From: a virus
Strand: one strand, 5' to 3'
Length of the DNA: 48,497 nt
IMG/VR virus record: IMGVR_UViG_3300022752_000112
Span: 1 to 48,497 of that record
Of the stretch, positions 1 through 48,497 are shown one piece after another; within the stretch, counting starts at the first letter, position 1, and each line of letters begins with the position of its first letter. The translations under genes and the position numbers were made by a program. The notes under the pieces are model-generated. The model saw nothing but the letters and a program-made list of their open reading frames with translations. It had not been told where the DNA came from and made no database searches.

Positions 1-1
1 A

Positions 2-76
2 GAGGAAATTGAAAAGTTGTTAATTCAAGGGCAAACACTATTTACGCCTTACGCTGAATACACAATAAACCAATAA
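2..76 (+). CDS. C-terminal fragment of a truncated gene
   Basis: The frame is open from the first complete codon and ends in TAA after 24 residues; the peptide finishes with TPYAEYTINQ. The rest of the gene lies beyond the left edge. If the window is a circular genome cut open, the frame runs back across the junction for about 78 bases to a TAA at 48418-48420 and meets only TTG, not ATG, as a possible start. No family is recognisable. Real coding is likely because it precedes the same-strand gene run at 122-1873. Confidence 0.45.
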   Translation, partial: EEIEKLLIQGQTLFTPYAEYTINQ

Positions 77-121
77 TTTAACAAGGGACGCATCCATAAC
101 GCACATTTTAATCAAAACGCT

Positions 122-343
122 ATGAAAATTACATTGAAAGACAAAAAGTTTTTAATCGCCAGATACTTTGAATTGCTTTTGCTTCAGGGCTATGGAATAA
201 ATGAGTATATGGGTAAGCCTTTAACCTACTGGAACTACACCGGATTGATTAAAGAAATAATAAGGCAAGAGCAAGATGTTTATGGATCAAGCGATTTTTT
301 AGAACATTACCCTATTTATCGTAACTTTATCAATAAAAAATAA
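122..343 (+). CDS. Small hypothetical protein (73 aa)
   Basis: Unrecognised 73-residue basic and aromatic protein with no membrane segment or signal peptide. It begins a run of short plus-strand genes and the next start follows only 5 bases after its stop, so co-transcription is likely. Such strings of small soluble proteins beside a replication block are typical of early phage genes that act on the host, but nothing here shows a specific role. Confidence 0.7.
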   Translation: MKITLKDKKFLIARYFELLLLQGYGINEYMGKPLTYWNYTGLIKEIIRQEQDVYGSSDFLEHYPIYRNFINKK

Positions 344-348
344 ACAAT

Positions 349-555
349 ATGAGCAAAGAAGAAATTTTAGACATTATCCGGGAATACTCTAAAGAACTGG
401 AAGATGATATGCAAGAAATGATTACTTATTATGGTCGTGAAGATAGTGCTTCGCAACGTTGTATAACTCAATTTTTGGTTATGTACGAACTTTTAAGTCG
501 TTTAGGAATAAATCTGGATGACGACTATCAGCCTGACGAATTTTTGGACGATTGA
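349..555 (+). CDS. Small acidic hypothetical protein (68 aa)
   Basis: Unrecognised. The protein is strongly acidic, especially at the C-terminus (DDDYQPDEFLDD), and predicted helical. It starts 5 bases after the preceding gene. Very acidic small phage proteins are often DNA mimics or inhibitors of host proteins; that is only a possibility here. Confidence 0.7.
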   Translation: MSKEEILDIIREYSKELEDDMQEMITYYGREDSASQRCITQFLVMYELLSRLGINLDDDYQPDEFLDD

Positions 556-605
556 TATTGAAATGTTTATTTGATTATATTTGTTGAACAATAAAAAACA
601 ATTCT

Positions 606-797
606 ATGAAAGAACAAGAAATTTGGTTTGAAGGATCAAAAACTCCAAGTCAAAATCAATTAGTAAGGTTTCTTGACATTTATTGCGATGAGTATTTTGG
701 AATGTATATTGCTCACGAAAAAATGTTTTTTATTGGTTTTGCCGATAATGGCGATTTTCGATTTGCTAACCAAATTTTGATGTGGACTAATTTTTAA
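606..797 (+). CDS. Small hypothetical protein (63 aa)
   Basis: Unrecognised 63-residue soluble protein, rich in aromatic residues, with no membrane span. It follows a 50-base AT-rich gap that could carry a weak promoter or an RNA-processing site, but I see no clear TAnnTTTG box there. The next gene begins 12 bases after its stop. Confidence 0.65.
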   Translation: MKEQEIWFEGSKTPSQNQLVRFLDIYCDEYFGMYIAHEKMFFIGFADNGDFRFANQILMWTNF

Positions 798-809
798 TAA
801 ATAATAAGT

Positions 810-962
810 ATGAAAGCAAAAATTGACGATGGCGTTTTAGTTTTAATACCAGAAACCGAGCAGGAACAAAATGATGCCGACTTATGGTTTCGATATATCC
901 ATGCAATTAGCGATCCAGAGGAGGAAATATGTTGTGAAATTGAAACAGCCGAAAAATTATGA
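810..962 (+). CDS. Small acidic hypothetical protein (50 aa)
   Basis: Begins MKAKIDDGVLVLIPETEQ and ends EIETAEKL. Its start is preceded by AATAAATAATAAGTATG, the same A-rich leader that precedes several other genes here, which supports the start choice. Its stop overlaps the next start in an ATGA junction. No family is recognised. Confidence 0.6.
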   Translation: MKAKIDDGVLVLIPETEQEQNDADLWFRYIHAISDPEEEICCEIETAEKL

Positions 963-1249
963 AACAAACAGCGATAAATTGGCTTAAAAAAATACTTGAT
1001 GGTCAAAAAGATAAACCATTTAATTATGATGAGTGGGTTGTTGCCTTTGACTACGCTAAAGAAATTGAAAAAGAGCAAATGGAAAGCCAACAAATAATCG
1101 AGCATCATAAAACTTGCTTGGAATTGGAATTGGAAAAATTTAGAACTCAATATCCGCAAGTTACCTCTGGCGATTTACAAACTTTTGTTATTGGCTGGAA
1201 AACCGCTATTGATACCTTTTGCATAACTGACAAAAATTCTACGAAATGA
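959..1249 (+). CDS. Hypothetical helical protein (96 aa)
   Basis: Unrecognised 96-residue protein, mostly predicted alpha-helix with charged stretches around residues 35-65 that could form a short coiled coil. Both ends are translationally coupled to neighbours by ATGA overlaps (959-962 and 1246-1249), so it is almost certainly part of the rightward operon. Confidence 0.7.
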   Translation: MKQTAINWLKKILDGQKDKPFNYDEWVVAFDYAKEIEKEQMESQQIIEHHKTCLELELEKFRTQYPQVTSGDLQTFVIGWKTAIDTFCITDKNSTK

Positions 1250-1416
1250 AACAAAAATTTTTTACCATTACATTTTATCCTGATGATAAAAGTTGTATTT
1301 TATCCGGTTACAATCTTTGGGCTTTCGATATGTTGGAGGCTGTAAAAAAGCATTATGAAATGTATCCGGGTATTCATCCTCATTACATACACTATAAACC
1401 AGATATTCAGTTATGA
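1246..1416 (+). CDS. Small hypothetical protein (56 aa)
   Basis: Reads MKQKFFTITFYPDD at the N-terminus and ends HYKPDIQL. It overlaps both neighbours by ATGA, which is good evidence that it is translated. Aromatic-rich and soluble; no family recognised. Confidence 0.65.
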   Translation: MKQKFFTITFYPDDKSCILSGYNLWAFDMLEAVKKHYEMYPGIHPHYIHYKPDIQL

Positions 1417-1712
1417 AAAAAATTTTTGCTCGGTTATTGAATTGCTTGAAAAAAAAATTTGATAAAAGTAAAGGCTTGAATGACTTAACAAAAGAAACTG
1501 AACTATCGCAACGAGAAATCGTGTATAGGGCTATTTTTACTTTTGAGGAGTGGTTTACTTCCAGACAACTGATTAACAAGATAAACGAAAATTTTTATTT
1601 AACTCCTATTCAGGTTTATCGAGTTTTGAGCAAAATGCTAAAAAAAGGATTGGTTTCTAAAAATAAAATCAACGATCACTTAATTCTTTACAAATGGATA
1701 AAAACAAAGTAA
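1413..1712 (+). CDS. Winged-helix-like small protein
   Basis: This 99-residue basic protein carries a plausible winged helix-turn-helix over residues 45-97: FTSRQLINKIN, then LTPIQVYRVLSKMLKKGLV, then a short beta hairpin with HLILYKWI. That arrangement (helix, recognition helix, wing) is that of MarR/GntR-like DNA-binding domains. The N-terminus is highly basic. As the only clear DNA-binding candidate beside the 1694 gene in the rightward operon, it may regulate viral or host transcription. The fold is inferred from pattern only. Confidence 0.6.
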   Translation: MKKIFARLLNCLKKKFDKSKGLNDLTKETELSQREIVYRAIFTFEEWFTSRQLINKINENFYLTPIQVYRVLSKMLKKGLVSKNKINDHLILYKWIKTK

Positions 1713-1873
1713 AAATTGATGCTGAAGTATGGAGGGCATTTGTTTCAATGTGTGAAGAACAAAACATAAGTGTTAATAATTTTTTAGCAATTCTCTTATT
1801 GAATTATTTTTTTGAAAAGGATTTGAAAAAATTTGATTTAAGCCACAATTTTATTTCAGCAAGAGATAACTAA
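1694..1873 (+). CDS. Ribbon-helix-helix-like small protein
   Basis: A 59-residue protein that starts inside the end of the preceding gene in another frame (19-base overlap). The segment KVKIDAEVWRAFVSMCEE followed by NISVNNFLAILLLNYFF resembles the strand-helix-helix of CopG/Arc-type ribbon-helix-helix regulators. It ends 23 bases inside the convergent minus-strand gene, so the two transcription units meet here. Function is inferred from pattern only. Confidence 0.55.
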   Translation: MDKNKVKIDAEVWRAFVSMCEEQNISVNNFLAILLLNYFFEKDLKKFDLSHNFISARDN

Positions 1874-2282
1874 CCAAACCTCCTCCAAGAGCGCTTAAAA
1901 CGCATCCAGTTACCTTTAGAAACTTTTGCTTTTTTATTTCCTTATGGAGCATTTTGTTTGCATTTTGACAATCTTTTAATTCTGCATCCCTTATTTTATA
2001 TTTTTCTAATTCGTTTGCAGATATTTGATTTTGAAACTTAATTGTTTCGTTCAAATTGTTAATCATATTTTTTTGAGTTTCTATTTCAATTAAATTTATA
2101 TTGTTCAAACTATCTAAATAACTTGAATGAGCAATTTCTTTTAAGATTGCTTTAGATTGCACTTTACTGAAGCAAAATAAGGTATCGCTATTTACGACGA
2201 TTTTTTTTTGAGAAAAACAAGTTGAAATCCTGAATAATATCGCTATCGCTGTAATTGTCAATCGCTTTGATTTTGTCCACAT
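1851..2282 (-). CDS. Spanin-like outer component or u-spanin candidate
   Basis: The protein has an N-terminal signal sequence (hydrophobic residues about 8-18, then RISTCFSQKK), a long coiled-coil middle (about 45-115) and a C-terminal membrane span (about 120-142). The ISTC tetrapeptide is close to a lipobox with C22 as the lipidated residue; alternatively FSQ is a normal signal-peptidase site. A lipoprotein signal plus a C-terminal span is the layout of unimolecular spanins such as T1 gp11. It overlaps the upstream gene by 95 bases in another frame, the architecture of Rz/Rz1 pairs. A lysis role is inference; a virion membrane protein is the alternative. Confidence 0.6.
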   Translation of the reverse strand: MWTKSKRLTITAIAILFRISTCFSQKKIVVNSDTLFCFSKVQSKAILKEIAHSSYLDSLNNINLIEIETQKNMINNLNETIKFQNQISANELEKYKIRDAELKDCQNANKMLHKEIKKQKFLKVTGCVLSALGGGLVSYLLLK

Positions 2283-2544
2283 AAACTATTTGAATTTTTT
2301 GTTTTTGTTCTGCTAATAATAGTAACTTGTTCTGTTCAAACTTATATTCCTGACGTAAACTGTCTATGGAATTTTGAAGCCTAACATTCTGGATTACTAA
2401 ATCATTTATTTTCTTTTCTAAATAACTATCCACTTTATCTGGTAACCTATTAGGTTTATCAAACGTAAAACAAATACTTATTATTGAAAAAAAGAGGCTT
2501 GTACCAAATGCAATTAACAATATCTTAAATTGCCTCGTGTTCAT
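2188..2544 (-). CDS. i-spanin (Rz)-like protein
   Basis: Has one N-terminal membrane span (residues about 8-27) followed by a long helical coiled-coil domain (about 40-95) and a basic tail ending KKNRRK. This is the topology of inner-membrane spanin subunits, which disrupt the outer membrane of Gram-negative hosts at lysis. The next gene starts inside its 3' end in another frame. Its gene order after the holin fits a lysis cassette. There is no sequence-level match that I can cite, so the call rests on topology and overlap. Confidence 0.55.
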   Translation of the reverse strand: MNTRQFKILLIAFGTSLFFSIISICFTFDKPNRLPDKVDSYLEKKINDLVIQNVRLQNSIDSLRQEYKFEQNKLLLLAEQKQKIQIVYVDKIKAIDNYSDSDIIQDFNLFFSKKNRRK

Positions 2545-2775
2545 TTACGATAGAATTTCCTTTAATGTTATTTCTCTTATGAAATTTAATTTTCCATCCT
2601 TTCGATGATAAACTAAACAAATAAATTCAAACTTTTCATTGATTGGTTGAATAGTTACCGAAAAGGTTTTGAAATCCGGCTCGTTTAATTCTTCCGATAA
2701 ATCTTCGAGAGTTCCAATAATTGTATCTCGCACTTTGCCCTCGATATTGAGGATGCCATTGAACATTTCTAACAT
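2545..2775 (-). CDS. Small hypothetical protein (76 aa)
   Basis: Unrecognised 76-residue soluble, acidic protein with a helix followed by predicted beta strands. Its start is preceded by AATAAATAAGTATG, the recurrent leader in this genome. It directly abuts the spanin-like gene, so it probably belongs to the same lysis or virion transcript. Confidence 0.65.
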   Translation of the reverse strand: MLEMFNGILNIEGKVRDTIIGTLEDLSEELNEPDFKTFSVTIQPINEKFEFICLVYHRKDGKLNFIREITLKEILS

Positions 2776-2798
2776 ACTTATTTATTTTTGTTGATTAT

Positions 2799-3308
2799 TT
2801 AAGCGACTTTGTAAATGGAAATAATTACCGATGGAATTTCTGGATTAGGAATTATTAAATCAGGAGGACTATACCTAAATCGAATATCGGAGTTTGTTAC
2901 AGCATACATTAGTTGAACGTTATCTCCGGGATATAATTCAAGTAAAAAATTCCAAGAAACAACTTGTGGATCGCTTGTTGTATTTACTTGCGTTCTTCTA
3001 TCCGTATGTGCAATATCAACACCATTCTTTCTTACCCAAATATCATTATGTTGCGCTCCTCCTGTTCCCGGTACCCTAACAATTTGCGCTGAAAATTGTA
3101 AATTGTAAACTCCATAATCATTTATTGAAATAGTGCCTGTCGTTGGATCAAATCCTATATTTGACTGTATATCAATACCATCACACAAAAAAGGAGTTGG
3201 AGTATTTGCTACCGCTGTTTGAGTTGTAGTATCAAAGAAGTTACCACAAGTCAAAGGTATTACAGGTGTGGGCGGAAAATTAAAAAAAGAGCCAAAACCA
3301 AAGTCCAT
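2799..3308 (-). CDS. C1q/TNF-like beta-sandwich virion protein
   Basis: Residues about 55-169 read like a C1q/TNF jelly roll. DYGVYNLQFSAQI is the 'pGvY.f...' strand, DIWVRKNGVDIAHT is the 'l..NG..ia' strand, FLLELYPGDNVQLMYAV is the 'l..GD.v.l' strand, and PSVIISIYKV is the final strand. In viruses and spores these domains form trimeric heads that bind ligands. The first 50 residues are Pro/Thr-rich. It overlaps the 90-residue gene upstream by one base. A receptor-binding or spike-tip role is likely but inferred. Confidence 0.7.
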   Translation of the reverse strand: MDFGFGSFFNFPPTPVIPLTCGNFFDTTTQTAVANTPTPFLCDGIDIQSNIGFDPTTGTISINDYGVYNLQFSAQIVRVPGTGGAQHNDIWVRKNGVDIAHTDRRTQVNTTSDPQVVSWNFLLELYPGDNVQLMYAVTNSDIRFRYSPPDLIIPNPEIPSVIISIYKVA

Positions 3309-3580
3309 TATTGCTTACCCAAAATTGATATTGTACCAAACGTTGCATCTATATTCAAACCAGACAAAAAATTTCCGCTATTTCCAAATAACGTTATTGG
3401 TTGTCCAACTTGTAAATTTATTGGCGTAGAAGCAAGTCCATTTATCGAAAGCCCACCAATGACTTGACCGAAGCCTCCAGTTAAAATCAATGAAATACCA
3501 GTGAGTTGAAAGGTGTTGTCAATAAGAAGTGTTGTTCCTGATAACTCGTAAGTCCAGAATTGTTGTGTTATGTTTGTCAT
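3308..3580 (-). CDS. Small beta-rich probable spike component (90 aa)
   Basis: Unrecognised 90-residue protein with alternating hydrophobic, Gly, Ser and Thr residues predicted to be all beta, and no charged clusters. It lies between the C1q-like protein and a membrane-anchored beta-sandwich protein, overlapping both neighbours by a few bases, so it is probably part of the same surface structure. Confidence 0.65.
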   Translation of the reverse strand: MTNITQQFWTYELSGTTLLIDNTFQLTGISLILTGGFGQVIGGLSINGLASTPINLQVGQPITLFGNSGNFLSGLNIDATFGTISILGKQ

Positions 3581-4095
3581 ACTTTATTGATTGCAGGAAC
3601 ATACCATCCGATTATTTCTTTTAAGTTAAGAATATAAGGATAAACTACCGGAAAACGCAATATACCATATTTCACTTTCCACTTCATAAGTGTTTTAATT
3701 TCGACTTTTTCTGGTTGTAAAACTAATTGTAGCCAATTTAATTTTATCTTTTTCAGGTCATTTTTGCTAAAATTTACATTAACCTCAATAAGCGATGCAA
3801 CTCCACCTTTTAAGACATTAGGTATAAAATTCGTTAATGTAGTAAGATATTGATTGTTGATGTAAATTTCGTATTCTTGATTGTCTAAAGTAATATCAAT
3901 GTTTGCTTTGTTTTTATACTCATAAACGACAGTAAAAGATATATTGCTCGACTTGTCAAATTTAATGTTCCTAATGCCCTTGAAATTAAGCGTATAATCT
4001 AAAATCTTGTTGATTTGAGAGTACATATAAACTCCAGTAACGGTTACTAAACCTAACAAACCTAAAATCCAGTATTTATTCTCTTTTAGGTTCAT
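3577..4095 (-). CDS. Membrane-anchored LEA14/WHy-like beta-sandwich protein
   Basis: An N-terminal membrane span (residues about 9-26) is followed by a domain resembling LEA14/WHy proteins: strands around NISFTVVYEYKNKANIDITL, then YEIYINNQYLTTLTN, then a GGVASLIEVNV strand. In the family this is an Ig-like sandwich found in cell-envelope proteins. Topology suggests that it sits in a membrane with the sandwich exposed. It overlaps the holin stop by an ATGA junction. A virion-membrane or host-envelope role is inference. Confidence 0.65.
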   Translation of the reverse strand: MNLKENKYWILGLLGLVTVTGVYMYSQINKILDYTLNFKGIRNIKFDKSSNISFTVVYEYKNKANIDITLDNQEYEIYINNQYLTTLTNFIPNVLKGGVASLIEVNVNFSKNDLKKIKLNWLQLVLQPEKVEIKTLMKWKVKYGILRFPVVYPYILNLKEIIGWYVPAINKV

Positions 4096-4544
4096 TGGTC
4101 TTTATGCCTATCGATTTGATCCATTATTTTTTTGATATTACTTTCAGGTATAAATCCTGAACGAACAGCATTTTTCAAAGCAGACAAAAGATTAAAAACA
4201 ACAATAGGAGTAATCATTGTTTCGGATAACCAACTGACATTAGGAAAGGTTTTCTCGGTAATGAGTGTTACCGTTAATATCAAAGTCCATGCAAACCATA
4301 CCTTAATAATTTTCAATGCTTTGTATGTCTTAAAACCCTCTTTTTTAATTCCAGCAATTATTCCAAAAAAACCATCAAGCATAATGCACGATGTTATCGC
4401 AAGATATTGTTCCCAACCAGAGGCAGTTATATGGTAAATATACGATAAGAAGAAACTAATCGAAACCGATGGAAACAAAATAGAAATGAATACGTTTGTT
4501 CTCATCTGTTTTTGTAAATTATAGTATTGTAATATCGTTTGCAT
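4092..4544 (-). CDS. Phage holin, holin_4-like family
   Basis: A 150-residue protein with about four membrane segments. The stretch CIMLDGFFGIIAGIKKEGFKT matches the family signature of an Asp in a membrane helix followed by Gly and a basic loop. Later come a hydrophobic helix (WTLILTVTLIT) and the C-terminal NLLSALKNAVRSGF helix also typical of these holins. I chose the ATG at 4544; a longer frame to 4625 would overlap the upstream gene by 70 bases with implausible sequence. Holins permeabilise the inner membrane at lysis. It heads the segment that contains the spanin-like pair. Confidence 0.8.
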   Translation of the reverse strand: MQTILQYYNLQKQMRTNVFISILFPSVSISFFLSYIYHITASGWEQYLAITSCIMLDGFFGIIAGIKKEGFKTYKALKIIKVWFAWTLILTVTLITEKTFPNVSWLSETMITPIVVFNLLSALKNAVRSGFIPESNIKKIMDQIDRHKDQ

Positions 4545-4555
4545 AACGATTTCAA

Positions 4556-5254
4556 TTATTTTTTTCCGGTTTGTTTCAGTACAAAATAACCAATTACCCC
4601 TATCGCCAAAATAATGCCTCCCCAAATAAAATACTTTTGCATAGAACTTTTTTGATCCTTTTGCTCATCTTTTACGTCTTTGTCTGGTTCGGCTTTCGGT
4701 TGAGTTTCTTTATCGACAAAAGCATTTCCATTATCATCAACAACGACATTTTTATCTGGTACTACTATCCCGGTATCACTATTTGCGTTTGCATCAGTTT
4801 CCGTTGTTTGTGTGGCGTTTTTTGAAGCCGGAGGCATACCAACAATATAAGCATCAATCATTTGTTGCGTTAAAATGCTCGGATCAACATTGAAAATTTG
4901 TGCAATATCGTTTTTATCATAAACTCCGGTTGAGTGAACAAATACTCGATTAGCAGGAATGGTAATCGAAGTTCCATCTGGAAATGTTTTTGTATATTCT
5001 GTTGGCTGTGCAACAACTGGAACAATCGTTGTATTTCCATCCCCACCTGAAAATTTAGAAATAGGTTTTAATTTGGTAAGAGGATAAACAAATACTTTTT
5101 TTCCGTTTTTTCGTGTTACTCGAATTAAACGCCTTGCGTTGCGTTTTGCTTTTCTATCTTGATTTTTATTTGTTTTAGTTTCCTTTGGTTGTCGGGCTTT
5201 TTTATCGCCTTTAACGTTAGAATAAACCGGGTAATCAGTTTGAACAGTTATCAT
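4556..5254 (-). CDS. Virion-type membrane protein with YSNVKGD motif
   Basis: The 232-residue protein starts MITVQTDYPVYSNVKGD, nearly the same as the N-terminus of the 11791-12135 protein, so the two are paralogous there. A basic stretch (about 20-55) follows, then a soluble central domain, a long acidic linker and one C-terminal membrane span (about 208-226) ending KQTGKK. The central part (IPANRVFVHSTGVYDKNDIAQIF) may be a small globular domain. The motif at 11-17 is shared with five other proteins of the virion block. A structural membrane protein is the best reading; no family is known to me. Confidence 0.75.
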   Translation of the reverse strand: MITVQTDYPVYSNVKGDKKARQPKETKTNKNQDRKAKRNARRLIRVTRKNGKKVFVYPLTKLKPISKFSGGDGNTTIVPVVAQPTEYTKTFPDGTSITIPANRVFVHSTGVYDKNDIAQIFNVDPSILTQQMIDAYIVGMPPASKNATQTTETDANANSDTGIVVPDKNVVVDDNGNAFVDKETQPKAEPDKDVKDEQKDQKSSMQKYFIWGGIILAIGVIGYFVLKQTGKK

Positions 5255-5775
5255 TTTTTACGTTTTTTTCTTATGAGCAAAAATACTACTACCCCAACAA
5301 CAACAACTCCTCCAACAATTAAACCTATTTTAAGAGGTTTGCTCATTCCTTTGCTTTCTGGAGCCGGAGCAGATGCAGATTTTAATGTATTCAATAAAGC
5401 ATCGTCCCCAGATGGTTGAGATAAACTTTCAGCAAGTTTTTGTTGCGTATCTGCCTCGCTTTTTTTGATGTTGATACGTTCTTTTCTTGCATCTTGCCTG
5501 CTTTTTTTGGCTTCCAATCGAGATTGGTGGCGTTCTTCAATACGTCTTTGTCGGCTATCTTTTTTTTCCGTTCGTTTCATTCTTTTAGCCTCTCGTCTTT
5601 CTTTTCCGCCTGCATTTGAAAATTCTAACATTATTTCGCTTGTTTCTGGAAATTCATTTTGGTTAATGATTGTGCCATTGAACATTGAATAAGGCGAAAC
5701 ATCATTGTAAGACCTATTCTCGTTAAGTTGCGACAAACCGTTTGCTGTCATAAATCTAATTGCTTTTTGCATCAT
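5251..5775 (-). CDS. Highly basic virion-type membrane protein with FSNAGGK motif
   Basis: The protein has three parts: an N-terminal 50 residues, the motif FSNAGGK at 52-58, and an extremely Arg/Lys/Glu-rich helical region (about 59-120). One C-terminal span (about 150-168) ends in RKKRKK. The basic helix could contact packaged DNA under a membrane. It overlaps both neighbours by 4 bases. The motif position immediately before the basic region matches the related proteins in this block. Confidence 0.75.
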   Translation of the reverse strand: MMQKAIRFMTANGLSQLNENRSYNDVSPYSMFNGTIINQNEFPETSEIMLEFSNAGGKERREAKRMKRTEKKDSRQRRIEERHQSRLEAKKSRQDARKERINIKKSEADTQQKLAESLSQPSGDDALLNTLKSASAPAPESKGMSKPLKIGLIVGGVVVVGVVVFLLIRKKRKK

Positions 5776-6620
5776 TCTAATTTTACGCTATTCGCAGGTA
5801 TCCATTTATGCAAACTACTAATCGAATTATTAGGAACATAGAAAAATAATGCTTTATCATTTTTATTGTATCTTAAAGCCTTAATAGTTCCTAATTTAGT
5901 GTCATTCGGAACAGAATAACTCGTACTATCGTAGGCTGGATTAAATCGTAAATTCGCCTTATCATTTGAAACTCTGGCAGTTTTATTGATTGCTAAAGTG
6001 TTGTAAATTTTATTGGCATCAAACGAATTGTAAATTTGGTTAGCAAAATTAAATGTTGTTCCGGTAGTATTGTCCGCTAATCGTCTTTTTATTGCCTCCG
6101 CCCAATTTGTTACAAAATCAGGATATTTTTGAGCGGTGCTTTCCAAATAAGTACGTTTCGCTTTTTCGCCAATTCCATATTGAGTAATCGTAGTTATCGC
6201 ATCTTGAACGTTTTTATTCAATCCTGCATTAACATTAGGCTGATTAGTTGATCCTTGAGCAATATATTCACTTCCGTATTTCGTCCAAGCAGACGCACTA
6301 CTTTTTCCCCACTTTCCATCTGCTCCGGCTTTTCCTAAAATGTTTGTGTCTTTTTTGGTATTTAATACCCAATTTTGAAATGCCTTTAATTCAGCCTCCG
6401 TTTTGAATGGATTGCTAATAATTGAAGCGCCTGCATTTCCTCCTCCTTGCGAACCACCGCTACTTTCTGGAGTTGGACTTGGAGTTGGAACTGGTGGTGG
6501 TGGTGGTGGTGTTTGGTCTTTTTTATCTCTATTTTTTTTATACCATTGATAACCAAAATAGCCTCCAACTGCCAACACTACCGCTCCAGCAATATACAAA
6601 ATGTTATTTGATTTTGCCAT
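5772..6620 (-). CDS. Membrane-anchored peptidoglycan-binding and SH3-like protein
   Basis: An N-terminal span (about 6-24) is followed by a Pro-rich linker (seven prolines in a row near residue 40). Next comes a PG_binding_1-like module (LKAFQNWVLN through GADGKWGKSSASAWTKYG). The C-terminal 70 residues (NDKANLRFNPAYDSTSYSV through PANSVKLE) look like a bacterial SH3 domain. The ATG at 6620 was chosen because the longer frame to 6695 runs into the upstream gene and lacks a credible N-terminus. The protein could tether the virion to peptidoglycan during entry. Confidence 0.75.
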   Translation of the reverse strand: MAKSNNILYIAGAVVLAVGGYFGYQWYKKNRDKKDQTPPPPPPVPTPSPTPESSGGSQGGGNAGASIISNPFKTEAELKAFQNWVLNTKKDTNILGKAGADGKWGKSSASAWTKYGSEYIAQGSTNQPNVNAGLNKNVQDAITTITQYGIGEKAKRTYLESTAQKYPDFVTNWAEAIKRRLADNTTGTTFNFANQIYNSFDANKIYNTLAINKTARVSNDKANLRFNPAYDSTSYSVPNDTKLGTIKALRYNKNDKALFFYVPNNSISSLHKWIPANSVKLE

Positions 6621-6630
6621 AAATTTGCTT

Positions 6631-7005
6631 TTATGCTGTTTTTGTAAATGCCCAAAGACCTTCTGTAACTGGTCGTAAAATAACCGATTGCCCAATTCCT
6701 CCTCCTGACGCTATTGTTAAAGAAGTTGCTGATCCAATTTTTTGAGTAATTCCTCCAACGGGTGTCGTTGGCGAAATAACTATATTACTCGTATCATCAG
6801 TAACAATGATTACTATTTCGGTCAATAGCGCATCATTGAGGGATGGAATATAAGGCAAATTGATTGCTACAATCCCTGCGGTTGCATTAACTAAACAAGT
6901 GTTTCTATTAAACGTATTACCCTCATTGTCTTTACAAGTTAAGGTTACCGGGCTATTCGCAAATGCAACCGATACATAATTTTGATTTTGAACTGTTAGT
7001 GCCAT
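6631..7005 (-). CDS. Beta-rich virion or spike protein (124 aa)
   Basis: Starts MALTVQNQNYVSVAFANS; the ATG at 7005 fits the 23-base spacing from the upstream gene, while the frame extended to 7143 overlaps it. The protein is all-beta in character. Its C-terminal half (IVIIVTDDTSNIVISP then GGGIGQSVILRPVTEGLWAF) resembles the knob-like domain at the N-terminus of the 759-residue beta-helix protein in this window. Probably a surface or spike component. Confidence 0.65.
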   Translation of the reverse strand: MALTVQNQNYVSVAFANSPVTLTCKDNEGNTFNRNTCLVNATAGIVAINLPYIPSLNDALLTEIVIIVTDDTSNIVISPTTPVGGITQKIGSATSLTIASGGGIGQSVILRPVTEGLWAFTKTA

Positions 7006-7028
7006 TTTTTTGGTTTTTAGATTAGTAA

Positions 7029-7253
7029 TTATTGAGTTAAAGTTTGTTGCGTCATTTTTTTGCTTCGATTTGATAAAACTTGGTTGCTTATCATCGCTCC
7101 TGCTACGCCTCCTAATAGTGCAATTCCTCCGAGAACGTACCATTTTGAATTAGGCATAACTTTTTTGACTACCGCAAAGCCCACGACTGCCCCTAATAAG
7201 GTTGAAATCGGATTTGCTTTTATTTTGGCGGTGGTGTTTTTTATTAGTTCCAT
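7029..7253 (-). CDS. Small two-span membrane protein (74 aa)
   Basis: Two hydrophobic segments rich in Gly and Ala (about 16-32 and 38-58) and a polar tail. It is the first gene behind a promoter-like box (TATATTTGTGCTTGACT reading on the minus strand at 7268-7284), so it opens the transcript that runs on to the holin and spanins. Probably a virion-membrane or lysis accessory protein. Confidence 0.7.
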   Translation of the reverse strand: MELIKNTTAKIKANPISTLLGAVVGFAVVKKVMPNSKWYVLGGIALLGGVAGAMISNQVLSNRSKKMTQQTLTQ

Positions 7254-7276
7254 TGATTATTTAATTTAGTCAAGCA

Positions 7277-7284
7277 CAAATATA
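7277..7284 (-). promoter_or_regulatory. Promoter -7 box TATATTTG
   Basis: Reads TATATTTG on the minus strand, an exact TAnnTTTG match to the Bacteroidota -7 consensus, 24 bases before the start of the 7253 gene. It continues as GTGCTTGACT, identical to the sequence after the -7 box at 37922. No convincing -33 TTG is visible upstream, so it may need an activator. Confidence 0.5.
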
Positions 7285-7294
7285 AATATATTTT

Positions 7295-7795
7295 TTATAT
7301 TCGATATTTTATTTTTTTCTGTGTTAAAATGCTATTTACTTTTTTTACTTCATCTGCGTCCAATTCACTCGATAAACAGGCAATCAATGTTCCCTTAACA
7401 TCGGCAACAAAATAACTTCCGGAGCCTATTGTTCTCGTTCCGAAAGCGTTTTGAATTGCTAAAAAATCAGCATCGTTTTGTAATTTGTAAAATACCGAAT
7501 AAATTGCTTGTTCGTCCGTTCCTATGCCATCCATCGCTTGAAATAATTTATTAGCATAAGCAGAAGCCATTGAATTAGTTAGTTTTTGTCTGGTTTGAGG
7601 ATTTTGATTTAATTTTACTAATTCGTTGGCTGTATTTTGTTCCTCCTCCCTATAAGGCTGATTATCCGATGCTTGATTTACGCCTTTTACTAATCTATAA
7701 ATAATATAAACCCCCAAAATAAATCCTACGACTTGAACGCCAAGCCTAACTCTCGGATCAAGATTTTTGTAAACATTTGAAACATTTGTTGCCAT
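7295..7795 (-). CDS. Membrane protein with one annexin-like repeat
   Basis: A span at about 17-36 is followed by a polar linker and, from about residue 83, a segment resembling one annexin repeat: LFQAMDGIGTDEQAIYSVF, with the GxGTDE signature at 90-95, followed by two further helices. Annexin repeats bind membranes through calcium at this loop, normally in sets of four; here there is one. Several bacterial and phage proteins reuse the motif structurally without calcium. Location at the end of the capsid transcript suggests a virion membrane protein. Confidence 0.65.
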   Translation of the reverse strand: MATNVSNVYKNLDPRVRLGVQVVGFILGVYIIYRLVKGVNQASDNQPYREEEQNTANELVKLNQNPQTRQKLTNSMASAYANKLFQAMDGIGTDEQAIYSVFYKLQNDADFLAIQNAFGTRTIGSGSYFVADVKGTLIACLSSELDADEVKKVNSILTQKKIKYRI

Positions 7796-7797
7796 TA

Positions 7798-10077
7798 TTA
7801 CACAAATATATTTATTTCGTTTATATTATTTACGTTTTGTTGTTGAAAAACTTTGAAGTTGTCCGAACCAAAAACTCGTCCATTGAGAATTATATTATAT
7901 GGAGTTGGGCTTAAACTTGAAACCAATTCGCCTAACCCAGCAACAACTCCTACTGAAGTTGTTTGAAATGTCGTGATTTCCGCAACACTATTAAGTATTG
8001 TTTGCTCTCCAGTTCCACTCAAATTGATAATCGTTGTAATTGTTAAACCATTTGCATTTAGCAGTTGGTATTTGCCTCCAAAATTTTTGTATATCAATGG
8101 AATAGTCAGTTTTTGAGTTGGTAAATCATAAATCAAAGGATCATTACAATCCAAAACAATTAAAATACTTTGGTTTCCATTCTGGTAAGTTCCATTAACA
8201 AAATTAGTGTTATTTGTAATCGTTAAGTTTCCAAAAGTACATTCAAATAAAACTAAATTTTGAAAATTTCCATTGTTTGTACCTATTTCAATTTGACTAT
8301 TATTCGATAAAAAATTATTGGAAAAAGCGTTGGTGTTATTATTAGCAATTTCAATTTTACTATTAAACAATTTATTGAATAATAAAGAAGCAGAGTTATT
8401 GCTAATGTTTATTACACTCCTATTAAGAAAATTTCCCTCAGTTGCGTTTCCAATTATTCCTGTATTTGTATTTAATATAATTTCACTTTGATTTTCTAAA
8501 ACATTGTAACTAATTAAGCCGGGCGCTAAATTGTTATCGACAAGCATTTGACTATTGTCAAAAATACGATTACGAAAAATAGTTCCTGTATTAACCAACA
8601 CGCTTAAAGCAGAATAATTCAGGTTGTTTTCTTTGATTAAACTATTTGTATTGTTTAATTGAATTAAAGAAAATGCTATTTTGTTTGCAGTTATTTCCGA
8701 ATTTATCCCACCTCCAATTATTGCCCTTGTTTGAACAAAGTTGTTAATTGTAAATTCAAAATCGTTGCTAATCGAAAGATTGCAGTTATTAAAATAATTA
8801 GTATTGAATAAACCTACTCCGTTTATTGAACCAATACATTCAATAAATTCATTTGAAATAAAATTGGTTGTTGAACTCGATGATAAATTTCCAAAATATA
8901 AAATTGCCGATTTTCCTGAATTTAGAAAATAATTGTAAGAAAAATCATTAAAATTTGCATTTAGATTTATTCCATCGCCAAAAAAAACTCGGCTATTCGT
9001 TATATTGTTTTTAATGCACGAAGTAAAAACTGAATTGCAGTTGTAAAAAATACTATTGATTACTTGATTGTTTTGAACGTTTGGATCGCCCCACTTAAAA
9101 ACATTGAAAGCGAAAAACATACCGGATTGAAAAAATGTTACTTTGTTTTGGAAAACGTCCTCTCGGCTTATTACTAAATTGTTAGAGTAATCGTAATTTA
9201 TTTTGTTTGTTACTAACAAATAGCCATTTGAAGTTGAATTGGATAAAATTTGCCAATTTACTAAATCCAAAAAAGGATTTACTACTCCATTTGATCCTGT
9301 TATATTCAAAAAATGCTTATTATTCCAAATTACGACTGAATTTGTTGGCGTTACCAAAGAGGTATTCCAAATTCCTAATTGACCTACAAATCCAGAAATT
9401 CCTGAATAATTGCCTACATTCAAATAATCAGCATTGTAAAAATTTCCGGTTGCAGAGTTAGAAATTTGATTTGAGGTTGTTGCCAAACAAAAAACGTTAA
9501 TTGTTTCATTACCATAAACAGCATTGTTTATTAAGTACCCTTGATTGGTTATCAATGAAGATGATGCTACCAAAGTTGTAAATTGAGCAAAAGTTAAAGT
9601 TACAAAGTCATTGAAAATTGTTATTTCATTTCCAGAATTAGTCGTTTGTAATCCTTTAATTGTTATTTTTGATAAAGCGGTAGTTAGTGTTGATGGCGCT
9701 AAAAAAGGATTTTGATTATTAACAACTGATATAGGATTTCCTGATCCAAAAGAAAACTGACATAAATAGGCATTATTATCAGCAATAGTAATGACAGCAA
9801 CGCCTTTATTTACATTGATTAAGACCGAAGAAAGTCCGTTAATTGTATAGCCTATCGGAGCGTTAATTGTTATATTATTTATTGACGAATTACCACTATC
9901 AACGATATACAATTTATAGGCAGTATTCAAGTAATTTGCAGGCAATTCTAAAAGTTTTATTGCGACAGAAGATAAACTGGTATCGCAAATAATAAAGGTA
10001 TCGCCATTGAATACAAAATTTATTAGTCCTGTAATGGTGCGACTTGGATTGGATTGTATGGTAGGCGATAAAATCAT
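7798..10077 (-). CDS. Large parallel beta-helix spike or receptor-binding protein
   Basis: The 759-residue protein is dominated from about residue 250 to 620 by Asn-rich irregular repeats (NNxxxNxxI) with a hydrophobic residue every 20-22 positions, the pattern of right-handed parallel beta-helices such as phage tailspikes. An N-terminal domain (about 1-110, ITINAPIGYTINGL region) could attach it to the virion, and a C-terminal 100-residue cap ends NNINEINIFV. It overlaps the capsid-like 314-residue gene by 4 bases. Role: host surface glycan or receptor binding; enzymatic activity cannot be judged. Confidence 0.75.
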   Translation of the reverse strand: MILSPTIQSNPSRTITGLINFVFNGDTFIICDTSLSSVAIKLLELPANYLNTAYKLYIVDSGNSSINNITINAPIGYTINGLSSVLINVNKGVAVITIADNNAYLCQFSFGSGNPISVVNNQNPFLAPSTLTTALSKITIKGLQTTNSGNEITIFNDFVTLTFAQFTTLVASSSLITNQGYLINNAVYGNETINVFCLATTSNQISNSATGNFYNADYLNVGNYSGISGFVGQLGIWNTSLVTPTNSVVIWNNKHFLNITGSNGVVNPFLDLVNWQILSNSTSNGYLLVTNKINYDYSNNLVISREDVFQNKVTFFQSGMFFAFNVFKWGDPNVQNNQVINSIFYNCNSVFTSCIKNNITNSRVFFGDGINLNANFNDFSYNYFLNSGKSAILYFGNLSSSSTTNFISNEFIECIGSINGVGLFNTNYFNNCNLSISNDFEFTINNFVQTRAIIGGGINSEITANKIAFSLIQLNNTNSLIKENNLNYSALSVLVNTGTIFRNRIFDNSQMLVDNNLAPGLISYNVLENQSEIILNTNTGIIGNATEGNFLNRSVINISNNSASLLFNKLFNSKIEIANNNTNAFSNNFLSNNSQIEIGTNNGNFQNLVLFECTFGNLTITNNTNFVNGTYQNGNQSILIVLDCNDPLIYDLPTQKLTIPLIYKNFGGKYQLLNANGLTITTIINLSGTGEQTILNSVAEITTFQTTSVGVVAGLGELVSSLSPTPYNIILNGRVFGSDNFKVFQQQNVNNINEINIFV

Positions 10078-11018
10078 AAAATTCCTTTATTTCTTAATTC
10101 AGGTATAAGAACTTTTTTAATTTGAATTTGCTTGTAGTAAAACCCAAAAATTACGCTCATACCTCTTAGTACGGTATATTGCATTACATCCATTCCATCA
10201 GGACAATATAATCTGCCTAATGTTTTTTGAATATCCCAATAAACAATTTGCTTTTGATTTTGAACAATATCAATGTTTAGAGAGTTTTGAATAGGGAAAA
10301 CTTTTTCGCATCCTGCTATATTTTTATTTCTAAATATCATTGGTTGAGAAAATTGCTCATTTAGTAACGCTCCTGAACAAGTAAATTTAGCATTAGGCAA
10401 AATAACTGGATTTGCTAATAAATTGAATAAAACATCGGAATAAGATACTTTGTTGTTTCCGGCAACTTGAATTCTATTGTTTAGATTATCCGTTGTAGAA
10501 TAAAGATAGTCCAAAGGCGTTGATGGATTGAAAAATTCTATTGAAAAATCGTTAGGGCTATCATTATTAACAATAAGCACAAATTCTTTTAATTTTTCCC
10601 CTTTGTAATAACCGATATTTTTAATGTCCTCGTTTTCCTGACTTAAAATAAACTCATCTACGCCTTTAATTAAGATTGAGCGATTGTCAGGTAAATTTAT
10701 TTCGCTCGTTATTTTTCGTCCATTTGATTTTGGAAAAATATATTTTCTATTTCCTTTCGCTATTATTCTTTGACTTTCGTTTGTCGATTTAATTCTTTTT
10801 TTTTTAGGAACAATTTTTGCAGTTCTAATTTTTGAACTAACTTTTTTAAGTCGTTCCTTTTTGGTTTTTCCAGTAACGTTACTAAAATCAATATCTTCTA
10901 TTTCCAAAATTTCCGAATTGAAATCCGAGTAATCATCTAATCGAATTTCTTTTTTTTTGAAAAAATGGTCGTAATTGTCGCCATCCCAATCGTTCGTATC
11001 TTCTTCCCAAATGTTCAT
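10074..11018 (-). CDS. Second capsid-like (jelly-roll) structural protein
   Basis: It has an acidic, aromatic N-terminus (WEEDTNDWDGDNYDHFF), the FSNVTGK motif at 45-51, a basic region, and from about residue 135 a beta-rich domain. The order of segments there parallels the candidate major capsid protein at 15779-16531: an opening VLIVNN strand, an N-x-P turn followed by KFTCSGALLNEQFSQPMIF, then a YCPDGMDVMQYTVLRGMSVIFGF strand pair. I infer a jelly-roll fold and a role as vertex or minor capsid protein. The similarity is by eye and needs structural comparison. Confidence 0.6.
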   Translation of the reverse strand: MNIWEEDTNDWDGDNYDHFFKKKEIRLDDYSDFNSEILEIEDIDFSNVTGKTKKERLKKVSSKIRTAKIVPKKKRIKSTNESQRIIAKGNRKYIFPKSNGRKITSEINLPDNRSILIKGVDEFILSQENEDIKNIGYYKGEKLKEFVLIVNNDSPNDFSIEFFNPSTPLDYLYSTTDNLNNRIQVAGNNKVSYSDVLFNLLANPVILPNAKFTCSGALLNEQFSQPMIFRNKNIAGCEKVFPIQNSLNIDIVQNQKQIVYWDIQKTLGRLYCPDGMDVMQYTVLRGMSVIFGFYYKQIQIKKVLIPELRNKGIL

Positions 11019-11791
11019 GATGTCAATACTTTAGCGATTTCGCCTTTTTCAAATTTAGCAATATAATTCATTATTTTTCTTATCCTTTTCATATTTCCCT
11101 CGCTTTGTGCTTTGAGAAACACATTGATAAAAACATGAATTGCGTCCACTTTTGAATATCCTAAACCTAAATAAATATACAAAGCGTTTATGTCTGCGCC
11201 TATCTCATCGCTTATTGGTAAATTACTCAAGGGATTTAAGTATTTATGTGCAAATTCATGAAGCAATATAGCCATACGCATAGGTATAGTATATTTGTCA
11301 AAATGCGATTTACTTACTTCAATTATACCAGATGCGTGTCCTATTCTTGCCGGAGTTGTGCTTACTCGTCCTTGATCCGAAATAATAGGAAAGAATTTAA
11401 TCTTAAATTCTTTATCCGCCGTTGTAAAAAATCTTCCATTAACGTTTGCTTTTTCATATCCGCAACAAGCGACAAACTGTTGAGCGAATTTTACAAACTT
11501 TTTGATTTGGCTTGACAAAGTTACCTGATAAGTTTTCAATGGCTTTTCCTTAAAATCAACCATAAATTTATCTACCTCGTTTAAGGGAGTGATGATAAAT
11601 TTTATTTTTTCAGGGCTTTCCGGAAAACTAATGTAAATTTTTCTAAAATCGTTTACTTCAATAGTTCTTTCAGCATACTTGGAATTTGGCTGTAATGCGG
11701 TAGCCATAACACGAAAACGACATAAACCATCGCATTTTATTGAGATTTCTATTGCTAATTTACGATGATTTGTTTCCCATATTTTGTCCAT
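11015..11791 (-). CDS. Zinc metallopeptidase (HEXXH)
   Basis: Residues 178-182 are HEFAH within a helix (MRMAILLHEFAHKYL), the gluzincin/metzincin zinc site. A following acidic cluster (DEIGAD, about 195-200) could supply the third ligand, as in M78/M48-like families. A beta-rich N-terminal domain of about 90 residues precedes it, with no signal peptide. The ATG at 11791 overlaps the upstream stop by one base. Placement between virion genes makes it a candidate maturation protease or an entry enzyme; the substrate is unknown. Confidence 0.75.
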   Translation of the reverse strand: MDKIWETNHRKLAIEISIKCDGLCRFRVMATALQPNSKYAERTIEVNDFRKIYISFPESPEKIKFIITPLNEVDKFMVDFKEKPLKTYQVTLSSQIKKFVKFAQQFVACCGYEKANVNGRFFTTADKEFKIKFFPIISDQGRVSTTPARIGHASGIIEVSKSHFDKYTIPMRMAILLHEFAHKYLNPLSNLPISDEIGADINALYIYLGLGYSKVDAIHVFINVFLKAQSEGNMKRIRKIMNYIAKFEKGEIAKVLTS

Positions 11792-12135
11792 TACTTTTTT
11801 TTCCTTGTCAAAAAATAAACACCAACCCCTAAAACAATTACTCCTGCTCCGATTAAAACCCACGTTGTAACAGATATTTTGTTTTCTGGAGCAGGTGGAG
11901 GAGGCGGTGGAAAATTGTCGGTGTTATTAGTGTTTCCTGTATTTCCACTACCACTTTGTAATGCTAAATTTTCAATGCTTGTCAAAAGTCCGCTTTCTTT
12001 CGCTTTACCATAAATATCTTTCAATTTATCTTTTCTTGCTTGACTTCTTGCGTTTCTTTCTTCTGGAGTTAAATTTTTACTCGATTTTCCGGTGGCATTA
12101 GAAAATACTGGTCGAGAGGTTTGTATATCAATCAT
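11791..12135 (-). CDS. Virion-type membrane protein with FSNATGK motif
   Basis: A 114-residue protein beginning MIDIQTSRPVFSNATGK, homologous to the start of the 4556-5254 protein. A basic helix (about 20-50), Asn/Gly-rich and polyproline linkers, and one C-terminal span (about 89-109) ending RKKK follow. This mini-version contains the same three-part plan (motif, basic helix, tail anchor) as the 174- and 232-residue proteins, suggesting a family built by duplication. Confidence 0.75.
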   Translation of the reverse strand: MIDIQTSRPVFSNATGKSSKNLTPEERNARSQARKDKLKDIYGKAKESGLLTSIENLALQSGSGNTGNTNNTDNFPPPPPPAPENKISVTTWVLIGAGVIVLGVGVYFLTRKKK

Positions 12136-12637
12136 TTGTTTTTGGTTTCGTTACTGCTTGTTGATTATTTTGATTTCGATAAACAATATAAAGCGCTAAA
12201 ATTCCTACGATACCTGCGCCTATTAGTTTGTTTTTCAATGGATATTCTTCGTTCATTGGTAAATATCCTTGCTTTTCTATTAAATGTGTTCCTAAAAAAC
12301 CTACCGCAACCCCTATAAGCAAAGCATCTAAATACTTTATTTTTGGATTATTTGGTTTTATCGAAATAGGTTTCGGAATAGGATCGCTCAGTTCATTTCC
12401 GGTTGCATTACTTTGTATTTCCTTTCCGGCTAACTCTTTAACACATTCTAAAGGAACAACGCACATAGCACCAACTAAAACAAACGATGGTTGATTATTT
12501 GCGTGTTTTAATTCGCCTTGAACAATCTGCCCTTTTCTAAACTTCCTAAATCGCACTTGCGCTGGTTTGTGCGCTGTTTGACCACCAATAACAATCGGAG
12601 AGTTTACGTCCTTTGTAATTATGTAACTTTTTTTCAT
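12128..12637 (-). CDS. Virion-type membrane protein with QSNATGN motif
   Basis: The N-terminal 70 residues look like a small beta domain (VIVIGGQTAHKPAQV, KGQIVQGELKH, FVLVGAMCVVP). The motif QSNATGN sits at 75-81, and two membrane spans follow (about 104-121 and 137-153). The tail is polar. The motif therefore separates a soluble domain from the membrane part. It is coupled to the 34-residue gene upstream by an ATGA overlap. Confidence 0.7.
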   Translation of the reverse strand: MKKSYIITKDVNSPIVIGGQTAHKPAQVRFRKFRKGQIVQGELKHANNQPSFVLVGAMCVVPLECVKELAGKEIQSNATGNELSDPIPKPISIKPNNPKIKYLDALLIGVAVGFLGTHLIEKQGYLPMNEEYPLKNKLIGAGIVGILALYIVYRNQNNQQAVTKPKTND

Positions 12638-12738
12638 TTTATTTTGGCTTTGGTTATTGTTTGAGATTTTTGATAAGACCTAAATGCCTCAATCAAAATA
12701 CCACCTACAACAATCGCAATTACTAATTTTTTAAGCAT
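12634..12738 (-). CDS. 34-residue membrane peptide
   Basis: Reads MLKKLVIAIVVGGILIEAF, then a polar basic tail ending KAKIK. One membrane span fills residues 4-19. It overlaps the upstream gene by 8 bases and the downstream gene by ATGA, so translation is likely despite the size. Small tail-less single-span proteins like this are common in membrane-containing phages such as PRD1. Confidence 0.6.
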   Translation of the reverse strand: MLKKLVIAIVVGGILIEAFRSYQKSQTITKAKIK

Positions 12739-13348
12739 TTCTGCGTTTTACTAAATAAACTATTAACCCAATAATGGCTAATCCACCAACCACTGATCCT
12801 GCAATAATCCAATACTTTGTTTGTTTCGCTTTATTGTCTTGTGCCTGTTTTTCTTTTTCAGTTTCTAATGCTTTTTGTTGTAAAATAGATTTAACCAATT
12901 CTTGTTTGCTTTCTTGTTTTTTGGTAACTGCATCCAAAGCGCCATATTTTTTTTTCTGTCTGCCTTGAAGCGCTGTATTTCCTAAATTTGCTAACGCACC
13001 AACGCCCTCTGCAATAGCGCCTACTGAATTAAAGTATTGGTCATCATTACTTTCATAATTAAAATAGTCCATAAGGTCGTTGTAATTATCATAAACAATT
13101 TGGTTATCTATCTCGCCATCAAATCCTTGTTCATCTTCAACAAAATAAGCAGTTAAGCCTTTTAATTCGTCATTTTCAGGTAATTCGTTGATGTATTTTT
13201 CTACCAAGTCGGCAAGGCTATCATTATTACTAACTGGTATATTTGCAGTATCAAGTAAATCAACAAAAGAACTTTTATCATTAGCAACAATAGTTCCTAA
13301 TTTTCTCATTATTCGTTTGTTGGCATTTTTTAATTTTTGAAATTCCAT
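12731..13348 (-). CDS. Virion-type membrane protein with acidic middle
   Basis: The protein has a basic N-terminal helix, then an acidic region containing DLMDYF and DDQYF. These are similar in character to the YDGMDYFDGD repeats of the candidate capsid protein. A Gly/Ala-rich segment (SVGAIAEGVGALANLG) and a charged coiled coil (about 130-175) follow, with one C-terminal span (about 181-200) ending KRRNA. No family is recognised. It fits the series of tail-anchored virion proteins. Confidence 0.7.
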   Translation of the reverse strand: MEFQKLKNANKRIMRKLGTIVANDKSSFVDLLDTANIPVSNNDSLADLVEKYINELPENDELKGLTAYFVEDEQGFDGEIDNQIVYDNYNDLMDYFNYESNDDQYFNSVGAIAEGVGALANLGNTALQGRQKKKYGALDAVTKKQESKQELVKSILQQKALETEKEKQAQDNKAKQTKYWIIAGSVVGGLAIIGLIVYLVKRRNA

Positions 13349-13587
13349 CGCTTGTAAAGAAAATAACTACCCACTAATAAAATCACTATTGCTCCAACTT
13401 TTGCAGTAATTGAATACTGATACCCTATTTTTTTACCTGAAAAATAATCGTTTAGTACCTGATTAGAAGTTGAAGCAACCGGATACCAACTTTCACTACT
13501 GCCCTTTTTTCTTCTTACCCAACCGCTACTCCTTTTTTGATATTCGTAGGTTGGATTGTCCGGATAGTATAATGTTTGATATAACAT
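13330..13587 (-). CDS. Small tail-anchored membrane protein (85 aa)
   Basis: The N-terminal 55 residues are aromatic and basic (WVRRKKGSSESWYPV); a span at about 61-79 is followed by YKRWNFKN. It overlaps the next gene by 19 bases. Unrecognised; likely another virion membrane protein. Confidence 0.65.
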   Translation of the reverse strand: MLYQTLYYPDNPTYEYQKRSSGWVRRKKGSSESWYPVASTSNQVLNDYFSGKKIGYQYSITAKVGAIVILLVGSYFLYKRWNFKN

Positions 13588-13592
13588 TTTAT

Positions 13593-14735
13593 TTACGATA
13601 AAAGTTTATACTTACGAATGGCATAGATACCAGCAAACGCAATCAATCCTCCTATTAAAAAATTTCGCCAAAACGTATCATTTGATCCACTAAAATTACT
13701 ACTCGTTTCTGTATAATCTAAATTTATCATTTGAGGCTCTGGTTGTTCATAATCAAAAACTGGTACGCCCAAATCGTCCGCATTGTAAAAATCTGTTATC
13801 TGGTTAGTCGAACCAAACTCATCGGAAGTTCCATCAAACGAAAAACTTTTCAGCATAGAATTTCGACCTCGTTGTTCCCACCATTTTTGAATTTTGCTTT
13901 TATCCCAACCTTGTTTAAGCATTTTTGCCATAATGATAGGAGGAATAGGCGCATTTAATAATCTTTGTAATCGTGCTTTGCGTTTCTCTTTGTTGATAGT
14001 TCTGGAAGAAACGCCATTTGCACCGCTAAATTGTTCTAATTGTTTTTCTAAATCATTTGCTTTTTGAAAATTCATTTGAAGCGCTTTATCAATTTGATTA
14101 GTCGCACCTCCTTTTTGCTGTTTTAATGCTTTCATTTGCATTAAATTACTTAATGCTTCATTAGTCATTTCAATTTGATAACACATTACCTTAACTTGTT
14201 TCGGTGTTGCTGTATCTCCAGAGATTTCACTCACAAAATTGCTATCCTCATCTTCGGAATATACTTCGTCCCCTGAATTGTCTTGATCCTCGTTATCCTC
14301 CGAATTTTGATTTTCGTTATCGTTATCAGTATTGGTAGTTGAATTGTCTTGATCCTCGTTATTCGTTTCGTCTTGATTGCTTGTTTGTGTTTCGTTAGAG
14401 GACATATCTGCATCTTTAGTTTGCGTATCTTCTTCTAACGAACCTTTTTCGGCTTCTTCTTCGGAATTTGGCTTTTGTCTGCCATGTTTAATATCCGAAA
14501 TCATTTGTCTTTTAGATTTTCTTGCGCTTTGTTTTTGTTTTCTTGCATCCTGACGAACTGCTTTAATTTTTGCCCTTCTGCTTTTTCTATCGCCATGCTT
14601 TTTTCCTTTTGCATCGCTAAAATTTTCGCCTAAAAAGGCTTGTTCGTATGTTGCGGTATTAGTAACCATAGTATTATCCGCCAATCCCGGTTCTAAATTA
14701 ACGATAACTGAATTGTAATTTTGGTAAGCCTCCAT
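13593..14735 (-). CDS. Acidic/basic tail-anchored virion-type protein with FSDAKGK motif
   Basis: The 380-residue protein has FSDAKGK at 39-45, then a Lys/Arg-rich helix (about 45-85), then a long Asp/Glu/Asn-rich disordered stretch (about 95-175) partly built from a duplicated EDQDNS unit. A helical region (about 185-260), a second acidic aromatic stretch and one C-terminal span (about 357-375) follow. The ATG at 14735 was chosen because the frame extended to 14819 overlaps the upstream gene. It is the largest of the motif-bearing membrane proteins and could bridge capsid, membrane and DNA. Confidence 0.7.
   Translation of the reverse strand: MEAYQNYNSVIVNLEPGLADNTMVTNTATYEQAFLGENFSDAKGKKHGDRKSRRAKIKAVRQDARKQKQSARKSKRQMISDIKHGRQKPNSEEEAEKGSLEEDTQTKDADMSSNETQTSNQDETNNEDQDNSTTNTDNDNENQNSEDNEDQDNSGDEVYSEDEDSNFVSEISGDTATPKQVKVMCYQIEMTNEALSNLMQMKALKQQKGGATNQIDKALQMNFQKANDLEKQLEQFSGANGVSSRTINKEKRKARLQRLLNAPIPPIIMAKMLKQGWDKSKIQKWWEQRGRNSMLKSFSFDGTSDEFGSTNQITDFYNADDLGVPVFDYEQPEPQMINLDYTETSSNFSGSNDTFWRNFLIGGLIAFAGIYAIRKYKLLS
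14275..14363. repeat. Internal direct repeat in acidic linker
   Basis: A segment of about 22 bases beginning GAATTGTCTTGATCCTCGTT occurs at 14275 and again at 14341 (66-base pitch). It encodes the duplicated EDQDNS unit in the acidic linker of the 380-residue protein. It looks like slippage or duplication within a low-complexity coding region rather than a control element. Confidence 0.6.
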
Positions 14736-14736
14736 T

Positions 14737-15189
14737 TTATATTGTTTTGATTTGTATTGATTTTGGTTTATATAAAGAGTTAGAAATAAAATAACCTGCA
14801 ATCGCAGAAACACCCCCAATCATCAAGGCATTTTTGTTTTCATAGCCCATTTTTTTGGCTACTGCAAAACTTATTATTCCAACAAATACACTAATTGCTG
14901 AAGTCATAACATTGTTTTCTTGGTTATTAGGCAAGTCAATTACTCTCGTATTTATATCGCCCTCAAATTTATTTTTCATTTCTTGAACGGTATTTGCATA
15001 AAGTAAAAATCCATCTTTTGCTCTAAATAAACGATATGTAAAATCCTTTCCTTTTCTTTTTCCTACTACATTGTAAAAATCGCCATCTAACTTCGTTCCT
15101 TTTTTTATGAATATACTTGTTTCTACAAAATTTTTATGTTTGTCATTGTTAATTAAAACTGGCGAATTTTCTAACACAACTACATTCAT
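14737..15189 (-). CDS. Two-span membrane protein (150 aa)
   Basis: The soluble N-terminal 85 residues are predicted beta-rich (ETSIFIKKGTKLDG, KDFTYRLFRAKDGFLLYA). Two Ala/Gly-rich spans lie at about 95-110 and 120-138. The stop is one base before the next start. Unrecognised, but its membership in the virion block suggests a structural membrane protein. Confidence 0.65.
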   Translation of the reverse strand: MNVVVLENSPVLINNDKHKNFVETSIFIKKGTKLDGDFYNVVGKRKGKDFTYRLFRAKDGFLLYANTVQEMKNKFEGDINTRVIDLPNNQENNVMTSAISVFVGIISFAVAKKMGYENKNALMIGGVSAIAGYFISNSLYKPKSIQIKTI

Positions 15190-15705
15190 TTATCTTTTAT
15201 TTGTTAATGCGAATATACTAATTATTGCGACAAGTCCTAAAACTAAAAAAGCATCGTTGCTGTTAATCGTTTTTTCTGTATCGGCTGAAAAATTACTTTT
15301 GCATCCACAAGCACTTGAAGTCCCGGACATGGAAGAACTACCACAGCAATTTGAATAATTATTAGGACAATCAGGATTTCCACAACTGCATTGACTTTTC
15401 ATTTTTGTTTCAACTGGCATTTCTTCACTAATTGTTTCTTTTATCATTTCCTCTTTTTGAGGAGCGGTATATTTCAAAATAAACTCTTTGTGTGGATGAA
15501 TTTCGGCTAATTGTTTTTCAAGCGCAAGTTTATCATCTTCGTTTTGATATAACTTGGTTAGTTTATATTCTAAATCTTTATGATTTACTGCATCTTGTTC
15601 GCCATATCTTTTGAGAAGTTTTCTTGCCTCCGCTGTTGATCCATTCGCTATTGTTCCCAACAAAGTAACTCGGCTTTTATATTTATCAGTTCTTTCAGGC
15701 TTCAT
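15190..15705 (-). CDS. Cys-rich tail-anchored membrane protein
   Basis: A charged helical N-terminal 100 residues lead into a cluster of seven cysteines (106, 108, 113, 120, 121, 133, 135; beginning QCSCGNPDC). FSADTEKT and a C-terminal span (about 151-167) follow. The cluster could bind zinc or be disulphide-bonded if it lies outside the host cytoplasm. It is the first gene after the capsid terminator. No family is recognised. Confidence 0.65.
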   Translation of the reverse strand: MKPERTDKYKSRVTLLGTIANGSTAEARKLLKRYGEQDAVNHKDLEYKLTKLYQNEDDKLALEKQLAEIHPHKEFILKYTAPQKEEMIKETISEEMPVETKMKSQCSCGNPDCPNNYSNCCGSSSMSGTSSACGCKSNFSADTEKTINSNDAFLVLGLVAIISIFALTNKR

Positions 15706-15725
15706 ATAAAATCAAAAATTTTAAG

Positions 15726-15757
15726 CAAAAAAAGGCAAGGTGTTACTCCTTGCCTTT
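15726..15757 (-). terminator. Rho-independent terminator after capsid gene
   Basis: The 10-bp stem AAAGGCAAGG / CCTTGCCTTT with a 7-base loop is followed on the minus strand by a run of seven U. It lies 22 bases past the stop of the candidate major capsid gene and before the Cys-rich gene. It would end the capsid transcript or leave only partial read-through. Confidence 0.85.
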
Positions 15758-15778
15758 AATATCCGCTTGGTTTAGTCC

Positions 15779-16531
15779 TTACGATTTGCTTACGCCACCA
15801 ACTCTTTGGTTTGTGTTGATGATTACAGGAGCAACATTTTTACCACTTAGTCGAGGAGCAACTGCTCGGTTTAATGAAGTACCTCCAGAAAGAACTGCCT
15901 TGCTTGACAATACCGCTGTCGGGAACATTGAAATTACTAATGTAGTTAATGCTAATACTGGAAACGTAACTTGGGTGTTTGCATCTACAACAATGCTTTT
16001 GGTAACATCCAAAATATCGCTCTGGAACTGATAAGCATCTCGCATAATGCTAAGGTTCAACGGCGTTGAGTATTGTTTACCATTCGCATCAAAATGACTG
16101 ATAGTTAATGTTTGACTTAACTGTCCGGAAGATGCGGATTGAAAACGCCATTTACTAATAGTTAAAGGCTTGTTTGATGTTTGACCAATCAAAGTCGTAT
16201 AAGAAGAACCCTGCAAGTTTGTTACAGTGATACCTACTGGATTACCAAATTGACCTGTTGGATCGTTAAAGTTATTGTTATATCCGAATAAAACCGCAGT
16301 CAAAGTACCGGGCGTTGTGTTTTGGTACTGGATTACATAAGGATCGGAAATGTTTTGTGGTTGGCTACCATCGGCAAAAGACATATCGCCATCAAAATAG
16401 TCCATACCATCGTAATTGTCATAATCGTCAAATGAGGAAAGGTCGCCATCAAAATAGTCCATACCATCATAGCCGGACATTTTTTCAGCAACTCCTAAAA
16501 AGCGATAAAGTTCTTTTTCGTTTGCGTTCAT
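15779..16531 (-). CDS. Candidate major capsid protein
   Basis: A 250-residue protein. The N-terminal 55 residues carry two copies of YDGMDYFDGD and an acidic spacer. The rest is beta-rich with Gly/Ser/Thr loops and almost no helix (TLTAVLFGYNNNF, GITVTNLQGSSYTTLIG, LTISKWRFQSASSGQLSQ, DILDVTKSIVVDANTQV, FPVLALTTLVISMFP), consistent with a jelly roll. It has its own upstream promoter and a strong terminator, as expected for the most abundant virion protein. Similar segment order occurs in the 314-residue protein. No HK97-type capsid signature is seen. The assignment is inference from context and composition. Confidence 0.6.
   Translation of the reverse strand: MNANEKELYRFLGVAEKMSGYDGMDYFDGDLSSFDDYDNYDGMDYFDGDMSFADGSQPQNISDPYVIQYQNTTPGTLTAVLFGYNNNFNDPTGQFGNPVGITVTNLQGSSYTTLIGQTSNKPLTISKWRFQSASSGQLSQTLTISHFDANGKQYSTPLNLSIMRDAYQFQSDILDVTKSIVVDANTQVTFPVLALTTLVISMFPTAVLSSKAVLSGGTSLNRAVAPRLSGKNVAPVIINTNQRVGGVSKS
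16386..16468. repeat. 26-bp direct repeat in capsid gene
   Basis: Positions 16386-16411 and 16443-16468 are identical (26 bases, 57-base pitch). They encode the duplicated YDGMDYFDGD peptide at the N-terminus of the candidate capsid protein. Exact nucleotide identity suggests recent duplication or conversion. Confidence 0.8.
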
Positions 16532-16700
16532 TTTATAGCGTTTTACGAAATTTACTAATTTATTCTTGGCTTTCTCGCACCACCGGAATTTTTACAAAAA
16601 ATTCTAAAACAAGGTTGCGTCATTTTTTTTAGGTTTTACACATTCAACATTTAGTCGATAGCAAAACAAGTCCAAGCGCCTTGACTTCAGCGTTACTTCG
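16532..16700 (-). other. Leader between capsid-unit genes
   Basis: 169 bases without a convincing gene on either strand. On the minus strand it forms the untranslated leader of the capsid gene; a 22-codon ORF starting near 16623 is possible but unsupported. No hairpin or TAnnTTTG box stands out. A leader this long is unusual in a genome with overlapping genes and may stabilise or regulate the capsid mRNA. Confidence 0.4.
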
Positions 16701-16805
16701 TTATTTCAAACGAGGAGCAACAACTTTTTGATGTACGATTGCACCAACCATAAATAAGGCTAAAATGATTGCGAAATCGGTAACGTTCAATGTTGGTTTT
16801 TTCAT
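16701..16805 (-). CDS. 34-residue membrane peptide upstream of capsid gene
   Basis: Reads MKKPTLNVTDFAIILALFMVGAIV, then a short tail ending APRLK. One membrane span covers residues 10-24. It is the first gene after a good promoter (16843-16870) and is followed by the capsid candidate, so it is probably highly expressed. Likely a virion membrane peptide or capsid-membrane linker. Confidence 0.6.
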   Translation of the reverse strand: MKKPTLNVTDFAIILALFMVGAIVHQKVVAPRLK

Positions 16806-16842
16806 TTTCCTTTGCTTTTAATTATTTGTACTAATTCAAAGT

Positions 16843-16870
16843 CAAATTTAATGTTCCTTTAGTATATCAA
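16843..16870 (-). promoter_or_regulatory. Bacteroidota-type promoter for the capsid unit
   Basis: On the minus strand TTG is followed after 17 bases by TAAATTTG, matching the -33 TTG / -7 TAnnTTTG consensus. The start of the 34-residue gene lies 38 bases downstream. With the terminator at 15726-15757 it defines a separate two-gene capsid transcript. Confidence 0.65.
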
Positions 16871-16946
16871 TTTAGTGTTTATTTGTTCATTTTGATAAGA
16901 AATAAGAGCAATAATCAATAAAATTAAAGCCCTCAAACGAACAAAA

Positions 16947-17813
16947 TTAAATTATAGAAATAACGAGTTTAGATTTAAGAATACCTAAATCGCTAATTGT
17001 TGAAGTTCGGATATTTATTTTGTAATTTTTTTGCAGTTCAAACAAAAAATTCAATTCAGTATTTTTTATTTCTTCTTTTGCTAAAATTATATAACCTCTG
17101 TAATTACAAAAAATCGCTTTTTTATCAAGGTTTCTTTGTATTTCAATAAGTAAATTTTTGTATTTAGATGATAAAACAAACAAAGGAACGAAATCCTTTT
17201 GCTTTTCTGGTTGAAAGGTTTTTTGATATTCTAAATAATAACCAAAGGGATTTTTATATTGTTTTGGAAGTATAAAATTGAAAAAACCTACTTTTTTGGA
17301 TCGTGTCAAATAATCATTAAATCCGGCAACTGGACTAAATTCCTCATTCAGTCCTCCGATTTTTTCTAAAACGTTGCGCCTGAAAAAACAAAATCCATTA
17401 AACGATTGATATTCTTGTAGAGCAAAAAGTTCATCCTGATTGGTTAAACAATGTATTTCATTTTGATTAGTTATATCGAAATTTCCTGCAATTCCTGATA
17501 ACTTTATTTGCTCATAAAATTTCAACGTATTAAGAAGCCAATCATCTTGATAAATAGCATTTTCATATAAAATACAAAGGTGTGTGCCATTGGCGTTTCT
17601 TAAAAGTTGATTAACACATTCAGCGTACAATAACAAAAAAGGTGTACTATTTTCGATTACTAAAGAGGCGTTTGGGATTGTTCCCTTAAATTGATTACAA
17701 TAAAAAAGCAACTCTACATCGGTTCCGGTTTTTTTTATATTGTCTATTAAAATATCTATACTTAATTGGGTAGTGTGGTGGTTTGCTACAAAACAAACCG
17801 AAACTAAATTCAT
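16947..17813 (-). CDS. Glycosyltransferase, family 2-like
   Basis: Starts MNLVSVCFVANHHT, a typical first strand of GT-A glycosyltransferases. It continues with HLCILYENAIYQDDWLL (the place where the DxD motif normally sits; no clean DxD is visible). It then has GFCFFRRNVLEKIGGLNEEF, the conserved acceptor-side segment of GT2 enzymes, followed by FNDYLTRSKKVGF. The degenerate DxD leaves catalysis uncertain. It could modify virion proteins or alter host surface glycans to block superinfection. It overlaps the coiled-coil gene by 4 bases, so it is in the ATPase operon. Confidence 0.75.
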   Translation of the reverse strand: MNLVSVCFVANHHTTQLSIDILIDNIKKTGTDVELLFYCNQFKGTIPNASLVIENSTPFLLLYAECVNQLLRNANGTHLCILYENAIYQDDWLLNTLKFYEQIKLSGIAGNFDITNQNEIHCLTNQDELFALQEYQSFNGFCFFRRNVLEKIGGLNEEFSPVAGFNDYLTRSKKVGFFNFILPKQYKNPFGYYLEYQKTFQPEKQKDFVPLFVLSSKYKNLLIEIQRNLDKKAIFCNYRGYIILAKEEIKNTELNFLFELQKNYKINIRTSTISDLGILKSKLVISII

Positions 17814-18283
17814 TCTTTAGTTTTTTTATTCAATATCTTTTTCAATTCTGCAAAATATAACAATTTTGCTTCATGATTAGTATTCAAATCAAACTCGGCA
17901 AATGTTTCATGAACCCGGTTGATTTTTTCCTGCTTTGATCCCTTTAGTTGAGATGCCTTTAATTGAATATCGTCCCACTCGATTTCATACTCATTACTTA
18001 ATTTTTCAAGAGTTGTTAAGTAATTAGCAACATAAGTATCTGCATCGTTTTTCTTTTTGAAAAGAGCGCTTAATTCTCTTTCAGTGCGTAACAATAAAAT
18101 TTCTAATTCCGTTTTTTCAAATTGTTGTTCCTGATTAAAAAGCGCTAATTTGCTTGTGCCTAACTTTTTTCTCTCTTTAAGTAATTCTATTTCCTTTGAA
18201 ATGCTGATTGATTTTTCAGTTATCATTTGTAAATGAGGAAATGCGCCATTCGAGGCGTTAATTTTTATTTTCGATTTGCTCAT
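17810..18283 (-). CDS. Coiled-coil protein (157 aa)
   Basis: Nearly all residues from 20 to 150 are charged helix with heptad character; there is no membrane span. The start is preceded by AATAAATAAGCATG, the recurrent leader. Position between the packaging-type ATPase and the glycosyltransferase suggests an assembly or scaffolding role, which is inference. Confidence 0.65.
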   Translation of the reverse strand: MSKSKIKINASNGAFPHLQMITEKSISISKEIELLKERKKLGTSKLALFNQEQQFEKTELEILLLRTERELSALFKKKNDADTYVANYLTTLEKLSNEYEIEWDDIQLKASQLKGSKQEKINRVHETFAEFDLNTNHEAKLLYFAELKKILNKKTKE

Positions 18284-18285
18284 GC

Positions 18286-18540
18286 TTATTTATTTTTATT
18301 TTGATTTATTATGTGTTTAATGCTAAAAGGTATTGAAATAGGAACTAAAATAAAATAGAAAACACATACAGCGCCCAAAGAAATAATAAATGCAAATATA
18401 TTGCTGGTATAAACTAATCGGCTGATTTCATTAACCAGAATACGTTTATCACTTCGTTTTGAAACTAAAATCAATCCTACAATATATAAAATTGACCAAA
18501 AGACAAAAAAATTGCTTAACATTTCATTTTTTATTACCAT
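18286..18540 (-). CDS. Two-span membrane protein (about 80 aa)
   Basis: Hydrophobic segments at about 10-26 and 47-72 flank a basic loop (VSKRSDKRILV). The start could be the ATG at 18540, overlapping the ATPase end by 17 bases, or the ATG at 18522 just after that stop; the latter better fits local spacing. PRD1-like viruses encode small membrane proteins next to the packaging ATPase that form the unique packaging vertex; this is a candidate for that role. Confidence 0.65.
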   Translation of the reverse strand: MVIKNEMLSNFFVFWSILYIVGLILVSKRSDKRILVNEISRLVYTSNIFAFIISLGAVCVFYFILVPISIPFSIKHIINQNKNK

Positions 18541-19348
18541 AGTATTGCATTGTATATTGATCCGACATTCCCTCTATTGCCTCTCGTTCGCTACAATTAT
18601 TCATTTCCTTAAATTCTTTAAGATATTTTTTGTTTGCGTACAGATATTGCTCACAACCCTTTCTAAATTCGTCAAGCGTAAAATCTCCCTCAATTTTATT
18701 AGCAAAATTATGAATGTAAACATAAAATCGAGTATCGCCATTAAAGTAACGATTGTTTACGATATTTTGCGCTATCTTCATCATCGTTGGATTATTTACT
18801 TTTCCTTTAATATCCATAACGTTGTCGGCTTGGTAGTGCATCCTTACCCAACGAGCATTCTGCCAAATTCGTGGTTCAACTGGACGTAATGATTGATAAG
18901 AAATAAGAACATCAACCGCTCGATGCCTTAAAGAAACTAATCCGGAAACAATCTTTTCCATGTGAGAAACATTCAGGATATAAGTATTAACATCTTCTAA
19001 AACCAACAATCCATTTCTAAAATAACGCATCAAAAATTCTATTGCCTCTCTTTTTTTAGCAATATCTAAACTTTTTGCATCTATCCTACGACATTCGACT
19101 TCATTTGACCTTGACCAACTTGGAATATCTTTTAATGCTAAAGTTTTGGCTTCAAAATTTTTAAGTCCATTTTTTTCAAATTGACTTTTAGTATATTCGC
19201 CATTGGTATCAAATATCAAGCACTTGCGACCTTTTACTTTCGTAGCAATTTTATCTCGGCAGTAATCATAAATAATATATTGGTTAAGGTATGTTTTACC
19301 AACTCCCTGTATTCCTGTTATACACATCATTCCTGCCTCTCTTGACAT
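18524..19348 (-). CDS. HerA/FtsK-superfamily ATPase, packaging candidate
   Basis: The Walker A motif GIQGVGKT is at 12-19, and CLIFDTNGEYT gives the second strand. The Walker B motif LLVLED is at 114-119, and a polar motif (LISYQSLRP, Gln at 152) is followed by an arginine-rich segment (IWQNARWVRM), the order seen in HerA/FtsK ATPases. The 274-residue size matches the packaging ATPases of PRD1-, PM2- and A32-type viruses rather than conjugation coupling proteins. No terminase is present in the window. Zot-like filamentous-phage ATPases are an alternative, but the rest of the genome is not filamentous-phage-like. Confidence 0.75.
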   Translation of the reverse strand: MSREAGMMCITGIQGVGKTYLNQYIIYDYCRDKIATKVKGRKCLIFDTNGEYTKSQFEKNGLKNFEAKTLALKDIPSWSRSNEVECRRIDAKSLDIAKKREAIEFLMRYFRNGLLVLEDVNTYILNVSHMEKIVSGLVSLRHRAVDVLISYQSLRPVEPRIWQNARWVRMHYQADNVMDIKGKVNNPTMMKIAQNIVNNRYFNGDTRFYVYIHNFANKIEGDFTLDEFRKGCEQYLYANKKYLKEFKEMNNCSEREAIEGMSDQYTMQYYGNKK

Positions 19349-19351
19349 TTT

Positions 19352-20467
19352 CTATTCTTTTGTAGGTGTTTCAGTTAGTAAAGATAAGTCATTTATGCTA
19401 TTGTCCATTTCATTCAAAATATCGGCATCCAAAGGCTGTCTATTCTTTTTTATTCTTTCTGGATTAGAATTTGTTTTATATTTTTCAACTGGCGGAGGAG
19501 GTGGACTTGAATAATAATCGTTTGTTGGTTCTGGAGGATAGTTGTTTACTACTCCATTCATTTTTCGCTCTCTTAATTGCATTAAAAGTTGATTGTTCGT
19601 TGTTACTATGGCATTTAATTTTATTCCTTGTTCTGCCAAAAGAGATAAACCTGAAATTGCTAAATTGATACTTGCATTTGGTTGTATGTTATTTTCCAAA
19701 AATACCTCAGTTAAATCCTCTGTCAAACCCTCCCTTTTTTCGTCCGAAATTTTCGATGCTACTTGAATTTCGCCTAATTGATTTAAGAAATAATCTTTTA
19801 TTGTTGCCTCAACTCCACCGGGCAGTTCAACTAAAGCAGTTAAATCCATCTCATTATTTAATTCATATTCCATCAATTTATTTGGATTTGTGTCTTTAGT
19901 TGCATACCATACAAACCCTACCTCAAGCAATCCGCATACTAAATCGACAATCGTTTTGGCAAATCTTTTGGCTTTGCGTTTCTCTTTTTGGTTATCGTTT
20001 ACTGTTGATGGCGCTTGATTTCCGGGATTGAAAATTCTTTGTTTTTGGTTATTTTCACTTTCCGTTTTTGCGCTTCTTAATTCTTCATCGGAGGGAAACT
20101 CGAACGCCTGATTGTATGTTTTTGGTTCTGCATAGGCGCTTTTATTGTTCTTTTGAAAATCGGCAAATGGATCAAATTTATCATCCATAACGTAATCTCT
20201 TACATTTGGTTCTTCTCGATTTAATGGATCAATAAATGGTTTTTCCATGCTTGTATTGTTTCCTTGTGCGACCTCCTCTGTTATTTCTACAACCTCGCTG
20301 GTTAATTCGTTATGTAATTTTTGTAATTCCTCGAAATCGGAGGCTGGAGTTATTTTGTCTGCTAACTCTGGATTGGATTGTATGCTTTTTTTAATGTTTT
20401 CTAACATTGTCCTTTCCCGGTAGTTAAGGTTTCCCTTTTTCTTGTAAAAATCTGTATTCTTATTCAT
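19352..20467 (-). CDS. ATPase-partner protein with disordered ends
   Basis: Of the 371 residues, the first 150 are charged and low-complexity. A basic stretch (about 160-170) leads to a hydrophobic helix (about 172-192, IVDLVCGLLEVGFVWYA) and a helical middle. The C-terminus is Pro/Tyr-rich (PPEPTNDYYSSPPPPPVEKY) and disordered. The gene stops 3 bases before the ATPase start. It could be a portal-vertex or membrane-associated packaging factor; no family is recognised. Confidence 0.65.
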   Translation of the reverse strand: MNKNTDFYKKKGNLNYRERTMLENIKKSIQSNPELADKITPASDFEELQKLHNELTSEVVEITEEVAQGNNTSMEKPFIDPLNREEPNVRDYVMDDKFDPFADFQKNNKSAYAEPKTYNQAFEFPSDEELRSAKTESENNQKQRIFNPGNQAPSTVNDNQKEKRKAKRFAKTIVDLVCGLLEVGFVWYATKDTNPNKLMEYELNNEMDLTALVELPGGVEATIKDYFLNQLGEIQVASKISDEKREGLTEDLTEVFLENNIQPNASINLAISGLSLLAEQGIKLNAIVTTNNQLLMQLRERKMNGVVNNYPPEPTNDYYSSPPPPPVEKYKTNSNPERIKKNRQPLDADILNEMDNSINDLSLLTETPTKE

Positions 20468-20903
20468 GGCTTATTTTTTCTAACAATTTACTTAAACATA
20501 CTTTGTACTTATCTAAAAACTCTTTATCTCTCTTAAACTTATCAGGCATCAATTTTTCAAAATGAGAAATAGCCACATTTACACTATTTGGATAAGTTCT
20601 AAATTTTTGTGCAATTTTTCTTTTTGAAATTCCCAAGTGTTTGTTAAGCAGTACGAATAAGGTAATTTTGGCTTGGTATATTTCATTTCTTGAATACTTT
20701 TCAAAAAATGTCTTTTGAGAAACATTAAATTCTACACAAACTATATTAGTTGCCATTTCCAGATTGTTTGCGTGTTTTTCCTTATTCAATAAAATGTTAC
20801 TTATTGCCTCAATAACTTCATCTATCGGCAGGATTGATAAAACTTCGGTTATTTTTTTAAGCAAAACATTTATATTCTTATTTACTTCAAGCACGTTGTT
20901 CAT
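20460..20903 (-). CDS. DnaA domain IV-like DNA-binding protein
   Basis: The C-terminal half (QAKITLFVLLNKHLGISKRKIAQKFRTYPNSVNVAISHFEKL) has the helix pattern of DnaA domain IV: 'A..l.r.l...S...Ia..f....sv..ai...e'. No AAA+ domain is present. In many Bacteroidota phages such stand-alone domains bind DNA as replication or transcription factors. It heads the ATPase operon. A -7-like box lies 31 bases upstream of its start. Confidence 0.65.
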   Translation of the reverse strand: MNNVLEVNKNINVLLKKITEVLSILPIDEVIEAISNILLNKEKHANNLEMATNIVCVEFNVSQKTFFEKYSRNEIYQAKITLFVLLNKHLGISKRKIAQKFRTYPNSVNVAISHFEKLMPDKFKRDKEFLDKYKVCLSKLLEKISHE

Positions 20904-20933
20904 TTTTGCCTATTTGGTTTGAGCAATAAAGCA

Positions 20934-20941
20934 CAAATATA
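20934..20941 (-). promoter_or_regulatory. Promoter -7 box TATATTTG for the ATPase operon
   Basis: The minus strand reads TATATTTGTGCTT, the same 13 bases found at 7272-7284 (minus) and 37922-37934 (plus). TATATTTG fits the Bacteroidota -7 consensus. A TTG at -33 is not visible. Confidence 0.45.
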
Positions 20942-20988
20942 ATAAATTTTCTAATCTACATTGATTAAATGTTTTCTTGTTTTTTATC

Positions 20989-20996
20989 TAAATTTG
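20989..20996 (+). promoter_or_regulatory. Promoter -7 box TAAATTTG for the OB-fold gene
   Basis: TAAATTTG lies 13 bases upstream of the 21010 start, giving a very short leader. The nearest TTG (20961-20963) is 25 bases upstream, longer than usual. Together with the minus-strand box at 20934-20941 it makes this 106-base gap a divergent promoter region. Confidence 0.45.
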
Positions 20997-21009
20997 TTTT
21001 TTACGCTTT

Positions 21010-21285
21010 ATGATTTTTGACACAGAACAAATTGCTTTTAACAAAATAAGAGGCAAGGTAGTTGAACTAATTGAACACGAAAAATTTTGCTCAGTTACTT
21101 TACAAGTTGGTCATGCTAATTTTCGTTTGGTAAACTTATCTTGTAAAAAGATTTATTTTGAAAAACTATTGAAATCAATAGAATTGGAGGATAAGGTTGT
21201 CTGTCAGTTTTATGTTTCAAGTATTAAAAAAAATGAAAGGTGGTACAATCATTTAAGTTTATTGAGTTGTGAAAAACAAACTTAA
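21010..21285 (+). CDS. OB-fold (SSB/DUF3127-like) protein
   Basis: The segment KIRGKVVELIEHEKFCSVTLQV through DKVVCQFYVSSIKKNERWYNHLSLL has the strand pattern of short OB-fold single-strand-DNA-binding proteins. It opens with 'G.v..i', has a mid-domain 'd.v.c.f.vss', and closes with an aromatic W-Y strand. It is the only plus-strand gene in a 36-kb minus-strand stretch, with its own promoter box, so it is regulated independently. No other SSB is evident in the window. Confidence in the fold is moderate. Confidence 0.6.
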   Translation: MIFDTEQIAFNKIRGKVVELIEHEKFCSVTLQVGHANFRLVNLSCKKIYFEKLLKSIELEDKVVCQFYVSSIKKNERWYNHLSLLSCEKQT

Positions 21286-21488
21286 TTTATGCCATCTAAA
21301 TCGTGTTTCAATTTAAGTAATTCCAGTTGCTTAATTTCGTGATCCAAAGCCTCGTTTTTTTGTTGAAGTTTTATGATTTCTTTCTGGTTGAGATAAGTCA
21401 TAAGAGCAACCGCTCCAGCGGTTAAAACGCTAATCGAAACTAAGATATTGATTAAACTATCGCTTTTTTTTACTATTGGAGTTATCAT
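21282..21488 (-). CDS. Small membrane protein with coiled-coil tail
   Basis: Of 68 residues, 14-32 form a membrane span (ILVSISVLTAGAVALMTYL) followed by a Gln/Glu/Lys/Leu coiled coil. It is convergent with and overlaps the OB-fold gene by 4 bases, and it is coupled upstream by an ATGA overlap. Another candidate virion membrane or i-spanin-like protein. Confidence 0.65.
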   Translation of the reverse strand: MITPIVKKSDSLINILVSISVLTAGAVALMTYLNQKEIIKLQQKNEALDHEIKQLELLKLKHDLDGIN

Positions 21489-21643
21489 TTTCTTTGTTTG
21501 TCCATTTCAGGTTTAACAATATATCTATATCCTAAATACCCAACGAGAGCCAGTCCGATTATCCAAAATATAGCATTTGATTTTTTAGTCGTTCCAACGC
21601 CTCCACCAGAACCAAAATTTGATGTATTAAAATTTGTTATCAT
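21485..21643 (-). CDS. 52-residue membrane protein with Gly-rich N-terminus
   Basis: The N-terminus reads MITNFNTSNFGSGGG; one span lies at about 26-43 (IFWIIGLALVGYLGYRYI) and the tail is basic. Both ends are in ATGA overlaps (with 21488 and 21640). The Asn/Gly-rich start followed by a span is similar to other small virion proteins here. Confidence 0.65.
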   Translation of the reverse strand: MITNFNTSNFGSGGGVGTTKKSNAIFWIIGLALVGYLGYRYIVKPEMDKQRK

Positions 21644-22122
21644 TGTTTTTGTATTTGAAATTGTGTACTATTTATTGGATTTTCTAAAAGAGAAAATTTA
21701 TTGGCAATTACTAAACCATTTTCTTCGTTTGGTTCATAGGTTTCCCAAATCAAATCATAACAATTTGGCAAAAGCGATTTCATTTCCTCCATGCTTATTT
21801 CTCTTAAACCATTTTTAATTGCATTATACAACTCTTTTTCTATTAAGATACCTAACTGCTCGTCTGCATGGTTTTTCGGTTCATCTGCGCCGTCCTCGTC
21901 AGTTTCATAAGCAAAACTATCTAACAATAAATCAACTAAATCCGCATCGAGTTCTTTTAATTTCTCGATAGTATCTTCGCCTATTTTTTGACCAATTCTT
22001 TTTTTGCTTTCAATTAAATTTTTAAGTTGAGTAATTTCTCGGATTTTCAGTTGTAAGTTTCTATCTAAATCGGAAATATCAACCTCGTTTTTTTCTAAAA
22101 CTTTTTCAAATGCTAATTTCAT
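21640..22122 (-). CDS. Helical hypothetical protein (160 aa)
   Basis: A soluble, acidic, mostly helical protein with a coiled-coil N-terminal half (about 15-65) and an acidic centre (ETDEDGADEP). No membrane span or catalytic motif. It is last before two tail-anchored peptides in a run that also contains the cell-wall hydrolases. Function unknown. Confidence 0.65.
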   Translation of the reverse strand: MKLAFEKVLEKNEVDISDLDRNLQLKIREITQLKNLIESKKRIGQKIGEDTIEKLKELDADLVDLLLDSFAYETDEDGADEPKNHADEQLGILIEKELYNAIKNGLREISMEEMKSLLPNCYDLIWETYEPNEENGLVIANKFSLLENPINSTQFQIQKQ

Positions 22123-22166
22123 ACTTCTATTTTTTCAAAATTACTTATTTTCCAATCATCATTCAT
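22119..22166 (-). CDS. Possible 15-residue leader peptide
   Basis: MNDDWKISNFEKIEV ends in an ATGA overlap with the next gene and begins after CAAATAAGTATG, the recurrent strong start context. Ribosomes could be delivered to the 22122 gene by this peptide. It could also be chance in AT-rich DNA. Confidence 0.3.
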   Translation of the reverse strand: MNDDWKISNFEKIEV

Positions 22167-22168
22167 AC

Positions 22169-22345
22169 TTATTTGTTTTTTGTTATTTCTATTAAATTAT
22201 CTTCGCTTAATAGCAAAATTTCATTTTCAATCTGCACTTTATAGATTTTTCTTTTCTTGTTAAAAACACCTATAATGATTGCTTCTATTTGATAAATAGG
22301 AACCAGCGAAATAATATCTCCAACCTTAAATTTTTCATTTGCCAT
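22169..22345 (-). CDS. Small KOW/SH3-like protein (58 aa)
   Basis: MANEKFKVGDIISLVP then EAIIIGVFNKKRKIYKVQIE suggests a small beta barrel similar to KOW/SH3 folds (short 'vGd.v' start, a turn, then basic strands). The protein at 40352-40498 has the same layout (YSIGQTITLLNG then KAVVIGKDEKKKIYTVIL), so the two may be distant paralogues. Role unknown. Confidence 0.55.
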   Translation of the reverse strand: MANEKFKVGDIISLVPIYQIEAIIIGVFNKKRKIYKVQIENEILLLSEDNLIEITKNK

Positions 22346-22441
22346 AATTTGAATTTTTATTATTTTTTATCTGTTAATTTTATTGTTCGTGTTCTTGGAA
22401 AACCTTTTGCTTTACCTGTTGGTGTTTGTATAATAAACTTA
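22346..22441 (-). other. Gap with possible coding remnant
   Basis: 96 bases without an ATG-started gene. On the minus strand one frame stays open after TAG and encodes FIIQTPTGKAKGFPRTRTIK-like sequence before TAA, which looks more like protein than random AT-rich DNA. It could be a gene with a non-standard start or a frameshifted extension of the M15 peptidase upstream. Unproven. Confidence 0.25.
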
Positions 22442-22996
22442 TTAAACTATTAAATAACCATTAGCATCTTTCTTATTCGCTAAATATAGGGACTTTAATT
22501 CAGGAATAGTTCCTTTGGTTAATTGAAAGTGAGGCAAATCCTTTAGCGTTTTCCAGTCGCCTCCCCAATCTAACCCTAAATCCTTTCCAATTTGTGCTAC
22601 TTCTTTTGTTATTCCTTTTTTGAATGTTACTTTTCCATTTTCGGTAAAATAGCAATCAAAGGCTAAAGCGTAGTTGTGATAACTCGATCCGCCTTTTGCA
22701 TTAGTAACAATCGAACCGGGAGCAGTTCTGCCTTGAGCATATAACCTATTTTGCTCCTCCCAAGTTCTGTAACCATTGGTAATTTTCAATCTATGTCCTA
22801 ATTTTTTTTCAACTTGATTGATAAATTGACTTGCTAAAGGTCTAATGTCAGGATGCAATTTGCTAATTATTTTATCGGTTTCAGCATCCCAAGTTGGTAA
22901 AGTTTCCATTTGAATTTTTTTTGTTAATAACGATGCTACAATTAAGGTTGCTACAAAAACGATGGCTAAAGTAACAATCAATTTTTGGTTTTTCAT
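22442..22996 (-). CDS. Membrane-anchored M15 peptidase (peptidoglycan hydrolase)
   Basis: Span at about 7-24, then a VanY/L-alanyl-D-glutamate-type M15 domain. The motifs are ITNGYRTWEEQNRLYAQGR, the zinc motif SSYHNYALAFD (H107, D114) and the last ligand LPHFQL (H156). M15 enzymes cut peptide stems of peptidoglycan. The membrane anchor and location beside other hydrolases argue for a virion-borne entry enzyme, although a lysis endolysin is possible. The start overlaps the upstream stop by one base. Confidence 0.85.
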   Translation of the reverse strand: MKNQKLIVTLAIVFVATLIVASLLTKKIQMETLPTWDAETDKIISKLHPDIRPLASQFINQVEKKLGHRLKITNGYRTWEEQNRLYAQGRTAPGSIVTNAKGGSSYHNYALAFDCYFTENGKVTFKKGITKEVAQIGKDLGLDWGGDWKTLKDLPHFQLTKGTIPELKSLYLANKKDANGYLIV

Positions 22997-23742
22997 TACC
23001 TATATTTTTTATATACTACATATCCAGCAATTATTAAAATTCCGAATAAAATACCATTTTTGTAGTTGGTTTTTGCAGAGGACTGAACGGTATTTAGTTC
23101 TAAATTGTTAATAAATTTTTTTATTTTCTCGCCTCCTTGCTTGATAAGTGAATTACCAGAGTATATTCGAGAATTTAAGGCAACCTCCAATAATTTTTCT
23201 TTATTAGTCGTTCCTTGTAAAACTGCCTGATTGAATTTTTCTGCAAATTTTTTGAACCAACCTGAACCGTTCCAAATTGCATAAATGAAATGAAACAAAA
23301 TTCGTGGATCGCTTTCAACAAGTTTTTTGGCTTCTGGAAGCAAATACTTATTAGCCAAGTATTCATATCGAGGAAACAATATCTTGCCTGCTAATTTTTT
23401 TAACTTGTCCTCATATACGCCTCCTTTGTAATTCCATGACCAATTTTTTCTCGCATTTGCGTTGTCTATGGTTGTCCAAAAATCTTTAGCGTCTTGACTT
23501 TTATATTGATAACTTCCATTGTAAATATATTTTAAGTTTTCAAGTACATCGTCAGTTTTTCTTGGAGTTGAATAATATAAACTATGTCCTGCGTGTCTAT
23601 CTAAACCAAACATTGTTTCCCCAGAACGGTGATAAGTTCCAAATTTGCCCGGATTTCGACTTCTCATATCAGGATGAAAATAACCACCCTCTAATTTGTT
23701 GATGACTATTTGAGTTACCTTATCAAAATAATCTTGTGTCAT
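22996..23742 (-). CDS. Tail-anchored muramidase-like protein (GH108-like)
   Basis: The N-terminal half begins VINKLEGGYFHPD, in which E-G-G-Y/F is the catalytic-region signature of GH108/TtsA-type muramidases. SGETMFGLDRHAG follows at the place of the 'G.TnyGI' segment. FHFIYAIWNGSGWFKKFAEKFNQAV corresponds to the family's C-terminal helix pair. A single C-terminal span lies at about 226-243. Glycan-strand cleavage is inferred. With the M15 peptidase it provides both bond specificities needed to open the wall. Confidence 0.65.
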   Translation of the reverse strand: MTQDYFDKVTQIVINKLEGGYFHPDMRSRNPGKFGTYHRSGETMFGLDRHAGHSLYYSTPRKTDDVLENLKYIYNGSYQYKSQDAKDFWTTIDNANARKNWSWNYKGGVYEDKLKKLAGKILFPRYEYLANKYLLPEAKKLVESDPRILFHFIYAIWNGSGWFKKFAEKFNQAVLQGTTNKEKLLEVALNSRIYSGNSLIKQGGEKIKKFINNLELNTVQSSAKTNYKNGILFGILIIAGYVVYKKYR

Positions 23743-23772
23743 AACTCACCATTGTCTAATAAACTATAATAA

Positions 23773-24591
23773 TCAAATTTCTTCACCTGATCCAACATTC
23801 TTACCATCAGTATATTTCAACCCTCTATCTTCCCAAATACTTGGTTTTGGTTCATTATATATTTTACTTGCTAATTTTTTATCGAGCGCATCAACGCTTT
23901 CCGGCGCAAAATTTTTGGCTGTTTGTCCTGCAAGTAAATAAGCGCCTAAATTTGCTACAAGCAATTTTCCGCCTTTCTTCATCGTTTCTAAAACACCAGA
24001 TTTATCATCGTCATAAACCAAATAGGAATTTCTAATATCACGAGATACTGAACTATTTAATTCAATTTCTTTGGATAAAAAACGAATAATATACCAATTT
24101 GGAACTTTTACAAAATTATCATCAACTATTACCTCTGCGTAGGTAGGAAACAAATCATTAACAATACCTATTCTTGTAAGTCCATATTTATCTAAAAATT
24201 CTACTTTTTCGCCATATACTTTACTCAAAATTTCTGGAAGCACACCTCCACTATCATATTTTATTTTTCCATCTAAATAGTGAGTTACATCGCTTAAATT
24301 TTGCTCGGCTTTTGCTAACAAAACTACTGCCCAAGTTGGTATGTTTTTGTTTTTAGTCAAAATCATTTTCAATTCTTCGGCGTGATGTATAATTGCTTTA
24401 TTGTCGCCTTTGACCATTTCGTAATTTTGATTGTCGATTGTACCTCCATCGTCAAATTTTTTAGAATTTGCCTTGCTTAATGCGATAGCGATAGCCTGAT
24501 CCCTTTTGGTAACAATATCGCCAGAGGAACTTTTGAGTTTTCCCTCCTTAAATTCTTGCATAACCATTTCGATTATTTTTTCTCGTTTCAT
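23773..24591 (-). CDS. DUF6496-like protein with KFDDGG motifs
   Basis: Residues 5-45 (MVMQEFKEGKLKSSSG, then VTKRDQAIAIALSKA) match the short DUF6496 domain common in phages and mobile elements. KKFDDGGT follows immediately. A helical section (NKAIIHHAEELKMIL) precedes a second KYDSGG, and the C-terminal part has a membrane-like helix (about 215-230, LLVANLGAYLLAG). The [KR][FY]xxGG motifs separate domains exactly as in the giant proteins upstream. Function unknown; co-injection with the DNA is a guess from context. Confidence 0.7.
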   Translation of the reverse strand: MKREKIIEMVMQEFKEGKLKSSSGDIVTKRDQAIAIALSKANSKKFDDGGTIDNQNYEMVKGDNKAIIHHAEELKMILTKNKNIPTWAVVLLAKAEQNLSDVTHYLDGKIKYDSGGVLPEILSKVYGEKVEFLDKYGLTRIGIVNDLFPTYAEVIVDDNFVKVPNWYIIRFLSKEIELNSSVSRDIRNSYLVYDDDKSGVLETMKKGGKLLVANLGAYLLAGQTAKNFAPESVDALDKKLASKIYNEPKPSIWEDRGLKYTDGKNVGSGEEI

Positions 24592-24701
24592 TTTGTCTTG
24601 TATGTTTTTATTGCTACACTCATAAGGTAAAGGCTTAATCCTATAATAGTCAGTCCTGCTACCACCCGGTAAAATTTTTGTTTTGGCGTTTCGTTTTCCA
24701 T
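24588..24701 (-). CDS. 37-residue membrane peptide
   Basis: MENETPKQKFYRVVAGLTII, then GLSLYLMSVAI and a basic tail. One span at about 13-31. ATGA overlap downstream, and only one base separates it from the stop of the Cys-motif gene upstream. Confidence 0.6.
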   Translation of the reverse strand: MENETPKQKFYRVVAGLTIIGLSLYLMSVAIKTYKTK

Positions 24702-24702
24702 T

Positions 24703-25047
24703 TTATTTGTTTGGTTTTGGTATCGCTGTATCGCCACTAACCCACAATCTACACCAATGACTTAATTTTATATTTCCTCGTATTTGAGAGCATATCAATT
24801 CGTCATTAACGTATCTGCGAAATGTGAAACGACAATTACCACAATTTTGTCCATTGACACCATAAGATTTGTAGTTGCTATCTGGTTTTGACATTTTGTA
24901 AGGAGGAGTTCCTGAACCTAATAACCAATATAACAAAGGTTTTTTTCTACGTTCCTCGATTGGTAACGCTCTAAATTCTTTGATTGCTTGTTTTATATAT
25001 TTATTGGCTTTTAATCCAGCGCTTTCATAAAAAAATTGTTCCTCCAT
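24703..25047 (-). CDS. Small protein with HiPIP-like four-Cys motif
   Basis: The C-terminal half has CGNC, then Cys after 13 residues (LICSQ), then WCRLW after 12 more. This spacing and the final W-C-x-x-W resemble high-potential iron-sulphur proteins, in which four cysteines hold a 4Fe-4S cluster. The N-terminal 60 residues are helical and basic. Zinc binding is the simpler alternative. No electron-transfer partner is present. It sits between the giant RelA-like protein and wall hydrolases. Confidence 0.6.
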   Translation of the reverse strand: MEEQFFYESAGLKANKYIKQAIKEFRALPIEERRKKPLLYWLLGSGTPPYKMSKPDSNYKSYGVNGQNCGNCRFTFRRYVNDELICSQIRGNIKLSHWCRLWVSGDTAIPKPNK

Positions 25048-25054
25048 TGTCTTA

Positions 25055-27328
25055 TTAAAGATTTTCTAAATTAAGATTTACTCTTGTAGTTCCTTGTAGC
25101 AACTCTCGAATTTTACCTTTATCTGCGAGTAATTGGTTATACTTTTCGATGGCGATTTCATTTCCGTTGTCGGCACGTTGCGTTAATTCTGTTAATTGGA
25201 GTAAATTTTCGCCATTTAGATTTCCTGCTTTGTAAAATTCATGTGCTATTTCATTTATGGCTTTCATTCTTTTAGTTTTCAACTGAACTTCAACTTTGTA
25301 GCCCTCTGGAGTTTCAATTATATAATGATATGCCATATATCCTGCGTTTGGATTAGAATAGAAATCATCAATATCAACGACTTTTCCTAATAGACCATTT
25401 TCAATTTTCATTTTAAGCGCCAACAATTCTTTGTAATCATCAACCGCTATCGTTGTACCAATTAAATCAGTTAATCCTTTTTTAGGATCAAGCAATCGCT
25501 TATCAACTAATTTTTTGATTATAGAGTAAGGAGTTTTAGTTCGAGCGTAAATGTTCGCATCTTTCGGCGATTTTGATTTCAACTCATCAACAACTGAATA
25601 CATACTTGCATCTAATTTCTTTTTTAACTCAATTACTTTTTCAATAATTGGCGCTAATTGTATATCTTCTACATATTCTTTTTTGTTTTTGTTGGTTGGA
25701 AATTTATCGTCTATATTAACAATTCCATCTTTATCGAAATCCCCAAAAACACCCTCATATAATTTTTGGTCGAATTTTTTACCCTCGTTAATTATTTTTA
25801 CTTGTCCTCCCTTGACTTCCCCACCATCGTCAAATTTGTCAAATTTGTTTTTTAGTCGATAAGTAAAATGAGTTTTTGGAATATGTCCGTAAATTGTTTT
25901 TACCAAAACCCTTGCTTTTTCTATTGCCTCGTCTTTGTTTTTTGCGAGAATAACTTGATTAACTAAACCACCTCCCGAAACAATATATTCCCTTAAATTT
26001 GATTTTGCTGAACCATTAGGCGCTAAACCATCGTTAATACTTCCACCGCCATCATATTTTTCCCATTTTTCGTTTTTATTACGTTTGTTGTGTTCTAACG
26101 ACCAAGCGCTTCCAGTTGGATATTCTCTGCCATTATGATACGTTAATTTGCCCCCTGCGTTAAATGAAAAAAATCCTCTTTTTTTTGGCTCTGGAGTATC
26201 AATGATTTCAATGATATTGTCTGGAGTAATTGAGTACGAACCCCAACCACTTGTAGCAACATACTTTCCATTTCCCAAATCCTCCGTAATTTTTCCCATT
26301 TTTTCCTCGCCATATCTATTCCAAATTACGCTTTTTCCTACCATTCCTCCATCAGCGTATTCTTCTATTGTATCGTCAAAATCAGCATCGTTGTATTCTA
26401 CAACTCTCATATAATCCGCTAAATCTCTTAAATCTATTCTTTCCCTGTTGCTTGTTGAGTAATAACCCTGCTTTTCAAATCGTTTCTTAAACTTTTCAAA
26501 TGCAGGCATCAATTCGCTTTCAGTATAAACTGCATCCATTTCAATATCGAAACCATCAGGGCTTAATAACCTATATTTTTTTTCGCTTGTTTCAACATGC
26601 CCACCATTAACCATTAAAACTGCAAGTAATTTTTTATGAACATTAGGTTCTAAAGTATCCCAATTTTCATTGCTTAAATCATTCGCTACTGATTTAGAAA
26701 AACCAGCACTAATTAAAAAATCTATTTTTCTTTTTTTATCAAATCTATTCCAATATGATTTTGCATTATTCATCTGTCCTACATTCCCACCATCATTGTA
26801 TCTTTCATCTCCATGCCAATCATTTACAATATCTAACAAAGTTTCTTTGGCAACTTCTAAAGGTTCTGCATCACCAACCATTATTCCATCGTTATCATAA
26901 ATAGTATAAAGATTTTCTTCTACCAAAGTACCATTGTAAGTTATTTCTCCCTCGTAAAATGATAATTCTATGGTATATCCTGATGGTTCGTGAATATATC
27001 CTCCTGAACCATCTGGCACAAAATCATCGCCAACAGAGCCTCCATCGTCAAATTTTTTAATTTGTTTCTTAACGGATTTCACAGCACTTTTAGTTGTTTT
27101 AGAAACTGTATGAGCCGGGACGTTTCCTCCCAAAATACCACCAATAACAGCACCAACAATAAACCCTCCCAATTCGTGTTTTTTTACAACTTTATCATTT
27201 ACTCTTACGACAGAGGAATTAAATCTTTTTTCTGCTTCGTTGATCCTATCTTGCAGAGGTTCGGTAGATGCTTCACAATGTATTGTGCAATTCCGATTAT
27301 TTTCAAAGGTTAATTTATATTCGTTCAT
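25055..27328 (-). CDS. Polyvalent-type protein with RelA/SpoT synthetase-like domain
   Basis: A 757-residue modular protein. A Gly-zipper hydrophobic segment (FIVGAVIGGILGG) lies near residue 60. At least five [KR][FY]xxGG punctuation motifs separate unrecognised modules. A calcium-loop-like DFDKDGIVNIDD precedes the C-terminal domain (about 550-700), which resembles (p)ppGpp synthetases: YARTKTPYSIIKKL, LTDLIGTTIAV, GYMAYHYI and YKVEVQLKT parallel the family's 'R.K...Si..K', 'l.DiiG.ri', 'gYrs.H' and 'vEiQirt'. The R/S of GYRS is replaced by M/A, so activity is uncertain. Start taken at 27328, one base after the upstream stop. Confidence 0.7.
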   Translation of the reverse strand: MNEYKLTFENNRNCTIHCEASTEPLQDRINEAEKRFNSSVVRVNDKVVKKHELGGFIVGAVIGGILGGNVPAHTVSKTTKSAVKSVKKQIKKFDDGGSVGDDFVPDGSGGYIHEPSGYTIELSFYEGEITYNGTLVEENLYTIYDNDGIMVGDAEPLEVAKETLLDIVNDWHGDERYNDGGNVGQMNNAKSYWNRFDKKRKIDFLISAGFSKSVANDLSNENWDTLEPNVHKKLLAVLMVNGGHVETSEKKYRLLSPDGFDIEMDAVYTESELMPAFEKFKKRFEKQGYYSTSNRERIDLRDLADYMRVVEYNDADFDDTIEEYADGGMVGKSVIWNRYGEEKMGKITEDLGNGKYVATSGWGSYSITPDNIIEIIDTPEPKKRGFFSFNAGGKLTYHNGREYPTGSAWSLEHNKRNKNEKWEKYDGGGSINDGLAPNGSAKSNLREYIVSGGGLVNQVILAKNKDEAIEKARVLVKTIYGHIPKTHFTYRLKNKFDKFDDGGEVKGGQVKIINEGKKFDQKLYEGVFGDFDKDGIVNIDDKFPTNKNKKEYVEDIQLAPIIEKVIELKKKLDASMYSVVDELKSKSPKDANIYARTKTPYSIIKKLVDKRLLDPKKGLTDLIGTTIAVDDYKELLALKMKIENGLLGKVVDIDDFYSNPNAGYMAYHYIIETPEGYKVEVQLKTKRMKAINEIAHEFYKAGNLNGENLLQLTELTQRADNGNEIAIEKYNQLLADKGKIRELLQGTTRVNLNLENL

Positions 27329-27329
27329 T

Positions 27330-27938
27330 TTATCCTTTTCTTGCGAGTTTAACATTTATATTTTCAAGTAATTTTAATAAGGCTTTACATTCTGCAATCA
27401 GTTTTTCGATTTCGCTTTTGGTTATTTCTTCATCGGCAATCCGTTCTTTTACGTTATCAAAAACACTTTCGATTTTTTCCTTGTTTTTCGTTGCTGGAGT
27501 TTTTTTAGGCAAATTGGCTCGTTCTTGCGCTTTTTTCTTGCGCTCTTTGGCTTGTTTAATCAACTCATCGCAATCGTATGGATCAGTCGTTTTCTTTCCT
27601 TTTGGTATTGGTTTTTTCTTTTCGGTTTTTTCTTTTTTAGGCTTAACTATTTCTTTGCTATCCGATATTGGTTTTTTCATTCTCTCGGACATAGCACTTA
27701 AACTTATTCCTTGCCCTTGCGCTTGTCCTGTTCTTTTTTGTCTTGCCAATTCCTCCTCGTAGGTACTTCCTGCCGAACTTTTCAAGGCATCGAGTTTGTC
27801 ATTAAGCATTTCTAATTGTTTGCGAAAAACAGATTTCATATTTTCTGGAGTTGCAGGGCTATTGAGCGCCTCTCTTATGTTTTCAATATCTGTTTCTATT
27901 TCCTTTTGAAGTTGATTTGAACTGGTGTATTTACTCAT
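27330..27938 (-). CDS. Basic coiled-coil protein (202 aa)
   Basis: Two helical coiled-coil regions (about 1-55 and 150-195) flank a Lys/Pro-rich linker (about 85-150, for example KEKTEKKKPIPKGKKTT). There is no membrane span. It lies between the two largest polyvalent-type genes, overlapping the helicase stop by one base. It may be a DNA-compacting or chaperone-like partner. Confidence 0.65.
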   Translation of the reverse strand: MSKYTSSNQLQKEIETDIENIREALNSPATPENMKSVFRKQLEMLNDKLDALKSSAGSTYEEELARQKRTGQAQGQGISLSAMSERMKKPISDSKEIVKPKKEKTEKKKPIPKGKKTTDPYDCDELIKQAKERKKKAQERANLPKKTPATKNKEKIESVFDNVKERIADEEITKSEIEKLIAECKALLKLLENINVKLARKG

Positions 27939-30900
27939 TATTTCATGTATTTAATTACGCTTTCAAGTCCTTTAATAAACGCCTCAACGTCCATTTTTTC
28001 TTTTCCCTCTAAATACTTAATAGTGCTTTTTGCCCCTATTAAAGATTTATTTAATTCATCCAAAGTTACTGCTTTTTCGCTTATTTCAGGTTGCTTTGTT
28101 TGTGGTTGTGTCATTTTATAGTAAGGTCTGGTTTCTGGAATTTGTAACCCTCCTCGTTCAACAATTTTTTGAGTTAAACTATCTATTTTAATGTAACCAT
28201 CAACATTTGATTTTAATTGCTGAAATGCACTATCTCCGGTTGAATAAAAATCATCAATTACTGAAATAGGAACGTATCGACCAAATTCGGCAGTACCACT
28301 ATTATCATCTCGGTATCTTTTCAATGCCCTCTCAATAGATTGTTCTTTTGGAATATCCATAAAAACTAAAAATGTTTGATAACCCAAATTCTTCAAACGT
28401 TTAATAATAGGTTGATATTTTTTGACGTTTGACATTGTACCATCGTATAACAAATCATGTTTACAAGGCTGGTCGAATGTGTCTAACAACTCAGTAACTA
28501 TATCTCTGGCTTCCTCGTGCGTTGAGGAACTATTCCAACCCTTGTATTCAGGTAAAAAACTCCGAACTTCGTCAGCATCCACTTTCCAAATCATATCCGA
28601 TTGCATATAAGGAGCATTGGATCGTAAAAATGTTGATTTTCCCGAACCGGGAGCGCCTCCCATAATAACCGCAATAGGTTGGTCTTGCTCGGTACAAACT
28701 GCTTTACTTGTTAGTTTATTGATTATTTGCTGATGCAACATTTTTCGCTCTGGAGTATAAGTATATTTAATACTTCCATCTTCGTTTTTACCCTCAACTG
28801 AATGTAGATATTTTGTTTGTGGTTGTGTTTTTTCGCAATCGGCTAATAGGACAAGTCCCTCTGGATCAATTCTCGGTTTTCCATTTTTATCAACTGGAGG
28901 ACACATAAGAGGTTGAACTTTTTGAACGTTTGGCAATTTTACATCGTCTAATAAGTAATTTAATCGTTCAAATTCGGTAATAAGTTCATTAACCGATTTT
29001 TCTTGGATATTTAATTCACTTCTTTTTATTTCTATTTCCCTGATTTTTTGGTTAATTGTTTCCTCACTTGTTAAAGCCTTAATTTGTTCCTCTACTGCTT
29101 TTTTTCTGGTTTCGATATTTTGCGTTAATTCTGCTTGGCTAACATTATTTTTCAAGCCTCGTGGCGCTAAATAATCTTTTTCAAATTTTAGTGTTTTTTT
29201 AACAGCATTGAGAACTTCATCAAAATACCATGGCTTAAGTTCTTTTGGATGAGGGCTTGTTTCTTTTCCTTTTGGTGCAGTTTCTTTTTGCGATTGCCAC
29301 CTACCATTAAACCAACCGTATTTATCGCCTACTGTATATCTTCCATCTTCATCTAAAAATGTAGTAAAGTAATTTATCAATGCTTTCATTTTGGCTTCAA
29401 TGCTTTTGTTAGAAGCGCTTGGTCGGTAAACTCCAATAAGTTTGTCTATATCATCTAACCTATATTCTATACTGGATTTTTGTGCAAAAAAATCATTTAT
29501 CTTTTGTAACTCATTTGATAAATCGGAAATTTGTTCGTTTAATTCTTCGGTTTGTTCGTTTATTTCTAATTGAGCAATAACCTTAGGATTTTTAATGAGA
29601 GCAAATTTCAAGTCCTTTGGATTGAGTTCTTCCGTTTTTAGGACATTTGTTTTTCCATCAGTATCAAAAATTGAATTTATCCGGCTTGTCTTTTCTTCCA
29701 ATTTTTGAAACATAAAAATATCGGAACTATCAATCATTAAGGGATTAACTATTCTTACATTAGCAAACGCATTACCCTGTCTGTAAATTCTACCCTCTAA
29801 CTGCTGAATGTCCGTAGGATTAAATGGTAGAAAACAATTAAATAAGGTCGAACTATACTTTTGTAAGTTTATGCCCTCCTTTATTGTTGCTGATCCGATT
29901 AAAATCTTTAAGCGTTGCTCGTCCGGTAATTGTTCCATTTCCAACGAGTTTGTGTTGAATTTTAGACCTAAAAATAAATTTTTAACATACTCTTTGGCAT
30001 CTTCGTCTTTTATTCCACGTTCAATCGGCATTTTCAATTTTGACGAAATAATGCCAACCTCGTGCGGTTGAAATCCTACATTGGTAATTAAATAATCTCT
30101 TATTAACTCAAAAAAATTAGTACCTCGCTCCGAATAAATTACAATTCCGGACATTTTGGTATTGGTTTTTTCGTGATGAAGTTTTATTGATTTAATAGCC
30201 TCCATTACATAAGTTAGTTTTCCAGAGGTTTCAATAAATTTTTCTGGAGTTGGATTTCCTAAATAACTATATTGATAAAGGTAAGGCGATAAGGCTAAAT
30301 TTCTTGAATGATTTAGCGCTAACAATAAACGTACTCCTACCCTTTCCTCCTCATCCATACTATCCTCATCGAGTTCTACTTCCTCTACATCAACCTCCAT
30401 TTCGGTTTCTAAATAATTGGCTTGTCGCCCACCGCTTTCTAACTGCGCTTTATTGATTGTACCCTCTGCATAACTTTTTATTTGATCCATAAATTCCTTT
30501 TGTAAAGGAGTTAATGGAATTGCTGTATCAACTTGCTCATCGGCAGGCAACGTCATTAAAACACCATCTTTGAGCATTTTTTTGTAAGGTAAAACATATT
30601 TTTTTGGTCGTTTTACATTTACGCTTTCGCCTGTTTTATGGTTGATAAATTGTTTTACCAATCGTTGTAAAACAAGCAAATTATTAAAGCCTAATACAAT
30701 TTGTTTGCGTACCGGGTTTAAGGCTGTGTTGATTACAATTTCATACGAAATTTTGATAAACGTATCAAAAAATTCTTTAAGATTGCTTAATCCCTGTCTT
30801 TCTAATTCCTTAAATGAAACCATCGCTAACATCGAATAAATTTCTAAAGGACTATTAGTAAAAGGAGTTGCTGTTAATAATTGCGTATTTCCTTGATATT

Positions 30901-33900
30901 TGTTTTGAATATATTGACAAATTGAAAATCCTTTAATTGCTAAAAAACTCGGTACACCTGCTTGTATTTTATATTCTGTTACTTGTTTATCTTTTTTGTC
31001 GCTTTTGTTTGAAGTATTTTCTTCAGCGGAGGCATTTACAAACGTAAATACTTTTTTACAGGCGTGCGCCTCATCTATACAAATGTAATCAATGCCTAAA
31101 TCTTCGATATTTATTTTTGTTTTCCTTAAAGCCTTGCCAATGATTTCTTGGACTTTTGTTGCGGTTCTTAACGCTTCTTTTTGGGCTTGTTTGTCTGTTA
31201 TTTCATCGCCCATTTGTAACAAAATTGAAAACAAATCTTTTTCTAACAAATTGGCTGTATCATCATTGAAACCTAACGCACTTAAACCCTCGTAAGTCAT
31301 TATTGTAACTGATTGCTCTGCAACTTGGAGAGTAATTCCATTACTATCTTGGTATTCCTCAATCGTAGTATCGTTAAGATTGTATAACTTATTAAGTTTA
31401 AGATGCCCTGCAAAATTTTTGAACTCGGAAATCCATTGTTTGTAAGTTTGATTAGGTACAACAAAAAGAGGTCTTTTTGCCCAACCAAAATCAATAAACT
31501 GACTGACCGTATAAATTGCTGATGGAGTTTTTCCTACACCAACATCATAGGCTAATAAACCTGATCCATTGCTAACCGTAAAGGCAACCGCCTCTCGTTT
31601 TTCAGGTTTTACAAATTCAGGCTGACCGAAAACAAATTTATTCATTCTAAAGGCTACTGGAATACGCTTGTAATCAACTGGTACGTTGTTATTGTACTGC
31701 ATATTCCACTCATTCTCGATTTTGACTTTATCCTCCGCCAATAAAAATTTATCTAAAAAAATTAAAAACAATCTGTCCCCCTCCGATTTACATTTGGCTT
31801 TCATTCGCTCGTGCGTTGCACTTTCCTCTTTCATTATTTTTTTTGACTGCGCAGAGTAAGTTCCATCGCTTTCTTTTGTAGCATTGGTTTTTGGTTTTTG
31901 TTTTGAAAAAATGTAAAATTGAATAATATCTGCATAAGTTAATCCTTTTTTAATTCCTGCTCCGCTATCTGTTCTAAGCCAATAACAAAATGCAAACCGC
32001 AGATTTAATTGGTCTATTTCTGTTTTATCGTTTTCGCTAACATTCGTTGCTAAAAAATCTAATTGACCATAACGAGGATTAGATTGTGCTGTAATCTTTT
32101 TCCACTTGAAAGGGATTTCGTCTGCCAGAGTTTTAATAAAAAAGTTTTTAGCAAAATCGGAGTTAGGCAGTATTACTAATCCATTTTCGTTACTACTATC
32201 AAGCGTTAATCTTGTCTTGAATTGTTTGTCGTACAAATTGTTAATTAAAGCAATTTGCGAATTCAATGCTTTTTCGCTATACTCATTTTTTATTGTTTCT
32301 GCATCCGTTGAAACACTTGCAGTTAAACGATTATATTTTCCATAAACATCGCCAGATAAAAACAAATAGGTAGGCTCTAATCTATTACGTTCGCTGTTGT
32401 AACATAAATACCCTGCTTCCATCCACTCGATTAAAGTTTCTTTGCTTATTGTACCTAATTCGCTTATTGATTTTCCGGCTATTTGATAGTATGTTTCGTT
32501 CTCAATTTTTTTACCATAGTGAAGATTAAACCACAAAAACACACATAATTCTTCTTTGGTTATGTCTTGGTTTATTTCCTGATAAACTTCTTCTATACTT
32601 CGAGTTATTATGCTTTCGCTTTCGCTTGTAGCAATTTTTTGTTCTTCAACCTTTTGCTTTGATTTACGTTGTTTTTTTTCTTTCACTGCGGTTTTAGATT
32701 GATTTATTGCCTTTTCAACATTATTTAGTTCCGTAGTGTCCTTATCCGAAATATCTTCAATATCGCTATCTACAACTGAAATTAAAGGATTGTTTTCTTG
32801 ACTTAAAGCAACAATATCAAACGGAGCATCAATTAAATCCACATTGTCAATAAATCCTTTGTAGGTTTTAATTTGTTTTCCATATCTATCTTTATCCATT
32901 TGAATAGTCGCTAATACTTTATCTGGAAAGGATTTGTACCAATCGCCATTTGAAAACATATTTTCGTCCATAGTTTGTTTTTCGTTTTTGATTTCTTTTT
33001 CGCTTGTTACTGAGTACACTTTTTCAATGATTTTAATTGTGTCCTCGTCTAACTTGTTTTTAACAAAATTATTAAATAATTCTTGTTTCGTTATTGGCTC
33101 TCCAAACAACATACTTCCTTGATTTTGAGATGCAGAGTTATTGTATTGCTCGATTGATGCCTTAAAGGTATTTCTACCTAAATGTAAAAATCGGTTCATA
33201 AATACAATATCAATTTTGGGTTTTTCATCAAATAAAGGATATTGAGTTAGCCAATCTTTGAAACCTAACTTGCTTGAAGATATTTGATTTTCTAACAATA
33301 AAGCCTCGTTGATTTCCGGGATCAAAGAATAATTTGAAAATGTATTGTTTAGCGATAAAACTGGTAACGATGTTACAAGCATATTTCTTATTCTTTTTTG
33401 ATTGTCAGCCACGCTTAACGCCTCTGGACTAAGTATTGAACCAAGTAATGTATTTTCAAGTAAATCTTTTCCGGCTTCAGTAAAAGTTCTATCCCCAAAA
33501 TACGCAGGAAGTTCTTGAGTATTCAAAATGTTACAACCTAAAAGCGCATCAATAACATTTTTGCAGTCATTGTAATTTGCGTAAAAATCGCTTAATGTTT
33601 CGTATTGCCCTACAATGCTTTGTATCGTTTCTTTGCACTTTGGTTGAGTTTCTAAAATTTTACTCAATTTGATTGACTTGTCAATCGGTCTTTCAGTTTT
33701 TTTTGTGTCCTTATTGTACTTTGAAAGTTCAAGCGTATTCAACGCCGGAATATCGTAATCTATTCGGACTAAAACAGGTTCTACAAATGTTTTAGTTTCT
33801 CCGAAATTGTTTGAAAAAGTTACCTTGTAAGTTTTTAATTTATCAATATAAACCTTATCTCTTTTTGTAAAACCAAAAGCAGAACATTCATCAATTAAAA

Positions 33901-34588
33901 AATTTACATAGTCATTATATTCTTGTGGGAAATTGGCAAAAGTACGTTTCAATGACATTGTTCGGTTATTACCAGAAACCACAATGCCACTTTCGGTAAT
34001 AATCGGAGTGCCTGATGGAGTTCTGCTTGTCGTAATTAACCTTTCAGGCTCCAACGATTGTGATATTTCAATAACTTGCGCTTGTGCGTTTTTATCGTCT
34101 TGGTAGTTCCTATCATTGATATTGTTTCCTTTACTATCAACTGGATAACCCTCTGTCGTTAAAAAAGTATTTTCGTTATGAGATGCTTTTATCTTGTTTA
34201 ATTCTACAATAGCAAATTGACCTTTCCTTGTTTCGCCATTTGGCATTTTTAATTCTATTTCTCGTCCTTTAAGCATTTCAATAGGAACTCCACCTAAACC
34301 AAATTTCTCATTTTCCATTTTTGCTAATTTTGTATAATAATTTTTATCCTCTATTAAATGATCCAAAGCAATCAGTTTAGCGCTTTGTTCTACATTGTTT
34401 CCTATATTTTCTAAAGTCGATTTATGCTCTAACTCAACTTTCATTCCTGCTTTTACTTCGTTTTCGTCTAAATTTAATTGATGCCAAAAATTATTTTTTT
34501 TGATATAGTAAACTTCTTGGCTATCTATTAACCTAATTTGTTTTTGGTCATCGCTATAAATTATATTGTCAAGCATTTTATCATTCAA
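27938..34588 (-). CDS. Giant polyvalent protein: ParB-like, SNF2 helicase, zeta-type kinase
   Basis: 2216 residues. N-terminal KFGLGGVP, then a ParB/DdrB-like region (about 140-260, GTPIITESGIVVSGNNRTMS). A DarB-like superfamily 2 helicase follows: DVGVGKT near 1016, DEAH (YICIDEAHA) near 1171, LLTATPF, then SATIKEGINLQ and QLEGRIYRQG. A coiled coil (about 1700-1900) and a zeta-toxin/PezT-like P-loop kinase (GGAPGSGKST near 1979, VDADEV) complete it. Such multidomain proteins are the 'polyvalent' proteins of phages and conjugative elements, often injected with DNA to counter host restriction (as P1 DarB). The individual domains are clear; the combined role is inferred. Confidence 0.85.
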   Translation of the reverse strand: MNDKMLDNIIYSDDQKQIRLIDSQEVYYIKKNNFWHQLNLDENEVKAGMKVELEHKSTLENIGNNVEQSAKLIALDHLIEDKNYYTKLAKMENEKFGLGGVPIEMLKGREIELKMPNGETRKGQFAIVELNKIKASHNENTFLTTEGYPVDSKGNNINDRNYQDDKNAQAQVIEISQSLEPERLITTSRTPSGTPIITESGIVVSGNNRTMSLKRTFANFPQEYNDYVNFLIDECSAFGFTKRDKVYIDKLKTYKVTFSNNFGETKTFVEPVLVRIDYDIPALNTLELSKYNKDTKKTERPIDKSIKLSKILETQPKCKETIQSIVGQYETLSDFYANYNDCKNVIDALLGCNILNTQELPAYFGDRTFTEAGKDLLENTLLGSILSPEALSVADNQKRIRNMLVTSLPVLSLNNTFSNYSLIPEINEALLLENQISSSKLGFKDWLTQYPLFDEKPKIDIVFMNRFLHLGRNTFKASIEQYNNSASQNQGSMLFGEPITKQELFNNFVKNKLDEDTIKIIEKVYSVTSEKEIKNEKQTMDENMFSNGDWYKSFPDKVLATIQMDKDRYGKQIKTYKGFIDNVDLIDAPFDIVALSQENNPLISVVDSDIEDISDKDTTELNNVEKAINQSKTAVKEKKQRKSKQKVEEQKIATSESESIITRSIEEVYQEINQDITKEELCVFLWFNLHYGKKIENETYYQIAGKSISELGTISKETLIEWMEAGYLCYNSERNRLEPTYLFLSGDVYGKYNRLTASVSTDAETIKNEYSEKALNSQIALINNLYDKQFKTRLTLDSSNENGLVILPNSDFAKNFFIKTLADEIPFKWKKITAQSNPRYGQLDFLATNVSENDKTEIDQLNLRFAFCYWLRTDSGAGIKKGLTYADIIQFYIFSKQKPKTNATKESDGTYSAQSKKIMKEESATHERMKAKCKSEGDRLFLIFLDKFLLAEDKVKIENEWNMQYNNNVPVDYKRIPVAFRMNKFVFGQPEFVKPEKREAVAFTVSNGSGLLAYDVGVGKTPSAIYTVSQFIDFGWAKRPLFVVPNQTYKQWISEFKNFAGHLKLNKLYNLNDTTIEEYQDSNGITLQVAEQSVTIMTYEGLSALGFNDDTANLLEKDLFSILLQMGDEITDKQAQKEALRTATKVQEIIGKALRKTKINIEDLGIDYICIDEAHACKKVFTFVNASAEENTSNKSDKKDKQVTEYKIQAGVPSFLAIKGFSICQYIQNKYQGNTQLLTATPFTNSPLEIYSMLAMVSFKELERQGLSNLKEFFDTFIKISYEIVINTALNPVRKQIVLGFNNLLVLQRLVKQFINHKTGESVNVKRPKKYVLPYKKMLKDGVLMTLPADEQVDTAIPLTPLQKEFMDQIKSYAEGTINKAQLESGGRQANYLETEMEVDVEEVELDEDSMDEEERVGVRLLLALNHSRNLALSPYLYQYSYLGNPTPEKFIETSGKLTYVMEAIKSIKLHHEKTNTKMSGIVIYSERGTNFFELIRDYLITNVGFQPHEVGIISSKLKMPIERGIKDEDAKEYVKNLFLGLKFNTNSLEMEQLPDEQRLKILIGSATIKEGINLQKYSSTLFNCFLPFNPTDIQQLEGRIYRQGNAFANVRIVNPLMIDSSDIFMFQKLEEKTSRINSIFDTDGKTNVLKTEELNPKDLKFALIKNPKVIAQLEINEQTEELNEQISDLSNELQKINDFFAQKSSIEYRLDDIDKLIGVYRPSASNKSIEAKMKALINYFTTFLDEDGRYTVGDKYGWFNGRWQSQKETAPKGKETSPHPKELKPWYFDEVLNAVKKTLKFEKDYLAPRGLKNNVSQAELTQNIETRKKAVEEQIKALTSEETINQKIREIEIKRSELNIQEKSVNELITEFERLNYLLDDVKLPNVQKVQPLMCPPVDKNGKPRIDPEGLVLLADCEKTQPQTKYLHSVEGKNEDGSIKYTYTPERKMLHQQIINKLTSKAVCTEQDQPIAVIMGGAPGSGKSTFLRSNAPYMQSDMIWKVDADEVRSFLPEYKGWNSSSTHEEARDIVTELLDTFDQPCKHDLLYDGTMSNVKKYQPIIKRLKNLGYQTFLVFMDIPKEQSIERALKRYRDDNSGTAEFGRYVPISVIDDFYSTGDSAFQQLKSNVDGYIKIDSLTQKIVERGGLQIPETRPYYKMTQPQTKQPEISEKAVTLDELNKSLIGAKSTIKYLEGKEKMDVEAFIKGLESVIKYMK

Positions 34589-34821
34589 ATATAATAGATT
34601 AAAGAGTATTTCGGATTTAATTGCTGTTCTAATAATACTATTGCTTGACCTATTGTTAAGCCTTGCGAAGCCACTAAATTCATAATATCTCGCACAATTA
34701 GTTTTTTACTATTAGTTTGAGTAATGGCAGTACAGAGGAATGGAGTATCAACTCGATTACAAAATTCTAATTCTTCTAAAATTTGTATTTCTAACTCCGA
34801 TAATAATTCGTCCTTATTCAT
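34585..34821 (-). CDS. Small helical protein (78 aa)
   Basis: Unrecognised soluble protein with an acidic N-terminal helix (DELLSELEIQILEELEF) and a second helix pair. It is coupled to the giant helicase gene by an ATGA overlap, so it is probably made in proportion to it and may bind or protect it. Confidence 0.65.
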   Translation of the reverse strand: MNKDELLSELEIQILEELEFCNRVDTPFLCTAITQTNSKKLIVRDIMNLVASQGLTIGQAIVLLEQQLNPKYSLIYYI

Positions 34822-34824
34822 AAT

Positions 34825-37800
34825 TTATTTTTTTCGTAAAACAATAATATCCGATGTTACACCTGTTCGCTCAAATGTTTTATCCGGTAATCGGTAAGCA
34901 TCTAAAAATTCGCAATTTTCGGACAAATACTCTTTTACTGGACTATTACCACTATCTAAAAATAATTTGCCACCATTACGAACTTCTGCTCCAACAATCA
35001 TGATTAACAAACCTCCGGTATTCAAAAGGTCTATTCCTCTGCGTAAAAAATACTCGACATAACTTTGTGCCTTAGTAAATTTTTGTTCGCCATAACCTAA
35101 TAACAATCTTGAAGCCTTTGGATCAAGAATACTTAAATCGCCATAAGGCGGATTTCCAATTACTAAATCAAATTTTTCCAGATTACTAATTTTATTTCCT
35201 ACGGTATTGTTATCCTTAATAAATACACTTTCAAAAGGCGCTAAATTAACATTACAAAAAGGATATAAAATTTGAGTAATCATCGCAGAATAAGGATTGA
35301 CTTCATAAGCCACAACCCGGCTTAATGGATTAGCAAATTGTAAAAATTCGCCAGTACCAACACTTGTTTCTAAAACTGAACCATTGGCAGAATATCCATA
35401 TTTGTAGGCTAATGCCCACATTTTCTCAATTACTTTTTTTGGAGTAAAAAATTCAAACAATGAACCAACTGAAATTTCGCCATACTTTCCTAAACCACCA
35501 TCGCCAGAAAAATTTTTGATAAATGCTTTTTGCTCTGGAGTAAATGATACGTTTTTGGCATTTTCAAACTTGACTACATTTTCATCTAAATAATGCTTAA
35601 TTGCTTTATTGAGTTCATAAGGATTTGGGTATGAACTAATGTCAAAAGATATTTCGTTTTTACTTTCATTTAGGAATTGTTTAATTGCTCTTTCTATGTC
35701 CGAAACCAAATCAATAATATCTTTGGCTATATCGTGCATCGGTCTTAACTTACCTGAAATGGTTGTTGGTATAGGATCAATGCCTCCTAAAAAAGAACGA
35801 ATAATATCAAGGTTAATTTTTTTTCGCCATTTTAGATTTATCCTACTAATACCAAACTTAAATTCCGTTGTATTGTCTAAAAAATACATATCGAAAATAT
35901 CCGTTGATATTTCAAATTCGTTTATGTGATTTGAAATTGGACGAGGATTGATTTTATACGAATAATCATTAAGTTCATCTAACAATTTTTGTCCATTTTT
36001 TAAGGATTGTGTCGTAACAAAATCATTCGGTAAATTGTCATTAAAAAAATAAAAATCAATTACTTCTTCTTTATTAGGTTGGGAATTGTTTTGTTTATCA
36101 AAAGAACTTTCTTTGTCGTTATCAATGTTGCTCCATAGGGTAGGCTTAAAATAAAAGTCCAATTCTATTTTTTGATTATTGATAAGTTCCTGAACTGAAA
36201 TATAACCCATTTCTGCGCCATATCCTAAATTTACATAACCAAAGAACTCTCCAGAGTTTCTGTCGTATTCAGTTATATACCAATCTTGATTTCCAAAAAA
36301 GTAATGTAGATAAATTGTTTTATCTTTCACTCCATCTTGTCCGTAAAGTTTAGGAATTGAAAAAACAGCGTTATTTACATTTTCCGTAGCATCTTCTTGT
36401 TCGGAATAATTTATGCTTTCCAAAAATTTTAATTGGTGTTTAGGAACTATTTTTTTTGCCTCTTTGGAAAAAGCAGGCTGTTTGTTGTTTTTGCTATCCG
36501 AAATAATTATTTCATCTTCATCTTTTGGTGCTTGGGCTGACAATCTTTCAAATCGCTGTGCTTTGTTTTCTATTTTTTTTATTTCAGTTGCTGAATATAC
36601 ATTTTTGCTACCAAACGTATCTACTGTATAAAGTTTATTGACTAAAGTATTTCCTCCAAAGATATTTACTATTATTCCAATTTTTCCTATTTCTTCAGGG
36701 AAAAAAGAACTGTTAATAATTTCCACTGTATCTCCCATTTCTAAAGAGCCACCATCTTTATATTTTGTTTTCATATTTTTATTTGTGTTTTCCATTTTGA
36801 TTTTTCCTACCGAGCCTCCATCGTCGAATTTTTTGTATGTATAACCTAAATTCTCAATTAAATCATTGTCTTGACTATATTTCCCGGACTTACTTACTCC
36901 ATTGATTATTTTGTATAGGAAAGCGTTTAATCTTGCTAATCCCCAAGCAGTTCTACTATTAGGTTTACCTGCTGAAATAGTTGGTCTATGCGAGGACGAA
37001 TAAGCCCCCATGCCTCGCCTTACTACCGCTTTGGCTACTGAAAGGCTTATTTTCTTATCTGGATGCTTTTCGTTGTGATCCTTTACTTTGTTTTTTAACG
37101 TTTCAGTCAAATCTTCACTAAACTGAATTGATTTAGCAGAATTTATATTTGCCGATGATCCGGCTTTGTTTATGGAACTTCCTGAAATTCTATCTTTTTT
37201 TGGTGCTGGTGTTTGAGAAATTGTGCCTCCCGGTTTGTATTTATTAGGATTATGCCCCCAAATAAGCAAAGACATAAGTTTGCGTGTTTTTCTACCTTTA
37301 TCATCGTATAGTTCTCCTTGATTTCCTCGCATACGAGAAATAAAACTAATTTGTTTTTTCGCCCACCTCCACATTGTATCAGTCCAATTTTTGTAATTGG
37401 TTTTTTTCATTTTCAAAATCCATTCTGCGCTTTCCCTACCACTACTAATACCCTGTTTGTCGGCTTCAGTTTTTGTTAATCCACTTTCTTTTCCCTCGTT
37501 GGAATTGTAGTATTTAAGTAATTCACTGTAACTCATATTTACCAATGATTTCCACTTCTGGTAAATTATTTTTTTATCGTTATTTGTGAGTTTACCTCCT
37601 TGTTCAAATTTATTGAATAGTTTATCGGCTTCGCTTGGTTCTGGGATAGGTACGCCTCCTGTGGACTGATTGATTTTTGATAGTTCTTTCCAATGTAATG
37701 CAGTGGCTTTAGAGTTAATAATTGCCTCTCCGGTTTCTACTTCAATAGGTTGCCCGGTATCGACCACAATAGCAGGAATACCTCCCTCGCTGTGTTTTTT

Positions 37801-37854
37801 ACCTATAAACAAACCACCTTTTTTGCCATCGGAAGTTTTTTTGAATTTATCCAC
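34825..37854 (-). CDS. Polyvalent-type protein: HSEGG domain, DUF2958, N6-adenine methyltransferase
   Basis: 1009 residues starting at GTG (an upstream in-frame TAA excludes an earlier start). The N-terminus has GLFIGKKHSEGGIPAIVVD, then GEAIINSKAT, a module often found in phage proteins. [KR][FY]xxGG motifs follow (KFEQGG, KYKPGG, KKFDDGG, KYKDGG). Residues about 495-570 resemble DUF2958 (FFGNQDWYITEYD, FFGYVNLG). The C-terminal class I methyltransferase has LETSVGTGEF and NPPYGD near 901. It probably methylates adenine to protect incoming DNA. First gene of the leftward operon that includes the giant helicase. Confidence 0.8.
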   Translation of the reverse strand: MDKFKKTSDGKKGGLFIGKKHSEGGIPAIVVDTGQPIEVETGEAIINSKATALHWKELSKINQSTGGVPIPEPSEADKLFNKFEQGGKLTNNDKKIIYQKWKSLVNMSYSELLKYYNSNEGKESGLTKTEADKQGISSGRESAEWILKMKKTNYKNWTDTMWRWAKKQISFISRMRGNQGELYDDKGRKTRKLMSLLIWGHNPNKYKPGGTISQTPAPKKDRISGSSINKAGSSANINSAKSIQFSEDLTETLKNKVKDHNEKHPDKKISLSVAKAVVRRGMGAYSSSHRPTISAGKPNSRTAWGLARLNAFLYKIINGVSKSGKYSQDNDLIENLGYTYKKFDDGGSVGKIKMENTNKNMKTKYKDGGSLEMGDTVEIINSSFFPEEIGKIGIIVNIFGGNTLVNKLYTVDTFGSKNVYSATEIKKIENKAQRFERLSAQAPKDEDEIIISDSKNNKQPAFSKEAKKIVPKHQLKFLESINYSEQEDATENVNNAVFSIPKLYGQDGVKDKTIYLHYFFGNQDWYITEYDRNSGEFFGYVNLGYGAEMGYISVQELINNQKIELDFYFKPTLWSNIDNDKESSFDKQNNSQPNKEEVIDFYFFNDNLPNDFVTTQSLKNGQKLLDELNDYSYKINPRPISNHINEFEISTDIFDMYFLDNTTEFKFGISRINLKWRKKINLDIIRSFLGGIDPIPTTISGKLRPMHDIAKDIIDLVSDIERAIKQFLNESKNEISFDISSYPNPYELNKAIKHYLDENVVKFENAKNVSFTPEQKAFIKNFSGDGGLGKYGEISVGSLFEFFTPKKVIEKMWALAYKYGYSANGSVLETSVGTGEFLQFANPLSRVVAYEVNPYSAMITQILYPFCNVNLAPFESVFIKDNNTVGNKISNLEKFDLVIGNPPYGDLSILDPKASRLLLGYGEQKFTKAQSYVEYFLRRGIDLLNTGGLLIMIVGAEVRNGGKLFLDSGNSPVKEYLSENCEFLDAYRLPDKTFERTGVTSDIIVLRKK

Positions 37855-37896
37855 TACAAATTTTGTTTATGCAAATTAAACTATTTTTATTCAATT

Positions 37897-37929
37897 TTTG
37901 AGATTTATGATTGATTAAATGTATATTTG
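37897..37929 (+). promoter_or_regulatory. Bacteroidota-type promoter for the plus-strand island
   Basis: TTTG at 37897-37900, a 21-base spacer, then TATATTTG at 37922-37929, a full match to the -33/-7 consensus. The downstream GTGCTTGACT is shared with the box at 7268-7284. The first ATG is at 37951. Confidence 0.65.
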
Positions 37930-37950
37930 TGCTTGACTTAAACTTTTTTT

Positions 37951-38091
37951 ATGGAAAACAAAAATTTGATTTATGTTGGTTTAGCAGTTGCCGTTTTAGT
38001 CGGCGCTTATTTTTTATTCGTTAAGGATAAAAACGCCGTAACTAATAAGCAGAAAAATACTCGTAACATTATATTAACTGGTAATCAATAA
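37951..38091 (+). CDS. 46-residue membrane peptide
   Basis: One span at about 7-25 (IYVGLAVAVLVGAYFLFV), then a basic polar tail ending LTGNQ. First gene behind the promoter at 37897; the next start follows after 2 bases. Similar in design to the other small virion membrane peptides although on the opposite strand. Confidence 0.65.
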   Translation: MENKNLIYVGLAVAVLVGAYFLFVKDKNAVTNKQKNTRNIILTGNQ

Positions 38092-38093
38092 AA

Positions 38094-38795
38094 ATGGCAA
38101 CTTATTATTTATCCGCACCTATGGTAACGCCTACTGCGTTACAATCGCCAACGACTTGGTATAAAACAAGAGAGGGATTAAGAAACCAAATGATTAAGCG
38201 GTGGAGCGAGTATGGTTCATACATTAAAAAATTTGGTAAAACATCAAAAGTTCCTGAAGAAATTATTTTGTCCTTTATGATGGTTGAAAGCGGAGGAAAC
38301 GCAGAAGCCGGAGGAACCGGAAGCGCTACTCAAGGATTGATGCAGTTTAATAAAAATTTTGTTGCCGGATCACCAAATAGCACTCTTGGAAAAGAATATC
38401 TACAAGGACGATTAAACGATACTGAAAAACAAATTTTAAGCAAGTATGGTTTTAATTTTGATAAAAATGGAAATACCAGAGCGTTCACACAAGCCGATTT
38501 AATAAAGCCTGAACTTAATTTGCTTATTGGTTCAATTATTTTAGGTCAGTTTATTGATAGCACTTGGGGAACTGACAGCGATGGAAAAATTCGTATGGAT
38601 AGAATAATAGCAAGATATAATTGGGGTGTAGCAGGTTTTGAACGAAATAAATTATCTTCTGCTGATTTTAATACGGTGTATAACAATATCCCTGCTACAA
38701 CGAAAGTTTATATTCAAAAAATGTTAGGAAAAAATGGTGCGTTAGATATTGCTATTAACGATAAAAGTTATTTTCCTGAAGTCAAAGAGGCTTAA
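38094..38795 (+). CDS. Lytic transglycosylase (SLT-like)
   Basis: ILSFMMVESGGNAEA carries the catalytic Glu (E65) and the 'ESggn' signature, and GSATQGLMQFN at about 76-86 is the 'a.GLMQ' motif. The C-terminal RIIARYNWGVAGFER matches the family's 'a.YN.G' motif. Cleaves glycan strands to anhydromuramyl ends. There is no signal peptide, and the start follows a membrane peptide by 2 bases; P7-like transglycosylases of PRD1 are virion-borne and this may be equivalent. Confidence 0.85.
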   Translation: MATYYLSAPMVTPTALQSPTTWYKTREGLRNQMIKRWSEYGSYIKKFGKTSKVPEEIILSFMMVESGGNAEAGGTGSATQGLMQFNKNFVAGSPNSTLGKEYLQGRLNDTEKQILSKYGFNFDKNGNTRAFTQADLIKPELNLLIGSIILGQFIDSTWGTDSDGKIRMDRIIARYNWGVAGFERNKLSSADFNTVYNNIPATTKVYIQKMLGKNGALDIAINDKSYFPEVKEA

Positions 38796-39328
38796 TGTCA
38801 AAAACTAAATTGCTTATTCAAAGCATTGGCTTATTTGGTTTAACACTTTTGCTCTTATCATTATTTCGTAAAAAAAGAAAAATGGAAATTTCTGGAGGTT
38901 ATGTTGTACCTAAAGGCACTCCTAATATGGCAGATGCGTTACACTCGTTTGAACGAAGAAAAAGCGATGGCTTCGGAGGAAGAATGACCACTCAAATAAA
39001 TAAAAAACTTCGTGAAATGTATGCCTCTGGAGTTAATCCGGATATTTCCAAACTTGAAATAATTGTTGATAGTAAAAACTATTCAGTAACGTGGAAAGCA
39101 ACTTTAGAACAAAGCAAAAATGGAAAGGCTTATGTTGGTTTAAGTACAGTTGGATCGGCAGGAGCCGGAGCAGATGAACGAGCAAAAAGTCAAATCGAAA
39201 AAATGAAAACTTGGGTTTCTGGAGCAAAGGACTATGAGTTAGTATTGGATTTCAAAAATCCTAATGGTATTTATATTCGTCAGTTTTTTTACAAATGGAC
39301 TAAACCAAACGAATTTCCAAGTATTTAA
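38795..39328 (+). CDS. N-terminally anchored membrane protein (177 aa)
   Basis: One span (about 6-23, LLIQSIGLFGLTLLLLSLF) followed by RKKRK, then a soluble alpha/beta domain with predicted strands (KLEIIVDSKNYSVTWKATL, YVGLSTVGSAGAGADERA, YELVLDFKNPNGIYIRQFF). No family is recognised. It overlaps the transglycosylase stop by one base, suggesting a shared virion or entry function. Confidence 0.65.
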   Translation: MSKTKLLIQSIGLFGLTLLLLSLFRKKRKMEISGGYVVPKGTPNMADALHSFERRKSDGFGGRMTTQINKKLREMYASGVNPDISKLEIIVDSKNYSVTWKATLEQSKNGKAYVGLSTVGSAGAGADERAKSQIEKMKTWVSGAKDYELVLDFKNPNGIYIRQFFYKWTKPNEFPSI

Positions 39329-39330
39329 TA

Positions 39331-39522
39331 TCATTCAAAAGAAGTAAATTTTTCTTTGTGTTTATGGCATCTTTCACACATAAAAACTAAATATACTTCA
39401 TTCAATTTTGGTTTTTGTTTTTTGTATTTCCTATGAAATTGATATTTCCATTTATGTTGAAAAATTAAACATAGTATTTTTTTGAGAATTTTTCTCATAT
39501 AAAATGCTGAAAATCTTATCAT
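39331..39522 (-). CDS. Small basic Cys-pair protein (63 aa)
   Basis: A very basic protein with a hydrophobic N-terminal helix (MRKILKKILCLIF from residue 9, possibly the true start) and a CERC pair with His nearby near the C-terminus, suggestive of half a zinc finger. It is convergent with the plus-strand island, with only 2 bases between stops. Uncertain. Confidence 0.45.
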   Translation of the reverse strand: MIRFSAFYMRKILKKILCLIFQHKWKYQFHRKYKKQKPKLNEVYLVFMCERCHKHKEKFTSFE

Positions 39523-39700
39523 TTCTTTATTGAATTTTTTACGCTATTTAATAATCGGTAACCAACATTAAAACATCGCTTACCTTTGTGTTACCTGCAA
39601 GTGCTACATTTCAGTTTCAAATAGAGTTCCGTAATAAAAACTTTTATTGGTTTTCAATTCAAGTTTTTTGTTAATAAACTGCCAAACGTTATAGGGCATT
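39523..39700. other. Intergenic region with weak inverted repeat
   Basis: 178 bases without a gene on either strand. It contains AATAAAAACTTTTATT, a short self-complementary stretch near 39635 too AT-rich and tight-looped to call a terminator. No TAnnTTTG box is clear. It separates the small Cys-pair gene from the replication block. Confidence 0.3.
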
Positions 39701-39877
39701 TTAAGAACGCTCCACTACTTTCCAACTCTCATAACCGAAAGGAAGCGATCCGCCAAGCCTTTGAATTAAAATTCGCTTTGCTTTAGCAATGATGTATTCT
39801 TCTTCGTCATTCTCATTACAGATAACCTTAATCTCCCCGGAATAGGTTGCTACTTGATATTTAACAGTTGCTATCAT
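39701..39877 (-). CDS. Small hypothetical protein (58 aa)
   Basis: MIATVKYQVATYSGEIKVIC followed by an acidic turn (NENDEEE), then a basic helix (AKAKRILIQRLGGSLP) and GYESWKVVERS. Compact alpha/beta composition. It follows the RusA gene with a 29-base gap. No family recognised, but codon pattern and clean boundaries support a real gene. Confidence 0.6.
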   Translation of the reverse strand: MIATVKYQVATYSGEIKVICNENDEEEYIIAKAKRILIQRLGGSLPFGYESWKVVERS

Positions 39878-39906
39878 TTTGATTTTACTTTATTAGTTAA
39901 AAAATT

Positions 39907-40359
39907 TTATTGGTAAACGATTATTGATCCTTGAAATGCGTATCTTTTTTGAGCGTTAATCTGCCATACGAAACCATCCTCGATTAACAAAGCATCCATA
40001 AATCCTTTAACGTAGTTGTCAATATCCGGTCTGGTCTTACAAGGCATTTTATTCAATTCATTTCGTTTTTTTTCACTCCAACTGATTGGCATCGGAACAC
40101 AAAAAATTACTGAAATAGTTTCAGCACAAATAAACTGCATTTGTTTTGCCTGAACTTGTAGTGTTGTTTTGAAATTTCTATATCGAACTACCTCTGGTCT
40201 ATTTTTCCATTTGTCGGCGTGAGTTTGTCGTACAGCACCCATTGGAATAATATCGAATACATAAATACGTTTTGAATAATCCAGTTCAAAAGGAGTTATT
40301 TCCAATTTTTCTAAAGGCAAATTATTCGAATAACATTTTCCAATCGACAATTTACTCAT
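39907..40359 (-). CDS. rusA: RusA-family Holliday junction resolvase
   Basis: Contains IIPMGAVRQTHADKW, the basic DNA-binding segment, and RPDIDNYVKGFMDALL with D112, D114 and D122, followed by IEDG (D128). These are the acidic active-site residues of RusA. The 150-residue length is slightly above the E. coli enzyme (120). Resolves four-way junctions formed during replication and recombination, and would suit branched replication intermediates before packaging. Confidence 0.85.
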   Translation of the reverse strand: MSKLSIGKCYSNNLPLEKLEITPFELDYSKRIYVFDIIPMGAVRQTHADKWKNRPEVVRYRNFKTTLQVQAKQMQFICAETISVIFCVPMPISWSEKKRNELNKMPCKTRPDIDNYVKGFMDALLIEDGFVWQINAQKRYAFQGSIIVYQ

Positions 40360-40498
40360 GCTTTACGCTTTTTTCTTTAATCTTATATTCAAAAGTTCCT
40401 AAAATTACAGTGTAAATTTTTTTCTTTTCGTCTTTACCAATTACTACCGCTTTAATTCCATTTAATAACGTAATTGTTTGTCCTATACTATATTTCAT
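40352..40498 (-). CDS. Small KOW/SH3-like protein (48 aa)
   Basis: MKYSIGQTITLLNGIKAVVI then GKDEKKKIYTVILGTFEYKI; beta-barrel-like and similar in layout to the protein at 22169-22345. ATGA overlap with the C5 methyltransferase stop and 8-base overlap with rusA show tight coupling. Confidence 0.55.
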   Translation of the reverse strand: MKYSIGQTITLLNGIKAVVIGKDEKKKIYTVILGTFEYKIKEKSVKHE

Positions 40499-41907
40499 TT
40501 TAAGTTAAGTTTTTGAATAATTAAATAAAGACAAGCAACAACTATGCTATTTCCGGCTTGTTTATATGCTTGTGTATCGCTTACTGACCAAGTAAAAGTA
40601 TCAGGAAAGTCCATTAGCCTAAAACATTCTCTTGGAGTTAATCTTCGTATCTTAAAACCAGTCCAAAGTTTTTTATCATCGTTTTCCCTTGCCTTAAGTG
40701 TAGGACAATCATCGTGAATTGTTTTATTGTAAGTGTCAAGCATTTTTATTTCTCCCGGTTTCAAATCGTGTTTTTCAATTGTTTCATTCAATCTTTTGAT
40801 ATTATATACAACTACTTGATTACAACCAGTATCTAAAGTTTGAGCAACTTGTTTGCCAACCCTACCTCTACGAGTATTGCTATTAGGATGCAAATAATTT
40901 ATCGTATCTCCATCTTTGGCAATTTCAAAGCCATCAGCATTAGCAGATTTAATTGGTAAAAAATTGTCGGTATTTCTCATTTTTCCAACTCCAGTTGTTA
41001 TGCAGTTTGGAGTTTCTTCTTCATCTTTAACTTTGAAACCGAAACCATTTCCAGCCTTATCATTTCGATTTTTAGCAACAAGCATAGTATCTAACATTTT
41101 TTCGCTTACATAATACTTTTCTAAATTGCTATTCACTTTAATATATTGACCATCAAAAGTTATTTTGTAATATCCGGCTACAATGCACTTGCTTATGTCC
41201 GGGATCTCTTTTATTAAAATATCTTTATTGGCTTGACTTTTCATGCACTTGAATATGGCATTTTCGGATAAAGTAAATTTTTCTAAAACTTCAGGCTCTA
41301 AAATATCTTTTAACTTTTTATCTAATGCAAACTCTTTAGGAAACATAAATTGGTTGTCGCTATCATCTCTAATACCAACTATAAATACTCGTTCTCTATT
41401 TTGTGGAACACCAAAATTTTTAGCGTTAAGAACTTTCCAATAAATGTGATAAGGTACACTATCCTGATAAGGAAACATTACTGCATTACCATTTATTGAT
41501 TTTCCACCTAAATAATTCAACCACTCATTAAAAGTATTTCCAGCATCATCGGAAAGCAAACCCTTTACGTTCTCAAAAATAAAATATCTCGGTTTATTTT
41601 TTTGGATAAACTCTAATGAATTGAAAAATAAAATTCCCCTTAAATCATCTTTGCCTTTTCTTTTTCCTGCAAGGCTAAAAGCCTGGCATGGTGGACTTGA
41701 CATATAAATTGTTAATGGATCAACTGGAATTTCACGTTCATAAACGTCAGTTGGATAGTATTTTGGTTCTCCATAGTTCTCAATAAAAGTTTGACGAGCA
41801 TATTTATCCATATCACAAGCAAATACTTCCTCATAAGGAATTTTTAATCTAATTAACGCTTGATTAAAAGCACCAATACCTGAAAAATCACTACCAACTT
41901 TTATCAT
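40495..41907 (-). CDS. C5-cytosine DNA methyltransferase
   Basis: Motif I SDFSGIGAFNQAL (about 6-18), motif IV SSPPCQAFSLAGKRKG with the catalytic C74, motif VI FIFENVKGLL, motif VIII-like QNRERVFIVGI and C-terminal motif X region AGNSIVV. A target-recognition region of roughly 180 residues separates VIII from IX (RRLTPRECFRLMDFP). No restriction endonuclease is adjacent, so it is an orphan enzyme that probably protects viral DNA. Confidence 0.92.
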   Translation of the reverse strand: MIKVGSDFSGIGAFNQALIRLKIPYEEVFACDMDKYARQTFIENYGEPKYYPTDVYEREIPVDPLTIYMSSPPCQAFSLAGKRKGKDDLRGILFFNSLEFIQKNKPRYFIFENVKGLLSDDAGNTFNEWLNYLGGKSINGNAVMFPYQDSVPYHIYWKVLNAKNFGVPQNRERVFIVGIRDDSDNQFMFPKEFALDKKLKDILEPEVLEKFTLSENAIFKCMKSQANKDILIKEIPDISKCIVAGYYKITFDGQYIKVNSNLEKYYVSEKMLDTMLVAKNRNDKAGNGFGFKVKDEEETPNCITTGVGKMRNTDNFLPIKSANADGFEIAKDGDTINYLHPNSNTRRGRVGKQVAQTLDTGCNQVVVYNIKRLNETIEKHDLKPGEIKMLDTYNKTIHDDCPTLKARENDDKKLWTGFKIRRLTPRECFRLMDFPDTFTWSVSDTQAYKQAGNSIVVACLYLIIQKLNLK

Positions 41908-42299
41908 AATCTTACAATCTTTAGTCGTAAAACATAAGCCGGTTTCGGATTTATGTCGGATAGTTTTCTCAATCTTATTGTAGGGTATGGATTATGTTCA
42001 TGTCGAGTACAATCACTTATTAAATTATTTGTTTCGTAAACTGCAAAATGAACTTTAATAGCCACCATATTCCAAATAATCTCATTACCGATTATTTCGT
42101 TTGCCATATAAGTATATTCTATTTTCTGATCCCAAAGAAGAATATCGCCAACTAACAAATTAACTGTTTCATCAAAACGAATTTTGTTAAATTTTTCATC
42201 TATGGTTTCGTAATCGCAAAAATCTGGCGCTAAATCTATTCTTTTGAAACAATACGTCAAGCAAGTTTCGTTTTTTGATATTTTTATATTATTCAGCAT
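41904..42299 (-). CDS. Hypothetical protein (131 aa), papain-like folds possible
   Basis: Contains VGDILLWDQ and, later, IKVHFAVYETNNLISDC, weakly reminiscent of the 'GDlv.w' and 'HvaiY' elements of NlpC/P60-type proteins, but no catalytic Cys-His order can be established. The start is preceded by AATAAATAAGTATG. Coupled to the methyltransferase by an ATGA overlap. Confidence 0.6.
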   Translation of the reverse strand: MLNNIKISKNETCLTYCFKRIDLAPDFCDYETIDEKFNKIRFDETVNLLVGDILLWDQKIEYTYMANEIIGNEIIWNMVAIKVHFAVYETNNLISDCTRHEHNPYPTIRLRKLSDINPKPAYVLRLKIVRL

Positions 42300-42305
42300 A
42301 CTTAT

Positions 42306-42521
42306 TTATTTATCAAATATAAACACTACTTCAATAGGAAAATTAAGGCAAGATGCAATTTTGTTAGCGGTGGTAACATTCAAATTTTGTTTTTTTCCAT
42401 TTACAATTTTTGCGATATAACTTGCATCCAACCCGGTTTTATCAATTAGTTCCGCTCTGCTCATATTTCTGCGAAATAAACACTCGTTTATTCTATTTCC
42501 TTTTAACTTTTCTTTACTCAT
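42306..42521 (-). CDS. Cro/C1-type HTH regulator
   Basis: A 71-residue protein whose core NRINECLFRRNMSRAELIDK through TGLDASYIAKIVNGKKQN is a classical five-helix HTH_3 domain. I chose MSKEKL at 42521, behind CAAATAAATATG, over an ATG at 42548. Embedded within replication genes, it is a candidate repressor or timing regulator. The 13-bp inverted repeat at 48308/48395 is a possible operator but untested. Confidence 0.8.
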   Translation of the reverse strand: MSKEKLKGNRINECLFRRNMSRAELIDKTGLDASYIAKIVNGKKQNLNVTTANKIASCLNFPIEVVFIFDK

Positions 42522-43044
42522 ATTTATTTGTTTTAGGTTTATATACAAAGGTTTTAGTGTTCTGGTATTGTTTTAATTCGTCAGGAAGAAATACACAATT
42601 CCCAGAAATTAACGAGTTTACTTCCTCCATTTCAAAATTACTAAATAATATCTTTTGATTATTTTTTGAAACTGCGATGCAATTATTCAAATCAAAGAAA
42701 TCAAAAAATTCATTCTGGAAATTACTTTTTTTACTCAATCCATTATCAATTAAATACCTCTCAATTTCGTTTATTTCTTTTTTAAGAGCCTTATCGAACT
42801 GCATACGTTCTTTTATATTCTTAACCGTTGTATAAATCGTTGAGTGCGTTTTTTTATCAAAATAATTCGCAAGTTCTTTATACGATATTGAAAAATTTTG
42901 TTTTGCTAAATAACAGACAACGTGCCTTATTTTTGGCAGAGGCATTGTTCGATTTTTGGTATTTTCAAACTTAACAATATCAAAACGATAAAAATTACAT
43001 ACTAAGTCAGCGAGTTGTTTTATTTTTTGGTGTTTTGTTTCCAT
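42514..43044 (-). CDS. DnaA domain IV-like protein
   Basis: Residues about 35-85 (KIRHVVCYLAKQNFSISYKELANYF then KTHSTIYTTVKNIKE) closely follow DnaA domain IV, including the H-S-T signature that contacts the DnaA box. The AAA+ part is missing, so this is a stand-alone box-binding domain. It sits directly after dnaB and may recruit helicase to the viral origin. The C-terminal half is unrecognised. Confidence 0.75.
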   Translation of the reverse strand: METKHQKIKQLADLVCNFYRFDIVKFENTKNRTMPLPKIRHVVCYLAKQNFSISYKELANYFDKKTHSTIYTTVKNIKERMQFDKALKKEINEIERYLIDNGLSKKSNFQNEFFDFFDLNNCIAVSKNNQKILFSNFEMEEVNSLISGNCVFLPDELKQYQNTKTFVYKPKTNKYE

Positions 43045-43046
43045 AA

Positions 43047-44546
43047 TTAAAAAGGTAAAAATTCTTCGTTATCTGGTGTTTTATTACTACTATCTTGATT
43101 TAATTCTTGGTGTTTTTTTACTACCTGATTGTTTTCGATAAAATTACTATTTTTTGACGTTTTTTCGTAGTAATACAAATTGTTTTCATTTTCGTAATTA
43201 GTTACCAATGTGTTTTCCCCTAAAAAAGTAAGAGGAATTTCGCCTAATTGTCCGTTTCTATGTTTCGCTACTATCAAAACAAACAATTTTTCAGCCGGAA
43301 GCAGTTTACCAAAACAATCGTATTCCTTTAATTCGTAATACTCTGGTCTAAAACAAAATAAAACCATATCTGCATCTTGTTCTATTTGCCCACTATCTCG
43401 TAAATCTGCTAACAATGGCTTTTTTGATCCTGAACGAACTTCTACACCTCTGCTTAATTGACTTAATGCAATAACCGGGATATTCAATTCTTTTGCTAAC
43501 GCTTTCAATCCTTTTGATATTTCTGCCACTTCTTGCTCTCGGTTATGAAATTTCAATCCAGATTTCATAAGTTGTAGGTAATCAATTACGATTAGTTTTA
43601 CCTCATTTTCACGAACTAATTTTCTTGCCTTTGTCTTTAATTCAAGGATGCTTAAATTCGCAGTATCATCAATAAACAATGGAGCGTTTTCAAGTTCTTT
43701 GCATTTTTTTAGTATTTCGTTTATTTCGTGAATGTTTAATTGTTTTTTAATTATTTGAGAAACATTTATGCGTGATAGCATTGATTGAAGCCTGCCGACT
43801 AATTGCTCTTTACTCATTTCAAGGCTGAAAAATGCTATCGGAATTTTTTGATAAACTACTGGATCAAGCAAAATCGACAAAGCAAAGGCTGTTTTTCCCA
43901 TCGAGGTTCTTCCTGCTAAAATTATTAAATCACTATTTTGCCAACCATTAGTCAGTTTGTCTAATCTATTCAAGCCAGTTGTAACTCCGGAACTTTTTTG
44001 ATTGTCAAGTAAATTGATTGCATCTTGAATTGTTTTTTTATGAATATCATTTAGCAAAACGATTTCTTTTTTTACAATATCATCGGTTGTTTTATCTAAC
44101 TTTTGAATAAGTTGATCCTTGATTTCAAATATATCTTTCTTAAAAGTCAAAATATCTAACTGCGCCTCATTACAGGTTTGGTTAATATATCTTGCTAACC
44201 AGTATTGTTGAAGTATTCTAAAATGATATTGTAAATTCTCGGTTGATCCAATACGTCCAGTTAATTTGCTTAAATATCCAGCACCTCCTATCTTTTTAAG
44301 ATTTTGTTCCTTGATTAACGCTTGAACTACCGTAACAAGGTCAATAGGACTATTATCTATGTGTAATTTAAGAATGGCAGATGCAATTAACTGATGCTCG
44401 TTTTTTTGAAACAATTTAGGTGTGAACTCGCCACTAATATCAAAAATTGCCTCCGAATTAAGCAAAAGCGAACCTAATATAATTTCTTCCAGTTCAAGTT
44501 GATTGTTATATTCTAAATCACTTTGATAGGTTATTTTGTTTTTCAT
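43047..44546 (-). CDS. dnaB: Replicative DNA helicase DnaB
   Basis: 499 residues. An N-terminal DnaB domain (about 10-115, ELEEIILGSLLLN) is followed by a RecA-like domain with Walker A GRTSMGKT (212-219), Walker B IVIDYLQLM (319-327), IPVIALSQLSR and LADLRDSGQIEQDADMVLF. All family motifs are intact. It unwinds the fork as a hexamer. The presence of its own DnaB, DnaA-like and polymerase-like proteins but no primase suggests partial dependence on host enzymes. Confidence 0.95.
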   Translation of the reverse strand: MKNKITYQSDLEYNNQLELEEIILGSLLLNSEAIFDISGEFTPKLFQKNEHQLIASAILKLHIDNSPIDLVTVVQALIKEQNLKKIGGAGYLSKLTGRIGSTENLQYHFRILQQYWLARYINQTCNEAQLDILTFKKDIFEIKDQLIQKLDKTTDDIVKKEIVLLNDIHKKTIQDAINLLDNQKSSGVTTGLNRLDKLTNGWQNSDLIILAGRTSMGKTAFALSILLDPVVYQKIPIAFFSLEMSKEQLVGRLQSMLSRINVSQIIKKQLNIHEINEILKKCKELENAPLFIDDTANLSILELKTKARKLVRENEVKLIVIDYLQLMKSGLKFHNREQEVAEISKGLKALAKELNIPVIALSQLSRGVEVRSGSKKPLLADLRDSGQIEQDADMVLFCFRPEYYELKEYDCFGKLLPAEKLFVLIVAKHRNGQLGEIPLTFLGENTLVTNYENENNLYYYEKTSKNSNFIENNQVVKKHQELNQDSSNKTPDNEEFLPF

Positions 44547-44926
44547 AATAACCCGGATGGAGGAGGTATAGATGCTTTACGATTATTAAGTTGATATTTC
44601 AAATAATTATGACAATGTTTCAATAACGAATGTTCGTCCGGATAAGGAGTTTGAAGCGCAGATTTCTCACGATAAAATTTATTAAGAATATCAAAAAATT
44701 CTGTATCGCTTATTTTATATTCATTGATGATTAGTGCTTTTAATTCGTTATTCTTAAACAACCTTTCCTTGAAAAATTCTATTGGTAATTGCTTTTTGCT
44801 TTTACCATACTGAAAGCCTAAATTAAACGCCATTTCCCAGACATAAAAAGTAAAATGTTCTGCCTTGCTTTCATTATTCAATTCGGCTTTATCAAATGTA
44901 GCCTTTATCAATTCATTTAAGTTCAT
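44543..44926 (-). CDS. Helicase-loader-position protein (127 aa)
   Basis: A helical soluble protein, ATGA-coupled to dnaB, ending IPPPSGLL. Many phages encode a small helicase loader directly next to dnaB, and a helical protein in this place is a reasonable candidate, but there is no motif (no Walker A) to prove it. Confidence 0.6.
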   Translation of the reverse strand: MNLNELIKATFDKAELNNESKAEHFTFYVWEMAFNLGFQYGKSKKQLPIEFFKERLFKNNELKALIINEYKISDTEFFDILNKFYREKSALQTPYPDEHSLLKHCHNYLKYQLNNRKASIPPPSGLL

Positions 44927-45339
44927 AAATCATCCGCTATAATAAGTTGAAAATGTAAAGAACCTGGTAACAAATCAGCATAGTTATTCAACCCTTGCTT
45001 AATCCAGAGCGCATATTTTTCTTTATTGCGCTCTTTAGATAAATTAACTTGTTCTTGATATTCAGGAACGAAAAGATACCTTGAATAAGTATTATCGTTG
45101 ATTTTCGTTTCCCCAACAATCTTGATTACTCCAATGTCCAATAAATTTGATAAAACCGATGTTGCAGTTTGATGGCTAATTGATAACAACGTTCGCACTT
45201 CGTCCGTATTGGTATAAGGTCTTTGCTTGATTAAATATAGAATACGCATTGTTTTGCTTCGTATGTTGCCATTTTTCAAATTTGCCAAATAGGTTTCTCG
45301 CTTGGCGTTACTCAATGTTTTTTTCATTTTTTCAAGCAT
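44923..45339 (-). CDS. Winged-helix protein (138 aa)
   Basis: Residues about 25-90 form a winged helix: SKTMRILYLIKQRPYTNTDEVRTLL, then SISHQTATSVLSNLLDIGVIKIVG and a wing with SRYLFVPE. This is the layout of MarR/primosome-initiator-like domains. Upstream of the dnaB region it may act as an origin-binding initiator or a regulator. ATGA overlap with the next gene. Confidence 0.7.
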   Translation of the reverse strand: MLEKMKKTLSNAKRETYLANLKNGNIRSKTMRILYLIKQRPYTNTDEVRTLLSISHQTATSVLSNLLDIGVIKIVGETKINDNTYSRYLFVPEYQEQVNLSKERNKEKYALWIKQGLNNYADLLPGSLHFQLIIADDL

Positions 45340-45742
45340 TTAGCATTTCTTGAACGTGCTGATAAATACGCTCAACTTCTTCTAACATATCTTCGATAGG
45401 TCTTGGCTGTTGAGCAATTTGCATTTTTGCGATGTGAATATCTTTAGCATAACCATAAACAAAGCCTAAATAATCTTCCGGTTTCTTTGATCCACCAGAA
45501 CTTTTTTTGTAGTTATTAAAGGTTTTTTCAAGAGGTCTGGAATTAGAATGAATACGCAATTTTTCGCCATTTAATTCATACTCGACTATTTCCCCAATTT
45601 CATATTGATTTTTACTTTTTAAGGCACAACTACCACTTTCGCCATTCTCAAAAAGAATAACATGATAATATAAAATTGTTTTGTCTGGAGCCTGCCATTC
45701 TTTAGTGAACGTACAACTTGCGATTTTTCCTTTTTTTGTCAT
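45332..45742 (-). CDS. Possible OB-fold-like protein (136 aa)
   Basis: The first 65 residues are predicted beta (KIASCTFTKEWQAPDKTILY, VILFENGESGSCAL, VEYELNGEKLRI), which could be a small barrel. The C-terminal half is helical (IEDMLEEVERIYQHVQEML) with a Lys/Gly/Ser linker. Position in the replication run makes an ssDNA- or protein-binding accessory plausible. Family not recognised. Confidence 0.6.
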   Translation of the reverse strand: MTKKGKIASCTFTKEWQAPDKTILYYHVILFENGESGSCALKSKNQYEIGEIVEYELNGEKLRIHSNSRPLEKTFNNYKKSSGGSKKPEDYLGFVYGYAKDIHIAKMQIAQQPRPIEDMLEEVERIYQHVQEMLNA

Positions 45743-45761
45743 TTGTATTGGTTTTTAGTTA

Positions 45762-46061
45762 TTAAATTATTTCGCTAATATCAAATCCATTTTCTTTTAA
45801 TAATTCGATTGCTTCATTTGGCAAAGTAAAAACGCCATCGTAATCAATTATCTTTTTTGTTCCTATTTCACACCATAGTCCAATTTGCTCCACTATGTCA
45901 AGTCCGGGAATATCCCACTCAATATAATAGTAATGATCCATAGCCGAAGAATAGTATAAATCCATTGTGCTTTCGTGAGTACCTAATTTTGTTGGCACTG
46001 GAGATAAACTTGTTTCCGAAACGATTTCAGCAATAAAGGTTTTTGTGTCTAATTTTTGCAT
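45762..46061 (-). CDS. Acidic hypothetical protein (99 aa)
   Basis: A compact acidic alpha/beta protein with many Tyr residues (DLYYSSAMDHYYYIEWD) and no membrane span. It begins after AAAAATATAAGTATG, and a 109-base AT-rich gap precedes it. Unrecognised. Confidence 0.6.
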   Translation of the reverse strand: MQKLDTKTFIAEIVSETSLSPVPTKLGTHESTMDLYYSSAMDHYYYIEWDIPGLDIVEQIGLWCEIGTKKIIDYDGVFTLPNEAIELLKENGFDISEII

Positions 46062-46170
46062 ACTTATATTTTTAATTATTTATGGCACTAAATTACCATT
46101 TTATTTTAATATAATGCAATTATAGAAAAAAAAATTTTGACAAGGAAATGTTAATATAATCTCGATACAA
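46062..46170 (-). other. AT-rich intergenic gap
   Basis: 109 bases, almost entirely A/T, with a run of nine A. A promoter for the 46061 gene could be here (TTG with a TATATTAA about 25 bases on), but neither element matches the consensus well. No hairpin terminator is visible. Confidence 0.3.
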
Positions 46171-46929
46171 TTAAAAAATTCTCACTTTATCTTTTAATAG
46201 ATATTCTTTGCTACTGATTTTTATGTAATCATTGATAGAATAACGTAATCCATAATCATCAAACATTTTTTTTACTGCTTCAAGTTTACTATGACTTATT
46301 GTTACGCTATCAATGTTGTATTCTAAATAATCATCATTAGAAATCATCAGCGCTTGTTCGATTACTAAATAAAGTTTGTTTCTTATGTTATCAAAAATTT
46401 GCTGATCCATCGAGCCATCGCAAAATATCTTTATGCCTCCGGAGTATTCCTTAAAATTTTGTCGTGCCAAAAAACTATAACATAAACGCTTGGCGCTTTT
46501 GTATTCTGGTCTATCAATATACTTGTCGTGAAAATTTTTTGAAACATAACCAAGCATAAATCCTATTTGCCAATAAGCAGAGTTCAAATCTATATTATAC
46601 CACCTATGAAGTAACTCGGCTTTCTTAAACAGTTCTTTATTCTTTCCCCTGCTAAATCCATTGTAATTGATTTTAAGATGCTGTAATTCATTTTTTTTAT
46701 ACTGCTGATATAAATGTCTTTTGAATAAACCTAAAAAACTGCCAAATTGATGTTCTGTTAATTCCCCCAAATCTAAAAATGAACCAGAAAGCAATACACT
46801 TGCCAAAGGTTTATTTCTTACAAAAAGAGTTTTTCTACTGCCTTTGTATTGTTCCGAGAACGATACTCCATTATTTTTTTGAACCTGAATAAGTTTGTTA
46901 TACTCATCCAAATCAACTTCCCTAATCAT
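46171..46929 (-). CDS. Minimal family-B DNA polymerase-like palm protein
   Basis: 252 residues. Motif A-like YNIDLNSAYW (Asp114; compare DxxSLYP), a basic helix KSAKRLCYSFLAR at the motif B place, motif C-like LEYNIDSVTIS (204-208; compare YxDTDS), and a following ISSKEYLL similar to the KxY motif. Order and spacing fit a PolB palm, but the first Asp of DTD is Asn205. There is no exonuclease and no room for full fingers or thumb. It may be a reduced polymerase, a primase-like enzyme or a catalytically dead replication factor. It abuts the 137-residue gene. Confidence 0.6.
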   Translation of the reverse strand: MIREVDLDEYNKLIQVQKNNGVSFSEQYKGSRKTLFVRNKPLASVLLSGSFLDLGELTEHQFGSFLGLFKRHLYQQYKKNELQHLKINYNGFSRGKNKELFKKAELLHRWYNIDLNSAYWQIGFMLGYVSKNFHDKYIDRPEYKSAKRLCYSFLARQNFKEYSGGIKIFCDGSMDQQIFDNIRNKLYLVIEQALMISNDDYLEYNIDSVTISHSKLEAVKKMFDDYGLRYSINDYIKISSKEYLLKDKVRIF

Positions 46930-47342
46930 TATTCAAGTTCGAGCAATAGTTGTTCTGGTGCTATATCAACAAATAAAATAGGTTCTTCTCGATAAGCAAG
47001 ATAAACCTTAACGCATTTTTCAGGTTGTAAATCAAATTCGATTATTTGTTGCTCATCTACGCCCAACTCCATCAAATCATTTTCAGTCAAGGCACTAAAT
47101 CCAACAACATCTTTAGCGTTAAACCAAAAATTACAAAAATTAAAACCACCTATTGAAAAAATTATCGCCTCTGCCTCAATCCACTTATTTTTTGTTTGAG
47201 TAAATTCAGTTTTATTTTCAGGATTGTTTGGAATTACGTCCTCAAATTCAATATCACTATTAAATTGTTCTGGGCTTTCCGGTACATTTTTAAGGATCAT
47301 TGTTTGTTCAATAGACCTTTCTTCTGGTTTTTCTTTTTTCAT
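46929..47342 (-). CDS. Hypothetical partner of the palm protein (137 aa)
   Basis: The acidic N-terminal 45 residues look disordered; the rest is an alpha/beta domain (AEAIIFSIGGFNFCNFWFNA, VKVYLAYREEPILFVDIAPE). The stop shares a base with the palm gene's start, so the two are coupled. Starts after AATAAATAGTATG. No family recognised; a cofactor or missing subdomain supplied in trans is possible. Confidence 0.6.
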   Translation of the reverse strand: MKKEKPEERSIEQTMILKNVPESPEQFNSDIEFEDVIPNNPENKTEFTQTKNKWIEAEAIIFSIGGFNFCNFWFNAKDVVGFSALTENDLMELGVDEQQIIEFDLQPEKCVKVYLAYREEPILFVDIAPEQLLLELE

Positions 47343-47383
47343 ACTATTTATTTTTATTGGTTACTTATTTTTAATTAGGCTGA

Positions 47384-47391
47384 CAAATGTA
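47384..47391 (-). promoter_or_regulatory. Promoter -7 box TACATTTG
   Basis: On the minus strand TACATTTG fits TAnnTTTG, 42 bases before the start of the 137-residue gene, in a 70-base gap. A -33 TTG at the usual distance is not clear. Confidence 0.35.
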
Positions 47392-47412
47392 GTATTTATC
47401 AATCATTCTTTT

Positions 47413-48282
47413 TTATTTTGAATATAACCTTAACATCAATTCATCAAATTGTTCCCAATTCATTTTTCCATCGGAAACCATTTTTAGCGCTATTTGAATG
47501 GTTTTTTGCTTTTCAATTTCAATTCGTTCTTGTTTTTCGATTTCCGCTATTTGCTTTTTTTGTTCTAAATCGGATTTTAATTCAGGAGCGCTTGGCTTTT
47601 TTTCCTTTTGTCTTGGAGGACTTATATAAACTTCGTTTTTATCGTATTTATTTAATTGCGCTGACAAATTAGGATCAAATTCATCACTTCCAATTCTATT
47701 TCCTGAACTATCGACAATCGTTATTTTAGATTGCCATTTTCCAAACAATTTTTTAGGTTTAGTAATAACTATCCGGACATCAGTATAATCTATTGCCTTA
47801 CTATTAACTAATTTATTAAAATAATTCACTATGTTGGCAAACGTACCTTGATAAAATACACTTGAATTTGGCAATAACTCATCGCCTCCCTTCATTTTGA
47901 AATCTTCTAAACCCGGTATGTCGGATGTAAAACTAATTTTGTTTGAGGTTTCGTTACTCAACGCATTTAACATTTGCGAAACATCAAAAAAATAATTTTG
48001 GTCAGGATCAGTTAATCTTTCAGGATATTCTGGTATCTCATCTTTTGTCTTTTCAATTTTTTCAATCGGCTCAACCCTTAAAATTCTGCCTTTATTTTTT
48101 TTCAAAGACGAATAAGTATCGGTTTTGAAATTAGGATAAATACTACTGGCGTATTTCCTAATTTCCGATATTGAATAAGGCTCTTTTTTTCTTTTCTTTT
48201 CCTTAACAAGCGAGGAAACAATTAAATTGTACTTCCTTATCCCAGAAGTTCTTTGTAATTTTTTTTTCTTGCTTTCGCCCAT
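47413..48282 (-). CDS. Basic protein with SHOCT-like C-terminus
   Basis: 289 residues. The N-terminus is very basic (MGESKKKKLQRTSGIRKYN) and carries an HTH-like stretch (YSISEIRKYASSIYPNF). The central domain is alpha/beta (FYQGTFANIVNYFNKLV). The C-terminal 30 residues (KMVSDGKMNWEQFDELM) resemble the SHOCT bi-helix. First gene of the leftward replication operon, next to the putative control region, so an origin-binding or early regulatory protein is plausible. Confidence 0.65.
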   Translation of the reverse strand: MGESKKKKLQRTSGIRKYNLIVSSLVKEKKRKKEPYSISEIRKYASSIYPNFKTDTYSSLKKNKGRILRVEPIEKIEKTKDEIPEYPERLTDPDQNYFFDVSQMLNALSNETSNKISFTSDIPGLEDFKMKGGDELLPNSSVFYQGTFANIVNYFNKLVNSKAIDYTDVRIVITKPKKLFGKWQSKITIVDSSGNRIGSDEFDPNLSAQLNKYDKNEVYISPPRQKEKKPSAPELKSDLEQKKQIAEIEKQERIEIEKQKTIQIALKMVSDGKMNWEQFDELMLRLYSK

Positions 48283-48497
48283 TCTAAATTTGATTTACAT
48301 ACAAAGGCGCAAGTTTTGAAATAAAGATAAATTCAAATTTTTCAACGAATAGGCGAAATGCAAGAAATTTCTTTGAGTTAAACCAAAACACATATTCAAA
48401 ACTTGCGATATCAAAAATAAGAAAAATTTTTATTGTTGCTATTATTGTTAATAAAAACTTTTGTTATTGTTGTTATTATTAAAGAAAAAGGCCGGAG
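48283..48497. promoter_or_regulatory. Control region or origin candidate with inverted and direct repeats
   Basis: 215 bases with no ATG-started gene. Contains a perfect 13-bp inverted repeat (CGCAAGTTTTGAA at 48308-48320, its complement at 48395-48407). A 12-bp palindrome AAGAAATTTCTT lies at 48362-48373. Two 16-bp direct repeats lie at 48431-48446 and 48465-48480 (TATTGTTGYTATTATT). If the genome is circular this lies between the leftward replication operon and the rightward small genes, the natural place for divergent promoters or an origin. Confidence 0.55.

Follow-up and report, generated by a model that had tools for sequence, protein, structure and literature searches.

To our knowledge, assembly of the tailless membrane-containing bacterial viruses (PRD1, PM2, the sphaerolipoviruses and FLiP) is held to involve no proteolytic maturation; in their relatives among eukaryotic viruses, adenovirus and the giant viruses for example, maturation is proteolytic. 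The maturation proteases of adenovirus (AVP), poxvirus (I7) and ASFV are Ulp1-like cysteine proteases, acting at small-residue or glycine sites (Gly-X) in several virion precursors, basic DNA-binding core proteins among them. The tailed phages T4 and SPN3US have serine prohead proteases. SPN3US gp245 cuts N-terminal propeptides off the major capsid protein (MCP) and other head proteins after the motif AXE, and the CTS leaders of T4 are 10 to 20 amino acids long (PMC7411985). For both T4 gp21 and SPN3US gp245, one short motif (LxE or AxE) is present in the MCP and in several head proteins, it is preceded by an N-terminal propeptide or targeting leader, and the protease gene belongs to the morphogenesis set (PMC7411985). 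Among virion-injected phage proteins, peptidases are most often zincins, and for the zincin MPTase domains of polyvalent proteins a role in processing proteins packaged in the virion has been proposed (Iyer et al. 2017; PMC5512222).

The locus described here resembles these systems in its layout, with differences in the parts. Its motif ends in A-x-G, its candidate enzyme is an HExxH zincin with a gene of its own within the capsid block, not a domain inside a polyvalent protein, and the proteins that would be cut are of the capsid type or membrane-anchored and belong to an apparently tailless virus; as in the eukaryotic viruses, basic proteins are among them. The window, the whole stretch of 48,497 nucleotides that was analysed, is a fragment of an uncultured virus. 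Relatives were collected with a profile of its zincin gene, which yielded 55 viral contigs, and an MCP1 homologue is present in 54 of these 55 loci. A search of the INPHARED phages turned up nothing related to the ATPase, MCP or zincin of the window (best MCP match, E 0.2), and the family is apparently an undescribed one of uncultured bacterial viruses. They are probably tailless viruses of Bacteroidetes of the internal-membrane type; the features that point to an icosahedral virion with an internal membrane are the many virion proteins with transmembrane segments (TM) and the following ATPase, which is kept in relatives:

18524..19348, minus strand, HerA/DUF87-type ATPase (PF01935), presumed packaging ATPase of the virion module

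Phage SSIP-1 is comparable: it is a 44-kb phage of Bacteroidetes type with an internal membrane, its MCPs are of two types, and its virion contains a DNA methyltransferase protein of very large size together with numerous small proteins that have a TM (PMC6356626). It differs in that the motif occurs at chance level and no zincin is annotated; among the proteins compared, MCPs and packaging ATPase included, there is no match to window proteins at E 0.1. By eye, SSIP-1 gp34 looks transglutaminase-like. A parallel SSIP-1 motif, V[RQ]xxGMG, was also spotted by eye; its enrichment was not convincing.

The initial annotation had described six related heptapeptides in otherwise different virion-block proteins, lying mostly between an N-terminal leader and a basic region. 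All six are found at the residues it gave:

5204..5224, minus strand, YSNVKGD, residues 11-17 of 4556-5254
5602..5622, minus strand, FSNAGGK, residues 52-58 of 5251-5775
10866..10886, minus strand, FSNVTGK, residues 45-51 of 10074-11018 (MCP2)
12085..12105, minus strand, FSNATGK, residues 11-17 of 11791-12135, after the leader MIDIQTSRPV
12395..12415, minus strand, QSNATGN, residues 75-81 of 12128-12637, degenerate
14601..14621, minus strand, FSDAKGK, residues 39-45 of 13593-14735 (numbered from the ATG at position 14735), followed by a basic region

A basic stretch follows five of the six instances, and the proteins fall into six separate similarity clusters once the motif is masked, so they are indeed otherwise different, and common ancestry of the six proteins is rejected. 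In 4556-5254, the leader MITVQTDYPV is followed by YSNVKGD, a basic region and a carboxy-terminal TM; in 5251-5775, an acidic leader, FSNAGGK, a basic helix and a carboxy-terminal TM follow one another. Absence of the motif from close relatives had been named as grounds for abandoning the proposal, and the relatives keep it. Orthologues have YSNAIGD, FSYADG or YSNANG at the same position of 4556-5254, and FSNADG, FSNASG or WSNATG at the FSNAGGK site of 5251-5775, while comparable basic proteins of distant relatives have FDNLFG-KKAKARR or FYNLFG-SKKRK at a similar place. At the MCP2 site, near relatives keep DIDFSN[VI]xGK, and at the 13593-14735 site, most relatives retain [FYM]S[DENQ][AL][KQR]G[KR]. 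The instance in 12128-12637 is weak: relatives retain SN..G, but not the aromatic residue.

Several further copies had been overlooked. Two are in 5251-5775, and three are in a candidate major capsid protein, MCP1, which contains MSFADG and two MDYFDG sequences; 12731-13348 contains a degenerate YFNSVG.

5674..5691, minus strand, YSMFNG, residues 29-34 of 5251-5775, kept in orthologues at near-constant spacing
5737..5754, minus strand, FMTANG, residues 8-13 of 5251-5775, with FMVANG, FMLSNG and YMVANG in orthologues
15779..16531, minus strand, MCP1, with an acidic N-terminal arm and a beta-rich core
16367..16384, minus strand, MSFADG, residues 50-55 of MCP1, where the acidic, disordered arm ends
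10074..11018, minus strand, MCP2, MCP1 paralogue, with the MCP profile matching orthologues at E 1e-44 to 1e-57

Two look-alikes were left out: FYNVVGKRKGK in 14737-15189, where the aromatic residue varies in relatives and the site lies within a conserved stretch, and the YAYAQG of proteins of 140-154 amino acids, which is fixed inside one family and possibly belongs to a folded domain. Neither an EF-hand or calcium site nor an N-glycosylation sequon (NAT) fits the variable P2 residue.

The strict motif occurs six times in the 24 virion-block proteins, where 0.011 would be expected from shuffling whole proteins and 0.009 from shuffling locally within 20 residues, and is absent from the other 31 window proteins (9,677 amino acids). 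This regular expression was picked after the data had been seen; the outcome is the same with motifs derived from relatives and with an unbiased scan. Generalised over the zincin-bearing contigs, the motif reads [FYMW]-x-[N/D/Y/F/S]-A-x-G. The unbiased scan covered 695 non-redundant proteins and ranks F..A.G first in enrichment (83 versus 23, z 12.4), with NA.G and Y..A.G within the top five, and [FYMW].[ND]A.G is present in 82 proteins against 8.3 after local shuffling, about tenfold. Both shuffles rule out chance, and permuted and reversed decoys, which stay at chance level, rule out local composition. After clustering with the motif masked, there are 12 among 93 unrelated protein families in which 30% or more of the members have it, versus 0.8 by chance. 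The control phages 11b, phi38:1, FLiP, crAss001 and SSIP-1 have three motif proteins for 3.5 expected, which rules out a general habit of Bacteroidetes phages. The motif itself is thus strongly supported. One part of the family, lineage D, retains the zincin and F..[AV]DG in the MCP arm, but its membrane proteins have little of the A.G motif.

In MCP1, the motif is situated at the end of a variable, disordered arm (pLDDT below 50), directly ahead of the first core strand. Residues A53 and G55 are nearly invariant among 29 diverse homologues, with identities down to 23%; a distant MCP (L022) is without the arm. In MCP2, V, I, F or L takes the place of the A. The MCP1 AF2 model is poor (pLDDT 62) and shows only weak fold matches to jelly-roll capsid proteins.

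Among motif proteins, 70% have a TM, versus 31% of the others, and in 55 of 57 proteins the motif lies ahead of the membrane anchor. It also marks a switch in charge, from -1.64 in the 25 residues before it to +0.75 in the 25 after it, as in DEDFDNLFG-KKAKARR, EFSNASG-KKRKKKKK and DFSYASG-KKRKKRRG. This step of 2.40 compares with 0.36 +- 0.47 at random positions and is larger than the step at the remaining glycines of these proteins (p = 0.0003). A dibasic sequence immediately after the Gly is present in only 16 of 176 instances.

The candidate maturation protease is encoded between two motif proteins:

11015..11791, minus strand, zincin-like metallopeptidase of 258 amino acids
11246..11260, minus strand, HEFAH active-site motif, zincin residues 178-182

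Its model is confident (pLDDT 92) and consists of a beta-sandwich and a zincin domain. HExxH is present in 55 of 55 homologues, and E196 and D200 are also invariant. The gene was found in 49 of the 49 MCP-found loci long enough to hold it. No known peptidase family scored above the Pfam gathering threshold, the best (M56, SprT-like) having E 0.025 to 0.2, and a fold search of the PDB gave no match at E <= 0.001. Only two matches in the viral structure library passed E 0.001, both narrowly and with TM scores under 0.3. The nearest, weak fold matches of the amino-terminal domain are carbohydrate-binding beta-sandwiches. Among the scanned proteins of the fragment window, the only other protease domain is an M15 D-Ala-D-Ala carboxypeptidase-type lysin; no Pfam or PHROG match to a serine prohead protease (T4 gp21 / HK97 gp4 type) and no Pfam match to a Ulp1-like cysteine protease (C5/C48/C57/C63) was found.

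The reading as a common processing or sorting site, akin to Gly-containing maturation sites, is compatible with all tests, supported by the family-wide motif, its position at the MCP1 arm/core junction and ahead of the TM, the charge switch and the co-occurrence with the zincin; the regularly spaced copies fit a docking motif equally well. As an uncut, multivalent short linear motif, it might bind one shared partner (the core of the MCP, the zincin beta-sandwich domain or a scaffold) and recruit capsid arms together with membrane proteins to one assembly site. The segments that contain the motif are disordered and linker-like, an aromatic anchor such as it has typifies docking peptides, and some proteins have three to five regularly spaced copies (about 21 residues apart, near-constantly, in 5251-5775 orthologues; MCP arms hold two to four), which is more than trimming in one step would call for. 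Capsid protein and would-be dockers share the motif, however, so docking would need a third partner or self-association; nor does docking require A.G exactly at the arm/core boundary or a charge switch there, and it leaves the protease gene, with its invariant active site, without explanation. We consider docking rather unlikely.

Cleavage at the motif by another protease, of the host or an unrecognised viral one, with the zincin acting in entry or at the cell surface, appears improbable: no such protease was recognised in the scanned window proteins besides the lysin-type M15 peptidase, and zincin and motif occur together across more than 50 divergent contigs. Even so, the carbohydrate-binding-like domain would suit a cell-surface role, and the specificity of zincins usually lies on the primed side of the bond, while the conserved residues would be on the non-primed side if the cut follows the Gly, which counts against the zincin. 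Also counted against the processing reading are the non-A residue of MCP2, the membrane proteins of lineage D and the rarity of dibasic sequences after the Gly. That acidic, disordered linkers rich in Gly, Asn, Ser and aromatic residues, partly of shared origin, carry the motif with no specific function is largely refuted. The arms are indeed of low complexity, several leaders (MI-x-V-x-T-x-x-PV) look paralogous and so are MCP1 and MCP2, but neither local shuffles nor decoy permutations reproduce the motif, 12 unrelated families carry it, and the A and G are near-invariant inside otherwise variable MCP arms; we regard this explanation as very improbable.

With processing, the motif would be common to the MCP and other virion proteins, mark the arm/core boundary and be accompanied by a protease gene with an intact active site, as is seen here. 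From sequence, [D/E/N/G]-[FYMW]-x-[N/Y/F/D/S]-A-x-G is a putative maturation cleavage site common to virion proteins, a reading that stands about evenly balanced, as does cleavage at the motif as such. MCP1, MCP2 and the membrane-anchored, DNA-facing proteins would each start out with an N-terminal arm, acidic and disordered, or with a short leader, which would keep basic segments masked, direct the protein to the assembling particle, or both. A cut, probably after the Gly, would then trim the capsid arm and free the basic membrane-anchored part for DNA contact. That the zincin makes this cut is possible, though somewhat doubtful. The window virus also encodes polyvalent proteins, and the zincin may process these, when injected, at related [FY]xDGG sites.

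We therefore propose only tentatively that a dedicated zincin matures tailless membrane-containing Bacteroidetes viruses, trimming both MCPs and the membrane-anchored DNA-condensing proteins at A-x-G. The motif offers a hallmark for annotating virion proteins of this apparently undescribed family, and the proposal a directly testable prediction of site, enzyme and substrates, possibly with a new sequence-specific protease. If true, tailless membrane phages would have their first maturation protease system, and the maturation of adenovirus and poxvirus a zincin-based counterpart; a universally kept zincin coupled to a motif in capsid-type and membrane proteins would change the view that such viruses do without proteolytic maturation.

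In this linear IMG/VR virus record of 48,497 bases, the strict pattern [FYQ]S[ND][AV]xG[KDN] has six matches among the 24 proteins of the virion block, where shuffling predicts 0.011 (0.009 under a local-composition shuffle), and none in the remaining 31 proteins. The initial annotation had placed one such peptide in each of six otherwise different proteins; all six are present exactly at those positions, and the proteins form six separate similarity clusters once the motif is masked. The features concerned are:

4556-5254, motif protein
5251-5775, motif protein
10074-11018, motif protein, MCP1 paralogue
11015-11791, zincin (HExxH metallopeptidase-like protein)
11791-12135, motif protein
12128-12637, motif protein
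13593-14735, motif protein
15779-16531, candidate major capsid protein (MCP1)
18524-19348, HerA-type ATPase

Searches with the candidate capsid protein and the ATPase gave nine related viral contigs, eight of which keep the gene order of the virion block. A profile of the zincin recovered 55 viral loci, at 31–65% identity, 54 of them encoding a candidate MCP. Another 54 loci came from a separate scan with an MCP profile. Of these, 49 encode the zincin, and the other five are 7.5–12.7 kb long, with a contig end too near the MCP to include it. Among INPHARED phages the searches detected no relative of the ATPase, MCP or zincin; bacterial genome contigs gave three matches, two of them in Bacteroidetes MAGs. 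A literature search found no description of this viral family, which is apparently tailless and undescribed.

An unbiased search for three-letter patterns, covering 695 non-redundant proteins, puts F..A.G at the top (83 proteins against 23 expected), with NA.G and Y..A.G also in the top five, alongside patterns typical of transmembrane segments. The form [FYMW].[ND]A.G is found in 82 proteins, against 8.3 upon shuffling inside 20-residue windows; its permuted and reversed decoys reach chance level only, as does the motif in five control phages, among them the membrane phages SSIP-1 and FLiP. Twelve of 93 unrelated protein families carry the motif in at least 30% of their members (0.8 by chance). 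Acidic residues, glycine or asparagine are preferred upstream of the aromatic residue, which is preferentially followed by serine, asparagine, alanine and then often aspartate. The glycine is invariant by construction; directly after it there is little preference, and arginine is enriched from about six residues downstream.

In proteins other than the MCPs, the membrane anchor lies downstream of the motif in 55 of 57 cases. An acidic segment gives way to a basic one at the motif in these proteins (p = 0.0003 when their other glycines serve as the comparison), clear examples from different viruses being LEFSNASG-KKRKKKKK, DEDFDNLFG-KKAKARRQARK and GDFSYASG-KKRKKRRG. The MCP1 arm is acidic and variable among 29 homologues, and that of the window protein is predicted to be disordered. 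In the last motif copy of the arm, residues A53 and G55 are nearly invariant in these homologues and are located just upstream of the first conserved strand (SQPYI/SDPYV), with a linker of variable length between. The distant MCP of the related locus L022 is armless and begins at the core. Protein 10074-11018 is a member of a set of proteins that the MCP profile recognises; its motif has an acidic N-terminus on one side and a basic stretch on the other. Its paralogy to the candidate MCP suggests that the shell may comprise two related capsid proteins; two MCP types have also been reported for P23-77 and SSIP-1.

The zincin gene is flanked by two motif proteins. HExxH is invariant among the homologues, as are E196 and D200, and the confident structure model contains a beta-sandwich and a helical zincin domain. 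No Pfam family scored above cut-off and no PDB fold matched at E <= 0.001. Among the window proteins scanned, the one other recognised protease is an M15-type lysin. SSIP-1 gp34 (21296-22210), annotated as structural, displays by eye a transglutaminase/papain-like signature (DCDG...HVYV...LDPT) and a carboxy-terminal transmembrane segment, and is possibly a protease of that phage.

Several proteins share a leader, MI-x-[VI]-x-T-x-x-PV, immediately upstream of the motif (window 4556-5254 and 11791-12135; relatives L014-L021); it is duplicated internally in relative L018 (12767-14032) and may be a particle-targeting sequence. A second motif, [FY]x[DAS]GGx[VIL] (FDDGGSV, YADGGMV), is repeated about ten times in predicted virion-injected multi-domain proteins (23773-24591, 25055-27355, with a carboxy-terminal RelA/SpoT-type domain, and 34825-37854). 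Its counterpart in relatives L022 and L045, YANGGG[VI]G, is similar in sequence to the virion motif, and the copies are possibly inter-domain cut sites for the same enzyme. Window 27938-34588 encodes a polyvalent protein of 2,216 amino acids with ddrB-ParB, SNF2 helicase and zeta-toxin-like domains. A weak match below threshold to the T4-like capsid assembly scaffolding family (E 0.0075) marks 19352-20467, immediately before the ATPase, as a candidate scaffold.

On the evidence, all of it comparative, a proteolytic maturation site would be the simplest account of the motif; that the proteins are cut there has roughly even chances, and the zincin is a more tentative candidate for the enzyme. 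The chief rival, a multivalent docking motif, is less likely; it is favoured by repeated motif copies, and orthologues of 5251-5775 contain three conserved ones, spaced about 21 residues apart. In lineage D the zincin and the motif in the MCP arm are retained, the A.G motif being weakly present elsewhere, and in the two genomes inspected the anchors of the membrane proteins are mostly N-terminal. This pattern fits a motif belonging to proteins with N-terminal extensions and is equally compatible with cutting or docking. Under proteolytic maturation, the short leaders (MI-x-V-x-T-x-x-PV) and acidic arms would play a role like that of T4 capsid-targeting sequences and propeptides, for which there is precedent (PMC7411985). 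Motif-guided maturation and phage zincins are known in kind; their occurrence together, with A-x-G as the motif and both capsid-type and membrane proteins as its carriers, in an apparently undescribed tailless family is, as far as searched, apparently new.

Follow-up and report, generated by a model that had tools for sequence, protein, structure and literature searches.

The window analysed here, the whole stretch of viral DNA of 48,497 nucleotides, carries on its minus strand an open reading frame (ORF) at 25055-27355 that encodes 766 amino acids counted from the first ATG. Judging from the sequence, the second ATG, at 27328 (757 amino acids), is the likelier start, because it is preceded by an AAAAGGA stretch and because the homologue in the related contig G001 begins at the equivalent residue. 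Residue numbers given here are those of the 766-residue ORF, from which 9 has to be subtracted for the start at 27328. Near the N-terminus, a hydrophobic glycine-zipper stretch may insert into a membrane, and towards the C-terminus an acidic loop is followed by a RelA_SpoT domain (Table 1).

Table 1. Features of the predicted polyvalent protein and of the ORFs upstream of it (window positions).
Feature	Position	Strand	Remarks
Polyvalent protein (predicted effector)	25055..27328	-	757 aa from preferred start; RelA cassette C-terminal
RelA_SpoT synthetase domain	25229..25543	-	Residues 605-709 (~105 aa), C-terminal; Pfam and fold match
EVQLKT (syn4)	25274..25291	-	Residues 689-694; E689 and Q691 in 11/11
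GYMAYH (syn3)	25325..25342	-	Residues 672-677; predicted acceptor-stacking Y673, plus H677; both 11/11
TDLIGTT (syn2)	25451..25471	-	Predicted Mg-binding D630 (11/11); T635 where FaRel2 has R95
YARTKTPYS	25523..25549	-	Predicted ATP-phosphate residues R605, K607, S611, then K615; 11/11 conserved
Acidic loop GDFDKDGIVNIDDKFP	25697..25744	-	Residues 538-553; five Asp in 11/11
FDDGG linker	25820..25834	-	Residues 508-512, directly before RelA cassette
Further [FYM]xxGG motifs (6)	26042-26056, 26150-26164, 26345-26359, 26600-26614, 26786-26800, 27038-27052	-	
Glycine-zipper hydrophobic stretch LGGFIVGAVIGGILGG	27125..27172	-	Residues 62-77, in N-terminal part common to G001 and G002
202-aa coiled, basic ORF, upstream	27330..27938	-	Homologous stretches in 5/11 relatives
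2216-aa polyvalent protein	27938..34588	-	DUF5661, ddrB-ParB, SNF2-type helicase, zeta toxin (Pfam); DarB-like PHROGs
1009-aa protein	34825..37854	-	DUF3140, N6 DNA methylase, GG linkers; DarB-like PHROG

By sequence comparison, the protein is modular and of the polyvalent type, with [FYM]xxGG motifs at the borders of modules that have been shuffled among relatives. The ORF holds seven such motifs, compared with a mean of 0.36 after shuffling, and none of 2000 shuffles reached seven. Among 41 proteins selected for having at least two motifs, 242 of 493 local-alignment ends (49%) fell at a motif, whereas 500 shifts gave 11% on average and 19% at most. This first version of the test can be biased by alignments extended through the motifs themselves, and a second version by masks that stop the alignments, so we used a null in which motifs and masks were shifted together (40 runs); 244 of 419 ends (58%) then adjoined a motif, the null averaging 14% and peaking at 20%. 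These figures give a contrast and not a probability, every alignment being counted from both proteins and the proteins being related. Furthermore, five of the 16 protein pairs with at least two common segments have them in different order. Residues 9-97 of the window protein are common to G001 and G002, while most of the remainder differs, and residues 520-750 are common to four other contigs (G010, L075, L076 and L077), in which the module lies near the N-terminus, internally or at the C-terminus.

The position three residues before GG is occupied by F, Y or M at 158 of 486 sites (33%), compared with 111 of 671 (17%) elsewhere and a background of 11%, in a set of 41 ORFs with many GG pairs that overlaps the boundary set and includes glycine-rich, probably structural ORFs. 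A plain flexible linker needs no preferred aromatic residue, and this preference therefore suggests that the motif is recognised by something. Adenoviruses and African swine fever virus cleave their polyproteins at GG-X sites. Cleavage at GG in the present proteins is speculation from sequence, and one suspect for a maturation protease is the product of 11015-11863, a candidate metallopeptidase (HEFAH motif) homologous in 10 of 11 relatives. Our search of the literature for GG-delimited phage polyproteins returned nothing on point besides PMC5512222, in which the word 'linker' occurs 0 times.

Residues 605-709 score 54 bits (E=2.3e-14) with the RelA_SpoT model of Pfam, whose curated cut-off is 27, and a search of the virus's own genome for this domain gives E=4.1e-17. 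With phmmer against the PDB, the domain matches E. coli RelA and RelSeq (7e-5 to 2.8e-4). RelA_SpoT is the sole Pfam domain above cut-off in the ORF, with none of the HD hydrolase, TGS or ACT domains of long RSH proteins. A sequence-only reading had recognised here a RelA/SpoT-type synthetase within a phage multidomain protein, citing LTDLIGTT and EVQLKT in the C-terminal segment. Both motifs are found there, the former with its Asp at 630, and the assignment is borne out by the Pfam score and by the fold match and invariant acidic residues described below. The Pfam and fold results refute the idea that the likeness is a chance match of short motifs, and with nothing found in its favour we regard its probability as negligible.

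An AlphaFold2 model of the module built from 11 sequences has a mean pLDDT of 82.4 and a pTM of 0.71, and replaces a weaker model from four sequences (pLDDT 69.9). The acidic-loop region is poorly modelled, with 10-residue block means of 47-70 over model residues 1-40. In Foldseek, the top matches were RelQ and RelP (E 7e-9 and weaker). Re-alignment of Foldseek's own matches with VIA-align, in a ranking that covers only the families listed there, placed RelQ 5ded (Z 15.6, 161 residues, rmsd 3.1) and RelP 6ewz (Z 15.5, 168 residues, rmsd 2.8) ahead of CapRel 7ztb (Z 13.5, 177 residues, rmsd 3.9), Tas1 6ox6 (Z 11.2, 150 residues, rmsd 3.3), RelSeq 1vj7 (Z 10.8, 135 residues, rmsd 3.8) and FaRel2 8pu3 (Z 8.5, 163 residues, rmsd 4.6). 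As modelled, the module has the nucleotidyltransferase fold of alarmone synthetases; Z differences among RelA-fold entries are not read as indicating the acceptor. The predicted structure superposes on nucleotide-bound RelQ and RelP, as the earlier reading had proposed to check, and the missing nucleotide-binding pocket that would have counted against it was not encountered. Among viral models (BFVD), the best matches are RelA/SpoT proteins of uncultured phages, and several sit within long proteins labelled ART-PolyVal or DdrB-like. Compared by fold and label, these uncultured Caudovirales entries (among them A0A6J5S4E3 and A0A6J5Q8J2) share the RelA-type fold, mostly within long phage proteins, but at ~17-25% identity and under the label of tailed phages.

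In the toxin FaRel2, R64, K66, S70, K74 and R77 hold the ATP phosphates and D90 the magnesium, the adenine is sandwiched by R64 and R95 and contacted by E145 and Q147, and Y128 faces the acceptor base, according to the part of PMC11782079 that we drew on. We placed the equivalents of these residues by sequence alignment and not by coordinate superposition; R605, K607, S611 and K615 correspond to FaRel2 R64, K66, S70 and K74. The equivalents of R64, K66, S70, K74, D90, G93, Y128, E145 and Q147 are invariant in the 11 aligned family members, and the ATP-site Arg, Lys, Ser and Lys, the magnesium-binding Asp, the second acidic Glu and the acceptor-stacking Tyr are thus all kept in 11/11. The catalytic acidic residues, whose absence had been named as a reason to reject the assignment, are accordingly present (D630 and E689). 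The position of the adenine-stacking Arg (FaRel2 R95) is occupied by Thr in 10 of the 11 members and by Ser in one, and the Ser of GYxSxH is replaced by Ala in every one. GYMAYH does stand in place of GYRSxH, as first read, but its Met is not special: the residue after GY is Met in five members, Arg in five and Lys in one, and it therefore marks no defining loss, the fixed changes being Ser to Ala in syn3 and Arg to Thr or Ser in syn2.

Seven of the eight pairs for which dN/dS was computed across the module give values of 0.04-0.10, three of these with saturated dS (>2), and the eighth pair consists of near-identical sequences with zero nonsynonymous change. Because the catalytic set is invariant and dN/dS is low, indicating purifying selection, the RelA cassette encodes an enzyme that is maintained and probably active; with the adenine-stacking Arg missing, lowered activity is possible. 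The loss of this one ATP-stacking Arg would also suit a catalytically dead decoy for binding nucleotides or the alarmone enzymes of the host. Such a decoy is, however, very improbable given the invariance of all remaining catalytic residues (11/11) and the low dN/dS throughout the module, and Apk2 enzymes are active with Thr at this position (RYT; PMC12226406, in the part used here). For the same reason, the earlier suggestion that the protein merely inhibits host (p)ppGpp enzymes has lost ground, since an intact catalytic set under purifying selection argues for catalysis.

Eleven related virus contigs were found through the neighbouring 2216-residue ORF and a putative packaging ATPase. RelA_SpoT occurs in one of these 11 (G010, 47% identity to the window protein over residues 505-744), so the domain is dispensable for the lineage. 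Single-sequence scans of viral and genome contigs, with the domain or the whole ORF, returned no relative. A two-row alignment (A1) found G010 as sole match among viral contigs and no cellular relative of the module among genome contigs, and stepwise alignment searches (A1, A2, A4) led to the archaeal plasmid LC711081 and 13 viral loci. The module, an acidic D-x-D-x-D-G...DD..P loop and then the RelA synthetase domain, is thus present in 12 viral contigs besides the window and on one plasmid from an archaeon. Twelve of the 13 viral loci share one order: a linker of the form [FYML]xxGG, the acidic loop within a short stretch, a helix and the RelA domain. Ten of the 12 module-bearing contigs besides the window have a homologue of the HerA-like ATPase, and the other two are small fragments, 24 and 6.4 kb long. 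Repeated loci (L078, L064 and L071 equal L013, that is G010; L081 equals L072, that is G012) were recognised as such, and L080 (a near-copy of L079), L084 (of L083) and the archaeal copy were excluded from alignment A5.

The acidic loop GDFDKDGIVNIDDKFP, in the form D-x-[DN]-x-D-G/S...DD..P, is found in 12 of the 13 viral loci and in the archaeal copy. It resembles calcium-binding loops in sequence and may be a calcium site, and within the family it is a fixed partner of the RelA domain. The archaeal copy, on a plasmid of an uncultured archaeon, keeps the catalytic residues and has Tyr at the R95 (syn2) position. It is divergent, since Pfam gives no RelA_SpoT match at E<=0.01 although tblastn ties it to the window at 1e-22; a literature search on this record found nothing relevant.

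Several other matches were set aside. The L086 ORF has a RelA domain, but as printed contains neither the acidic loop nor any of the GG linker patterns tested, and as its contig also lacks the ATPase homologue it was kept out of the family counts. In Enterococcus phage Efs 1-1-1 and MT838476, the matched frames encode what look like complete long Rel proteins (753 and 783 amino acids) and are probably host DNA. A Bacteroides plasmid match (H19), a 'RelA/SpoT family protein' amid host-type genes, was dropped as a relative, and PDC-S33 and other matches in the defence library reflect RelA or helicase domains alone or are weak.

Iyer et al. (2017; PMC5512222) reported RelA/SpoT domains from polyvalent proteins of phages, naming Spirochaete and epsilonproteobacterial (pro)phages and proposing an alarmone-like response, and a RelA cassette in such a protein is therefore of a known kind. 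Compared by description, both share RelA/SpoT in a large viral multidomain protein in the company of ddrB-ParB, SNF2 helicase and methylase, whereas the acidic-loop partner, the tailless lineage and the GG linker do not figure in the portion of that account considered here. What is new is the RelA subfamily with its fixed acidic-loop partner, its occurrence in a putatively tailless lineage of viruses and the layout in GG cassettes.

The signature motifs give no more than a hint of which acceptor the enzyme would use. As given in the part of PMC12226406 we used, (p)ppGpp enzymes have AVR in syn2, SxH in syn3 and IR in syn4, and the Apk2 toxins, which make (p)ppApp, have RYT, GxN and YH. The window domain, with GTT, AYH and LK, fits neither signature fully, its syn3 and syn4 lying nearer to those of ordinary RSH enzymes. 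Like the MuF toxins of the Apk2 type (PMC12226406, PMC11699363; both in part), it is a RelA-type domain that a phage encodes at the C-terminus of a modular protein, with Thr in place of the syn2 Arg, but this final Thr is the sole agreement in signature, syn3 being AxH and not GxN and syn4 LK and not YH; moreover, no MuF domain was matched in the ORF among Pfam matches up to E=1. With the toxSAS FaRel2 and CapRel (PMC11782079, PMC11559606, as far as the sections used go), it has in common the RelA fold and the ATP-site residues. It differs from them in lying inside a protein of 757 or 766 amino acids, not in a small stand-alone toxin, and in missing R95, and no antitoxin domain was matched in the ORF with Pfam or the defence library. 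RelQ and RelP are the closest folds and have the catalytic residues in common, but the window copy is embedded in a multidomain viral protein, has lost the syn2 Arg and is 16-20% identical over the aligned residues.

A tentative alternative, which has some weight, is that the domain is a (p)ppGpp synthetase that triggers the stringent response of the host, so that resources are freed or host functions blocked, and not a toxin with another acceptor. The closest fold and sequence matches, RelQ, RelP and RelSeq, are indeed (p)ppGpp makers, the syn3 His and a basic syn4 residue are retained in the window domain, and the alarmone-like response mentioned above points the same way. Against this, the AVR-type syn2 Arg of (p)ppGpp enzymes and the syn3 Ser are replaced in 11/11 members. 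The missing Arg weakens the claim for a (p)ppGpp-specific enzyme and leaves membership of the domain family intact. Because of this loss, a non-housekeeping acceptor, (p)ppApp-like or tRNA, is somewhat more likely than (p)ppGpp; the choice of (p)ppApp or tRNA as target, like a calcium-dependent state, would be speculative.

With a RelA domain, a shared N-terminus and GG-bounded modules that have homologues elsewhere, the protein is multidomain, within the range of polyvalent proteins (2 to 15 domains). Its associations are also those of the class: ddrB-ParB, SNF2 and methylase domains in adjacent ORFs, LPD11 in the homologous ORF of G001 (E=1.5e-30) and ART-PolyVal upstream of the RelA module in the same polypeptide of L077; LPD11 and ART-PolyVal are named polyvalent-protein domains. 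In L079, DUF2958 lies upstream of the module in the same polypeptide. PHROG scans of 52 ORFs found no terminase and no portal; one ORF weakly matches a minor tail protein (E=2.8e-4) and one a holin (E=7.6e-5). The putative packaging ATPase is barely over the HerA (DUF87) cut-off (23.5 vs 23.2 bits), and several virion-region ORFs end with a hydrophobic stretch and a basic tail. Conserved candidate virion proteins are encoded at 15779-16531 and 10074-11018. From its gene content, the virus is probably tailless and membrane-containing, with a bacterial host, at a guess one of the Bacteroidota. MuF-Apk2 toxins have the immunity genes iapK and aph1 next to them. No immunity gene specific to the RelA module was found, and small divergent proteins could escape detection. 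The ORF that follows the RelA protein of G010 is homologous to window 21640-22122 and occurs in nine of 11 relatives, one of which has RelA_SpoT.

Injection fits a polyvalent protein encoded next to DarB-like genes. It is less likely, in our view, that the protein is instead made inside the infected cell and never packaged, acting late against competing phages or by halting translation. Such a role would agree with the capsid-linked RelA domains in print being, in the parts of the papers considered, MuF-type ones. However, the adjacent genes encode polyvalent proteins of the DarB-like class, for which action at entry has been proposed (in the part of PMC5512222 used), and the RelA ORF lies on the same strand as the virion-region genes. 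Our literature search on injected RelA/SpoT phage proteins led solely to a paper on a phage alarmone hydrolase (PMC12846349, known to us in part).

On the basis of the Pfam and PDB matches, the fold, the invariant residues, dN/dS, the polyvalent company and the cassette shuffling, we lean towards a catalytically competent effector: an ATP-dependent 3'-pyrophosphokinase cassette of a polyvalent protein that would be delivered by the virion and act on the host early in infection. The protein would consist of the shared N-terminus with its glycine zipper and then small modules split by [FYM]xxGG linkers, the final one being an exchangeable cassette of acidic loop and RelA domain. Presumably made late and carried in the virion with the DarB-like proteins, it would enter the host together with the DNA and move pyrophosphate from ATP onto the 3'-OH of an acceptor, which may be a purine nucleotide or a tRNA 3' end. 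Early in infection, this would slow the growth of the host, its translation or its defence. A more elaborate scheme, which we consider distinctly improbable, joins these elements into an effector polyprotein of a putatively tailless prokaryotic virus, cut at [FYM]xxGG|x during virion maturation to release a pyrophosphokinase with a new acceptor, the calcium-type loop holding the enzyme inactive or keeping it stable before its arrival in the cytosol, and the cassette having passed to an archaeal plasmid.

The module defines a conserved subfamily of phage alarmone-type synthetases, for which the prediction is an active enzyme with a non-housekeeping acceptor, and it places polyvalent host-takeover proteins in seemingly tailless viruses. 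To our knowledge, there is little work on the delivery of effectors by such viruses. Furthermore, the GG-cassette layout may offer a simple rule for dividing giant proteins into modules and finding further effectors, and it opens the question of whether polyvalent proteins are processed into pieces.

The window virus is probably a tailless, membrane-containing virus with a genome of about 48 kb or more, since it encodes a HerA-like ATPase, PHROG scans of 52 ORFs gave zero terminase or portal matches, and many of the small ORFs end C-terminally in a hydrophobic stretch followed by a basic tail. The 250-aa protein of the virion region, which is 31-80% identical to its homologues in the relatives (eleven contigs found through the 2216-aa ORF and the putative packaging ATPase), has neither a Pfam nor a PHROG match and is a candidate major capsid protein of undescribed type. 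The HEFAH-type metallopeptidase candidate, with homologues in 10 of the 11 relatives, is possibly a maturation protease.

Coordinates of the features discussed
Feature	Location	Strand	Remark
HerA-like ATPase and virion-region small ORFs	window 18524-19348 and 1851-20903	-	
250-aa protein	window 15779-16531	-	conserved in 11/11 relatives
HEFAH-type metallopeptidase candidate	window 11015-11863	-	within virion region
Small modules set apart by [FYM]xxGG motifs	window 23773-27328 and 34825-37854; G008 (related virus) contig 2-12740 (L037)		
Zeta-toxin kinase domain	window 27938-34588, residues 1959-2129	-	E=6.5e-30 (Pfam)
Three consecutive large ORFs	LC711081.1 71882-79662 (= L070:26882-34662)		plasmid of uncultured archaeon

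Polyvalent proteins are unusually abundant in this virus. Local alignments end at [FYM]xxGG motifs far more often than in the control with motifs and masks shifted together, and the stricter [FY] form occurs in 34 copies across five consecutive G008 ORFs. On the archaeal plasmid, an N-terminal segment is common to the three ORFs and the third carries the acidic loop and RelA module, an analogous constant-head, variable-body layout in which GG linkers of the [FYM]xxGG type are absent.

Two records deposited as phage, OR846646.1 and MT838476.1, each contain a frame that reads as a full-length cellular Rel protein, and these coding stretches are probably host DNA. In the window, the zeta-toxin kinase domain lies at the C-terminus of the helicase polyvalent protein, and could provide a second nucleotide-targeting effector in the RelA-bearing cluster.
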